DNA from: Bolinopsis microptera
Lineage: Eukaryota; Ctenophora; Tentaculata; Lobata; Bolinopsidae
Reading direction: 5' to 3'
Assembly (NCBI RefSeq): GCF_026151205.1
Contig: NC_087081.1
Location: forward strand, 12,153,113 to 12,217,112
Length of the DNA: 64,000 bases
Shown here: in pieces, positions 1-64,000 of the stretch
How the letters are laid out: every line of letters begins with the position of its first letter
Position numbering within the stretch: position 1 is the first letter of the stretch
Translations under genes and position numbers: made by a program
The notes under the pieces: model-generated
Database searches by the model: none
The model's input: the letters and a program-made list of their open reading frames with translations, nothing else
Told to the model about the DNA's origin: nothing

Positions 1-2608
1 GGTACATATATGAGCTAAGATGAACCTGTCGTCTCAAATGGAGAGGAAGCCATCCCATATTTTTGTATACATTAACCGACCTCTCTCTGATGTTTACATC
101 TAGGGCTATTTTAGCAACCTTTTTGTACATGATATCTAACTCTCCTAGTCGTTTTTTATATGTTCTTGACCAGATGGTGTCTAAGTAGTCAAAATGTGGC
201 AACATAAGTGCATTAGCAAACATCTTCCTGAACTTAAGAGGGAGAAGTTTTTTTGATCTATACATAGCACCAATTCTTTTGGATATCTTTTTCTTAATGT
301 TATCAATATGTTCATTAAATGTCAATCTGCTGTCAACTATAAGTCCAAGGTACTTATGGGATTTAGTTTCACAGATTACCAAAGTAAGGTCATCACAAAT
401 TTCAACAAGGATGGCATCAAGGTTAGGCTTAGAGTCAAGGATCATTAGTTTTGTCTTTTCATTATTCAGGGATAGTTTATTAGCCTGAAGCCATCTGATA
501 ACTAATTTCAACTCTTGTTTGATGTTACCATAGTTTCCTCTAGATATATTGTCAAAATATAATGCACCGTCATCAGCAAATAGATAAGGTTTAGAAAATA
601 GGCATGCATTAGGCAGGTCATTGATAAAAATGCCGAATAGAATTGGTCCTAATATACTTCCTTGAGGCACTCCAGAGTTCAATGAATGTAAACTGCTTAT
701 CCTACTCCCAACTCTAGTTTGCTGTAATCTATCTGTGAGGAAGCTCCTAAACCAGCTCAATGCAGTATCTTTTATTCCATAATGCTTCAGCTTTTGAATG
801 AGAATATCATGGTTAACAGTATCAAATGCCTTTCTGATGTCCAGGAAGATAATTGCAGGATGCTTGGCACTGTTCTTAGCAGTAAATATACGATCAAACA
901 GATCTAACATGAGATAAGTTGTAGAGTGATCTTTACGGAAACCATATTGATGCTCTGAAAGTATTCCCTTTTCATCAAGATATTGAGTCAGTTGGGAGTT
1001 CACACAAAATTCGATGCACTTTCCAAGAATCGGTAAAATTGAGATTGGTCGATAATTACTAGGATTCTCAGTATCACCATCCTTATGGATTGGGGTGACT
1101 TTTGCAACCTTGCAGCTGTTTGGCATGATGCCACTGGATAAACTCAAATTTACAAGATGTGTTAATGGAGCAATAAATGCAGGTAAAATTTGTCTAAACA
1201 CTCTCAATGGTATATGATCATTAGTGGATTTGCTACAAGGGATACTTGCCACATAGTCTAAGATATTGGACTCAGTTATTTCAGTAAAGCTATTCAAGCT
1301 GGTCTCGTTGTCAATCTGCTCATTTTGTAGATAAGATAGAAATTCATTTTCATTTTCCAGCTGCACTTCTGCTTGGATCTTTGGACCTATTTCAGCAAAA
1401 TATTTATTGGTGGTTTCAGCATCAAGATTGTTATTGATATTGTTAGCTTTAACAGGCAGATTTGATGCTGTCTTTATCGTTTTCCATACACCCTTTAGAT
1501 CATTCATGGCACACTTGGCTTTCAGTTCTGTTGCTAAGTTAGTCTTCCTATTAATTCTAGACAAATAGGTTGAATAGTTTCTCTGCCGTTTATATGCCAT
1601 CCATAATGAGTCACATTTATTACAGTGTATAAGACCATTTGGATGTATACGTCTGTTCTTGTTGTGTGTTAAAAATTTACGGTAAAGTTTCCCTTTCAAT
1701 TTCTTACTTTCTAAAAATTCTGGAGATGGCTTATGGATGTAATCACTATGGCACTTAATTTGTTTAATTGGACAGAAGTGATCATAGTAGTGATCAATAT
1801 GTTCGTTTAAACCATCAACTGCATCATTCAGACTAGTTGAATCTATTATTGGTCTATAATCACAGGTTTCCAAAAATTCTTTAAGAGCCGTAACATTCAT
1901 TTTGCTGTGATCTCTTATTAGTAACTTCTTGAATTTTGAGGCCTTATGCACATTGAAATCGACAATGAACTTTACGACCTGATGATCTCCTATACAATCA
2001 TCAAGGACTTTGCAGTCAAGAAACTTGGAGTAAGTGTTTGTTATGACAACATCGATTGTGGTCTTTGTGATTCTGTTTCCTAGTTTAGCAATGCGGGTAA
2101 TATCCTGAACTACCTGTACCATTCCAAACATTTTCATTGTAATGTCTAATTTCTTATAGTTCATACTGCTGATGTTGTTTTGGTCTACATTTACATCACC
2201 CAGCCAAATAACATTCTTACTTCCTATACTCATCATGCAGTCTGTCATATAATCTAAAAATTTGTCAAGAGGACTAAACAACTCAGATCTGTAGAAACAG
2301 CAGATGAAAATATTGCAATCTGTAAGATGGATCCAAATAGCCTCGATTTGGTCATATTGCAAAACTAAGTTTAGTTGAATCATTTTAAACTTTATGTGCT
2401 CACTGATGAGAATGCCACATCCCCCATGACCATTGTCGTTAGGACGGTCTTTGCGGATAAAAGTAAAATTCTTGGGTAGGTTTAGACTGGCTGAGTCAAT
2501 ATCCGACTTAAGATTTGTTTCATTCAGGCATAAAACATCTAATTTCTCTTTCCAGATTAGATCTTGGATTTCAAGACATTTTGGCATACCTGTTAGTCCT
2601 CCCTGCAT
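1..2608 (-). CDS. LINE A ORF2: endonuclease-reverse transcriptase, partial
   Basis: Reading from the first in-frame ATG (2608; the frame is open back to a stop near 2722) the frame runs about 869 codons without interruption to the window edge. The N-terminal part shows endonuclease/exonuclease/phosphatase motifs: LCLNETNL, the metal-binding GDVNVD, and IGDHQVV where most relatives have SDH. The RT follows with KVTPIHKDG, NYRPISILP, FLDIRKAFDTVNHDIL, GVPQGSILGPILF and the catalytic LFADDGA near 565-580. The C-terminal thumb region ends in MGWLPLHLRRQVHL at the edge. This protein nicks target DNA and reverse-transcribes the element RNA (family knowledge). Translation may start by reinitiation after ORF1. 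The C-terminus is missing here. Confidence 0.9.
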   Translation of the reverse strand, partial: MQGGLTGMPKCLEIQDLIWKEKLDVLCLNETNLKSDIDSASLNLPKNFTFIRKDRPNDNGHGGCGILISEHIKFKMIQLNLVLQYDQIEAIWIHLTDCNIFICCFYRSELFSPLDKFLDYMTDCMMSIGSKNVIWLGDVNVDQNNISSMNYKKLDITMKMFGMVQVVQDITRIAKLGNRITKTTIDVVITNTYSKFLDCKVLDDCIGDHQVVKFIVDFNVHKASKFKKLLIRDHSKMNVTALKEFLETCDYRPIIDSTSLNDAVDGLNEHIDHYYDHFCPIKQIKCHSDYIHKPSPEFLESKKLKGKLYRKFLTHNKNRRIHPNGLIHCNKCDSLWMAYKRQRNYSTYLSRINRKTNLATELKAKCAMNDLKGVWKTIKTASNLPVKANNINNNLDAETTNKYFAEIGPKIQAEVQLENENEFLSYLQNEQIDNETSLNSFTEITESNILDYVASIPCSKSTNDHIPLRVFRQILPAFIAPLTHLVNLSLSSGIMPNSCKVAKVTPIHKDGDTENPSNYRPISILPILGKCIEFCVNSQLTQYLDEKGILSEHQYGFRKDHSTTYLMLDLFDRIFTAKNSAKHPAIIFLDIRKAFDTVNHDILIQKLKHYGIKDTALSWFRSFLTDRLQQTRVGSRISSLHSLNSGVPQGSILGPILFGIFINDLPNACLFSKPYLFADDGALYFDNISRGNYGNIKQELKLVIRWLQANKLSLNNEKTKLMILDSKPNLDAILVEICDDLTLVICETKSHKYLGLIVDSRLTFNEHIDNIKKKISKRIGAMYRSKKLLPLKFRKMFANALMLPHFDYLDTIWSRTYKKRLGELDIMYKKVAKIALDVNIRERSVNVYKNMGWLPLHLRRQVHLSSYMY

Positions 2609-2879
2609 GTTGCAATGTCCCACTGCAAGCTTTTTGGCATGGTATGAAACTGTGATTTTACTAATGCACGGGTTAATGCAAGAACTGCTGTGAGAGCATG
2701 AAAATTTTTCCAATTTATGCTGCTATAAACTTGTCAGAATAAGATAAATTGCAGAACTGGCAAATTTGTATGAGATAATAACAAAACTTTCTAAAACTTC
2801 AATAAACATGAGGAACAATGTGTAATTATCCCTTATCTAGAATCTAGATGAAATAAATGTTAACAATCTTTCTGAAAAT
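2609..2879 (-). other. Inter-ORF region of LINE A
   Basis: AT-rich spacer between ORF1 stop and the ORF2 ATG. The ORF2 frame is already open from about 2720, so an upstream non-ATG start is possible. Nothing else is seen. Confidence 0.5.
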
Positions 2880-4754
2880 TCAAACTTGCTTATGGGCCCA
2901 ATACTTCAGAAATTTAGCAAGTCGAATAACACCGCTTGTATTGAGGTGACAGTTATCAGATATTTTTGCAGATGGTCTGGCAAAATAAAATTCTTTCCTG
3001 AATCCACTTCTATTATAGTTAAATAAATTATGGGTGCTAATGTAATTAAAACAAGAATCTTTGCTACACATATCCTTAATAACCTTATTCAGCTCTGCCA
3101 CAACATCATTGCGGCCTTTTGTACTCCTGGGAAGAATATTGAGAACATTAATTGTTGCATTCGGATACACTGACTTGAGATAATTTAAGAGATTACTAAT
3201 GTCACCCGCTGCATCCTTCAGTGACTTTGAGCCAAAATAGACTGTGTTCACATTATTAGTTCCTGTCATAATATAAATAATAGATGGGGATGGAACGGAG
3301 TGTAGGTCAGTTTTTAGTTTATTTAACATTACTTTGGCATCAGCCCCAGGATAAAACAGTTTACTAGCACTAACAGTGGACGATGATAACTTGTCCGCAT
3401 CAAGAAACCTTAACATAGAGCTGCTTATGAATAGGACAGACTTTTGTGAAGCTTTGGCTGGCTGTTTGCAAACTGAGAGTGCAGGTGAAGAAGAGTCTGT
3501 CAGTTTGTGTCCTGAATGAGGGATGGGTGGGGGCGGTGAACGCAGACCAAACTCAGTTGACTGAGTGATCCTAGGGGGCTTCATCAGTCTTAGGGTGATG
3601 CTGATCCGGGGTTCATCACACATTTCGTCTGGCAGTATCTCATGTTGAAAGTCAGCCTGAGACAATTTGGACATGATGAAGACATCTCCATGCTGAAGCT
3701 GCACAGAGCCCACAACTTCATTGCTGCCGTTTGATCTAATTTGCAGTGTTCTCGTCGCACCAAGTGAAATGGTTACAATATCAGAGTGTTCTACAATACA
3801 TGATTCAGAATCGCTATGAGCTGGCATGAACTCTGCTCCAGTTTCATATAGATTGACGAGAATACTATTGTGTCTGAAATTGGGTAATATCACATTAATG
3901 TAGGAGCTGAGTTTAGCAAGGTAGGAATCATTGTGTACACTTTTTGGGTCATGTGTTGCACCTGAATACTCATAGGGAAAGTCACCAAAATAAACCGATT
4001 TCCTGTTTTTAAAGCCGTGACTGAACTCAAGTTCTTCCATTAATAGATCAAGTGAAAATTTAGAGAATGGACCATCATCTAGTAGGGTAACTGGTTTCAC
4101 TGGTGATGGGGAACAAGTTACAGATATATTCATTGGCCCCGGTGTTATAGGATCGTAGACAGGGGCAGGGACCAAGTTTGGATATTTGTCTCTGGGCTTA
4201 GGGGTGTTGATCCGTGATTCACCAGTAGCAGTAGATACAGGGAGATCAGACACATCATCCTCGTCTGCCATAACCTCGTTAACAACAATCTCACTGATAA
4301 CAATCTCGTTTCCAACAACCTCCTGTGGAACAACCTTGTCCACGACATCGTTGTCAACAAACAAACTGTCCGATACAACATCTTCCACAACAATGTCATC
4401 TACATCAAACGCTTCTACTTGATTGATAACAACGTGTGACTGAGGGGTAATGGTTATGATCTCACATTCAATCTCCTCTGATAAGTTCGGCAGCAAATTT
4501 TCACACTTAAAACTCTGTTCTTGTATTTGAGTTTGATCTGATATGAGACTATCATTGTACTGAGCAATGAGATCACTAGTTCTGATAATTTCATTCAATA
4601 AAGACAACTTTTTTTCTAAAAAGTCAATCTTGATGTCTTTTGACAGACAATTGTTACAGTTCTCTGATTTTTCAGACTGGAATGAAAAGTTCAAATGTTC
4701 TAAAGGGCGCTCACAAAAGTGGAGACTAATGTCTGAGCTCTGATTATTTGACAT
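2880..4754 (-). CDS. LINE A ORF1: AlkB-like dioxygenase fused to SGNH esterase
   Basis: 624-residue open frame. Residues about 40-75 are charged and probably coiled coil. Residues 112-161 are a low-complexity acidic/valine stretch (repeats such as VVEDVV and EIVVNEV). Residues about 228-393 carry the AlkB-type 2-oxoglutarate/Fe(II) signature in order: NLYETG, H313-x-D315 (PAHSDSE), SLGATRT, H371 (FQHEI) and R383-ISITL-R389. A proline-rich linker leads to an SGNH/GDSL-like esterase at about 438-620, with VLFISSSM as block I, GTNN (498-501) as block III and D600-NC-H603 as the last catalytic block. Esterases are known in CR1-type ORF1 proteins; all AlkB metal ligands appear to be kept here. A role in demethylating element RNA or DNA is inference only. 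Confidence 0.85.
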   Translation of the reverse strand: MSNNQSSDISLHFCERPLEHLNFSFQSEKSENCNNCLSKDIKIDFLEKKLSLLNEIIRTSDLIAQYNDSLISDQTQIQEQSFKCENLLPNLSEEIECEIITITPQSHVVINQVEAFDVDDIVVEDVVSDSLFVDNDVVDKVVPQEVVGNEIVISEIVVNEVMADEDDVSDLPVSTATGESRINTPKPRDKYPNLVPAPVYDPITPGPMNISVTCSPSPVKPVTLLDDGPFSKFSLDLLMEELEFSHGFKNRKSVYFGDFPYEYSGATHDPKSVHNDSYLAKLSSYINVILPNFRHNSILVNLYETGAEFMPAHSDSESCIVEHSDIVTISLGATRTLQIRSNGSNEVVGSVQLQHGDVFIMSKLSQADFQHEILPDEMCDEPRISITLRLMKPPRITQSTEFGLRSPPPPIPHSGHKLTDSSSPALSVCKQPAKASQKSVLFISSSMLRFLDADKLSSSTVSASKLFYPGADAKVMLNKLKTDLHSVPSPSIIYIMTGTNNVNTVYFGSKSLKDAAGDISNLLNYLKSVYPNATINVLNILPRSTKGRNDVVAELNKVIKDMCSKDSCFNYISTHNLFNYNRSGFRKEFYFARPSAKISDNCHLNTSGVIRLAKFLKYWAHKQV

Positions 4755-4990
4755 AGTTATATTATCAAGAGTTCAATGTTCAGAAGCACAATAAACACTG
4801 TAAACACAATACCTTCAGTCCAGATAGTAGTTTTGATGAGAATAGTTTTGATGAGAAGGAGGAGGATGAGTAATCTTCAAGTACACTCACAGCAGTCCTT
4901 TGCACGTCAACACTTACGCTCGTCTATCATATCTCATACCTCAATAAATGTAATAGATTTGTAGTGTTGTAATTAGTTTTAAAATCAAGT

Positions 4991-6234
4991 ACCTCTGGGC
5001 TGCCGATACAGTCTGGCCAGATTAGCTCATCAGTCTTATGAGTCTCAGAAATTTGTTTTTGTTGGTTACAATTCTGTCCGTCCAATTTCCTATCTGCTTG
5101 TCCTTTTCTTTTTTCTTTATCAGTTCTGACGGAATTGTAATGAACAAAATCCTTATAATTATTTATGATATGTTTGATTTCTTGTTAATGTTTGTCATTC
5201 AAATTTGGTAGACGGCCCCAACGTTAATGTGGCTCTTGCTATGTGTTGGTTCAGCCGAATTAATTATTATATAATCAAGTTTATTTTTCTCGTTAGTTGT
5301 CATCCGGCCAAACATTAAGCAACTTATATTGCAGTACCATTTATCATTTAGTAATCAAAATATGTCATTGTAATTTTGCATGGCTGAAATGTAACGCTTG
5401 ATTCATATATATAATGATTAATTGAATTTTCAAATAAAAATGCCAAAAAACATTAACTCTAATTTGAGACCTATCTGACATTCCGACAAGTTTGATTTTT
5501 AATTTATATTTGCCACCTACTTTAAATAAAACGCTTCTTTTTTAGTAGTTGTCCATATTTTATATATAATTTCAATTTTCTTTTTAATTTAAAATGTTTT
5601 CAAGTAAAATTGAAAATGTAATTTCCACAATTAGCTCATTTGATAATTTCAAATAATAATTTTAATTATTATACATATTAACTAATTCATAATTCAAGCT
5701 CGCTGAACCAATGAAACAAGAAATTTTTCAATGAAACAAGAAATTTAATTTTTAGCACATTTTACAGAGTAAAGAGATGTAAAACAATTTATAAAAATAT
5801 AATGCTCATTTGGTGTATGACTTTTTGTCCTTGACTGTTAGTTTGATTTTGAAGGGACAGGCAACTAACGGGGCAGGGAATGTGCTTGCCTGAAAGCTTT
5901 TGCACACACCAAAACGCTAGTTCAGTTGAGTTTTTAGAGACAGGGCTCATATGAGGATCAGAAGAAAATTGTTAGCAGACGTTAGGGGTTCTGTTTGTGT
6001 TTGTTACTATGGGTTACAGTCTTGTAGTGACAGAAAGTCTACACTATATATATGCCTAAGTTTAAATTGTGTAGTTTGAGGATATAAGATGCAACTTTAA
6101 GATGGATATTGGAGAGCTGTTGAAAAATTATGTTCGTTGTATCAATGGTTATAATAAGCTAATATAAATATCTTAAACTATACAGTGCTAATTAAAAATT
6201 TCTTTATACTGCATTATCAAATTAAATGTTAAAA
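4991..6234. other. AT-rich DNA between two LINEs, no gene seen
   Basis: No open frame with coding character and no splice-consistent exon seen. A 17-bp phrase (AATGAAACAAGAAATTT-like) is repeated at 5710-5745. The lower end holds the 3' UTR of the next LINE. Confidence 0.4.
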
Positions 6235-8035
6235 ATTCAAAAATATACATTCATTTTATTTTATTAAAGACTTTCTCACACATACTTTTCTCACAGAACA
6301 AGACTTGGAAAACACTAGACTAGGGGAATTTCGCTGACATGTGTGTGACCAGCAAGTAGTGATCTTTCGAAGACAATATTGTTGCAGTCAAAATCTTTGA
6401 TTGTCCAATCAAGCGGGGCGTGGCTGTGTTGATTATTTAATAGTGCACGTTTAAGCTTTCCCCGCAAACACATCACACTCATGGTAAAGTCATCCATTCT
6501 AATTTTTGGAGTAATCATGTTAAAAATTTTGGTTGATCTTGTATTATGGTTATCAGGTGGGTCAGCCTGACAAATAAGTAGGGTCGGCTTCCTTGTCGAG
6601 CATGTGTAGCCTTCATGTAAGGATATTGGAGCACGAAATTTCATTATCTTGTAGAGCTCGAGGTAACAGTGGTATGTATAGAGATTTTGGATAGCTAGGA
6701 TATTATTATGTTTGAATAGCGGTTTAGTATGTTCTTTTATGAAAAACTTGTTGTTAAGTCTTTGGTGCCCTATTGGTCTGGTACGTGCACAGGTCTTAAA
6801 CTTATCAAGGTAAGCCTCCCTATCACCGAACATAACCCTAAGACAGTACTTCTGGGCGGTAAACAGAGAGCTTATACGATGCTTCGCTGCCCCACCCCAG
6901 ACAGATATACAGTAAGAGAGATGGGATTCAAACAAAGTATAGTATAGTTGTTGATGTAGAAATTCTGGAAGGGAGCAGCGAAGTCGACATAAGGTGGAAG
7001 TGGAATGATTTAGATTTCGCTTAAGGGCTTTAATGTGTTCTTCCCATGAAAGGTTTTCATCAATTATAACTCCAAGGAATTTAGTGGATGAAACTTTTTT
7101 TATCGGAAAGTTGTCTATAGTAAGTCCTACTTCATCATCTGATAGAGTCTCTGACTTAGAACCTTTCATGGGAGGCTTGAAGTGTATGTAGCAGCACTTG
7201 GACATATTTATATGTAACTTATTTGCTCGCATGTAAGACTGCAATGATGAAAGAAGCTTATTTCCACGTTCATAGGCCTCACGTTTTGTTTTTCCTACAA
7301 CAAATATATTGGTATCATCAGCAAATGTAACAAATGATCCTAGTTTAGAACTGTTTGAGATGTCGTTCATGTAGAGGAGAAATAGGAGAGGTCCAAGTAT
7401 TGAACCCTGCGGGACACCAAATTGAATAGATAGGGTGTCTGATTTTTCTCCCACAACTTCGGTGTATTGTAGTCTATTTGTTAAGTAGCTTTTTATAAGG
7501 TTATTTGCTACTCCTCTAATTCCACAGCCCTCTAATTTTATAAGTAGTGTTGAATGGTCGATAGTGTCAAAAGCTTTGCTTAAGTCAATGAATATTCCTA
7601 GAACATGATTCTTGAGTTTAAGAGATTTTGTAATTAAATCTACAGAGTAATTGACTGCATGAGATGTAGAATGGGATTGCCTAAATCCAAACTGTGTCTC
7701 CGATATGGCTCCTTGAGAGCTAACAAATCCGTATATTCTTGAGTAAATGAGCTTTTCGAAGATTTTACCGAAGACAGACAGTGTGGATATAGGACGGTAG
7801 TTCTCAATTTCTTCAGGGTTACCTTTCTTATATACAGGTGTTATCTTACCAGTTTTCAGGACATCTGGAAATATACCTTCGGCCATAAGGATATTGATGT
7901 AATTTGATAAGACCGGTGCAATTATATGAGATGACTTTTTTATTACACTTATTGGAATGTCACTAGCTTTGCCGTTTTCAAACTGATTTATAATTTTCAA
8001 TATTTCGGTCGGGGAGCAATCTTCTAGCAATTTTA
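6235..8035 (-). mobile_element. LINE B, 5'-truncated non-LTR retrotransposon
   Basis: The 3' end is near 6235-6260, where the minus strand carries AATAAA-type signals after the RT stop. The 5' end stops at about 8035 in an AATTTT repeat, so the endonuclease and all of ORF1 are missing. This is the usual result of incomplete target-primed reverse transcription. It is a different lineage from LINE A: the RT motifs are only distantly similar. Confidence 0.8.
6315..8030 (-). pseudogene. LINE B reverse transcriptase, 5'-truncated copy
   Basis: 571 codons, opening at a TTG directly after an in-frame stop, so the real start is lost. RT motifs in order: KITPVYKKG, NYRPISTLSVFGKIFEKL, FIDLSKAFDTIDH, FGVPQGSILGPLLFLLYMND, catalytic TFADDTNIF, KFLGVIIDENLSWEEHI, and a C-terminal YCISVWGGAAKHRISSLF. 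The RT itself is uninterrupted, so the copy is young, but without endonuclease it cannot move on its own. The same VWG-AAK-SLFT-QK signature occurs in the decayed fragment at 33.8 kb, which is probably a relative. Confidence 0.85.
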
Positions 8036-8039
8036 ATTT

Positions 8040-8386
8040 TAATTATTAGATTATGCGGATGCACATTTTAATTTTGGTCATAGATTGTTTGGAAAATATA
8101 AATAAATGATAAATATATTACAACAAACCAAAATAACTGAAATGTTACTAAACGAAATTCCGGATCAATATAATAAGCGCGAGCGCCGCGCGCAAAACTA
8201 TATTGTGTACCATACTGGTTTAGCCTGCTAATATAATACTATACAGTTCACGTTGTATTGCAATTGCATACCTTTTACGAAATTTTAGAAGGGGGCCGCC
8301 ACGAAATAAATTGTTGTTAATACCAATTAAGTTAATAAGTTATATTGCATTGTATGTTGATTCACAATGCCATGAATCCTTCGCAG
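8040..8386. other. AT-rich spacer, no gene seen
   Basis: No coding signal. It contains a short GC-rich phrase at 8178-8200 (GCGCGAGCGCCGCGCGC) like others in the repeats at 9.19-9.24 kb. Confidence 0.3.
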
Positions 8387-8497
8387 CTCGGTGAGGCACA
8401 GTGGTGCATTTCGCCGATCTACCGCGAAGGTGGTTGCGTGAAGAATTATTTGATACGCAGCGCGACCCAGTAGTGCATCGCGCTACAACATTGTATG
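8387..8497 (+). repeat. Dispersed repeat copy 1 (pair with 10139-10251)
   Basis: Begins TTCGCAGCTCGG and ends near CAGTAGTGCATCGCGC. A diverged copy in the same orientation lies at 10139-10251. Inside each copy the phrase CCAGYRGTGCATCKCGC occurs twice. The segment TTGGTCCAGTGG in the second copy resembles a tRNA A-box, so a SINE origin is possible. No B-box is clear. Confidence 0.55.
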
Positions 8498-8678
8498 TTA
8501 TAAATTATAAAACAACAGCTTACTTTTATTTATTAAACTCAATCATTAATGAATTAAATTTATAGTTTGTAAATTATTTTTATAATCATATTGGCATGGC
8601 ATGTTTTAATATTCAAAATTAGTCCAAATACCAAATTAAATTATTTATAATTCATCACTCTGGCAAATCACTGACCGG

Positions 8679-9113
8679 TAATTATTGTAATTATTGTAAT
8701 TATTGTAATTATTGTAATTATTGTAATTATTGTAATTATTGTAATTATTGTAATTATTGTAATTATTGTAATTATTGTAATTATTGTAATTATTGTAATT
8801 ATTGTAATTATTGTAATTATTGTAATTATTGTAATTATTGTAATTATTGTAATTATTGTAATTATTGTAATTATTGTAATTATTGTAATTATTGTAATTA
8901 TTGTAATTATTGTAATTATTGTAATTATTGTAATTATTGTAATTATTGTAATTATTGTAATTATTGTAATTATTGTAATTATTGTAATTATTGTAATTAT
9001 TGTAATTATTGTAATTATTGTAATTATTGTAATTATTGTAATTATTGTAATTATTGTAATTATTGTAATTATTGTAATTATTGTAATTATTGTAATTATT
9101 GTAATTATTGTAT
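8679..9113 (+). repeat. (TAATTATTG)n array, about 48 copies
   Basis: Near-perfect tandem array of the 9-mer TAATTATTG over 435 bp with almost no variants, implying recent expansion. It sits between the two copies of the dispersed repeat at 8387 and 10139. Confidence 0.97.
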
Positions 9114-9289
9114 TGTTAAATAATTATATTTTACGGAGCTGCTTAATTTACTAGTTGATAAATTGCTTTGACCATTGTTACTGGTCTGGACCGGCGCGCG
9201 CTACTTCGATCGAAGAGAGAAGAAAGCGCGAGCGGCGTGCGCTACTTCGAAGAAATTTAGGCGAGTAACATTCGTCAATACTTTACTCT

Positions 9290-9350
9290 AACCAGAGACC
9301 TCGAGCACTTGCAGTAGCGCTGAGCGCATGCCCGCTTTGGCTATGTGAAG
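9290..9350 (-). repeat. SINE-body fragment
   Basis: Contains CTCTAACCAGAGACCTCGAG, followed by GCAGTAGC and GGCTATGTGAA, the reverse complement of the 3' body of the tRNA-headed element at 46.0-46.2 kb. The tRNA-like head is missing. Confidence 0.6.
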
Positions 9351-9529
9351 TCGATACTCATAAATATTTGTTCCAAATACAAAATATTGACGAGACCATC
9401 AACAAAACTATTGACGAGTTCAATTCGGCGCGCGTCTAGGTAGATTATATGTTATGAACGTAAAATGATAACTCTGGAAATGTATCAGTAAAATCGAGCG
9501 CTACGCCCTACTGCAGAATTTCTTTTTCA

Positions 9530-9615
9530 TACTTTATTATTTGCTCTAACCAGAGCCCTCTCGCTTGTGCAGTAGCTATGCAGTACGCGTAGACACATGG
9601 CTATGTGAACTTTAT
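9530..9615 (-). repeat. SINE-body fragment, closer copy
   Basis: Reverse complement of 46.12-46.21 kb: shared phrases are GCTCTAACCAGAGCCCTCTC, CAGTACGCGTAGACACATGG and CTATGTGAAC. It is cut off before the tRNA-like part. It matches the 46-kb copy better than the fragment at 9290 does. Confidence 0.7.
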
Positions 9616-10840
9616 TATGGTTACTACTCTTTATGATTGTCGGGTCGTGTCCAAAATATTTGTGTCTGTTTAGTGAGTGTTTTGGTCTTACTTTTGTCAA
9701 AGTAACTTGTTAATGTTACGACTATAGGTTTAGAACGTTTGACTATATAATAATAACTTGCTACTTTTGACACAATTGAGTAATAGTCCAGATTCTGTTT
9801 ATGCTACCTCTTATTGTACATTACATTCATCTCCAGCAGACTCTAGCCATTATTGAGTTTAGTTAGCTTACTCGTTTCTAGTTAGAAGCACAGAGTTAAA
9901 GCAGCATAGAGAAGTCACACTTGTATAGATAACAAGTAGATCAAGTCACATTTTTGTACTTGTTTCTGACAGCAGACTTCATCTAATTTTTTCCATTAGT
10001 TGCACCGTTTGTTTGACTTCAGCTATTTAATGTCCACTGTATCCTTAGTATTACACTTCTTCAGATCTGGATTGTGTAGCTTAAATAAATTGTAAAATTA
10101 CTCGTTAACTTTGTTTGCCCTGTTTGACGACGTCAATCATTCGCAGCTCGGCTTGGTCCAGTGGTGCATCTCGCTGATCTAATGAAGTGGTTGCAAGATG
10201 CATTACTGGATGCGAGGCGTTGCCCAGCAGTGCATCGCGCAACAATTGTTACCTCCAAAACACTATACCACCATAATAAAGCCTATAAAGTTAAATTATC
10301 AACAGTTCTGTTGAAATCAATTTAGCTGACTTAATGTTAGTGGGAAAGGTTTTTTTTTTAAAGTTGGAAATTATTTGTATCATTTGACTTAAGAATAAGA
10401 AGATGTGTTTCACACTTTTTTTGCCCTCGGCTTCAAGACAAAGGGGAGCTACTTACTAAACCCTCAATCATGGTTTCCAGATGACTTGGATTAGTCAACC
10501 AAGGAGAATTTACAGGATTTGAACCACTTTAGGACCTACGTCTCATTACAGTATAGTTTTTTGTGTTGTTTTGTGCATCTAGTGTGAGGTGTGAATCTAT
10601 CCCAGAATGAAAATGCTTTCACGTTTAAATTCACTATTATTTATAATAAACAAGGTTTTACAACGCAGCAATAGCAGCAAATCTGGGGAAACTTTGAAAT
10701 ACACCACTTTGAAGCATTTGACTACCCCTTAAAAATCACAAATCATGAATTCTAGTTATCTGAATATTTACATAGGTCCAAAAATGTCATAGCTTCATGA
10801 TAGTGCAACGAAATAAATCCCAGAACATTTTGGTGCTGAG
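9616..10840. other. Intergenic DNA with second dispersed repeat copy
   Basis: 10139-10251 is copy 2 of the repeat described at 8387. Outside it I see no open frame, RNA gene or splice-consistent exon. Confidence 0.4.
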
Positions 10841-12500
10841 TTAGGTGGTTAAGTAGTCGAAATATGACTGATTTGTTAGTGGACATTTTTTTGTACTTCT
10901 AACACTCAAACCCTTACTACACTGAAGATATGAGTGTTACAGTTAAAATTGATGGTCATTATTGAACAAAAACGGTTCATTGACACATAGTTGAAGAAAG
11001 AAATTAAAAAGGTTAATGGTCTGTGGAGTGGTTTATATGTGTTTATGTTACAGTGTACGCGTGCGCACGCGCGCGCGTACTTAACCATCTGTAGGCCAAC
11101 ATATTTAGTTTATGCTTAATTTATTTATATATTATGTCACCACTAGAGTGCCCAATACTTTTAGTGAAGGTCTAATGTAAAACGGTTAACCACCAACTGT
11201 GGTATATCAAATAAACCCCAAAAGTGTACGCGTGCGCGCGCGCGCGTACTTAACCACCTGGAATTGCACAGCATTGAGTTATCACCATAATTCCAAAAGC
11301 AGAAGACACCATCCAGGTGCCCAAAACTTTTGGCTATGGTCCCAATACCACAAAACCTTACATGTGGCCATAATGTGGTTAAAACATGTTGATTTTGGAC
11401 CTTCGGTCAACAGAAGCCATCACAAATTAACCATTGTTCAGCAACATCTGACCTTTTGGTGTCTTATTTTGTTTTGATATTTGATTATGAGAGATAGCTG
11501 AAGGATAATAAGTGATATTAAAGATAATGCAACAAAATGTGTGGCCGTATGGCGGTTAAAACGACCAAAAACACTGATTTTGGTCAATTTTAGACCTTTA
11601 TTAACCATGATGGACGCAACACAGGACTCAGCAATGTTTCTGGTCATATAAATGAGCAGGAAGTTATATCTAGATAATGTAGCATGGCCAGCTATAGCTT
11701 TACAAAGCTAATATGTGCTCTAAAAATGGTTAATTAGTGCAAATATAGGGTATTTTCGAGACATTTTAACCACCTTAGCTGCACATTGATCGGAATGCAT
11801 GAACTTGGGGTCAATTATGCATTTGCAAACAAATATACACTCATTTGGATAGCAAACCATTATCTGAAGTTCATATTGTGGTTAATTTTCACTTTAATAG
11901 ATGCCTTGTTCAACAGCCTAGCAAGTAATATAGCCCTTTTAACCACTTTTATGACAACATTTCTTGATAAATTTTATCAAGACCCTTCAAATGTCCTTTG
12001 TTGACCATAAAATGTTGACTAAAATCATTAATAATGTTTTGATTGGTGGTTAACAATAAATTTTGACATTTTAACCATCTTTTTAGCACTTTTCACGAAT
12101 ATTAACCACCTCAAATCAACCATACTATTAAATTGCACATTTGTGATAAAAATTTATCATCCATGCACAAATGAACAACCAACACTATACATCTATAATC
12201 AGAGCAATATTTATAGCTCACCGTTCATCTTCAATTTAACCACCATTAGGACCACAAAATGCCCCCAATGAGGTTTGAAAACTTTTGTGATAGTTGCACC
12301 ATGATATGATCTCAATATAATGACTACTCAGTTCATAATATCATATCTCAAAATGGTGGTTAACCCTAAAACTGGTATTTTAACCACCATAGTGGCCACA
12401 TAGATGACCCATTAACCACAATTATTCAACATGACCGTACTGCAGTGTTTTGTGCACCAGAAAAACATCACTCCAACATTGAGATTAACCACAATGAGCT
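10840..12500. repeat. Degenerate ~170-bp satellite with GTGGTTAA/TTAACCAC palindromes
   Basis: About 20 occurrences of (A/G)TGGTTAA or TTAACCA(C/T). Recognisable landmarks recur at 150-177 bp: the CG-rich phrase TGTACGCGTGCGC at 11052 and 11223; GCCCAAxACTTTT at about 11149 and 11318; GGTTAAAAC at 11376 and 11553; TTTTAACCAC at 11764 and 11936. Several units carry the motif as an inverted pair 15-30 bp apart (12045/12069 and 12354/12378). I read this as an old, diverged tandem array. There is no coding frame. Confidence 0.6.
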
Positions 12501-12699
12501 GCAACATAATGTTGAAGTCAACATACTCAAATTGTGTGAAAAAAAGTCAATGTCCACCAAGTTTCCCCAGATTTGCTGCTATTGCTGCTCGTAGTACTTT
12601 TAAGTTTATACACTGTTTGTTCGTTTTTACTCATTTTCAAATTTAAAAATCTAATAATGACATTGCCAGCGTCAATGAAATGTGACTTGGTTGTCTCAA

Positions 12700-15600
12700 A
12701 TGTGTTCCGTGTATCCTAATTCCGGAAAAGCTAACATCTACAGAAAGCTTGTTGCAGCAAAAATCCCCAGAACATCAATTAAGAGTGAGTAGCACTACAA
12801 GATGGTTTAATTTTAGATTGGTTTAAAATCGTAGTTTGGAATTAATTAATCGCCTGACAGGAAAATGGATGCTAATACATTCAGAAGTATTAGTTCAGCA
12901 AACAAGGAAAACAGTTGATTATTCATGCTTATTGGCCTTTGCTGAATTTTACTCTTCCCCTCATGATGTAATTTTCAGGATCGCCTTCAACATATAATTG
13001 TAATATCCCCGCTCCGCGTCTAGCATGGTGTTCCTCAAATAACACCAACACTACAGTCAGATCCAACAACCAACACACTTCTCACAATCATAATAATACT
13101 GTCAGAGGGGAGCCTATCAAAGAGGTTTGATTATTACAGATTGTGAACTTAATTTATACTAATAGCTACTCAGCCATGACATGGAGAAAATATTTAAATT
13201 TTTAATGGCTATTTTTGTTTACAATTACATTCAAATTTGCATACACGTATGATATATTATGTAAAATGTTGTTATAACCTGCCATCTTTTTAGGGGCGTA
13301 ATCTCCAGGTGCATGTGCATCGTAATAACAATAATTCTAACATTGGACTTGAAATAAAGACAAAGAGTTACGACCAGACCAAGATATGCCCTGGTGAGTT
13401 CAGTTGCCAGTTAGTAGTTCTGTAAAATTATCCGATTATATAGCCTTATGATTATGGTGATATCAGATAAAATTTGCACCAGAGATCACTGATAATAAAA
13501 TACCTATTTCTCATTTAAGATGTAACTTGTTAATTTCCCAAGTTGTTACCAAGATAGGGTAACTCAATTGAAATGGAAAATACGATTTTTTGCAGAACTT
13601 TCAAATGCTGTGGTATCTCGCTAAGCAAGTCCTCATATTTCTTCAATTGGTGTTATACTTATGAAATACATTATCAGGTTTAAAGATAGTGGCTCCAGAG
13701 TGCAGAAAACCAGAAACCAGTTGGAAAAGATCGCCCCAATCTGAATATTCTAATGCTGAGGTAACATTTCATCCCTAAATTATTATTACAATAATTAATT
13801 AATTAATATAACCAAATCAATTAATATAACATAACACTTCCTTAACTTTTGAATTTAGATCTAATGAATTTTATCAGTCACTTATTTAAATCATGTCATG
13901 GTCACACAATTATAGAATATCCGTCAGAGCCCTAAATAAATATGTTTCAATTTAATGTCAGTACAACAATTGGTGTCAATTATCTGCTTGCCCCACCTAC
14001 GCAGCCCTCTTCCAATAACCAATCAGGGAGCAACATATAATTTTACTGATGAGGCAATCGATTTGAAATTAAGATGGGACTTGCTGGCGACCTTAATTTG
14101 AGTGTTGACTGAATAATAATGACACACCGTCATCAATGCGTCAAGCAAACAGTCGATTGTCGTGCATCTTGAAGATTAACAGGTCGGCAGGACTCAGAAA
14201 GTCGCTTGTTGCTTGACATAAATTAGAGTTCTTCCATTTCATCTGCAGCAGCATAGCACAATGGTTTAGATGTTGTCTAACCAAACTTTAACCGCATTTT
14301 GACCAAATATCACCACAATTGAACAACGTTAATGCCATTTGTAAAGCCGAATAGAAGCAACATGAGATGTTACTTAAGAGTATAGAAAATCTGATGTTTT
14401 TAACGGAAAAAGTAAAGATATGAAAATGAGTTGTTTTGTTCTGTGGGCACTCAAAACACCAATTAAATGTTAAATTAATGTTAAATTAAATATTAAATTA
14501 AATGTTAAACGGTATTAAATGGTCATTTCATTGTATTTAACACTTGCTGTATTTAACACTTGCAATGTGGGCTGGAATTCAATATTTTGATACTGAATGG
14601 TTTATTTATTGGCACATAACAATGTCCATTATTCTTGGGACTGAATAGCTTTTTAAAAATTTAGCTGTGGAATAACTCGAGTTACCGATTCTCTAAGTCT
14701 GAAAAGGAAAACATTTTTAATGTTTTGTCTTAAAGTGACAACCGCCGGTGTGACATGTCTATCACGCACTTTGCAAGTTAAACTCTTCTTTTTGTAAAAT
14801 TTAAAGAACTTGTCATGCATTTATAAAACAACACGCTGGCTTTGATAGACAATGTTATAATTTAGATTTTAAAACTGCATATTGACTTTGAAATACCCCC
14901 TGGGGTGCTGGGGTACTTAAGTGAAGTTATCGAATATTGCACTCGATAACCAACTCTTTACCACAATAGCCAACTTTGCCACCTGCACCAGCGACTAATA
15001 TGATGAATTAGACCAAGCTGGAGTTACTCGTTTTGTTCACTCTCTAATATCTCCGTACCCTCTTTTTGCCACTTCTCAGAGATTAAAAAAGTAAATTAAT
15101 TTTGTTGGCCACCCTTGCTGAGCCTGAAGCAAAATATCCCCTGAAAAAATGGGGGACATTTTAACAGCGTTCCTGAGTTTCTTTAAGTCAAATAATAAGC
15201 TTTCGTATGGTTTACAGTATTTAACAATATGTAAAACTAACGTGCGATTAAGCGGCAAGCAAACATACCCAACATTCACCTTGACGCCTACAACCAGTGA
15301 GCCATCTTCACGTTCTATTGGCTTAAATGGGGAGGTGAGACATATATGTTCATTGTTCAGACGCAACAACTTCCAGCAGCGACCAATAAAATCAACGAAT
15401 ATATATGTGTCAAAACAAATTCACTATTGGCGACGCTACTTATCACAAAATAAAATGTCCTTATAAACCTGTTGGTTTTACTTTAAATCGTTCAAATTCC
15501 TGAGCAGGTGTACGATGATGATATGATCAGCGTCTGGTCCTCCTTCGACCTCAAATCTTACGATCTGGATTGCAGAGGAAACAACACACGTGCAAAGAGT

Positions 15601-18600
15601 GCACCCCCGCGCAGACTCTCGTATCACTGCGGTAACGCAACTCTGCTCTACTCAGAATCCAGGGTAAATCTTACAATGAATTTTGTTTTTATGTAGTGCC
15701 CATACAATTTCTAGATTATTTGGCAACGCATAGGTCGTTACGCCGCTGATGGACTTCAATAATAAACTTTATGTTTTGTGATATTATCTGCCGTTTTTGA
15801 GTATATTTAAAAGCTCTTCTTTCACGAGATATCGTAACATAGCAACCACTCATCACTTCTAGTAAGCTGAATTCAAAGACCCAAGCTGTCTTGCTATGAT
15901 TTGATTTTGTGACCTCTCTTTTAATGCTCATTGCTTGCAACAACCACTCTTTTTTTTGAAGCAAAAGTAATTAAAGTTGGATTGTAATATCTTACAACGA
16001 TAACACGAAACTTAGAATATGTATAACGTAATGATGGTGAGCGACAGTACTTTGCCATGAAACTTGAGGAATGTTATGCAGGAGTGAGGAGGCCCTGTCC
16101 AGGCACAGCGTCACGGTCTCAATTCAAGTCACGTGACAATAAAATACACTAGCCATGTAAAGGAGGAGTAGAACTAAACTAAACTTTGTCATGCTTGTTG
16201 TTTTATGATATAATTTGAACGCTCAGCCCGCTTTAGTAGGAGAGTTTAGGAGCACAATGATGTCATTTTTTCAAACTCTTTACTTTTGTTTCATTACTTT
16301 ATAAATACAAATCGGAGAAATAAGTCCTGCAACTATTGAAAATAATATCCGTAAAATATGTTTTTAGATGTGGTAATTCTAGTTCTGCTACAATTATTAG
16401 TCTACCTTATATTATTTCTTATGCGGACAATTTAAGTGTACTCATCAATAGAAAGTCAGAGTTAGTTAAAATTGGCAGAATTTCTATTTTAAAGACCTAT
16501 TTCAAAAAATTTCTCAATCATCTTTAGTTTGTGCATGCCAAATTTTCGAACAGTCTCTCAAAAGCTGTGGGAGGAGATGTAATTTTAAAAACAAGCCTTA
16601 GACCCGGAAAATAACACGTTCTAACGATAATAAAAAACAAAAATAAACGTTTATTTTTGTCTTATTTAACGATTAACAAACAAGTTTGTTAATTGTTAAA
16701 TGAGACATCTAGCAAGTGCTCGCCACTTGTTCCTTATATTTGTCAACATCTTTAAAATATTCGTTCTGGAATTGATATAATAAATGAGTTTAATAAATCG
16801 TTGACGTACAAATAAATTCAAATTATACGTACAGATACGTGCAAATACATACAAATACGTCGACGTACAAACAATAGAAATTTATAACAGAAAAACTTCC
16901 CTCCTGTGAACCTGTAAAAGTTAAGAACAGTACAGGTTTAATGAGGACAAAGGTATAGTTAATAATCACAAGACACGTCCAATTATTCCCGCATTCCTTT
17001 ATAAACTTCATACTTTTAAATTGTCATCATTCAATACACGGTGATGTCTATTGTCTATATGATGAACATTCTCATGCGAAACCAATAAATAACACTATGA
17101 TATTTTCACAGGGTAGTTCTCAGTGCTCAAAAAGAGACAGAAGTCACGATAAATTGAAACAAGTCCTAGCAGAAACAACTCCAAAACTCGTCAAAAGTGT
17201 CCACCTGGATTATGATCTATACTTACAGGTAATGGGTATAAAATGTGTTTCATAATTTGGCGTTTTATAAATTTGATAAAATTGAGGGAGACGCTCAATG
17301 GAGCTTCGAGTGAGCGAGTGTTCCTCCTCCTCCTCCTCCTCCTCCAGATCCTGACACACAAACAGTCCCTGAACTGGGGTCTGACCAGTTTTCCCTAACT
17401 CACGGTAAGGTCCACCCAGGGTGTCAGAATGCAGGGGATCTATCATCTATGCTGGCGTCCTGTTTAGGGGCCAACATGGGACGTAGTACTGTAGAAAACT
17501 CGTTGATGTAAAGTTCACGATTTTGTTGAGGTTGTTCTTGGTAGCGTCCCCAAGTTTCCGTATTTCGTTAGCAAAATCCCCTTTTGAACCTATTTTCACG
17601 AGGCCTGCAGTCACCGATCCATTAAGGTGGTTACTTGGTAAAGTTTTATCTGAGTTAAGTAAGTGCTCTTATCCTGTGTGATATACCCCTCGGTGGCCGA
17701 TACAGACCCTACTAGGACGAACAACGCAAATAAAGCAAAACCAGACATTAATACGGTTACTAATACACTTTAACAAACTTTTAGAAACGAAACATAGCAA
17801 TGCTGAGCTAAATGGCAAATGAAGGCTGCACTGGCCACTATACTTCATCTGTGTTGCTGTGGGAACTAAACTTTGGCCTGCTCCTTTATAAATATTGACA
17901 ACGTTTAGTAGTCATTTTCGCAAGATTATTTTACCATTTTCAGTATCTGTTTGACGGCTACGATAAGCTATATTATTTGGGGTTAAAAAGAAGAGTTTGT
18001 AACTTTCAAGGTTAAAACTTAACAGCTCGTATTAATAAGGCGGTGAATAAATAATTATAATATGAAGCTTGTAAGATAACGATTGTTTCCTCTTAGACAA
18101 ATGCCTCTTACTGATTGACGATTGTTCGGCAGCCAACTGTTCGTTTGAGTATTCTGCTTTTAAAAGAAGCATAACACGTAAGGCTTTACAGTTTACTTGT
18201 GTCGGCTTGAGTCTAGCTGGAGGAAATACTGTTCTGGAAGCCCAAGGGTCTACATTTAATGTAGCGCGTTGATTAGATTTTGAGCTGAATGTCCCGCGAT
18301 TCAACATGGTTTACGTACATGCCGCGCGCTTCTGCAGCTAGACTGCTAGATCGATCGACTGCGATGCATGCTGGTTGTATTATTTATCATATTCTTCACA
18401 TTATTCATGAGCAGAACTCTGCTGGACTGATCTAATTGTGTTAAATCACTAACTTTTTGAACTTTAAATGACACCCTCACCCTCCAGACACACCAAACTG
18501 ACACTCGGCCACAAGCATGCCAAAATCATCAAAAACCTCAACACTACACTCAGCAAAAACAGACAAGATTACAGAACTGCAGTTCACCTCATCACGGGTC

Positions 18601-19468
18601 ACTGCGGCTTAAACAAACACCTTCACACCATTTGCAAATCAAACACCAGTGCTTGTCCTATGTGCGGCGACGGAGAGGAAACTGTCTCACACTTCCTTGG
18701 ACAGTGTCCAGCTATTGCCCAAATTAGAGGTCAATATTTCCAGGACTACTACCTCTCTGTCAATGACATATTCGACAACCAACACATCACCACAATTGTC
18801 AATTTCGCAAACCGCACCAAACGCTTAATTGTGCCGGAAGAGCTGGATCAGACCGGGGTGACTTAAAGTATTATCTCATATGCTGTCTCGTCTCGTTCTA
18901 CTTTTCCAAACCCAGCTGGCATTTAAGCGTATCATTTTGACTCATATATCATCTTACACCATCCTCCACCAATCACTCTGATTTCACCGGCAACCTTCCC
19001 CAAGGTTGCCACACCCCAGAGGTAGGCAGAGCATCTCAATGCTATCCTCTCGTGGGCTATCTTGGCCCAGCCTCTCTTAAAAAAAAAAAAAAAAAAAACC
19101 CTCACCTGACTCCGGGAAGGTGTTTTAACCTCCGTCGTTTCAGTTTTGGGCAGGGTTTTCTAATTTGTAATTCCTCAATGAAATTGTTGACTGTGCGAAA
19201 GAAGGTTGAAGGAGATAGAAGGGGGTCAAAATTGTGACCCAATTTTGAGTGGCTCCTTCTGAAAACTTAAAAGTTTATCATATAAATTGGTAAAATCGAA
19301 TAAGTTTTATTTTATTTTACTTATCGAAGTTGATAAGCAATAACACGGTGAACTCCCCAGGCGCTGAAATTGGAAAAGTGTGTTCCAGTGGGAGTTTCCG
19401 ACAAGAGGATAAGAAAAGACATCGCCACGATTTTCAAGAAACACAACGCTTCAAAATTCCCGAAATGA
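12700..19468 (+). CDS. Seven-exon host gene, product not recognised (about 264 aa)
   Basis: Exons 12700-12784, 12979-13124, 13294-13393, 13678-13760, 15508-15663, 17112-17228 and 19361-19468 (TGA). Each has AG/GT borders and the phases agree across all six joins (1, 0, 1, 0, 0, 0), which is strong evidence for a real gene. The ATG is tentative: the frame has a stop 24 bases upstream, but a further 5' exon cannot be excluded. The protein is polar and Asn/Ser/Thr-rich in exon 2, has a basic KSAPPRR motif in exon 5, and ends in a lysine-rich KDIATIFKKHNASKFPK. No signal peptide or membrane segment is visible, and I cannot name a family. Introns contain satellite-free AT-rich DNA, the broken minus-strand gene at 17.2-17.7 kb and a LINE fragment at 18.5-19.1 kb. 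A cryptic alternative last exon at about 17346-17394 is possible, after a (CTC)n tract ending in AG. Confidence 0.75.
17210..17748 (-). pseudogene. Broken secreted-protein gene
   Basis: From an ATG at 17748 the frame begins with a clear signal peptide (MSGFALFALFVLVGSVSA) and runs 45 codons to a TGA at 17611-17613. A different frame takes over near 17650 and reads KIGSKGDFANEIRKLGDA and onward to a TAG at 17447-17449. That frame continues after the TAG through DTLGGPYRELGK to an acidic Glu run and ends at 17210. One frameshift plus one stop therefore separate three coherent pieces. A TATA-like element sits upstream at 17883-17893. The locus overlaps introns of the plus-strand gene. The family is unknown. 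Small introns could explain part of the breakage, but I see no good splice pair. Confidence 0.4.
17883..17893 (-). promoter_or_regulatory. TATA-like element for the 17.7-kb minus-strand locus
   Basis: The minus strand reads ATTTATAAAGG about 135 bp upstream of the signal-peptide ATG, leaving room for a TSS and a 100-bp 5' UTR. Inferred from motif and position only. Confidence 0.3.
18482..19097 (+). mobile_element. 5'-truncated LINE fragment with poly(A) and TSD
   Basis: Encodes only the C-terminal tail of a LINE ORF2: LITGHCGLNKHLHTI, then the zinc knuckle CPMCGDGEETVSHFLGQCP typical after the RNase H domain of I/R1/Jockey-group elements, ending in TGA at 18864-18866. A 3' UTR and an A19-20 tail (19079-19098) follow. 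The 9-bp sequence ACCCTCACC lies just before the element (18473-18481) and just after the poly(A) (19098-19106), a target-site duplication. It sits in the last intron of the plus-strand host gene. Confidence 0.85.
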
Positions 19469-19603
19469 GACCGATAGATTTTACTCCTGCAAACTAAGAG
19501 TTTGACGGCACCATTAAGATTTATATCCCGAGGTCTGGCTGATGAAGTAATCCGCCGACTCGTCTAGTTTTTCGAACTGATGCAACATCGATTACATTGT
19601 TTA

Positions 19604-19722
19604 GGGTCGTTCACGTATTAGGTAATTAATTTAATAATCCTCCTCCCTCTCTGTGTTGAAATTACATTAGCGGTATCATTTAGAAATCCCCCTCGGTGAT
19701 TACGTAATATGTGAACGACCCC
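19604..19722. mobile_element. Short MITE, GGGTCGTTCAC termini, TA target
   Basis: Termini GGGTCGTTCACGTATTA and the inverse TAATATGTGAACGACCCC enclose only 119 bp. TA flanks both sides (19602-19603 and 19723-19724), as in Tc1/mariner-type insertion. A second copy is at 24233-24397. Confidence 0.75.
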
Positions 19723-19724
19723 TA

Positions 19725-21640
19725 AGTGGAAATTTTCATTACTATTCACAGTTTTTTCCCTTTAATTTTTGCGATTTTTCGGACGTTCAAATTCGTGTTT
19801 TTGTGCGATTGACACGTCATGACGTCATGTGGAAAATTTTGCAGGAGCACTGACAACTGACTTATATATTTTAGATGAGTAAACTTAAATTAAATTAAGC
19901 AAGTATATTGTACAAATATGTATATTATTTTTAAAGTTACGAAAAGTAATTTTTAGAGATCAAAAGGAACTTTATTGTTCTCGGAATTTTCGAGAAAAGA
20001 AAAGGGCGGGGTACAATGTACATTAATCGAATCGTAGCACTTGACCAAACATGGTCAATCTTAGTTTATAACTTTATCAGACAGTTTGCTCGTTTCACAA
20101 CGTTTATTAATTACGTACTTGCTGATCAATCGATGGGCCAGTGAATCTTGATGCTTTAGAATTCGTGGTAGATATTTTCTGAGGGTAATGTTTAGTTGTT
20201 CCAGTTTTTCAGAGAGAGCAGCCAAATGTTGTATCACTCAGGATGTTGATTGTTGAAGCGACAGCAAACTTAATTTTGGACTTTGGTCTATAGTGGTATT
20301 TGGACCTTGCAGCCAGAGTTTCTCAAATTTCTCAAAGGAAGCATCCCCAAGATTACAAAGTTGATGAATATTATTTTCACTACAAAACAGTGATTCTAAT
20401 GACTTGGTATAGTGCTGCAGCCAGAACCAGTGTAAAAGAGGATTACCATTTCCGATATGTTTTTACCTTGCATCAAAAAATCCTTAAAATAAACCTGATG
20501 GTTCGTTTTTCACGCTAACATAGAGTTCTACAATCTACATTAGAGAGACGGTATCTTCATTTTAACAAATAAAATGCACAAATTTTGTTGGTATTAAAAG
20601 AGAATGGATCCCATTGAATTTCTTGTGTTATACTCGACTAGATTTTAAATTAAATAATAATTAATCAGGTCCAATCAAAACGGAGATTCCGATCAATTTA
20701 TTAAAACTATTTACAACTTACAAAGTCGATCAGGTTATATTTATAAATATAACCGGATATTTATAAAATCAGAAAACTGATCAAATCTCGAATCAAATAT
20801 GCTAATATAAATCAGGGTTACTCGATCGAGGGCCGTTGATTTCATCATAAACTTTTCGTATACTTCAGGTTAGGGTCAATTAAGTTACAAATAAGCATCG
20901 TACTTAAAATTAAGTGAAATTTAAACGACGATCACATCTTTTAAGTTGTTCAGTCATGAGTTATGGCACATTAATCATTAATCAATATAAATTTGAATTT
21001 CTAGAAAATCGAATTTTAGATTCATTGGAACTACATGCTCAAGCTTCTTTCAATCCAATCATTAAGCCCTGGATTCTGATTAAAATAGTCCCACAAATTC
21101 CGTGTCCCCTCCAACAAAACAACAACATATCGGAAATGATGATGTCACGTGATCACTAGTATCTACTTATCATCCCAGTAGAACACGTCTCATTCTGTCT
21201 GAAGGAGTGTGGTTCGCATTGTTCTGCTCCACGATAGGATGAGCCGAACAGATAAACTGAAATTAGGATGATTATTGATCGGTGTTTCAAATCTGGTGAA
21301 TTAATTAAGTAGATAATCAAGAAAGTAGAAACCACCTCTGAAGTTGATGACCTCGGTAAAATGGTTTAAATTCCTTTAATTGCAATGATTCGTAGGTATT
21401 ATTATCCAATATCCGTATACGTTTATATCACAATGCAGTTTTCTAAGAATTTAAAGGTTTCGTCGAAAGTCAACGAAGGGCTAGAACTCAGAAAGTCTAG
21501 CGTTTCCGCCTACAATTCGTGGAGGCGCAACGGTCTTGGGCCAACTGCTTATAGAATCGTCAGGTAGTTAACGGCAGGTATTAAGAAAAATGTTCCATTT
21601 CTTTTGGTGTCAGGAATTGTCAAGCAACTATGCATTATAT
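19725..21640. other. Intergenic AT-rich DNA, nothing firm
   Basis: Lies downstream of the seven-exon gene. Open frames here are short, and none has splice-consistent neighbours. No tandem arrays or RNA genes seen. Confidence 0.4.
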
Positions 21641-21642
21641 AC

Positions 21643-22100
21643 AGGGGAGCCAAAAGTCAGTGCACATACGTTGGCCTTAAAAGCTCAGTCAGTGAGTGCC
21701 TGATTGAGTCAATTTATTCTGGTATTTTTTTTGAACATTTGAACATTTAAAATATAATTTGAAACATAACAGTAACGTTATTCAAATCTCAAACAGAAAC
21801 AGTATGGTATGACTTGCTATTACAACTCATTCGAGGAATATAACGAATCAAAGAAGCAAAGAATATTCATGTTCATTTTTTTCGAATGAAGGTTCATTTT
21901 CGCATTTATTTGATAGATTGAATATTCGGATCGAGCTAAATTGTATTGGATTGTGTTTGGCCATTCAAATTACACTTGCCGTGAAATTATTAATGAGAGT
22001 TCCAGCTTCTCAGATGACCGAGATCTGAAGCATAACGAGTTTATTCATTAGGTGTGATCAGGTGATTGGGTTGATACTACATCCGCATTATGGGCATCGT
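21643..22100. mobile_element. MITE copy, right end lost
   Basis: Starts at a TA with CAGGGGAGCCAAAAGTCAGT, close to the terminus of the element at 42503-43248. About 250 bp of its interior matches the reverse complement of 42.9-43.2 kb (shared phrases CATTTTTTTCGAATG, TTGTGTTTGGCCATTC and AGCTTCTCAGATGACCGAG). The other terminal repeat is absent. Confidence 0.7.
22040..22045 (-). promoter_or_regulatory. Candidate poly(A) signal for LRRC58
   Basis: First AATAAA on the minus strand below the LRRC58 stop at 22271. It falls inside the MITE remnant, so the transposon may supply the 3' end signal. Position-based inference. Confidence 0.35.
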
Positions 22101-22270
22101 GCAGAGAGCCTAATACGGTGTCGTAGCAAGCTATCGCATCCTCGAATGAGCAGTGACCTGTGACAGTATACTATCTATCTAATCTGCAAAGTTACAAATC
22201 TGAAATATGAAACACAGCGGTGGTATAAGACACCCCCCCCCCCCCCCCCCCTGTAGATTCCATGACTCGT

Positions 22271-25200
22271 TTAAGTTGGGTTCACGGACCACCACTTGCA
22301 CTTCCAATCCGACACGACGTGTATGACATGCGATGAAGATAAAATGGCGCGCGCGCTGGGAACGCATAACGCGCACAAACATGTCTGAAAATAATAAGTC
22401 GCGCGTTCCAAAACAGTAAATGTGGGTCTATATTTGGAAACAAGCATGCCTGCAGATAGTAGAACTTCCACAAGCAGCTCAACCATATGTCAGGTTACAC
22501 GAGCATGAAAAAGGGGCATATTTATTCGTGTGATTGTGACCCCATCTTTTGTAACATATTATAACACATGGTGTTGCTGACTGTATTAAAATGATTGCAA
22601 AATCACATTAGTAGGAACTTAAAATACCTCATAATTGATAATTCCAAGTAAGCACCCATTTTTCCAGGAAAAATGATCTTCCCTTCTTCTTAGAAAACAG
22701 TTTTCAGTGTACGAGTTAAAGTTTCAAGAAAAAGCAAATTATTGTAACTTACATGATGCAATGGAACTCTGTACAATCCACAGAAATCAACAAACTCCAC
22801 GTCCTGAACTCTAGTATCGAAGTACACGCAGTCACATTGAGGATTTACACAACGTTTGGCGGAGTTGAGGTAGTCCACAAGTGGCTGTGGTAGAGTTTCC
22901 GACGAATAGTAAATATCTGAAATGAGAACATTCGGGTTATTATAAGGAAGCGGGCAATGTCAATTGTAGATTTTGGTTCATTGTGAGACATGAATTTCAG
23001 TTACCTTATAATTTTTAATTAGATCTTCAAAAAGACAATACTGAAAATAATAACTCTCTTTGACTTTATGTCACAGTTGATTTAAAGTATATTAAATCTA
23101 AAGTAAATATTAAGAATTAAATAATGACTGTTGACAAACCATTATTTTTGATTACACGCCCTGCGACTTCCTGTAACGAAGGTGGTCCGACTGGTAGTTT
23201 TCTGACGAAGTCTTGTACTAATGGGTTTTGTCTGAAACACAACGGCACGCGTTAGGTGTCACGCGTTAGGTGTCACGCGTTAGATGTCACGCGTTAGATG
23301 TCACGCGTTAGATGTCACGCGTTAGGTGTCACGCGTTAGTTGTCACGCGTTAGATGTCACGCGTTAGATGCCACGTGTTAGATGCTAAATATCACATTAA
23401 CACAGCAAGAACACAGCTAAGGCTACAATATATATGCTAGATAGCTAACCAATGGTAATTGTAAGGAGAATTTAATATGTATTATATCAAACTTGCTCTG
23501 GCTTAAAGATTTGCATCACTAAATCCATGTTACAATTTCATATATATTTAAACACAAATTTATCCAACACCGTTCAGTCCTATTTTCTAATATGACTTGT
23601 CGATTGTCGTGAAAATTAAATCAAATGACTGTTATAATACACGCGCAAATAGATACACGGGTCTTATCTAACTAACAATTTCGTTGAGTTTAGTTTAATG
23701 CAGCGTCATTTTCACCAGCTCACCCGAACATACCTGATGGTGAGAGATTCTAAATGTTTGAGAGTGAGGAAGCCTCGTGGAAGAGAACTGAGGTTATTGT
23801 TGTGCAGAGTCAGAGTCCGTAGACTGCGCAGGTGCCTGGAATATGATCTTAATGTTAGAATATCTGGGTACCAGATGTGGGGTAGAATACACTTTTCCTA
23901 CATTTCCTACGTCTTTTCCTATTTTTTACGTCATCACAGACAAATATAAAGGATCAGCCAGACTATGTAACAATCATGTAACTGTAAAATCACACCACAA
24001 ATTTAGCTATCAATGTGTTAATTTGATAATTGTGTTTTAATTGGATAACAATTAGACCTGAATAAATGTCGCAATGCGGTTACCATACCTGAAGTTGGTA
24101 GGAATGTTAACGAGGCGGTTGTTGTGAAGATACAGCGCTGAGAGGCGTGGAGGAACCCCAACTCTTCAGGCAGACAAACTATTCTGTTCCCTCCCAGGTA
24201 CAAGTACTCCAAACTGAAACGCAATTGTATTAGGGGTCGTTCACATATTACGTAATAAATTTGTGGCCATTTTTAAACCCCCCCCCTCCCCCTTCGTAAT
24301 CAGTTTTACACATAGCTATTGTGTCAAAAGTACACTAGCGTAATCATTTGGAAACCCCCCCCCCCCTGGCTGATAACGTAATATGTGAACGACCCCTTAC
24401 CCTTATTAGTCAATTAATCAATTGGTCGATAACAATTGGTGGTTCATAGGCTGATGCCAGATTTCCATCCACTACTATTTCATTTCTAATATATTCCGTT
24501 ATATTACATCTTTTTCCGATATTATGTATTAACTCAATCGCACTCTAAATACAGTCTCAGTAGAGTACAACTAAAATCAGGTACAATAACCAGAGAAACA
24601 TTCCACAAAATAAAAGACCTCAAAACATCAGTCACAGCGTGCAGTGTATGCCACTGTTTACTAAATAGGGACTACCAGTAGAAATTGGATCATGAATTCT
24701 TCGCATGCCAACAGCATATTGTTCTGCACTGAATGCAACTGTTTTCGTTAGACAGCGCAATTCCAGAACACGATCTAACGATCTGCTCTGTCATTGGACT
24801 GTAACAGGTCACGTGGTGTTAAATTTAACAGGTGGTTAAACTTCGTTGTAGGTCGTAACAAGCAAATAAATAGCAATTCTAGGTGGCGAGGTGTTTGCTG
24901 ATATTTAAAAGTATTTGTGCATGTGTTCAACGTTTGACTTTTTAGAATGACCGTAGTCTGCCTTTACTAATTGTCAAGAACGGACCTGATAACCAGACAT
25001 GTTAAGTGATATCTGTTTCACATAAGGTGTCTGGTGTAGATGCGAATATTCGTTGTAAAGTAGTGTAGATGCGTATATTCGTTGTAAAGTAGTGTAGATG
25101 CGAATATTCGTTGTAAAGTAGTGTAGATGCGTAATATGCGTATATTCGTTGTAAAGGACCTTCGCAGCTTTGAACTAAACTTATTGAGCTGGATGTTGAG

Positions 25201-28200
25201 CCCGACCCCGGCGGTTTCGTTTGAGTTTCTCGTGTAATTTGTTTGTTCCTGTCATTTCAGTTTAACTTTAAACTTTACGGCCTTATTTATTCTAGGTCAT
25301 AGACTAGAATCCCGACGGCATAACCATGTCATATGTCATAATTATTAATCATGTCATTATCATGTCATAACCATGTTATAATCATGTCATAACCATGTCA
25401 TAACCATGTCATAATCATGTCATAATCATGTCGAATAATCATGTCATAATCATGTTATAACCATGTCATAACCATGGCTTACGGTCACTAACGGGCTACT
25501 AGCAATGCTCCCTCTTTATCACATTAGGAGTGACTACTAGGTGGCGGCTAGTGAACAACTTTTGAAATTCTGGCTAGTGACATGAATATTGGATATATGA
25601 CGTCTGTCCGACATGGTTATGACGTCGGGATCCTAGTCTATAATGACCTTATTTTATTGCATAGAGATTATTGCGCAGTCCTTTATTCATCACATTCCAG
25701 GCAATGTTTTGGTCAATGATGGAGTTCTCCTAAACATATTATAGAGTAGAAAATAGAAATGGTTTATTAAATGAACGTAAACAACTTAACAATAAGTCCC
25801 TAGCTGTGCTGAGATCCGGAAGAACAAAAACTGTATCCCTTTTTGTAGTTGTTACTTCCTCGGTCACGGTGACGACGATCCTCAGCACTTAGGCGTAATA
25901 TTCGAAAAACCGTGACTGATATTTGTGCATGAACAGTGAACACGATCTGTTAATGTCATTATGATAAACCTATGATACAGAAGATACGTCCAAAGTTTTA
26001 AAAAGTACGTGTACTGCAGTCACATCTCTGTGAAGTGACCATAGTAGACGAATCCGTCAGCTAGAAAACTTACTCATGGATACTCCTTTACAATAACAAG
26101 ATGAAAATTCCAGAATCATCGAATTATTTCAACAATTCAGGAGAACTTATCCTGAATTGTTGAAATAATTCGATGATTCTGGAAGAAGCGAGGGATGAGA
26201 AAGGAAGTTGATTTAGCTAACCAGTATTTGCTTTCTTTTATACACTACAAATTTGGTTTACCGTCCTGTCTTTGTCTTTGGCTTAAACATGTATTTGTTG
26301 GAATTTATTTTAATCCTACTTATTGGCTGAACTCGAACTGCTTCATATAAGCCAATAGTTGTCACGTGATTGATACTACCGAAATTGCGTCCCACATATT
26401 ACTGCGTTAATTTGCAGACTTTTTTGGTGATTTTGAGCGATATGGTTTTAAAGTATTGTACTGTAATCCAGTCGATCGCTTCACGTTTTTGTATTCGAAA
26501 TTTAATCTTTAAACCACAAATTAAACTTACTTCCTTATTCAATATTACTATAAGTATATTAATCTAAGGTGTCTCCTGGTATTATTTCGCGAAAGTCGAA
26601 TAATGGTGAGTATCTACAAAAAAAATTGTAAATTTTCTATATTTCTTGAAAACGACACCCATGTCGCTTCTACATGACCGAAATCAATCTACCATCAAAT
26701 ATTCGATCTAAATTCAAAACTATTTCTTCAAAAAATGTTTTAAATGATATGTTATCTGCAGGGTACTGTACGATTACTGCTGGTGGTAATTGCCATCCAG
26801 CTTGTAGGGGGCCAAGAAGGAGGGAAAGCATTAGATGGTTTGGATGAAGCTCAAAAACATATCATTAACGGTCAGGATGCCGATAAGAACGAGTATCCCT
26901 TTATGGTGAGTGTAAAGTCAAGTGAGGGAGAGTGTGACGTCACGTGAGGTAGAGTGTGACGTCACGTGAGGTTGAGTGTGACGTCACGTGAGGTTGAGTG
27001 TGACGTCACGTGAGGTTGAGTGTGACGTCACGCGAGGTTGAGTGTGACGTCATTTCAAGGATAGTGTAAAGTCACGCAAGGGAGAGTGTGACGTCACGCG
27101 AGTTTGAGTGTGACGTCACGCGAGTTTGAGTTTGACTTCACGCGAGGTTGAGTGTGACGTCACGTGAGGGAGAGTGTGACGTCATTTCAAGGATAGTGTA
27201 AAGTCACGTGAGTGTGACATCGGGGGGGGGGGGGGGGGGGGCAATGGCATAAAATAGAGACTTTTTATGTGGAGAAAATTGAAAAACGCTTAAGTAATCC
27301 TCCATTTTATGCCATGAATTTTTATCATCGAATTATGTGGCACATTACTTGGACACTCTAACATGATTATTTTCGCATACCAGCTCATACCAAGCTACTA
27401 TAGGCTCATACCAGGCTACTAGAGAGTAGAGACTCATACCAGGCTACTAGAGAGTAGAGACTCATACCAGGCTACTAGAGAGTAGAGACTCATACCAGGC
27501 TACTAGAGAGTAGAGACTCATACCAGGCTACTAAAGAGTAGAGACTCATACCAGGCTACTATAAGAGGCCAAGGGCAAGATCAAATTGACAGTCTTGCAA
27601 TTCAAATTCCACTTAATTTCACTCTGATCTACCTTACAAGACATTTTTATAACGTACGAAATGCGACGGTTTTCCCGAAATTTCGCCATATTTGCGGACC
27701 GCCAAAATTTCGGTCGTCGTAATAGAATCCGTCGCATTATTTTTAGCTTATTCCAATAATTGTGGCTTCATCGATTCATTTTGTTCTTGAAAAGTTAGCG
27801 ATATGATGGTGGGACAAATAAACACAATATTCCATAATGAATTTAATGTCAAGTTATACGTTTTAAATTTACAATAAATTACATTTATGTGCTAACATAA
27901 ACGTCTTATAATAGACTAAGTCAAGATAAACAATTAAATACCAAACTCAATAAGTGAAACTGAAAGATTCGAGCCGGACCCCTTAGAGGAAGATGAAGAA
28001 ATCGATTTATAAGTTTCATTTTGTTTCAACATGATTTTACCGATTTTTAGAAAATTTTGAATTTCCTTTGTGTCAGAAAACAAAATGATGAAAAATACCC
28101 TTATTTTCTGTGACGTCCGAAATGTGACGGTTTTTGATCAATTTCGCCATATTTTCGGACCGCCAAAATTTCGGTCGTCGCACATTGGTCCGCCACAAAA

Positions 28201-31200
28201 ATGTCTTGTAAGGTAGTGATAAAATTTAGAAATCGATCGGATATCCGGCTTAGGAAGTAGTTTAGAAGGCGCTTGGCCGGATATCAATCAGAAATTTCAT
28301 TAATTTTCAGGAAATTTGTTCTGAAAAATATTTTCATAATAATCAAAGTCACATGAAAACTGGAGAAAAGTGGTTTCCAGGAAAACTTTTTAAATGTTTT
28401 ACTAAGAAAACTTATAAATTTTCGGCCCGAGTTATTCTAGATATGTACCTCTATTAAAGCAGACTCCCCGCTTCCGAACTCGTATTGCATAGGTTAGGCC
28501 GGCCATTCAAGATTGCATCACAAAGGGGAAGCCTCGATTCCAATATCGTATATCGAGGAGTAGGTCTGGAATTCAGAAAACCAAACAATTATTTTCGGCT
28601 CATAATGATCAGGGCGACATGAACTGTGGAGAAAAGTAGTTTCCACGAAAACTTTCAAAATTCTCGCGCCGAACATTTCGTAATTTTAAAGGCAGACTCC
28701 GGTCCCCGCTCCAAACTCGGATTTGCATAGGGGAAGCTTGCCCTCCGAGATCGCATTACAAAGGGGAAGCCTCGACTCCAAGATCGTATATTATATCGAG
28801 GGTGAGGTGGGGACTTCGAAATCGAGATAGAAAACATGAAATCTCGGTTCAAATATTTTTACAGAATTTTTTCATCTTGGAAAGGCAAAACGTTTAGTAC
28901 ACCAAAATTATGATATATTTGAAAAACAAATTATTTTACAATTTTTACAAAATTTATACAAGGCCAGGGAGGACCCTTGTGTTCGAGCTGGAAAATTGTT
29001 GATGGGTGAATGACGATAAAAGGGCAAAAATTGTCTTTTGGTGTTCGAAAAGATAATTAGATTCTAGATGAATATTGTATTTAAATTATTTCATCCATTA
29101 AGGCCACAGGGGGGGGGTCCGAGGTCAATTTTGAGATTTTGAGATATGTTGTAGAGCTCGATCTAAATTTTCAAATGCTTTTGTCCTTACCGAAAACAAA
29201 GTTTCCTATTTGAAGATATCGCGCGTTGAATTTTGAGGTTTACCTGTAATTCTATTGTAAATGAAAACTTTAAATGCAATTGTGTTCAAAATCTATCTTC
29301 TTTTTTAGTTTATGACTTAGAACCTTGTAACTTGCCAACAATGTTCTTAAAGGTATTTTGAGTTTTTGTTATGTAACGATTTATGATATCTTGCTCCAAA
29401 GCTGAGATATGAGGTTAACCATGAGTGAGAATTACAAAATTTACAAAATTTAAAATGGTTAACCTCATAAAAAGAGTTAGGAGCAAAATTACAACAATCG
29501 TTACATAACAAACTTTTAAATTTATGTCAGGAACATAAGTTCCAAATTTGAGGTGAAATGGATAAAAGCTCTAGGAGAAGATAGGTTTTTGAGGTGGTAA
29601 ATAAATTGTTCAGGAGAGTCAAAAGACCATGATTCTGAGAAAATATGTTAACCTCAATTTTCCAACAAATAAAGGACATATAATAGTTCTGTTCACATTG
29701 GATGGCCAATTGATACCCATTGATAAGTTTAACTTGTGACGAGAGCAACAAAATGTTAAGAACTGGTTATTTGTGAGGTTAACTGATTAAAAAGGCAATA
29801 GTTAACCTCAATTTTACGACAAACTAGGCGCTCTGGGGGGGCTAAGGGTGGTGTGCAAGCGTCAGATAGTACGTGGTCTGCCAACTGGCAAAAAACTTTT
29901 TTTCGACCTCGGACCCCCCCCCCTGTGGCCTTAAGGCCAACATTTTGTAAAAAATTAGGTTTTTTACATTTTTAAATGACATAAAATGGAGACTTTTTCT
30001 ATGGAAAAAATATAAAAACCCTTAAGTAATTCTCCATTTTATGCCACTTTATTATTATATGCCAATTCTTCTCAGGTGCGAATAAAAGCGGACGGTATAG
30101 ATCATCTTTGCGGTGGCTCTCTCATCTCTACAACTGTAGTACTCACAGCAGCACACTGCGTCACTATGGAGGACGGATCCGTAGTACCAGCACAAATGGG
30201 AGTCCTAGTGATGGGAGATCACACAAATAGTACTGAAGAAGCAGAGGAGAAAAGCTACAGAGCAGTGCGCATCATCGTACACGAGGAGTACCATCTTGAT
30301 TTCACAGGAAGTAAGTGAGGTTCACTGAGTGAGGTTCACTGAGTGAGGTTCACTGAGTGAGGTTCACTGAGTGAGGTTCACTGAGTGAGGTTCACTGAGT
30401 GAGGTTCACTGAGTGAGGTTCACTGAGTGAGGTTCACTAAGTGAGGTTCGCTGAGTGAGGTTTGCTGAGTGAGGTTCGCTGAGTGAGGTTCGCTGAGTGA
30501 GGTTTGCCGAGTGAGGTTCACCAATTGAGGTTCACTAAGTTAGGTTCACTAAACTAACACGTGACGATTGTGAAATTTCCTGCATCAAATTGCAAATTTA
30601 ACCAATCAATTTCAAGTTTAACATACTTTTTTCAGTCCCTATCCACGACCTGGCATTGATCGTACTGTCTACGGAGGTTGACATAAACGCTGGAATAATC
30701 GACATTATTCCGGTAGCGGAGAAACCCTATGTAGAAGGATCCGCTGTGACAGTCATAGGGTGGGGAGTTGACTCAGATGATGATGCAGATAGGGATGAAT
30801 GGGGGTATCATCCCGCTGCTGAAACCCTTCAAGAGTTGGAATACGTGATAGGTAACCAGGCCGAATGTAAGCAATACTGGAAGGACTTGTATGAAGGATT
30901 TTATGCTATGTTCGAGAACCTTGAGGTGATGAACATGGATACGATAACAGGTTTGTTTTTCATATTCTTATATAATTATCTTTGCAGTTTGCTGTCACCT
31001 TCTGCGGTGTATTTCTTTTTTCAAGTGCATGAAAACGACAGGAACATTTTTGTCACCTCCCAAGTAAAAGGGTATATATCTCTAAAAAGTCCATTTTGAG
31101 ATAATCAATAAAAATCGTTTGTTGCTTACAACTAAAGGACTGGGAAACAAGTTCCTGCTGTATAGGCAAGTGTCCCGGGTGAAGAATTAGACAAAGTATT

Positions 31201-34200
31201 TATTTTCAGTGACACCTCTTTGTGAGTCATAAAAATGGTAGTAGTAGATGAACATATTATACCCTTTTAACTAAATTTTTCAAGTTATTTTTATGGAGTA
31301 TATCTCAACATATACCCTTTTATTCATTAATGATTGGTTGATTTATCGAACAATTAATGATAATTAAATTTAAAAGGGTATATATAATGTATGCTTTTCA
31401 CTATAAATGCTTGATTTTTCATAATTGTGTGCTAGGAGATGACTCCCATCTTTTGGGAATAGTTGGCCATTGGTACTAGGACTCCAAAAAAGGGTACAAT
31501 TAGAAAGGGTATATCTTGACTTAAAAGCTTAAATACCTTTTACTTGGGAGGTGACGATTTCGTGAAATCAGATTTAGATGATATTAAAATGTCTGTAAAC
31601 CATAACATCTCCTCAGAAACGATGGTCTGTGCGATAGATGATGAAGGTTTAGCAACTGTATGGAGTGGTGATTCAGGAGGCCCCCTATTTCAGGAAGTTG
31701 ATGGAACAATCACACAAATCGGCGTGGTAAGCTGGGGTCATGATGATATAAAAGAAATAACCCACAACATGTACGTGAATCTCTACCACTATGCTGACTG
31801 GATTAAAGAGGCGATGAAACGTGCAGAGGAAAAGTCCTGGGTAGAACTACACACGGGTGGAAGCCATGGTGTGGTAATGATGATAAACTTGTCCCAGGAT
31901 GGTGATAAAGAATTCACAACCGTTTGTAACGATAACGTTGGTGCAAACGAGGTCAATGCCATTTGCAGAGGACAGGGCTACCAATTCGGAGCTCTCGCAA
32001 ACATCAGAGACTACGTCTCTGGTGGTAAGAGGCAACGAAGTGAGATGGGAGGATTCCCACCATTCGGGCACATAAATATGAAGTGTAATGATGAAGCCGA
32101 AGATGTAATGACGGATTGTGCAATGGATAAGTACGAAGACTCTGAAGTACCCTGCTTTAACGGACAACAACTGGCTGTCAAGTGTGCTGACGAAAAATGG
32201 GACTTTAATATTGTTGCCGTGTTGCCCGTTATGAGGAGTATCAGAGGGTCAAGCTATGTTAGGGGAAGAGTCAGTTGTATGGTGAATGCTCAGAAAGATG
32301 GAGTGGATCTGGACATGAAATCTCAAGTTAAGGTCGGACTCGTCATGAGAAACGAAGATGCTGTTGAGCCCATTGGTTCTCCTATGAAGTACAGGAGGAG
32401 TTCAAACATTTATGTTGGTAAATTCAGAACCGATAACGAAATCAAGACAGACGACTGTTTGGCTTGCATCGCCTACATTCCAGGGCACAATATCTACACT
32501 GTAGGAACGGTCGGCCCTGATGATTGTCCTGATGACGACGAACATTATAAGACGTGGGTGAAACTTCAAAATGAGGGAGAAGGGGAACAATAGCGGAGAT
32601 GGATCATATAAAAGCAGAAGAAAAGGGAGGCTATGATACATGAATGAATTCTATAGTTAGAGACTTTATAGTTAGATTGGAATTAAGGACTGACCAACAC
32701 ATAAATCATACTTAAATGGTAATATGATACAGCAGAGCTAGAGAGTACAATGATAGTTTTATTTTATAAATTATTAGGTATTAAACAATAAACATATTTC
32801 TCGTGGACAGATAGAAATAAAATGCACAAATTTACTATTTAGAGTAAATTATAGCATGTACAGTAGCTAGGCTATTATAACATTAACTACGTACATGTAT
32901 ACTTATAATAACTCATTTTTCAGTAAACCTAGTATTACATTATAATTATAATAGGGAACATAATATATTTATGTTTCATCGCATTTAATATCAGATAGTT
33001 GCTTGTTCTATTTCAGTTTTCAAACCTATTTGAAATATACATACATGTATAACACAGCTACAATAGATCAGAAATCCCAATATTATCTGCAATTTTTCAT
33101 TTTATACAGTGACCTATGAATAGATATTGTTTTATAAATATTCCTCGGTAAATTTAATTTTTTTAAAATGCCTTTTTATTTTGTTTTCCAAACAGCACCC
33201 TCAACCAAAGTTCTCATAAGAGTTAAGACAAAATCACTGTCTGATAGCACAGGATGTTGCTAAGTAACTAAACTGACCCTCTACAATGATCCAACAATGA
33301 AATCATAAAATATATATTATGATATTTTTATATATTAGGCGTAATATTCGAAAAAAAGGGCCTGATATTTGTGCATGAACACGATCTGTTAATGTAATTT
33401 TCATAAACGTACGATACAGATTACAGATGATACGTTTAAAGTTTTTTAAACATGAAAACATAGCCGCATAATATGATAAAATGAAATTATTTTGTAGTAA
33501 ACACGTTAACCTTGCCAAAAACAATTTGAAAAATATCAGGACTGTTCCAAAAAACAATGGGAGATAATCAACGGCCTGCTAAATAGAAAAAGACGGGAGC
33601 TGATCAGATCAGATTGAGGGATACTGACGGGACGGCTGTCGCTGAAAAGTTCAATGGGTACTTTTCCAGCATCGCAGCCAAAATCAAGTCTCAGATCAGT
33701 TACCGAGCCGTCAAAACAACAATGTTACGATATATAGGCGTTATGTTAAAAATAAACACAAATTACCGATCAAAACACGCGCACGCTTACTTAAATGTCA
33801 CTAGTTTGGGGCTTTGCTGCAAAATCCCACATTGATTCACTGTTCACTAAACAAAAGCAGGGAATACGAACAGTTATGTCGGGCTACTACGTGAATTACT
33901 ATTACAAGGATGGTAAGCTTCCGGATCACGCTAAAGTTGCGTTTAAAGAGTACGAAATATTATCTGTACACGGGGACATCATAAAAAATGATCTGACTTA
34001 GATGCATAAGATAACTTACATGCCTGGCCTTCTGCCGACGTCGATAAAAGGCTTATTCCATTCTGATATACCGAAGTATGGCACCTGATATGATGACATT
34101 ATCAACTGGCTAACAACATACTCTCAACCAGATCTACGCGCTAGTGTTTTCTATAAAGGTCCTATATTAGCTATTACCAAGCACAACATTAGTCGCATAA

Positions 34201-37200
34201 CTTGCCCATCTAGTATTTTCTCAATTAGCATTTACAAGAAATCAGCAAAGCGTGTAATGATAGAACTACAAAGCTCATGAAACAATGAAGAATGGCCATC
34301 TTTTCTTTTACATAATTTACCCGGGCTACGAAAATCAGCAAGATCAGGCACACAGCAAATCAACTACCGAGAATAACCTAAGGAATAAGTAAAACTAGAC
34401 GATTAGCACACTAGTCACTATCAACCATATGTCACACTTTTCACTGCCCATTCACTGTCATATATTGATAGCGCTAGCAGGTGCTGATAAGACATGGGCT
34501 CATTTACTTGTATTTATTAAGCAGTTAAATCTATGTGAAGTGTGAATTGACCATAGTAGACGAATTCCTCAGCTAGAAAACTTAAGTCATGGATATTCAT
34601 TTACAATGACAAGATTAAAATTCCAGAATAATCGAATTATTTCAACAATTTATGAGCAGTGACCTTTCTTTTATACACTACGAATTTTGTTTACCGTCCT
34701 GTCTTTGGCTTTGGCTTCAAGTTTAATATTCATTAGTTGGAATTTATTTTAATCCTACTTATTGGCTGAACTCGAACTGCTTCATATAAGCCAATAGTTG
34801 TCACGTGATTGATACTGCAGAAATTGCGTCCCACATATATTACTGTGCTGACGTACGCGTTAATTTGCAGACTTTTTTTGGTGATTTTCAGCGATATGGT
34901 TTTAAAGTATTGTACTGTAATCCAGTCGATCGCTTCACGTTTTTGTATTCGAAATTTAATCTTTAACCCAAAAATTAAACTTTCTTCCTTATTCAATATT
35001 ACTATTTAAAGTATATTAATCTAAGGTGTCTCCTGGTATTATTTCGCGAAAGTCGAATAATGGTGAGTATCTACCAACAATTTTTTGATTTTTTATATTT
35101 CTTGAAAACGACACCCATGTCGCTTCTACATGACTGAAATCAATCTACCATTAAATATTCGATTTAAATTCAAAACTATTTCTTCAAAAATATTTTAAAT
35201 GATATGTTATCTGCAGAGTACTGTACGATTACTGCTGGTGGTATTTGCCATCCAGCTTGTAGCTGGATGGCGCCAAGAAGGAGGGCCAGGGAAAGCATTG
35301 GATGGTTTGGATAAGGCTCAAAAACATATCATTAACGGTCAGGATGCCGATAAGAACGAGTATCCGGGTATGGTGAGTGTAAAGTCAAGTGAGGGAGAGT
35401 GTGACGTCACGTGAGGTAGAGTGTGACGTCATGTGAGGGAGAATTTGAAAGCAATGATGAAGTGTGCAGGGAATCTTATATCACAAGGTTTTAATGCTGA
35501 ACTGACTTGACAATTCTTCTCAGGTGCGAATAAAAGCGGACGGTATAGATCATCTTTGTGGTGGCTCTCTTGTCTCTACAACTGTAGTACTCACAGCAGC
35601 ACACTGCGTCACTATGGAGGACGGATCTGTAGCTCCAGCACAAATGGGAGTCCTAGTGATGGGTGATCACACGGGCAGTATCGGAGAAGCAGAGGAGAAA
35701 AGTTACAGACCGGTGCGCGTCATCGTGGGGGGGGGGGGGTCCAACCCGATCAATTCCGATCATTCCGATCCCGATTTTGGCCTCATCAACCCTCATATCG
35801 GAAAAATCGGGAAAATTTAAATCTTCCCTCTGAGGTTTCTAGGCGATATAGGTAGCTATATCTGTACTTAAATATGACAAGAAATCGATTGGTGGTGGTC
35901 CCAGAACCCCAAAACGGTATCTTGTTCCAAACAAGAATCGTTTCGTCCGAAAAACAACACAATGTCGTACCAACTCTTGTTTGACAGAAACATCCACCCC
36001 GGTCCACAATTGAAAGAGGTACGGTTGGTAATAACAATCGTAACAAATAGCGAACGCTTTAGTAACTTTTGATTTAAATTGTCTCCACAATTTGTAACAG
36101 GCTATCTGCAGAAATGGGTAGCACGGTTAATGACTATGGTCCTTTCTCAAACTTCCAATCCTCAGTTAGATACAAAGAATAGTCTACACAATTTTCAATA
36201 ACATTAAAAGGGATGAAAATCACTTTATTTATCAAAATCTTTATTTATCATGTAACAACTTTTCCATAGTACTGGAGAGTAAAACTCTGTTAAACAAAAA
36301 AATTCTCGGGCACATTTTGAGTCAGTAACAGTAACATGTCAATATGTTACAGACTCAAATGCGTTTAAAAACATTTTAGTAACAATAAATTGTGTAAACT
36401 GATGAGGAGGAGGAGGAGGACTGAGGAGAAGGAGGACTGAGGAGGACAGAGGAGGAAGACTGAGGAGGACCAGGACGAGCACTAGGAGGATGAGGACGAG
36501 GACTAGGAGGATGAGGACGAGGACGATGAGGACGAGAACTAAGGACGAGGAGGAGGACGACTGAGGAGGAGGACTGATTAGGAGGAGGACTGATTAGGAG
36601 GAGAAGGAAGAGAAGAAGGAGGAGGAGGATGAGGAAGAGAAATGAGGAGGAGGAGGAAAAGGAGGAAGACTGAGGAGAAAGAGGAGGACCGAGGAGGACT
36701 GAGGAGGAGGAGGACTGAAGAGGAGAGGGAGGACTGAGGAAGAGGAGCAGGATTGGTGTGGAGGAAGACGAGAAGGAGGAGGACGAGAGCGAGGACGAGG
36801 AGGAAGACTGAGGAGGAGGACTGTTAAAAAGGAGAAGGACGAGGACTGAGGATCAGGAGGAGGACTGAGGATGAGGAGAAGGAGGACTGGGGGAGGACTA
36901 AGGACGAGGAGGACTGAGGAGAAGGACTGAGGATGAGGAGGAGGAGAAGGAGGACTAGGGAGGACTGAGGAAGAGGAGGACTTAGGGAGGACTGAGGAGG
37001 AGGAGGACTGAGGAGGATGATGAGGAGGAGGACTGAGGATGAGGAGGAGGAGAAGGAGGACTGGGGGAGGACTGATGAGGAGGAGGACTGGGGGAGGACT
37101 GAGGAGCAGGAGGATGACTTAGGAGTAGGAGGAGAAGGAGGAGAAGGAGGAGAAGGAGGAAAAGGATGAGAGGGAGGAGGAGGACTTAGGAGTAGGAGGA

Positions 37201-40200
37201 GAAGAAGGAGAAGGAGGACTGGCGAGGAGGAGGACTGACGAGGAGGAGAAGGACTGCGGAGGAGGAGGAGGACTGAGGAGAAGGAGGAGGAGGAGGACTG
37301 ACGAGTAGGAGGAAGAGGAGGACTGAGGAGGAACAAGATGACGACTGAAGAGGATGAGGAGGATGAGAAGGAGGACTGGGGGAGGACTGAGGAAGAGGAG
37401 GACTTGGGGAGGAGGATGAGGACGATGAGACTGATGAGGACTGAGGAGGAAGACTGAGGAGGATGAGGACGAGGACTAAGGACGAGGACTAGGAGGATGA
37501 GGACAAGGGCTAATGAAGAGGAGGAGGACGACTGAGGAGGAGGACTGATTAGGAGGAGAAGGAAGAGCAGAAGGAGGAGGAGGATGAGGAGGAGGACTGA
37601 GGAGGAGGAGGATGAGGAGGATGAGGACTGAGGAGGACTGAGGAGGAATACTGAAGAGGACGAGGACTAAGGACGAGGAGGAGGCGGAGGACGAATGAGG
37701 AGGAGGAATGATTAGGAGGAGAAGAAAGAGGAGAAGGAGGAGGAGGAGTAGGAGGAGGAGGAGAAGGAGGAGGATTAGGACTGGGGGAGGACTGAGGAGG
37801 AGGATAAGGAGGAGGAGGACTAAGGACGAGGATGAGGACGAGGACGATTATGAGGAGGACAGAGGATGAGGACTGATGAGGAGGAGAAGGAGGAGGAGGA
37901 TGAGGAGGAGAAGGAGGAGGAGGACTGGGGGAGGACTCAGGAGGAAGAGGATGATGACTGAGGAGGAGGATGAGGACTCAGGAGGAGGACTCAGGAGGTG
38001 GACTCAGGAGGTGGAGGAGGATGAGAAGGACTCAGGAGGAGGAGGACGACTATGAGGAGGACTAAGGAGAACTGATGGGGAGGAGAAGGAGGATCAGGAG
38101 GAGAAATGAGGATGAGGAGGAGGAGAAGGAGAAGGAGAAGGAGGAGGACTGGGAGTAGGACTGAGGAGGAGAAGGGGATTGAGGAGGAGGGTGAGGAGGA
38201 CTGAGGAGAAGGACGAGGAGTCAGGAAGAGGACTGAAGAGGACTGAGGAGGAGAAGGACTCAGGAGGAGGAAGACTTAGGAGGAGGAGGAGGAGGACATC
38301 TAAATGTTTTGTCTGTTTTTGTCCGCCCTACTTTTTGTCCGTTTTGAAAATACAGGGTACCGAACGGACACAAAACATGATCCCCCAGCCAAGCATGTGT
38401 TACGATACAAATGTACTTGACTATACATTTAAGGTGCAGTGTACTAGTGATATTATGGTATGTTTAAAGACCGGACCACAAAATATAACCCTAGTGTTGT
38501 ACTAATACATAATAACAAGTAACAGGGATAAAATTAATGAGCAGAAACAATCGATCTCACGTCAAGAGGCCAAAGCACTCGGGTCTGGGAGTACATGACA
38601 ACTCCAACTAGTAGTGAGCATACTAGCCCCTGCAGTGGAAAAACACATAAAACATACTATTGGAATGTCCAATTAGTTCGTTTTCTCATAACAATATAGC
38701 ATATGTAGGGGTTTTTTATCACTTCCTCACTTCTGAGAGGTTTTAGAGATCGATTCTCTAAAATTTCTCAATTTTCCGATTTTTCCGATTCCGATTTTGG
38801 CCTCATCAACCCTCATATCGGACATCGGGTTGGACCCCCCCCCATCGTACACGAGGAGTACCGTATTGATTTGACAGGAAGTAAGTGAGTGAGGTTCACT
38901 GAGCGAGGTTCACCGAGTGAGGTTCGCCGAGTGAGGTTCACCAAGTGAGGTTCACTAAGTGAGGTTCACTAAGTGAAGTTGACTAAGCGAGGTTCACTAG
39001 GTGAAGTTCACTAAGTGAGGTTCACTAAGTGAGGTTCACTGAGTGAGGTTCACTAAACTAACACGTGACGATTGTGAAATTTCCTGCATCAAATTGCAAA
39101 GTTAACCAATCAATTTAAAGTTTAACACACTTTTTTCAGTCCCGATCCACGACCTGGCATTGATCGTACTGTCTACGGAGGTTGACATAAACGCTGGAAT
39201 AATCGACATTATCCCGGTTGCGGAGAAAGCATACGTAGAAGGATCCACTGTGACAGTCATAGGGTGGGGAGTTGACTCAGATGATGATGCAGATAGGGAT
39301 GAATTCGGGTATCATCCCGCTGCTGAAACCCTTCAAGAGTTGGAATACGTGATAGGTAACCAGGCCGAATGTAAGCAATACTGGAAAGGTGGGTATGATG
39401 AGTTTGATGCTGTGGTCCAAAATTATGAGAAGATAGACATTGATACGCTAGCAGGTTTGTTTTTCATATTCCTATACTATCTTTGCAGTTTGCTGTCACC
39501 TTCTGCGGTGTATTTCTTTTTTCAAGTGCATGAAAACGACCTGGACATTTCGTGAAATCAGATTTAGATGATATTAAAATGTCTGTTCACTATAACATCT
39601 CCCCAGATGCGTTTGTCTGTGCGATAGATGATGAAGGTTTAGCAACTGTATGGAGTGGTGATTCAGGAGGCCCCCTATTTCAGGAAGTTGATGGAACAAT
39701 CACACAAATCGGCGTGGTAAGCTGGGGTACTGGTGAAATAACAGAAAGAACCTACAACATGTACGTGAATCTCTACCACTATGCTGACTGGATTAAGGAG
39801 GCGATGAAACGTGCAGAGGAAAAGTCCTGGGTAGAACTACACACGGGTGGAAGCCATGGTGTGGTGATGATGATAAACTTGTCCCAGGATGGTGATAAAG
39901 AATTCACAACCGTTTGTAACGATAACGTTGGTGCAAACGAGGTCAATGCCATTTGCAGAGGACAGGGCTACCAATTCGGAGCTCTCGCAAACATCAGAGA
40001 CTACGTCTCTGGTGGTAAAAGGCAACGAAGTGAGATGGGAGATCTCCCACCATTCGGGCACATAAATATGAAGTGTAACGATGAAGCCAAAGATGTAATG
40101 ACGGATTGTGCAATGGATAAGTACGAAGACTCTGAAGTACCCTGCTTTAACGGACAACAACTGGCCGTCAAGTGTGCTGACGAAAAATGGGACTTTAAGA

Positions 40201-42372
40201 TTGTTGCCGTGCTGCCTGTTATGAAGAGTATCAAAAGGTCAAGCTTTGTCAGGGGAAGAGTCAGTTGTATGGTGCATGCTCAGAAAGATGGAGTGGATCT
40301 GGACATGAAATCTCAAGTAAAGGTTGGACTCGTCAAGAGAAACGAAGATGCTGTTGAGTCCATTGGTTCTCCTATGAAATACAGGAGGAGTTCAAACATT
40401 TATGTTGGTAAATTCAGAACCGATAACGAAATCAAGACAGACGACTGTTTGGCTTGCATCGCCTACATTGCAGGGCACAACATCTACACTGTAGGAACAC
40501 TCGGCCCTGAGGATTGTCCTGATGACGACGGACATTATGAGGCGTGGGTGAAACTTCAAAATGAGGGGGGAGAGTAAACTGAAAAAGGTGGTATACATTT
40601 ATACTTATAATAACTCATTTTTCAGTAAACGTAGTATTACATTATATTATATAGGGAACATTTAAATATGATATTTATGTTTCATCACATTTAATATCAG
40701 ATAGTTGCTTGTTCTATTTCAGTTTTCAAACCGATTTGAAATACACGTACATGTATAACACAGCTACAATAGATCAGAAATCTCAATATTATCTGGAATT
40801 TTTCATTATATAAATTCAAAGAATGATGTTGTTGACTGTTGTATACAGTGACCTATGAATAGATATTGTTTTATAATTATTCCTCGGTAAATTTACTTTT
40901 TTTTAAATGCCTTTTAATTTTGTTTTCCAAACAGCACCCTCAACCAAAGTTCTCATAAGAGCTCAGACTAAATCACTGTCTAACTGTCTAATAGCTTTAG
41001 GATGTTGCTAAATAACTAAATTTACCATCCAGTATAGCACCAAACATTGTCATTTAAGACAGTGATTTAAGACAGTGATTTAAATCATAAAATCATGTAA
41101 AATAACTTTGTGGATGTTACAACTTACAAAAGCGACTAAACAAGCAACGTCGTACAGATGGACGGAGACATATTCGCTCGTTACCCTAGCTCCAGGTATA
41201 TCTCGATAATAGATTTTTGAGCATTTGGAATGGTTTCTGGAAAGGCAAGAATATTGTCAATTACCCAGTTTGTTAATTTCTTTTACCACCCTCTTATCTG
41301 AGTCGCCTATTTTGATTCTGTGTCTCGAAACAAGACGTCCTGTTAATGATCTAGAAAAATAGTGGATAATCACCGTATCCTAGTAGTCTGCACACTTGAC
41401 TTGAACTTTCAGACAAATATAATATCTTATCTAAATGAGTTATATAGTTAATATCGAAATGTTCCCACAAGTGAAAAATGTTTTGTCACAAATGTGGACT
41501 TTTTATTGCTTCAGGTTAGGAATTATATCAGCAGATATTTGTAATTTGTATCCTAATCACATGATACTGGTGGCTTTTTTCATATTTGCAGTAATAAGTT
41601 CTAACGTTAAGAAACACAACATGCAATTAAAATTTCAGATCATGGGTTAATGCTCAAAATCTAATTTTGAAATATAATAATTAACAATTTTAAATAAAGC
41701 TGACTAATAAAACAAGAATGACAAACCTCATTAGGTTGGATATGATTTTAGGAATAGCCACGATACGATTAGAGCCCAGATTAAGGTGAACTAGTCGTGT
41801 GAGCATGGTGAACTGTATAGGTATCTCTAGAAGCTGATTACCTGTAACATTCCCCCCGTCAGAATATGGTAATGTATCATGATTTAATAAAATTGTACAT
41901 TATAGAAGCAATAAATGGTTATTTGCCATGTCATTTTCAATTGCAGATGAAGAAATAAAAGATTTTGATTCCTGTAGCACAAGATATTATGTAGGCATTA
42001 AATATAAAGGGATGTTAGTTTTGCTTCAAGATACTAAAGCAAATAATAAAATGTGTCAAGATAAATAAAAATTATGTTACCTGCAAGATTAAGTTTTTCA
42101 ATTGACTGTGACATCCCAAAATCAAGAGCAACACTTTTGATAAGATTTTTTTTAATGATAAGAGTCTTTAAAAACCTCAAACACTTCATTTCTGACGACA
42201 AAAAAGCAATCTGATTATCTGAAATGTCCAGGCGTTCAAGTCGTTTTAACTTGGAGAAGACAGCAGACATTTCCTTGAGCTCATTTTTAGACAGATCCAG
42301 AGATCGCACTGACGTTAAGATGTCGGTGAAAGTGAGGTGGGTCAACTGGCGACCTACAAGGACAATGTCCAT
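22271..42372 (-). CDS. LRRC58: LRRC58 orthologue, leucine-rich repeat protein
   Basis: Seven exons on the minus strand: 42081-42372, 41727-41841, 24089-24213, 23734-23835, 23140-23231, 22753-22916 and 22271-22384 (TAA), about 334 aa. Exons 1-4 encode successive LRRs (VRSLDLSKNEL, LERLDISDNQI, LEYLYLGGNRI, LRTLTLHNNNLSSLP). Exon 5 reads NPLVQDFVRKLPVGPPSLQE and exon 6 has the diagnostic C-terminal CVNPQCDCVYFD and VEFVDFCGLYRVPL, as in vertebrate LRRC58. The ATG at 42372 is the first after an in-frame stop. All intron phases agree except that exon 3 (125 bp) is one base short of frame: LPEELG and RLSALYLHNNRL lie in different frames near 24150. The last exon (TCLCALCVPS) is the least certain. 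In vertebrates the protein is a small intracellular LRR protein; its role here is not shown by the sequence. The 17.5-kb intron 2 holds two protease genes on the other strand. Confidence 0.85.
23247..23393 (+). repeat. 14-bp tandem array (ACGCGTTAGATGTC)
   Basis: About ten units with G/A/T variation at one position, in LRRC58 intron 4. Each unit contains the palindrome ACGCGT. Confidence 0.9.
24233..24397. mobile_element. Short MITE, GGGGTCGTTCAC termini, TA target
   Basis: GGGGTCGTTCACATATTACG and its inverse CGTAATATGTGAACGACCCC enclose C-rich tracts. TA is present on both sides. Same family as 19604-19722 but with longer poly(C). It lies 20 bp upstream of LRRC58 exon 3, inside intron 2. 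Confidence 0.85.
25032..25157 (+). repeat. 29-bp tandem array
   Basis: Four units of GTGTAGATGCGAATATTCGT plus TGTAAAGTA, the last one interrupted by GTAATATGC. Confidence 0.9.
25294..25649. mobile_element. Inverted-repeat element with internal 11-bp array
   Basis: AGGTCATAGACTAGAATCCC then GACGGCATAACCATGTC at the left is mirrored at the right by GACATGGTTATGACGTCGGG then TCCTAGTCTATAATGACCT, arms of about 37 bp. The left arm's terminal phrase (ATAACCATGTC) is tandemly repeated about 14 times from 25321 to 25474. No coding capacity. Confidence 0.7.
26108..26184. repeat. Perfect hairpin, 35-bp arms, 7-base loop
   Basis: Left arm 26108-26142, loop GAACTTA, right arm 26150-26184, with no mismatch by eye. 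It lies about 420 bp upstream of the protease A ATG. Copy B has only one arm (near 34620), so the inverse copy arose after duplication. Confidence 0.9.
26603..32593 (+). CDS. Trypsin-SRCR secreted serine protease, gene A
   Basis: Five exons: 26603-26605 (ATG only), 26762-26905, 30076-30310, 30636-30950 and 31572-32593; 572 aa, all phases consistent. Residues 1-18 are a signal peptide. A short propeptide ends at K33-H34, followed by the mature-type IINGQDADKNEYP. Catalytic triad: H76 (LTAAHC), D132 (HDLALIVL) and S267 (GDSGGP). Disulphide partners C61-C77 and C205-C252 are present, but the usual C191-C220 pair is not: the residues before GDSGG are TVWS. The position that sets S1 specificity (chymotrypsin 189) appears to be T261, so ordinary trypsin specificity is unlikely. 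An SRCR domain with six Cys (351, 364, 404, 415, 427, 437) spans about 322-438. The C-terminal 440-572 region has four Cys and no family I recognise. Poly(A) signal AATAAA at 32787-32792. It lies inside an LRRC58 intron on the opposite strand. Confidence 0.9.
26929..27210 (+). repeat. 22-bp array carrying TGACGTCA palindromes
   Basis: About twelve units of GTGAGGTTGAGTGTGACGTCAC-like sequence beginning 23 bp inside intron 2 of protease A and ending in a poly(G) run at 27220-27241. Most units contain TGACGTCA, the full CREB/ATF site. Copy B has only two units at the same place (35399-35430). Confidence 0.9.
27246..27313. repeat. Short palindromic repeat, partner at 29979-30045
   Basis: GGCATAAAATAGAG pairs with CTCCATTTTATGCC at the other end. 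The same 68-bp unit recurs in direct orientation at 29979-30045. The two copies bracket 2.7 kb of intron 2 that is absent from protease B. Confidence 0.8.
27384..27562 (+). repeat. 28-bp tandem array
   Basis: About six units of CTCATACCAGGCTACTAGAG plus AGTAGAGA in protease A intron 2. Confidence 0.95.
27629..28216. mobile_element. Inverted-repeat DNA element, TGAT target duplication
   Basis: 20-bp perfect termini CTACCTTACAAGACATTTTT and the inverse, flanked by TGAT on both sides (27625-27628 and 28217-28220). Inside, a ~90-bp segment (CGAAATGYGACGG through CCAAAATTTCGGTCGTCG) occurs near both ends in the same, not inverted, orientation. There is no transposase frame. Confidence 0.8.
28440..28800 (+). 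repeat. Dispersed GC-rich repeat, two tandem copies
   Basis: Copies at about 28440-28570 and 28670-28800 share GGCAGACTCC, CGCTYCRAACTCG and CACAAAGGGGAAGCCTCGA. A third copy lies reversed at 50370-50480. All are non-coding. Confidence 0.65.
29102..29930. mobile_element. piggyBac-like MITE, TTAA target
   Basis: Termini GGCCACAGGGGGGGGTCCGA and the inverse TCGGACCCCCCCCCCTGTGG plus CC, with TTAA at both sides (29098-29101 and 29931-29934). The interior holds a second, imperfect inverted repeat (about 29367-29513) around ATGAGGTTAACCAT. No transposase frame. Confidence 0.8.
30311..30555 (+). repeat. 14-bp array starting at a splice donor (protease A intron 3)
   Basis: The first unit is the donor itself, GTAAGTGAGGTTCACT, followed by about 16 units of GAGTGAGGTTCACT with variants. 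Copy B has the same arrangement at 38881-39060. Confidence 0.9.
31050..31556. mobile_element. Inverted-repeat element in protease A intron 4
   Basis: Termini TGTCACCTCCCAAGTAAAAG and CTTTTACTTGGGAGGTGACG. The same intron in copy B (39455-39561) is only 107 bp and lacks it, so the insertion site is visible. ATTT flanks both ends. Internal phrases AGGGTATAT recur near both ends. The splice acceptor lies 15 bp downstream. Confidence 0.85.
32594..33554. other. 3' flank of protease A and duplication junction
   Basis: Contains the 3' UTR, AATAAA signals at 32787 and about 32818, and the join between the two duplicated blocks at about 33260-33337. No further gene seen. Confidence 0.5.
33555..34385 (+). 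pseudogene. Decayed LINE reverse transcriptase fragments
   Basis: Pieces in shifting frames: WEIINGLLNRKRR and AVAEKFNGYFSSIAAKI (linker before RT), then after a large internal deletion SLVWGFAAKSHIDSLFTKQK (thumb), then SVFYKGPILAI and NLPGLRKSAR (C-terminal tail). The catalytic core is gone. It lies between the two protease genes, within sequence that copy A lacks, so it entered after the duplication or was lost from A. Confidence 0.7.
35727..38842. mobile_element. 3.1-kb inverted-repeat transposon inside protease B exon 3
   Basis: Left end G12 then TCCAACCCGAT; right end ATCGGGTTGGACCCCCCCCC. CATCGT flanks both ends (35721-35726 and 38843-38848), and the uninterrupted sequence CATCGTACACGAGG is seen in gene A, giving a 5-6 bp target duplication. 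Just inside, the phrase GATTTTGGCCTCATCAACCC occurs near both ends in direct orientation. The interior is mostly a purine-rich array; no transposase frame is seen, so it is non-autonomous. Confidence 0.9.
36401..38302 (+). repeat. 1.9-kb purine-only minisatellite (GAGGAGGACT-type)
   Basis: Degenerate blend of GAGGAG, GAAGGAG and GGACTGAGGAGG units. The plus strand is nearly all purine except for the regular CT of GGACTGAGG. Long frames on either strand are composition artefacts. It forms most of the transposon body. Confidence 0.95.
38881..39060 (+). repeat. 14-bp donor-anchored array, protease B
   Basis: Counterpart of 30311-30555: begins with GTAAGTGAGTGAGGTTCACT at the exon 3 donor. About 12 units, more diverged than in A. 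Confidence 0.85.
40578..41726. other. 3' flank of protease B
   Basis: Homologous to 32880-33260 up to about 41030, then single-copy AT-rich DNA before LRRC58 exon 2. No separate gene seen. Confidence 0.5.
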
Positions 42373-42502
42373 GCCTATACTCTATAGATAGATTTCAGTG
42401 AGTTGATGGTCAATAGTAAAACAAAATTTTTTAAGTAAAACAAACTTTAAATTTTATTGCCATATTAGTATTACAATGAATAATGATATCATAATAAACA
42501 TA

Positions 42503-43248
42503 CAGGGTGGGCCAAAAGTCAGTGTGCAAACGTTGGGTCTTATACCTCCGCTGAGTTTTATATTTGAGAGCTGTTGCTTTGCAGATGGCATACTGTACTT
42601 ACTGGTTCGAGGATTCCGTCGTCAAAATTTGAAAATTCGAATATTTTAGACCACGCCCATTCAATATTAAAACACCTATATTGTTTTCTCTGAAAATCCT
42701 GAACGACTAATTTTTTTAGAGACGGTAGATTATCAAATGTTGCACATGATCTGAAAAAATGAGGCAAAACGGATTAGAAATGACGAAGTTAACAAGCATT
42801 TTGTGTATCTCGTTAACAAATTGACTGGGTGATTATGTGACACAGTGACACGACACCTTAATTGGGCACCCTTAATAATTCCCATAATGTTTAACCTTAT
42901 CACGTGATTAGGTAAACCAATCACCTGATCACACGTAATGAACAAGCTTGTTATGCTTCATATCTCGGTCATCTGAGAAGCTAGAACTCTCATTCTTTCA
43001 GGGCAAACGTAATTCGAATGGCCAAACACAATTCAATAACATTTAGCTTGATCCGATTATCCAAACTATCAAAAAAATGTGAAAATGAACCTCCATTTGA
43101 AAAAAATGAACGCGAATATTTTTCGAGTTGACAAATTCCTCGAACCAGTGGTGGTACTAAGTCATACCAGAAGGAAGTATTTCAATTGGGCACTCAGTGA
43201 CTGAGCTATTAAGGCCAACGTTTGCACACTGACTTTTGGCCCACCCTG
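42503..43248. mobile_element. 746-bp MITE, CAGGGTGGGCCAAAAGTCAG termini, TA target
   Basis: Terminal repeats of about 34 bp (CAGGGTGGGCCAAAAGTCAG then TGTGCAAACGTTGG, and the inverse) with TA on both sides (42501-42502 and 43249-43250) indicate a Tc1/mariner-type element. Sub-terminal ACTGGTTCGAGGA occurs in both arms. It sits 130 bp upstream of the LRRC58 start codon. A partial relative is at 21643. Confidence 0.9.
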
Positions 43249-43708
43249 TAGTTAAACTTGAACATCCGATAATAAACCCATGAAAATTAGATATAATACT
43301 CGAAAATTCATCTCAATCATAAATTTCTATTAGCGCGGTGCTAGTCACTTATTATAATAACGGCGCTGAGCCTAAACTATGAATTCTAAAATAAAATAAA
43401 ATTCCAAAGCAGAAGTAAAAGTTACTCTAAAAATATTTCATTTAGTGTATTTTAAATGTTTAAATTTTATAAATCGATAGTCTATATTTAAATGCCTTTT
43501 ATTTCAAAATTCAAATTAACTTTACATCAATGTATTACAGTTATATTTAGAAAAGACCACAATATCTCCTGTGAGGCAAAAACATGGAAAAAGAGAGCTA
43601 GAAAAATATTCATGAGACTCAACACTACCAGACTGCAGCTGGAGTGAGAAACATTATGTAAATGTAATTGAATAAAAATCATCAATCCAGTAGATTTTTG
43701 TACCTATT

Positions 43709-45738
43709 TTAGAAGAGATTTTTATAGAATGTTAGAAGTGCAGTAGGGTCAGTTTCAGACGAATTAAGCATAAATGACATCATTGCCATGTCTGAAGTGG
43801 TTTGTAAATGGGCCATTGTTAGCCCCAAGCGTTTTGGTCCCTCATTCCTGCCACTCAGCATTGCCTACTGTAAAGTAGAAATTTTTCTAAGATAATAGAG
43901 AAACTGACCTTGTCTCACTAAATTCAACCACTTACCATAATAAAAATACTAACAACCAAATAAAGTTTTTTAAATAATTATATACAATCACCAAAAATAT
44001 TTCCTCAAGTTTACTTCTAACTAATTTGTGGTTTAAGCTCTTATTTTATTTATGATTAAAGGAATGTAAAATAAAACTTTTCGTTTCATTGAAAACTTTT
44101 CGTTTCATTGAGAAATTGCTGATAATGAGTACAAGAACTCACTCATGGCTAACCAGCAGCTTACAGACCACATCCTGAAGCAACACACCACTCTCAATAC
44201 CAACAGAGAGGCTGGGAAAGCAGTCAAGTCTGCCATTAGCCTGTCTAATGCCAAGAGGTATTATATGAGTCACTCAAAAACCAGCTGATGAACGATCTTC
44301 CACCTTCGATCAGTGAGAAGATCCCACATGCATGAGAAAAAGGTGCATCAAGCTGGCTGACCGGACTTCCCTATGAGAAGTACGGCTTTGTCTTGAACAA
44401 GCGAGGGTTCAAAGACGCTATAGCACTGAGATATGCTCTACCCATTGCCAACATAGCCAAGAAATGCATTTGTGGTAAAGATAACACCTACAACCACATT
44501 CTTATTTGCAAGAAAGGAGGCTTTGTCAACAGCAGACACAACCGACTGAGAGACACTGTTGCAAGCATTCTTGAAAAAATCTGTAATGAGGTTGTTGTAG
44601 AGCCCACACTCCAGCCATGCACTGGAGAAAGCCTTTGCCCTGATACCATCCTGGATGATGGGGCAAGGCTCGACATAGCAGCTAGAGGTCTGTGGTCACC
44701 AATGGAGATGGCATTTTTTGATATCAGGGTTTCACACCCCGGAGCCAAATCCAACGCTAATCACAACACCCCAGCAAAGATGTACAACAAGCATAAGAGA
44801 GAGAGAAAGGAAATATGGAGACCGCTGTGTACAGATCGAAAAAGGAACCTGCAATGGCCTTGTATTCTCGACCACCTGAGGTATGGGCCCACAGGCTACC
44901 ATGTTCCTTAAACGAGTAGCAACACTTCTGGCAGCCAAGACCAGCCAGGAAAAAAGCCTCATTATGGTAAATCTAAGACGTCGTTTGCGGTTTGAGCTAC
45001 TTAAGACAGTATTGATTGCAGTTAGAGGACACAGAGGACGGTATTATGAGAAAGCAATACCTGTTGACGAACTGGACCTAAATCTTGCACACACCACCAA
45101 CGATGAAGACAGGGGTGATGATGTTGATGATGAAGATGATGAAGTTGATGATGAGGTTGAGAATGTAGAGGAAGAGGTTTCAGAAGAGTGAGCTGAAAAA
45201 GAAGACAAGATTCTATTCTAATTTATTGATTATTATATTTATTGCAATAAACATATAATATCCATTACTCCAGGAGTGATGACAGGATATATAAAAAAAA
45301 TTTAAGAGAATATATAAAATTATTCAAACAATATACACATAATATAGCGATGACCCTATATAAAATCTACCCTATAAGAATTAAAAAAGTTTCCTAAAAA
45401 ATCAAAAATTACCCTTGGCCTTGTGGCTCCAAGTTAAGATCTAGACTGTTTAGATCAACAATGTTTTTTCTCGCACCTCTGTCTCCACGGAGAGAAATCA
45501 CTGATGTAAAAAAATGTAAATGTAATTCAGTAATGGATATTCTCTAACTGTAAGGTCAGACGACAGACACCTCTCAAAAATATGATTAAATTAAACTTAC
45601 TTTCGGAGAAAAAAAAGGGAGACCCCAACCCATGTAGCTGAGACACCTCACAGCATGGCAAGTAGACCAAAGTGGCTCCTGCTTGTGAAAGTGTATCAAC
45701 TATCTCCCAGGGATCATTCCGGAGGAAAATGAGGAAAA
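43709..45738 (-). CDS. 3' exons of an unrecognised minus-strand gene
   Basis: Three exons whose phases interlock: 45601-45738 (phase 1 to 1), 45413-45500 (1 to 2) and 43709-43847 (2 to TAA). They read FLIFLRNDPWEIVDTLSQAG, ATLVYLPCCEVSQLHGLGSP, RGDRGARKNIVDLNSLDLNL and finally GLTMAHLQTTSDMAMMSFML through LLTFYKNLF at the C-terminus. I cannot name the family. A likely upstream exon is at 46642-46819 (MSMHDGLMEYSLDLDHSRDN), but its join to 45738 does not keep phase, so another exon probably lies between. Intron 43848-45412 contains a dead retroelement on the other strand. Confidence 0.6.
44120..45191 (+). pseudogene. Retroelement C-terminal domain, decayed
   Basis: Reads GASSWLTGLPYEKYGFVLNK, then a zinc-knuckle CICGKDNTYNHILICKKGG, RHNRLRD, EPTLQP and a PD...D segment (CPDTILDDGARLDIAARG, FFDIRVSHP), then GMGPQATMFLKRVATLLAAK and a strongly acidic C-terminus ending at 45191. 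This tail occurs at the end of retroelement polyproteins in many invertebrates and looks like a CCHC plus PD-(D/E)xK-type nuclease. Damage: an in-frame TGA before GASSW, a frameshift at about 44815-44850 and a TGA at 44877-44879. AATAAA lies at about 45246. Confidence 0.65.
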
Positions 45739-46017
45739 CTGATATTCACTGAAGCACAGACAAAAAAGGGGCTTAGTTAAGTAAGCACTTCAATGTCTAC
45801 AATTTTTTTTGCACATGTTCCTTCGTAAGGTCATTCTGGCTAGCATCATTTACGTACCCAACTTCAATCAGTTATTTAAGATAATATGGTTATGTGGCAA
45901 AGTTTACCTAAAAGTAAAGTAAAATTATGACATCAGTATCACATCATTTAACGGGTGGTACGTCCTGGTAGGTTGTAAACCTACAAATTTTAATTAATTG
46001 TTTTCTTGATTATTTAT

Positions 46018-46215
46018 TTGACGGCCAGGTTGCGCAGTTGGTTAGAACGCCAGCTTTTCAATCGTGAGGTTGCGGGTTTAAATCCCACTGTCTGCCAGCT
46101 GCCTGGTCGTGGGGTTCACATAGCCATGTGTCTACGCGTACTGCGTGACGCGCTTGTTTCACGGTTGCGCGCTACTGCAAGCGAGAGGGCTCTGGTTAGA
46201 GCAATTTTTGCCTCA
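46018..46215 (+). mobile_element. tRNA-derived SINE
   Basis: The head resembles a tRNA: A-box-like GCGCAGTTGGTTAGAACGCC, B-box-like GGGTTTAAATCCC, and TCTGCCA at the 3' side of the head. The folded arms are imperfect, so I call it a SINE head and not a working tRNA gene. The body (GGTTCACATAGCCATGTGTC, GAGAGGGCTCTGGTTAGAGC) recurs at 9.3 and 9.5 kb. Confidence 0.7.
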
Positions 46216-46394
46216 CAGTCACATGAGGAGATATTGTGGTATTTTCTAAATATAACTGTAATATAATACATTGATGTAAAGTTTATTTGAATTTTGAAAT
46301 AAAAAATATAATACATTGCTGTAAAGTTTATTTGAATTTTGAAATAAAAAATGTCAACCCGGCCTTTGGTTAAAATTGTTGTTTTGCAATTGGT

Positions 46395-47130
46395 TCGCAT
46401 GCGAAGCAAAAATGATCAATGATAGTTTGCGCGATTGCACGGTCCGGCGCGTCGAAGTAGCAAAGCTTCCTCCAACGTTTTACCTGGGGACCCCAGGCTA
46501 TTACATTTACATTTATGTTTTTAATCATATCCGCCGTATTGATTCGGCGGAATGACAGGCTGAGCGCCGCCCAGTAACCAACTAAAACACTGTACTGCAA
46601 TACTGCATGCATGCTGCAGCAAGCGTGAAAGGGGTACGTACAATGTATGTCGTACATTGTAGTGTTGTATTTAACTTCTTTCGGACTTCGATTTTAGACT
46701 GAACGTAACTGTAGTATGAAAGATTATCTCTTGAATGATCAAGATCAAGACTGTACTCCATCAATCCATCATGCATACTCATAAGAAACTGACCCTCAGA
46801 AGTCAAGTAATGATCGTTTCTAAAAGCTTGGGTAAGCTAAAATTTTACGCAAAATTGTCTAAGCGCCAAAAATTATAACACCCTGCTTTTTGAACAACTG
46901 GAAAAAATCCGACAATAGAAATCAATTAACAGTAACATGACATGACCTATTTTTGAACGCTGACGCATTATGCATATAATTATTCCGAATCACGGAGCTG
47001 TTAGTCTTACTCCAACCTTCAAGGTCAACCCATCGAGATCGTCGCTCTGCGAAGCAGAGCAACGATCGACGATACGAAGCAAGAATGCTAGTTCGCGCGG
47101 CGCGTCGAAGCGGCGAAGTCCTCCAAATCT
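46395..47130. repeat. Related GCGAAGC-bearing repeat copies
   Basis: 46395-46475 and 47045-47130 share GCGAAGCA, a run to TAGTTYGCGCG and GGCGCGTCGAAG then TCCTCCAA. Both are non-coding. The second begins with a hairpin described separately. Confidence 0.6.
47037..47067. repeat. Hairpin with GAA triloop (14-bp arms)
   Basis: GATCGTCGCTCTGC, loop GAA, GCAGAGCAACGATC, with one mismatch. The apex is GC-GAA-GC. Confidence 0.85.
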
Positions 47131-47346
47131 AATATATGGAACAAATATTTTACGAGTATCACCCGTTAATCAAGGGCTGGACTTATTAAATTGAAGTTAA
47201 TAAGTTTTAGTTAACTCTGTACTCCTGTGATCACAGTGCTGGCAAGCACGACCGGTGCATTTATTGTGGGTATACTATGTACCCCCGTTACTATTATACC
47301 CCCTTTACTATTATACCCCCTTTGGTACACGTTACAAGCCTCTTTC

Positions 47347-47404
47347 GTGCACGCGAAGCGTGCACTCCGGCCGGAGGCGGCGGCCGAAGGCCGCCGCCTC
47401 CGGC
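47347..47404. repeat. Two adjacent GAA-triloop hairpins
   Basis: First: GTGCACGC-GAA-GCGTGCAC (47347-47365). Second: perfect 16-bp GC arms 47370-47385 and 47389-47404 around GAA at 47386-47388. Confidence 0.95.
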
Positions 47405-48790
47405 AGGAGTTTTTCAGGCATTAAGACTCATCGGAAGTGGTTCAGCAGATTTATTTTTAGTTCAAAACATTCTAATTTGATGTCAAAGATGACAGGAATA
47501 AAAATAGTTATGTTGAGATTTTTAAGAAATTTGCATAAAATACTCGCCAGCACTGTTATACGAAATTCGGTAAAAAACCCAAAATCGCCATATTCAGGTG
47601 CCTTAAAAACCATGTTAAAATCGAGTTAGAGATCTGAAATTTTTCAGGGCGTCTAGACGTTGACCAAATCGACTGCAAAAAAAGTTTCAGGTTTCAGGAA
47701 CATCGGGAAGTGGGTTTTCTAGAACCCCTGTTTTACGACAGATTGTCGTGATATCTATTTATATATATATACATATATACATATATATTCAGGGATAGAC
47801 GCTTTGCCAGTCAATTGTAGCCTGTATTTAATTGTCCATAGATTCAAAAGTATAAAAGATACAGCCATTTCCGACCACAGGTCTTGAAAATAATTGTTTA
47901 CACTTTAGTTTACATTGTATAAACAAATTATTTGACGTCATGAACACTCCTTGATGACGTCATCAAGTTAACCGTTTTTAAAACTTGATTTTTGACAAAG
48001 TAATAACTTTTAAAAATGATTTTACACCATTAAAAAGTAATTTTATTCAAAATCTGAGGAAATTTTCAAGCATTCTGAAAATCTACCGGAAAGTTTTTCT
48101 AGCTTGCTCCTTCATAAAGATATTCGTCATTGAAGTTTGTGATTTTTTGAAGAATTATTTTATAAAAACGTCAATTTTGCGATTTAGTATTCTCTGGTGT
48201 TGGGCCATGCCTTGGGTTGTGGAGCTCAGTTCTGCTTCCTATAGATATAAATTGTGCATTAGGCTAGTTTTAAAGTTAAAAATCGAAAAGTTGCACACGT
48301 GGGGACACGCCCAAATTGATAGAAAATTGCTAAAATCACTGAAAATTGCTGTTTTCGTCATTTTCTGTCAACTTTAGAGTGCCGTTGTGATAACAGTTCT
48401 TCTTGAAATAGTTTGAAACTTTGCATGCTTATCAAGCTATATATACAACAATTACATGCAAAATTTTACGGAGATTCAATATTGGATGCGCACGCAACGT
48501 CCGCTCAAAGTTTGCACGTGCGAAAGGTGAGAATTTTGCTCATTTGTGATTTCCAACAAATTCTGCTTTGCCACGACAGTTTAATGTCATTATAAATGAA
48601 TTTAATGCCAACTTGAATGAGTATTAAGTGGCATATTCAGTCAGTGATCGACCGATATGCTTACCTAAACACAAGGAAATGTTTTTAAAGGAAAAATTTC
48701 GAAATTGTTGAAACTTCCTCCTTATTAATGAAGATATCAGTTTATATTTCGACTTTATAAAGTACCCTGACATTATAATCAAAAAGAGAT
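47405..48790. other. AT-rich DNA, no supported gene
   Basis: A 130-codon plus-strand frame (47985-48377) has no splice partner or recognisable motif. TA microsatellite at 47755-47790. Confidence 0.4.
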
Positions 48791-49306
48791 GATATTTGAC
48801 CAAAACCCATAATCATGGGTAGAGTGGACCGCTGCCAGTGTCTCTCTTTCCCAAACAAAAGGAAATGATATTAATTTGATTGACCGTTCTCAAATGCAAA
48901 ATGATACCGAGAATGAAATCGGTCGCTCGCTTTTCCCATTCATTTACAATTGTAATAGATTAAGAAGAAATACCCAAAGGCAGCTGTACTCAGCAATAAA
49001 GATTCAATAAACTTCAGCTAATTCAATAAGTAATAACTACCACCCTTACCCCGAAATACTAGGTATCGACCCGAACGCAACCCAAAGAGATTTTTACAGC
49101 ATCTGATTGATGTACCTAATCAATCGAAACTTATTACAATTCGTAAGCCGTGAATGAATGGGAAAAGCGAGCGACCGATTTCATTCTCGGTATCATTTTG
49201 CATTTGAGAACGGTCAATCAAATTAATATCATTTCCTTTTGTTTGGGAAAGAGAGACACTGGCAGCGGTCCACTCTACCCATGATTATGGGTTTTGGTCA
49301 AATATC
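48791..49306. repeat. Foldback element, ~160-bp inverted arms
   Basis: Left arm about 48791-48945 and right arm about 49152-49306 are near-perfect reverse complements (GATATTTGACCAAAACCCAT at the left end, ATGGGTTTTGGTCAAATATC at the right end), around a ~205-bp spacer. No coding frame. It behaves like a foldback-type transposon or a dsRNA-forming hairpin. Confidence 0.9.
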
Positions 49307-51865
<2,559 letters not shown>

Positions 51866-52125
51866 ATTCGGTATAGTTCAGTTTCTGCTCACATTTATTT
51901 GGTATAGTTCAGTTTTTACTCACAATTATTCCGTATAGTTCAAATTCTGCTCACAATTATTCGGTATAGTTCAGTTTTTGCTCACACTTATTCGGTATAG
52001 TTCAGTTTCTTCTCACAATTATTCCGTATAGTTCAGTTTCTGCTCACAATTATTCGGTATAGTTCAGTTTTTGCTCACAATTATTCGGTATAGTTCAGTT
52101 TTTGCTCACAATTGTTTAGTTTGGT
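51866..52125 (+). repeat. 31-bp tandem array
   Basis: About eight units of TTATTCGGTATAGTTCAGTT plus TTTGCTCACAA with point variants. Confidence 0.95.
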
Positions 52126-52173
52126 TTAGTTTCTGATTGCTTAAATTCAGCATATTTAAGTATTTGGTCACCT

Positions 52174-52321
52174 CCACTCTTTCAATTTTTGAAATCCTCA
52201 GAATCTCATCCATCGCTAACAATAACTCCTTTTCAAGTCTGCTTTCTACAGAAAAATCCACTTCTTTACAAAAGGTATATCTGGTACAAGGCAATGAAGT
52301 TCTTACTGCCGCGGACGTCAT
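52174..52321 (-). CDS. Possible first exon of a minus-strand gene
   Basis: ATG at 52321 opens MTSAAVRTSLPCTRYTF, then a charged helical stretch (SRLEKELLLAMDEILRISKI) to a donor-like GAG|GTGACC at 52174. No downstream exon was joined with certainty; the gene ending at 43.7 kb is on the same strand and is a candidate. If real, it is head-to-head with the scaffold gene starting at 53.7 kb. Confidence 0.3.
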
Positions 52322-53714
52322 CTTGAATAACGGTTTTCACAACCTTTTTCATACTGTTCATCGACGGAAAAAATTTAGGGATAAATGGCCTTCGAATTAA
52401 CTCTCATTCTTCTAAATCGAAAGAGGAAAAAGGCATTTTGTAAAGTAATAAAATGGGGTGGCTGTTTTTATAAGTTTTACAATTTTTTAAATAGTTTATT
52501 CATAGAGGTCTAAAATATCCGTTAAAGTGTGTCCAAAGGTGGATTATCTAAAAATTGCGAAGTAGGGGCAAGTACAAAGAATATTAAAATGTGTCTCAGG
52601 TTCAATGGTACGTATTTTAAGAAATTCTGTTAATTGCTCTGGCTCTAGTGAGCATGGCGATGATTTATAGTAATTATATCGCTTTAACTTATAACCTCAT
52701 TACGTTAACCAGCGTCTCAGTGAGTTGTACATTTGTTCTCGCATTTTGTACTGCCTCAACAACTAAATACTTACCGTGGAAACCACGGTGATCGGTGACC
52801 ATTTCTACCTGAAGCAAGCTTCATTGTCCACTTCAGAACTCTATTTCGTCGCTAGTTATAAAGACTCGTATTTACGAAATGTATTTTCCGAGAGAAACGT
52901 TACTTTTCTGATGAATGGAAACCAAGGCAACACAGTACAAAAGTAAAATGTTCTCAGTTTGGTGTGAGTATAATATTCTTAAATAGGAATAATGAATACT
53001 GACATGCTATAATTAAAATGGAATGACATTGAACTGCAAATGCTTGTCTTTAGAGCGATCTTCGGTTCTCCTCGCTTGCTCTTCCTTGGCTACGTGACTT
53101 ATTTAAAATTCTTATCAAGAGCGCCTTATGCTTTTATTAATTAGTTTGATACAGTTTTTAATATACAGCTGTGATTGTTGGGAAACCCAAAAAAGGAGTG
53201 AGTGGTTTGTATGCGGCTGTCAATACCAGTCTTAAGATATTTAAATATTGCAATTTATTTCGCGATGGAGCTGGTCTCCATATTTGGGTGTCAGATGTTC
53301 CTTATATGGCAAATGATTTGCCCATATTTAACAGTTTCTGATGCCAGGTGGTGCGCTGCAAATAAGTTCTGCACATTTTCTCACACGTTAACATTGTTCA
53401 ATTGATCAGCTCCTCCTAGGTCTGCTGTTGTTTTAATTTTTAGGTAATTCAAGTGCCGTGTTTCATTGCTCCGTATGTTAAAGTGCCGTGTTTCTCTGCA
53501 CTGTATATAAAAGTGCCGTGTTTCACTGCACTGTATACTGTATCGGCATGTTAATTTATTACTCTGCAGTCTGCATGTTCAAAGAAATTTTTGCTAAAAC
53601 ATGTTCAATCTTGATATTAAATATCCAAATAAACACATTCTCTGCGAAATGGCAAAATGCATTCACCTAAAAACCGTCTTTTTCGCAGTAATGTAGTGGT
53701 TGCCATAACAAATA
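52322..53714. other. Upstream region of the 53.7-kb gene
   Basis: AT-rich. It contains three spaced AAGTGCCGTGTTTC-type repeats at 53453-53530. No exon seen; probably holds the promoter. Confidence 0.35.
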
Positions 53715-56700
53715 ATGGTCTACCAAGAGGTGTCATGTGATCTGCAGAACGCATTAGCCAGGGAAAGAAAAGATGTTATCGAAACAGACTTGGAGTCAGT
53801 GGTCGTTATATTAGGTTTGTTATTATTCGCGATAGTGTATCTTATTTTTCAATAGTAAAATAAGATAAGAATGATTTTTTAACGAGTTTAAAAAGTCCCT
53901 ATTCTTATGTGTTATTATCCTATCACTCCTACTACTATTTTATTCTACTACTAGAACTACCATAACTTTTATCCTCGTGTCAGGTGAAGAGAGCAAGTGT
54001 CTTATTCCACTAGTTTCCAACTTCGATCCTCTGCTCAGAGATTTCGACAAGGTACATTAACATATATCAGTGTTTAAAGAGCCTATAAACAGCTTATAAA
54101 GTGCTAGTCAGTCTATCATACCTTAATAATGAGTAGTAAGTAACCAAAGTAACCAAAGTAACCAAAGTAACCAAAGTAACCAAAGTAACCATAGTTACTG
54201 GCAGGTATTAACAGATCTAGCACAAACGGAGGTAGCGTGTGGGGAGTACCGTGAGAAATGGGAACAGAGTGAGATCCATGTCAAGACTCTGAAGCAGCAT
54301 AAGAAGTCACTTGAACTGGTAGGAAAATTAGTTCACAGCAACTTTGACAGAGAATTGCATGATTTCTAGTATGATAGTTACTATGATCACTTTGGTAATC
54401 ATGGTTAATGTTTACAGAGGATTGTAGAGTTGGAAGCGCTACACCAGGCGGAATTAAGGAGATGGAACGAGGAGAAGAAGCAACTAGAAAGAAGATTGGA
54501 GGATTTTGAATGGAAAATAGGTATGTTCACTCATCACTGTCCACCACGTTATTCATTTCTTTCATTTACTTCAACAGTGATATCTGTAGATGATATATAA
54601 AACGTTTTTTCAAAAATTATACCCCATATAGTAAAGAAGTACAGGTAGTGATCCAGCTTCTTTGTTCGTAAAAGTATGGTACGAATAAGTGAAGTGAGAT
54701 AATATACTGGTGATAATAAACCCTCCTCCGTAGATCAAAGAGAAACAGATATGCAGCGTCTCAGTAAGTTGAACTCGGAGCTGCAGAAACAGCTGGCAGC
54801 GTCCTCTGAGCAGCTTCAGAACCTGAAGAAAGCCAGGAACATCACTCGAAAATTCAGTTCTGCCGTTAGGATGGTCAGTAAACTAAAAAAGCAGACTACC
54901 GTCTGCGGCAGTTAAGATTGTCATAATAAAGTGAGGATACATTTCTTAGAGGCGAAGTCAAGTTTTTTTAGAGTATGTTATACCTACTTAACTTACCTAG
55001 TTTTGTATAGGTTAAGCAGCAAAAAGATAACGACGTCACACAAAAGATAATCAAGAAACTGGAAGAAGATAGCGAGCAGTACAGTGACAGGTTCAACATC
55101 CTGGATAACGAGGTAAAAGACACCTTATTCCGGACCATTAAAGCAGTTTGAATTCTAATCTTCAATGCTAGTCAAATTAAAAACATTTCCTGATTCTTTC
55201 TTGTCAGGTAGACTAATACATTTTACAATGGTAATAATAAAACACCCCAGAACTCAGCATTAGCGCGACAGCTGGAAGAAGCTCATGATCTGATAGAAGA
55301 GATGAGGAGAAGAGACGAGCTGTTGTGTAATGAGAGGAGGGAGTGGAAGGTGGAGAGGGAGGACCTCCTGGAGGAGTCAGTCCACCTCAGAGCACAGGTC
55401 AGTAGTGGCTGCCAGGCTGCAGGTCAGTAATGGCTGACAGGCTGCATGTGCTGTTGAGTAGTGGCTGTCAGGCTGTAGGTCCTAATCATGTAATGTGGAG
55501 TACTGGTTGCCAGTGGCGTAACGTTACCATGCCCCCCCCCCCCCCCCCCCCCCTGCCAGGTCTTTTTGGCAGTATCGAGATAGCCCGACCACGGTCCGCG
55601 GACCACTGTCTGCGGACCACTGTCTTAGTCTACCAGATCATATTACTGTATAATAACAGTATCCCCTGAATCAAGCAGTGTTCACATCATCCCCTGAGTC
55701 AAGCAGGGTTCACATCATCGCACGCGAATTCCAATCAGCGGTGGTGTCAAGGCTTATTAAACGATTAAGCAACCTTACGAGATCAGTTCACATCATGCAA
55801 TATATAAAGAATAACTATTATCAGACTGCATCAATCATTTCTATCATCAACTCCTTCTTGAACAACTACAACTATGGTCTCAGAGAAAACGAAACGGATG
55901 AACTCAGCCCTAACCTGCGACCCTATCTGCAAACCTATCTCACCTCTCGACAAGTGGACTCAAGCTGGTAAAACCCTCATCGTCTCCATGCGTGTACCCC
56001 TCCGCTGTTAGCGTGTTGTAAGCTCCCCACTCGTCTGTGTAGATGATAGACCCAGGAAGAATCCACCGCCGGATGAGAGGGAGGAGAGTAGTTGCTCCAC
56101 GTTTGTTGTTCGGACAAGGGAGGAGGAAGCATTGTCCTGTGTTTCGGTCAACTCCACCAAGTACCCACATACCCTCTCTGTATCCACCTTTGTTGTATTT
56201 TAATCGTAATCATTTATTAATTTATTTATTATTAATTTTTTTGGTGCACCCCTATAATTTTACCGAACATTAAGTCATGGCGGGGTCTGAGGACCTTTTG
56301 TCACGTCATTGGTGGCCGCAGGCTATGTAACTTGTCAAATTTATTAATACAAATATAAATAAGGCATAATATATATATTCATCTCTTTTGATAAAGCTGC
56401 AGTGCCAGTACAATGTAAAAAGTCACCTAGATCACTAAAGTTTATTTTTACAGATGAAGATATTGGAGGCTGATCTCAATAAGCATTACTCAGCAAGCAA
56501 AAGTCTACAGTCCCAGATCAGGAAGGCTGAGGCTGACATTAAAACTTATGAAGTGGAGACGAAACGTGTCGCAGATGAAAACCAGGTATATTCTATTTAG
56601 CCATATTGGTTGGTTACATCTCAACAACTGCTTAAAATGACTACAATTCACTACATCTATTAATTAAATTCCGTGAAAACATAATTGGAATTGCAGTTAT

Positions 56701-59700
56701 AAAAAAAACAATCGTTTTGTAATCACACTACACTGCTGTCTGCCACAGATATTCATCTCACATCTAATTAATATAACCACCTTTTTACTTACTACTAATT
56801 CTATACTTTCATTAACTTCAAATTTCTTGTAGCTCCTGGAGTCGCAACTGACGAGAATAAAAACCATTCTCACGACAGAGGGGCTATCATTAGAGAAATA
56901 CCCTGAACTGAATCTAAAACTACCTGATGAGCACACAGTGAGTAACCACAGAGAAAAATTATGAGTCAATCCCTCCGATGCAGTGGCGTAACTTAGGGCC
57001 CCGCAGACCCCGCTGTGCGGGGGGGGGGCGCCGTATAAGGGGGGCGCAATTTTCCTGAATTTTAGGCGCTTTCACTGAAAAAACGCCTTGTTTGTGTATT
57101 TCCCTGTCCAATTTAGCGTTCGGTCGACGCGAAAAAAATATTTGGGGTACCCTTTTTTGCTTCAGGGGGCGCAAAAAGCTGTAGGGGGGCGAGAAAAAAA
57201 GTACCCGACTTTTTTTTTTTTTTTTTTTTTTTTTAATTTTTTTAGGGACACAAAAAATTTTAGGGGGGCGCTTTTCATCACTGAGCGGGGGGGGGGGGCG
57301 CCAAAAGGCAAAGTTACGCCACTGCTCCGATGACTTTTGGATTGAAGCCATAGAGCCCTCTGATTGACAAATTGTGATAAACATTATCAAAAGCTTTTAA
57401 AACTTCTTGAGTGGAGGCACTGTGGATTACGTCTGGTGGATAAGTGTCGTCATAGCTTCTTTGCCAATTTTCATGAGGGCGACTGGACCAGCAACTCGCT
57501 TTAAATCACAAGTGTTCAGTTTCTTTGTCCTTGTGTAATCAGAGATCTAAGATTAACGAATGATGAATTCCCATTCTAACAAAAAATGCCCAGGTGAAAA
57601 AAATTAGGATAAGATCGCCACCACTGCTGGAAGAAATTCCGAAGCATGAGATATCTTTACAAGATGAACTCAATCTTGAAGGTAAGTTCCTGAGATATCT
57701 TCTCCAGATGAATCGATCCTGATCTTTGGTACGTTATGCTTATAAAAGTAAGTTTACAATTTCAATCTTTAAAATACAGTTCCGATGATATATGTATAAA
57801 CTCCAACACTTAGGAGCATTAATCAATGAGCGACTAAGACAAGCCAGTGATGTTGGTGATACAGAGTCGCTCGAAATGAAGGTGAGCGTCAGTCTTCAGT
57901 CTTACTATGAATTTTTAGGTATATTTTTTAATAGGACCCAGAGATACCCTGATAACTGATAATCTGTCCGTATTCAAACTAAGACTATGTTTTCACTTTT
58001 CAGAACACTCAACTGGAACAGGAACTGCTAAGAAGTGAAACTGAGAAGAACGCACTTTTAGTGGACGTTCACAGAGCAGAAAAAATAGCAGGCAGTAAAG
58101 ATAAAGAAATAAATTCATTGAAAGATGAACTCAAATCTGTGACAACTAAAATCCTCGACCTAGAGTCACAGGTAAATAATTCTACCTTCCTCCATTTACA
58201 CATCCACCACCTACATTACAGTTGTAACTTAGTAAACTTACTCCCTGCATTAGATTGCTCGCCAAATTTGTTTTAAATCGACACTGATTCCTAATCAGTT
58301 GTCCGGTATCCGTATAGGGTTGTGGTTAGGGTTGTGGTTAGGGTTGTGGTTAAGGTTGTGGTTAAGGTTGTGGTTAAGGTTGTGGTTAGGGTTGTGCTTA
58401 GGGTTGTGCTTAGGGTTTTGGTTTAGCCTAAGGTTGTGGTTAAGGCTGTGGTTAGGGTTAGGGTTTTCATAGAACCGTCTTGTTCGGCTGCAAAACTGTA
58501 AAAACCCAAGTCACGTAATAATGTTTTTACTTTTTACCATGTAATTTTGTATCCTTTTTTACGTCCATGCTCTCCGTACGCAGTCATACATCAAACCTTA
58601 ACAACAGAAACCGACACACTCCCTATCTTTAGATCCGTGTCCGCACCAATAACGTAACTATTTCACCCCCTGTCGACCTTAAACGATGACGTAACTTACG
58701 CCGTAAAACCCAATAAAATTCTTTGAGTGTGTGTGTATAATAACTTTCGACTATTAAACTACAGATTGACATTTTATGCAAAGAAGCATTATTGAGATCC
58801 ATATTTAGACCTTATATAGTATAATAAGTAGTGCAAGTAGCACCCGGGTGGTCATTATATTTCATATAAGTGTCTAGTGCAGCACTCTGTGTATCCACTT
58901 CCAGTGTGCCTGCTCCTTCTACTCCTCTTATCTTATCTTTTGTCTTAGCTTTTATCTTAGCTTTTGGTTGTGTTTTCAGTGTTAGAACGTCCTTTTTATA
59001 ATTCTAAGAAGTATAAAGGGCGAGTTTGTAAAATGATTCGCTAGGGTGAAAGTGAAATGAACTATTACTGTGACTCTGTTTCGTATGCTCTGCAAAAAGA
59101 TAAGGGAGGAGGTGAAATAAGATTTTGTAGTGAGGAGGAGCTGGAGAGAAAATAAGAAGCGATGTCAGGCGACTTTTTACTCGGAGTTTCAGTATTCGGC
59201 TTAGCCTTAGTACTTCTCTTAGTCGTGGAATTGTTAATACGTCGCCTCTCCCAACGACTCCCTCCTACGGTTGGTATATATTCTCTCACCTATGACCTAG
59301 CTAACAAGGAACCATTACCGACCACCATAATACCCTCACCTAACACCATGTCAACGCAAACTAGCACCGCCACCATGACACCCTCACCATGACACCATGA
59401 CACCATGACACGTTACTATAGTAATCTCCCCTGCTCGTAAATACTAGTTACACTACTAACACTGCACACATTCCCCCAGTTAGAAGTGTACGAAGAGCAG
59501 CGCTCTGTGATGGAGGAACAACAGATGAAGTTAGCGGAGCGTTTTGTCCGCAACAGTAGAGCCAGGAGGAGTTTTAGCAGGACTAACAGTAGCAGTAACC
59601 TCAGCAACACTAATGCCTCAGATAATGATTCGGAGGGTGTGAACGGTACGTAGACTATAATTTAGCAATTTTAATATTTGCGTAGGTACAGAACTTTGTC

Positions 59701-62700
59701 AATGACACACAGTATAATATATAGTCCTCCCCTTCTCCCCTTCTCCCCTTCTCCCCTTCTCCCCTTCTCCCCTTTTCCCCTTTTCCCCTTCTCCCCTTCT
59801 CCCCGTCTCCCCGTCTCCCCTTCTCCCCTTCTCCCCTTCTCCCCTTCTCCCCTTCTCCCCTTCTCCCCTTCTCCCCTTCTCCCCTTCTCCCCTTCTCCCC
59901 TTCTCCCCTTCTCCCCTTCTCCCCTTCTCCCCTTCTCCCCTTCTCCCCTTCTCCCCTTCTCCCCTTCTCCCCTTCTCCCCTTCTCCCCTTCTCCCCTTCT
60001 CCCCTTCTCCCCTTCTCCCCTTCTCCCCTTCTCCCCTTCTCCCCTTCTCCCCTTCTCCCCTTCTCCCCTTCTCCCCTTCTCCCCTTCTCCCCTTCTCCCC
60101 TTCTCCCCTTCTCCCCTTCTCCCCTTCTCCCCTTCTCCCCTTCTCCCCTTCTCCCCTTCTCCCCTTCTCCCCTTCTCCCCTTCTCCCCTTCTCCCCTTCT
60201 CCCCTTCTCCCCTTCTCCCCTTCTCCCCTGTCCTTGATTTATATTCATATTCCTGACTTTGTTTGACAACATTTATCGCAGATACACTGTTTGATGAAAA
60301 CATGCAACTGATAAGGGAAAAGTAAGTTTGAATACGACCATTCCAGTTACCAACTATAGTTACCAGGACAGGGCAACTGCATCATCTTTTGTCATCGCTG
60401 TGACTTTTCTTGATCAAGATTTTACATACAATTTTAAGGATTATCATTTGTAGTTAACCCCGATTTACCTCGACGGAGTTTGGGGAAAGGAATTGTTCGC
60501 GGTAAATCGGGGTTTGTTGTAAATCGGGACGAAGTAAATCGTGGTTATACTGTATTATTAGTTGTATAACTTCCTCTAAATTAAAATAACACTTTAGGCA
60601 GACTCTTCTTACGAAGTATACGCAGCTAGAGGCAAAGTCATTAGAGGTCGAAAGAACCCTCAAAGATCAAAAGTCTGAAGCAGAACGCAAACTTAGGCGT
60701 CTTGAGGTAATGTAACCTATCTGGTTGTTTTGTTACCCGGGGCCTGCTTTAATAATGACTGTTATCTTTATTTTATTTGATAATGTATGGCAAATATCAT
60801 ATCCACGTATTACCCATCAATGTTTACAGATTCTTAATTAATTTACACCTCATGAAATATTGTACAAGTTCCCTTTGTATACACTTTTTGTAAATTGAAA
60901 CTACGTATACATTTGAAGTATAAAGGGATAACAACTTATTCTCACGGTTTTTCTACTACTGTCTACTAACCATGGTTTTCACAACAATAATTTAATCTTC
61001 AGGAGGATTACTCTACCATCATGTCTTCAGAACAGAAAATGTCAGAACTGCTGAAGGAAATGTCTCTTAAGTTTGAGAGACTGAAGTGTTTGTATAATCT
61101 GCTGCAAAGTGAAGATAACGAGGTTAGTACCAGATCAAGATAAGGTTCAGATAATATAATTCTTACACTACCTTATCGGCCTTTATTTGAACAGCTACAT
61201 TAATTATAGAGGCCCTTACACTCTTATAGCATTCATTTTGATGTCCGTTCTGCGTTCATTTCATGTCCGTTTAAAATTATGTCCGTTCAAGCTATGTCCG
61301 GTCAAATAACATTCGGGATATTAATTAATACGCAGTGCTATGTTAAGACTTTAAGATACAGTTCTATGTTAAACACACAATAGTAAGTAAACTAACTGTA
61401 ATGTTGTAGGGGGAGGACCCGGAGGAACTAGTAGCCAGATTGAAGTACAAGAGAGGAGAGGTAGAAGCCTTGTTAAGAGACAGGACAGAGATGAGAACTC
61501 AAATAGTGTCACTGCAGAAGATGATTACTATGAGGAGTGTTGAGGAACACAAAACCGATCTGAATACTGGAGGTAAAGAAACTCTGCGTTGTTACTGTGG
61601 TAACAGGTTACTATTTAGCTGCAGGTTACTGTGGTAACAGGTTACTATTTAGCTGGTTGTACCGTGGTAACAGGTTCCTGGCTGTAACTGTGGTAACAGT
61701 AGAGTTTAAACCAGTCGAGTGTCGGAGCACACTTCGGATACAGTTTGAAAATCACACAGATGTTAAGCACATCTGGGATTACACTTGAGGCATACATATT
61801 TGAGGCACACCTGGGTCCTAGTATAGTGGCACATTCAGAAAATAATAGATTAGACACCAGACATACATAGCACTACAATTATACATATAACTGAGAAACA
61901 CTTTTGGCACACTTTTGGACTAAACTCAATTTAAAACGTATAACAGTACACGTGATGCCTATATAAGGTAATGTAACAGGACACAGGTCACATGATACAG
62001 CTACACAATGAAAGTTTAGTTTAACATTAACACCTAAACACAGGTATAGTGTCCCGCATACTAGCTGCGCTCAGAAAAAGGAGGTCCACTAAATCAGTTG
62101 GAGCTCTGGGGATTATAGCTAAGACAACAAGTGGAGCTGTAGGCAAGGATCTGGGGTAAGGTCACAGTTCACTTTAACATTTACATTATATTCGCTCTTT
62201 TATGCCGGTTATTCTACTACTATTCTGGTGCACAGTGCACACTTTGGTTAAGATAAGACAAGTTTCTTTAGCGTACCAGATATTCCTAAATTCACTTTCT
62301 CTTCGTCAGGCATTCGCTGTTAGAACTCAATCGGAGGACCTCGATAGCAGAGTGGGCTTGTATGAGAGGATCAGAATACAGCGCCCGAAAGATTGAGGAG
62401 TTGAAAGAACTCAGCTCTGTTCCAAGAAAAATTTCAAACGGCTGGACTTACTCTCCGGCGGGTAATTGGTTAATTGGAATACAAATGTAATAACCGTGTT
62501 GGCGATCTAATCATGGATATTGTGATTACTATAATAGTATTTTTTAATTTGATCGACATCCTTCGACTTCAGCCTGTTAAAAATATAAGTAATAAAAAGT
62601 GTATTTTGGGATAGTATCCTTTAGTTACTATTAGTAAGTTTAACATTCAATTTTTGCAGGAATATTCTCGAATGGTCTGCCCCCCTCTATTCCTTTGTAT

Positions 62701-64000
62701 AGCAAGTTACTCATGTTAGACGATCGACCACAGCGTGTTATCTGCACGTGCTTTGTGCCGCGTTGGCCATTTCCTCGATTCTCAGGTAAATACATCCCAA
62801 TACAAGTAGTAGTATTTCGTAGTAAAGTGGAACCCTGATATACCGCGAGGTTTGGGAGAAGGAAACATCCGCAGTAAATCAGGGTTCGCGGTGAATCAGG
62901 ATTCGCTGTGAATCGGGGTTTTGATTGTTATTTGTTCTCTCAATTTATGTTATGTCCTAATATAATATAATCTAAACTTTAACAACAAGGAGTAAGGATA
63001 ATGCTAGACAAGTCCACGAGGAGTCAGTCAACAGAATCCAGTGCAAGTGCAACTAAAACCAGTTTTGAGGGTCGAGACTCTTCCAGCAAATCTAAAGATT
63101 CTAGCTCCAGGTAAAGTTATCCACATTTGAGCATCTCAAACCTTAATGTCGCTAACATTAAGAATTAACTAATAAAGTAATAAGATATAAGGAGCACACT
63201 TTTAAAACGACTTAAAAGATGGACACTTTTGGCTGGCCAAACAATACCAAGTTGATACATGAAATATGTTATTATTTTATAAAATACTGCGAAGAATTGT
63301 ATTCAAATTGTAGCCTTGGTACTTGGTAGAAAAGATAATAACCGGAGCATGTAAAGTGAACTTTCGCAGGGGTTCCACTTGGTCAAGTAAAAATTCTATG
63401 CGCTCCACGCGCTCTATGGATGGGAAGTCCCACTTCCCCCTCATAGAGGAAGCAGTGATAAATTCAGAAAACGTGGCTCTGGGCATGCTCTGCATGTCCT
63501 CCCTGAAACCACTAGCCTGCGTTGCTTTGGAAACCAGGGTTATCGGTAAGTCTTATGTGTTGAACATTTTTCATCATTAAAGCTTTAATATGCAGCTATA
63601 GTTTCCATTAGGCATTAGGCAAGCAATATCGAACGGAAACAAGGTTCTGATGTAACGTACGGGTCCGTGTATCGTATATCTAATAAAATTTTCGTAACCG
63701 TAGTATTTATAATTAAACTGCACCCCCAGAGAGAGTGTCGAGTAAAGCAGAAGATGGTATGAGCGCGAGTTTGTTTTCACAAGACGTTTTGAGAAACTCC
63801 ATCAAACACGGCACTCCTTCCTCGCTGGAAAATAGGACACATGGTTTGTATAACTGCTATATTGAGATTTTTGTTCAAAGTTTATCCCCCCTGAAAGTTT
63901 GAGGAACGTGTTTTATCGCAAACTAATTTTGTATGCTCTGTTTGAATAACTCATTAACTCAGGAGAAGTGTCGGAGGCAGAGTTTGTAGACAAACCAGAG
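53715..64000 (+). CDS. JIP3/JIP4-like coiled-coil scaffold, 3' end off window
   Basis: 24 exons, all phases agreeing, about 924 codons in window: 53715-53814, 53984-54051, 54205-54318, 54418-54520, 54734-54873, 55011-55112, 55251-55397, 56454-56585, 56833-56937, 57594-57681, 57814-57881, 58004-58171, 59480-59645, 60282-60321, 60598-60706, 61003-61122, 61410-61572, 62044-62155, 62310-62461, 62660-62785, 62990-63110, 63370-63545, 63730-63843, 63963 onward. The N-terminus (MVYQE, then GEESKCLIPLV) resembles an RH1 domain; exons 3-17 are mostly coiled coil. Then come a basic RILAALRKRRS, NGWTYSP, GLPPSIPLYSKLL-MLDD and NSENVALGMLCMSS, in the same order as motifs before the beta-propeller of JIP3/JIP4. 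Those proteins link JNK kinases and kinesin/dynein to vesicles. The identification is by motif order only, and the distance to vertebrate proteins is large. Confidence 0.6.
54139..54192 (+). repeat. 9-bp array (AGTAACCAA) before an acceptor
   Basis: Six units ending 12 bp upstream of the exon 3 acceptor of the 53.7-kb gene. Confidence 0.9.
55940..56193 (-). pseudogene. Merlin (IS1016/IS1595-like) transposase fragment
   Basis: Minus-strand frame RLKYNKGGYREGMWVLGGVD, then NTGQCFLLPCP, LIRRWILPGSIIYTDEWGAY and NTLTAEGYTH. These match the DDE core of Merlin transposases, including the middle D in TDEW. The N-terminus and the third acidic block are missing, and the frame degenerates after GDDEGF. 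It lies in intron 7 of the scaffold gene. Confidence 0.75.
56981..57324. mobile_element. hAT-type MITE with 8-bp target duplication
   Basis: Termini CAGTGGCGTAACTT and AAGTTACGCCACTG; flanks CTCCGATG at 56973-56980 and 57325-57332 are identical 8-mers, the hAT signature. The interior is G-rich with a T22 run. It is inserted 43 bp after the exon 9 donor of the scaffold gene. A solo CAGTGGCGTAACGTTACC at about 55512 suggests a second, broken copy. Confidence 0.9.
58314..58467 (+). repeat. 12-bp GGTTGTGGTTAG array, telomere-like end
   Basis: About a dozen variant units in intron 12, finishing GGTTAGGGTTAGGG. Probably a local microsatellite, not a telomere relic, because most units are not TTAGGG. 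Confidence 0.85.
59162..59274 (+). CDS. Possible alternative first exon with membrane anchor
   Basis: ATG at 59162 opens MSGDFLLGVSVFGLALVLLL, a clear transmembrane helix, then basic RRLSQRLPPT up to an ACG|GTTGGT donor in phase 0. That phase fits exon 13 at 59480. It would give a shorter membrane-anchored form of the scaffold. The donor is weak, and no promoter was identified. Confidence 0.35.
59729..60229 (+). repeat. (TTCTCCCC)n array, about 500 bp
   Basis: About 62 units of an 8-mer, pure pyrimidine on the plus strand, in intron 13. Long frames on both strands here are artefacts of the 24-base codon cycle. Confidence 0.98.
60450..60555. repeat. Dispersed repeat, partner at 62826-62940
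   Basis: Both carry an AACCC-like start, TTTGGGGAAAGGAA or TTTGGGAGAAGGAA, and GCGGTAAATCGGGGTT-like phrases repeated two or three times. They resemble ends of pogo/Tigger-type elements, but no target duplication is visible. Confidence 0.5.

Follow-up and report, generated by a model that had tools for sequence, protein, structure and literature searches.

Predicted AlkB dioxygenase and SGNH esterase domains joined in the ORF1 of ctenophore LINEs and paired again in a Helitron

Introduction

The nearest precedent for the locus described here is an orchid Ty3/Gypsy retrotransposon in which an AlkB-family domain has kept its ligands (PMC9289625). According to the accessible part of that paper, the orchid element is an LTR retrotransposon whose AlkB domain is plant ALKBH5-like and occupies a separate ORF, whereas the domain that we describe is predicted to be ALKBH2/3-like, is paired with an SGNH esterase and lies in the ORF1 of LINEs and in a Helitron. 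For the esterase half, the closest relatives are the type IV (esterase) ORF1s of CR1 and L2 elements such as ZfL2-1 (PDB 4c1b), which likewise belong to two-ORF LINEs and place an SGNH domain at the C-terminus of ORF1 (PMC3905857, PMC4120745). Reticulate ORF1 evolution is common to both systems, and some of the families here have PHD-like fingers. AlkB has no occurrence in the available portions of these two papers, in contrast to its presence here. A 2014 survey, as far as its accessible text goes, found esterase ORF1s in vertebrate groups only (PMC4120745).

Several other systems resemble the present one in part, each as described in the available text of its source. In fungi, dioxygenases with the same broad chemistry have passed between unrelated transposons including Helitrons, but those enzymes are TET/JBP proteins, a different family from the AlkB found here (PMC12730594). 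The Texim SGNH hydrolase of fish Helitrons also links SGNH to Helitrons; Texim, however, is a gene beside the element and the available text has no occurrence of AlkB (PMC4021074), whereas here SGNH and AlkB lie within a Helitron frame. Rotifer GDSL esterase ORFs, common to LTR and Penelope-like elements, are a case of enzyme ORFs crossing retroelement classes, again with no occurrence of AlkB in the accessible text (PMC5408684). Finally, the DNMTs of retrotransposons are nucleic-acid-modifying enzymes that were taken up repeatedly; they write a methyl mark (PMC5890265), whereas the AlkB domain here would remove one.

Results

An AlkB-type domain and an esterase in a single ORF1

The window, that is, the whole stretch of DNA analysed, comprises 64,000 nucleotides of the genome of Bolinopsis microptera. 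The initial annotation had described in it, without giving the strand, an intact 624-codon frame in which a retrotransposon ORF1 fuses an AlkB-type dioxygenase to an SGNH esterase. This frame is present on the minus strand (4754..2880). Its translation, Pfam matches and copies divide the 624 aa ORF1 product (2880..4754) into a variable N-terminus, an AlkB domain, a linker and an SGNH esterase, and profile searches matched both enzyme halves.

The AlkB-type 2OG-Fe(II) dioxygenase core (aa 261-389; 3588..3974, minus strand) is delimited by the Pfam model PF13532, by the PDB match to ALKBH3 and by invariant ligands in an alignment of 11 ORF1s. In the search that the annotation had proposed, the Pfam match to 2OG-FeII_Oxy_2 (PF13532) was significant (3.6e-18 over aa 261-389), scoring 66.9 bits where the cut-off is 31.2; it begins at model position 57 of 194. 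Searched as a single sequence against the PDB, ORF1 matched human ALKBH3 best (8.9e-15, aa 251-393), followed by ALKBH2. A profile built from 11 related ORF1s strengthened these matches to 2.5e-33 for ALKBH3 and 3.8e-26 for ALKBH2, with ALKBH8 (1.4e-12) and E. coli AlkB (5.8e-11) behind them. ALKBH5 was far from being the closest relative (0.07 versus 2.5e-33 for ALKBH3). By these comparisons the predicted dioxygenase is ALKBH2/3-like and only marginally ALKBH5-like, and we infer a double-stranded beta-helix fold for it.

The residues assigned earlier as ligands, H313, D315 and H371 for iron and the R383/R389 pair, occupy exactly those positions. Among the 242 gap-free columns of the 11-row alignment 19 are invariant, 16 of them within AlkB, and all five Fe/2OG ligands are found among the 19 (P 1.8e-6). 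The N-x-Y motif ahead of HxD is more variable: its Y is invariant, and its N is replaced by T in families D, E, G and J and by S in family H. In ALKBH5 this asparagine is a 2OG contact, according to the accessible text of PMC9289625. Comparison with the solved relatives shows a further difference, in that the Pfam match is shorter at its N-terminal side. Much of the base-recognition lid in cellular AlkB enzymes sits in the N-terminal part that is absent from the match, so the substrate preference of the ORF1 domain may differ from that of the cellular enzymes.

The SGNH/GDSL esterase (about aa 437-624; 2883..3446, minus strand) was placed by PF13472, by a profile match to 4c1b and by alignment. 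Two GDSL lipase models matched ORF1 between aa 476 and 614, at 8.5e-05 and 3.6e-04, neither of them reaching its cut-off; the better of these is PF13472 at aa 489-607. The LINE ORF1 esterase 4c1b was a weak match to ORF1 alone (0.059), and the second half of the 11-ORF1 profile matched it at 5.8e-08. Of the esterase blocks, GTNN (498-501) and DxxH (D600xxH603) stood as first described, while block I departs from the usual GDS and reads SSS with the serine position kept. The alignment assigns S446, G470, N500, D600 and H603 as the esterase residues.

The element is a two-ORF LINE with many copies

Downstream of ORF1, separated by a spacer defined by the frame limits (2723..2879, minus strand), lies ORF2 of the same element (1..2722, minus strand), with EEP endonuclease and RT regions. 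The annotation's statement that ORF2 is open was borne out: the frame runs from 2722 to 2, giving 907 aa up to the window edge, and its final 308 bases lie outside the window. The longer locus L009 holds ORF2 as a single frame of 1009 aa, in which RVT_1 scored above its cut-off (2.1e-36) and the EEP matches (Exo_endo_phos 1.9e-04, and a second at 4.7e-04) fell below theirs. Exo_endo_phos was above its cut-off in the ORF2s of families C, D and E.

The limits of the element were drawn by comparing copies. Similarity to seven other copies starts 190-234 bases upstream of the ORF1 ATG, placing the 5' end at about 4988 and the 5' UTR at 4755..4988 (minus strand). The window copy and 39 others have a common 3' end, at about C10:12152402, and each of the 40 matches that were scored out of 104 candidates, among them the window copy, reaches at least base 459 of the 461-base 3' query. 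The element thus measures about 5.7 kb, from about 4988 to 1 of the window plus 711 bases past its edge. No clear target site duplication was seen by eye at either end of the window copy, of which the 5' end is approximate.

The organism's own genome (264.65 Mb in 232 contigs) contains at least 81 ORF1 matches, with 71 of 1007 candidates scored. At least 20 copies, the window's included, cover ORF1 from aa 1 to 622 or 624, free of stops and 99-100% identical, so that copies of the element are apparently intact. Other matches start late, for instance at aa 168, 207 or 482, as in 5' truncation. Taken together, sequence comparisons identify the window element as a two-ORF non-LTR retrotransposon (LINE) whose predicted ORF1p joins an AlkB dioxygenase to an SGNH esterase.

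Another RT frame in the window (8042..6315) was considered as the partner ORF2 and rejected: its position is 5' to ORF1, and it is part of another LINE. It encodes 575 aa on the minus strand (6315-8042), with the EEP part not in frame, and is 55% identical to family J over 153 aa, 40% to family G over 402 aa and 34% to the ORF2 of the present element over 371 aa. The ORF1 of family J has the order PHD-AlkB-SGNH.

Related fusions occur in many LINE families

The idea that AlkB might be confined to the window copy, with decayed ligands in its relatives, is contradicted by matches genome-wide. PF13532 has at least 151 matches in the genome (150 of 587 candidates scored), and all of those listed pass the cut-off. 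The same fusion, which the annotation had proposed to look for, is present in other copies, and in many LINE families of this genome. The full ligand motif lies in an open frame at 57 of the 62 loci read, namely 54 transposable-element loci, some of which overlap, and three host genes; because loci were picked as best matches, this census is biased towards intact copies and is not a random sample. The five others comprise L054, L061 and L062, which have no AlkB region, and L040 and L059, where the AlkB region is incomplete or broken.

Relative to family A, the family of the window element, the AlkB-SGNH region is 41-43% identical in families B and C and 32-34% in D and E. Outside families A-E, regions were chosen among the genome matches, a minority of the 151 being read. 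They gave AlkB matches of 1e-13 to 1e-23 in families F (L046), G (L047), H (L048), I (L049), J (L052, L053), K (L060, cut) and M (L063). SGNH exceeded its Pfam cut-off in family M only (Lipase_GDSL, 24.6 against 23.6 bits) and stayed under it in families A-G, I and J (L052). For H (L048), L053 and K, where no SGNH model matched at 0.05, the assignment relies on motifs and alignment. The ORF1s of H, I, J and K contain a PHD-like finger (0.0003-0.007, all below the Pfam cut-off), for which there was no Pfam match in families A-G, M or the Helitron described below. No RRM or CCHC model of Pfam matched the ORF1s of families A-K and M.

An adjoining downstream EEP or EEP-RT frame was found in families A, B, C, D, E, F, G, J and M, the family B frame being outside the Pfam scan. 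Among families A-D, ORF2 identity is 50-55%, except for 98% between B and C; the ORF2s of A-D share 28% with G and 20-26% with J, G and J share 25%, and F shares 24-28% with all others. By ORF2 identity, the predicted cassette is therefore carried by LINEs of at least four groups.

Three individual features were noted among these loci. In families B and C (L010, L011, L013, L015) the first 140 ORF2 codons contain no ATG although the EEP region starts immediately, so ORF2 may be initiated differently. A family C copy at L011 is flanked on the minus strand by an AlkB-SGNH fragment (1569-2189; AlkB 1.1e-07) and then a PHD-EEP frame (2-1258). At L053:2-2320, a 5'-truncated family J LINE lies in frame behind an RT that by eye looks Penelope-type; the Pfam match there is to AlkB only.

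Element AlkBs and the host ALKBH genes

Among the loci read are three host genes of ALKBH2/3 type: L055 is ALKBH2 (3.9e-60), and L056 (2.5e-39) and L057 (2.6e-27) are nearest to ALKBH3. The host genes are only 25-27% identical to the window AlkB. In a tree without family F, made before family M was added, the element AlkBs were separated from the host genes and human ALKBH3 with support of 100/99. Compared with ALKBH3 and ALKBH2, the repair enzymes that are its best solved relatives, the ORF1 domain thus belongs to a clade apart from host ALKBH2/3 (without F) and forms part of an ORF1p.

Family F sits on a long branch, and its position varied between trees. It grouped with host ALKBH2/3 in one tree (98/94), whereas in another the element sequences including F were set against the host at 85/79; in the tree with family M it fell at the base of the transposable-element clade (91/84). 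The AlkB of family F may represent a second uptake.

A Helitron carries SGNH and AlkB in the opposite order

Two of the loci, L050 and L054, lie in one frame of 3388 aa in which the order is SGNH-AlkB, opposite to that of the LINEs. Pfam detected SGNH (6.7e-06, below cut-off), AlkB (3.7e-21), DUF6570, Helitron_like_N (5.6e-23) and PIF1 (4e-22). AlkB of this type occurs at 11 loci with 77-100% identity; the Helitron parts were read at one locus. At the end of the 1548 aa frame of L054, after the helicase, there is by eye a cysteine-protease-like stretch, without a Pfam match.

Among the families compared, the closest to the Helitron AlkB is that of LINE family M (41% identity; 100/99 in the tree). 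A tree that grouped the LINE AlkBs (without F) to the exclusion of the Helitron was rejected with p-AU 0.0015, as against p 0.109 before M was added; the LINE-only clade tested had been named after a first tree was seen. In the tree with family M, the Helitron AlkB nests among LINE AlkBs. The Helitron SGNH, in turn, best matched the ORF1 of the window (22%, 1.6e-06). With the SGNH nearest to the window ORF1 and the AlkB nearest to M, SGNH and AlkB may have been acquired separately.

Both domains are under constraint

The AlkB part is under purifying selection, with dN/dS of about 0.13-0.17 between families (Nei-Gojobori). Averaged over families D (16 copies) and E (5 copies), AlkB had dS 1.01 and dN 0.13, a ratio of 0.127, and a single D-E pair gave 0.14 (bootstrap 0.08-0.24). 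For B against C, AlkB gave a ratio of about 0.17, with dN equal to that of the N-terminus (0.23-0.25) and below that of SGNH (0.43). Within families the AlkB ratios were 0.23 for D and 0.24 for E, and family A held too few differences.

For the linker, the D-E ratio was 0.36, or 0.31 (0.12-0.78) in one pair. The dN between D and E reached 0.23 for SGNH and 0.64 for the N-terminus, with dS near or at saturation in both. In one D-E pair SGNH had a ratio of 0.09 (0.05-0.19, with 329 of 1000 bootstraps undefined), which indicates that SGNH is constrained too; since this is lower than the AlkB ratio for D-E, dN/dS does not single out AlkB.

ORF1 and ORF2 have been exchanged

Two pairs of families combine near-identical ORF2 DNA with strongly diverged ORF1s. 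DNA identity between family B (L015) and family C (L013) is 98.2% across the 3475 bases that begin shortly ahead of ORF2 and reach the 3' end; for other B/C pairs it is 97-98%. The ORF1s of L015 and L013 are only 52-80% identical per 100 bases, with an abrupt change at L013:4037. In families D and E (L016/L041; about 430 ORF2 codons compared), ORF2 identity is 94% from about 140 bases and 98-100% from about 240 bases past the frame start, as against 39-82% per 100 bases in ORF1. Correspondingly, dS between D and E is 0.054 in the near-identical part of ORF2 versus 0.92 in AlkB. These contrasts point to an exchange of ORF1s, and ORF1 and ORF2 have recombined at least twice, whichever half moved. 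Reticulate ORF1 evolution has been described in CR1, L2 and Jockey elements (PMC4120745, accessible text).

Other features of the window

Weak matches to the AlkB profile at 39877-40062 and 31887-32072 (0.003-0.004) lie inside trypsin-SRCR frames and were taken as chance. These frames belong to two similar trypsin-SRCR genes (30602-32593 and 39534-40577), with Trypsin above its cut-off and SRCR just below. On the plus strand, 33587-33998 contains LINE ORF2 profile fragments (7.8e-09 and 1.6e-05), and 44336-44911 a frame of 191 aa with a CCHC-like motif, by eye an R2-type end with a restriction-like endonuclease, without a Pfam match. Long simple tandem repeats at 8623-9154, 36376-37666 and 59655-60381 are open in several phases.

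Discussion

We tentatively favour, while giving it somewhat less than an even chance, the reading that an ALKBH2/3-like repair module keeps the single-stranded RNA or cDNA of the element readable. ORF1p would coat the RNA of the element, perhaps along with the first-strand cDNA. Its AlkB domain would oxidatively strip Watson-Crick-face methyls (1-methyladenine, 3-methylcytosine) that would otherwise stop the element's RT, and the esterase and N-terminal region would have the roles in assembly or membrane contact that have been suggested for other ORF1ps with an esterase. ALKBH2 and ALKBH3 act on m1A and m3C, and these lesions block reverse transcription. Given the ALKBH2/3 affinity of the domain, repair fits better than m6A erasure, short of proof. 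Helitron transposition passes through ssDNA. If LINEs (RNA) and Helitrons (ssDNA) alike need a single-stranded intermediate free of blocking lesions, that need would explain the domain in both. Since ALKBH2 and ALKBH3-type genes are already present in the host, what an element gains from its own copy is not obvious. The wider proposal, that an exchangeable direct-reversal repair cassette is common to unrelated element classes and clears methyl lesions from RNA, cDNA or ssDNA, appears plausible but doubtful. If it is true, transposons carry their own nucleic-acid repair.

As the main rival to repair, the AlkB domain could erase a regulatory mark, such as m6A on element or host RNA or 6mA on DNA, allowing escape from silencing or decay. 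Such a role has been proposed for the orchid Gypsy AlkB, which demethylates m6A in ssRNA in vitro (PMC9289625), and for the TET/JBP genes of 11 fungal DNA transposon lineages (PMC12730594), both as given in the accessible text of these papers. Repeated sharing among unrelated elements is also what an arms race leads one to expect. The distance of the domain from ALKBH5 (0.07, against 2.5e-33 for ALKBH3) argues the other way, as does its presence in a Helitron. Helitrons are not known to transpose via an RNA copy, although their mRNA or DNA could still be a target. On balance we regard mark erasure as somewhat unlikely.

Another reading is that ORF1p retains AlkB for binding nucleic acid or for assembly, with its catalysis dispensable. 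In its favour, the ORF1s of families A-K and M matched no RRM or CCHC model in Pfam, and esterase ORF1ps in RepBase lack an RRM (PMC3905857, available text). Mere binding would not need the five catalytic ligands, all of which are invariant (P 1.8e-6), and we consider this improbable. There is likewise a small chance that the target is host material, either the target site or host chromatin. The PHD-like finger of H, I, J and K, a chromatin-reading type detected below cut-off, is consistent with this, but families A-G, M and the Helitron keep AlkB without a PHD match. That a host ALKBH gene or pseudogene was fused by an assembly error or a single insertion is scarcely credible: the fusion is found in at least 20 full-length copies on many contigs with one common 3' end, related cassettes occur in many families, and the host genes are separate and 25-27% identical. 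We accordingly rejected an assembly artefact or host gene fusion.

Among the papers listed in a search of the open-licence literature (titles and the beginnings of abstracts, with subscription journals, bioRxiv and Repbase outside its scope), none reports AlkB in a LINE or Helitron; an earlier report is possible. Viral contigs, searched with the protein alone in a way that detects close relatives only, yielded no relative.

Repair of the element's own RNA or cDNA, our preferred reading, can be approached with the material that this genome offers: many intact copies, natural ORF1 swaps on near-identical ORF2s and clear ligands make the need of a transposon for a demethylase or repair enzyme directly testable. 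The predicted domain extends LINE ORF1s to a further class of enzyme and, being common to both, links LINEs and a Helitron. The host is a ctenophore, and ctenophores have been put forward as the sister group of all other animals. The occurrence of AlkB in several unrelated lineages of jumping genes within this one genome suggests that methyl removal helps these elements to copy themselves.
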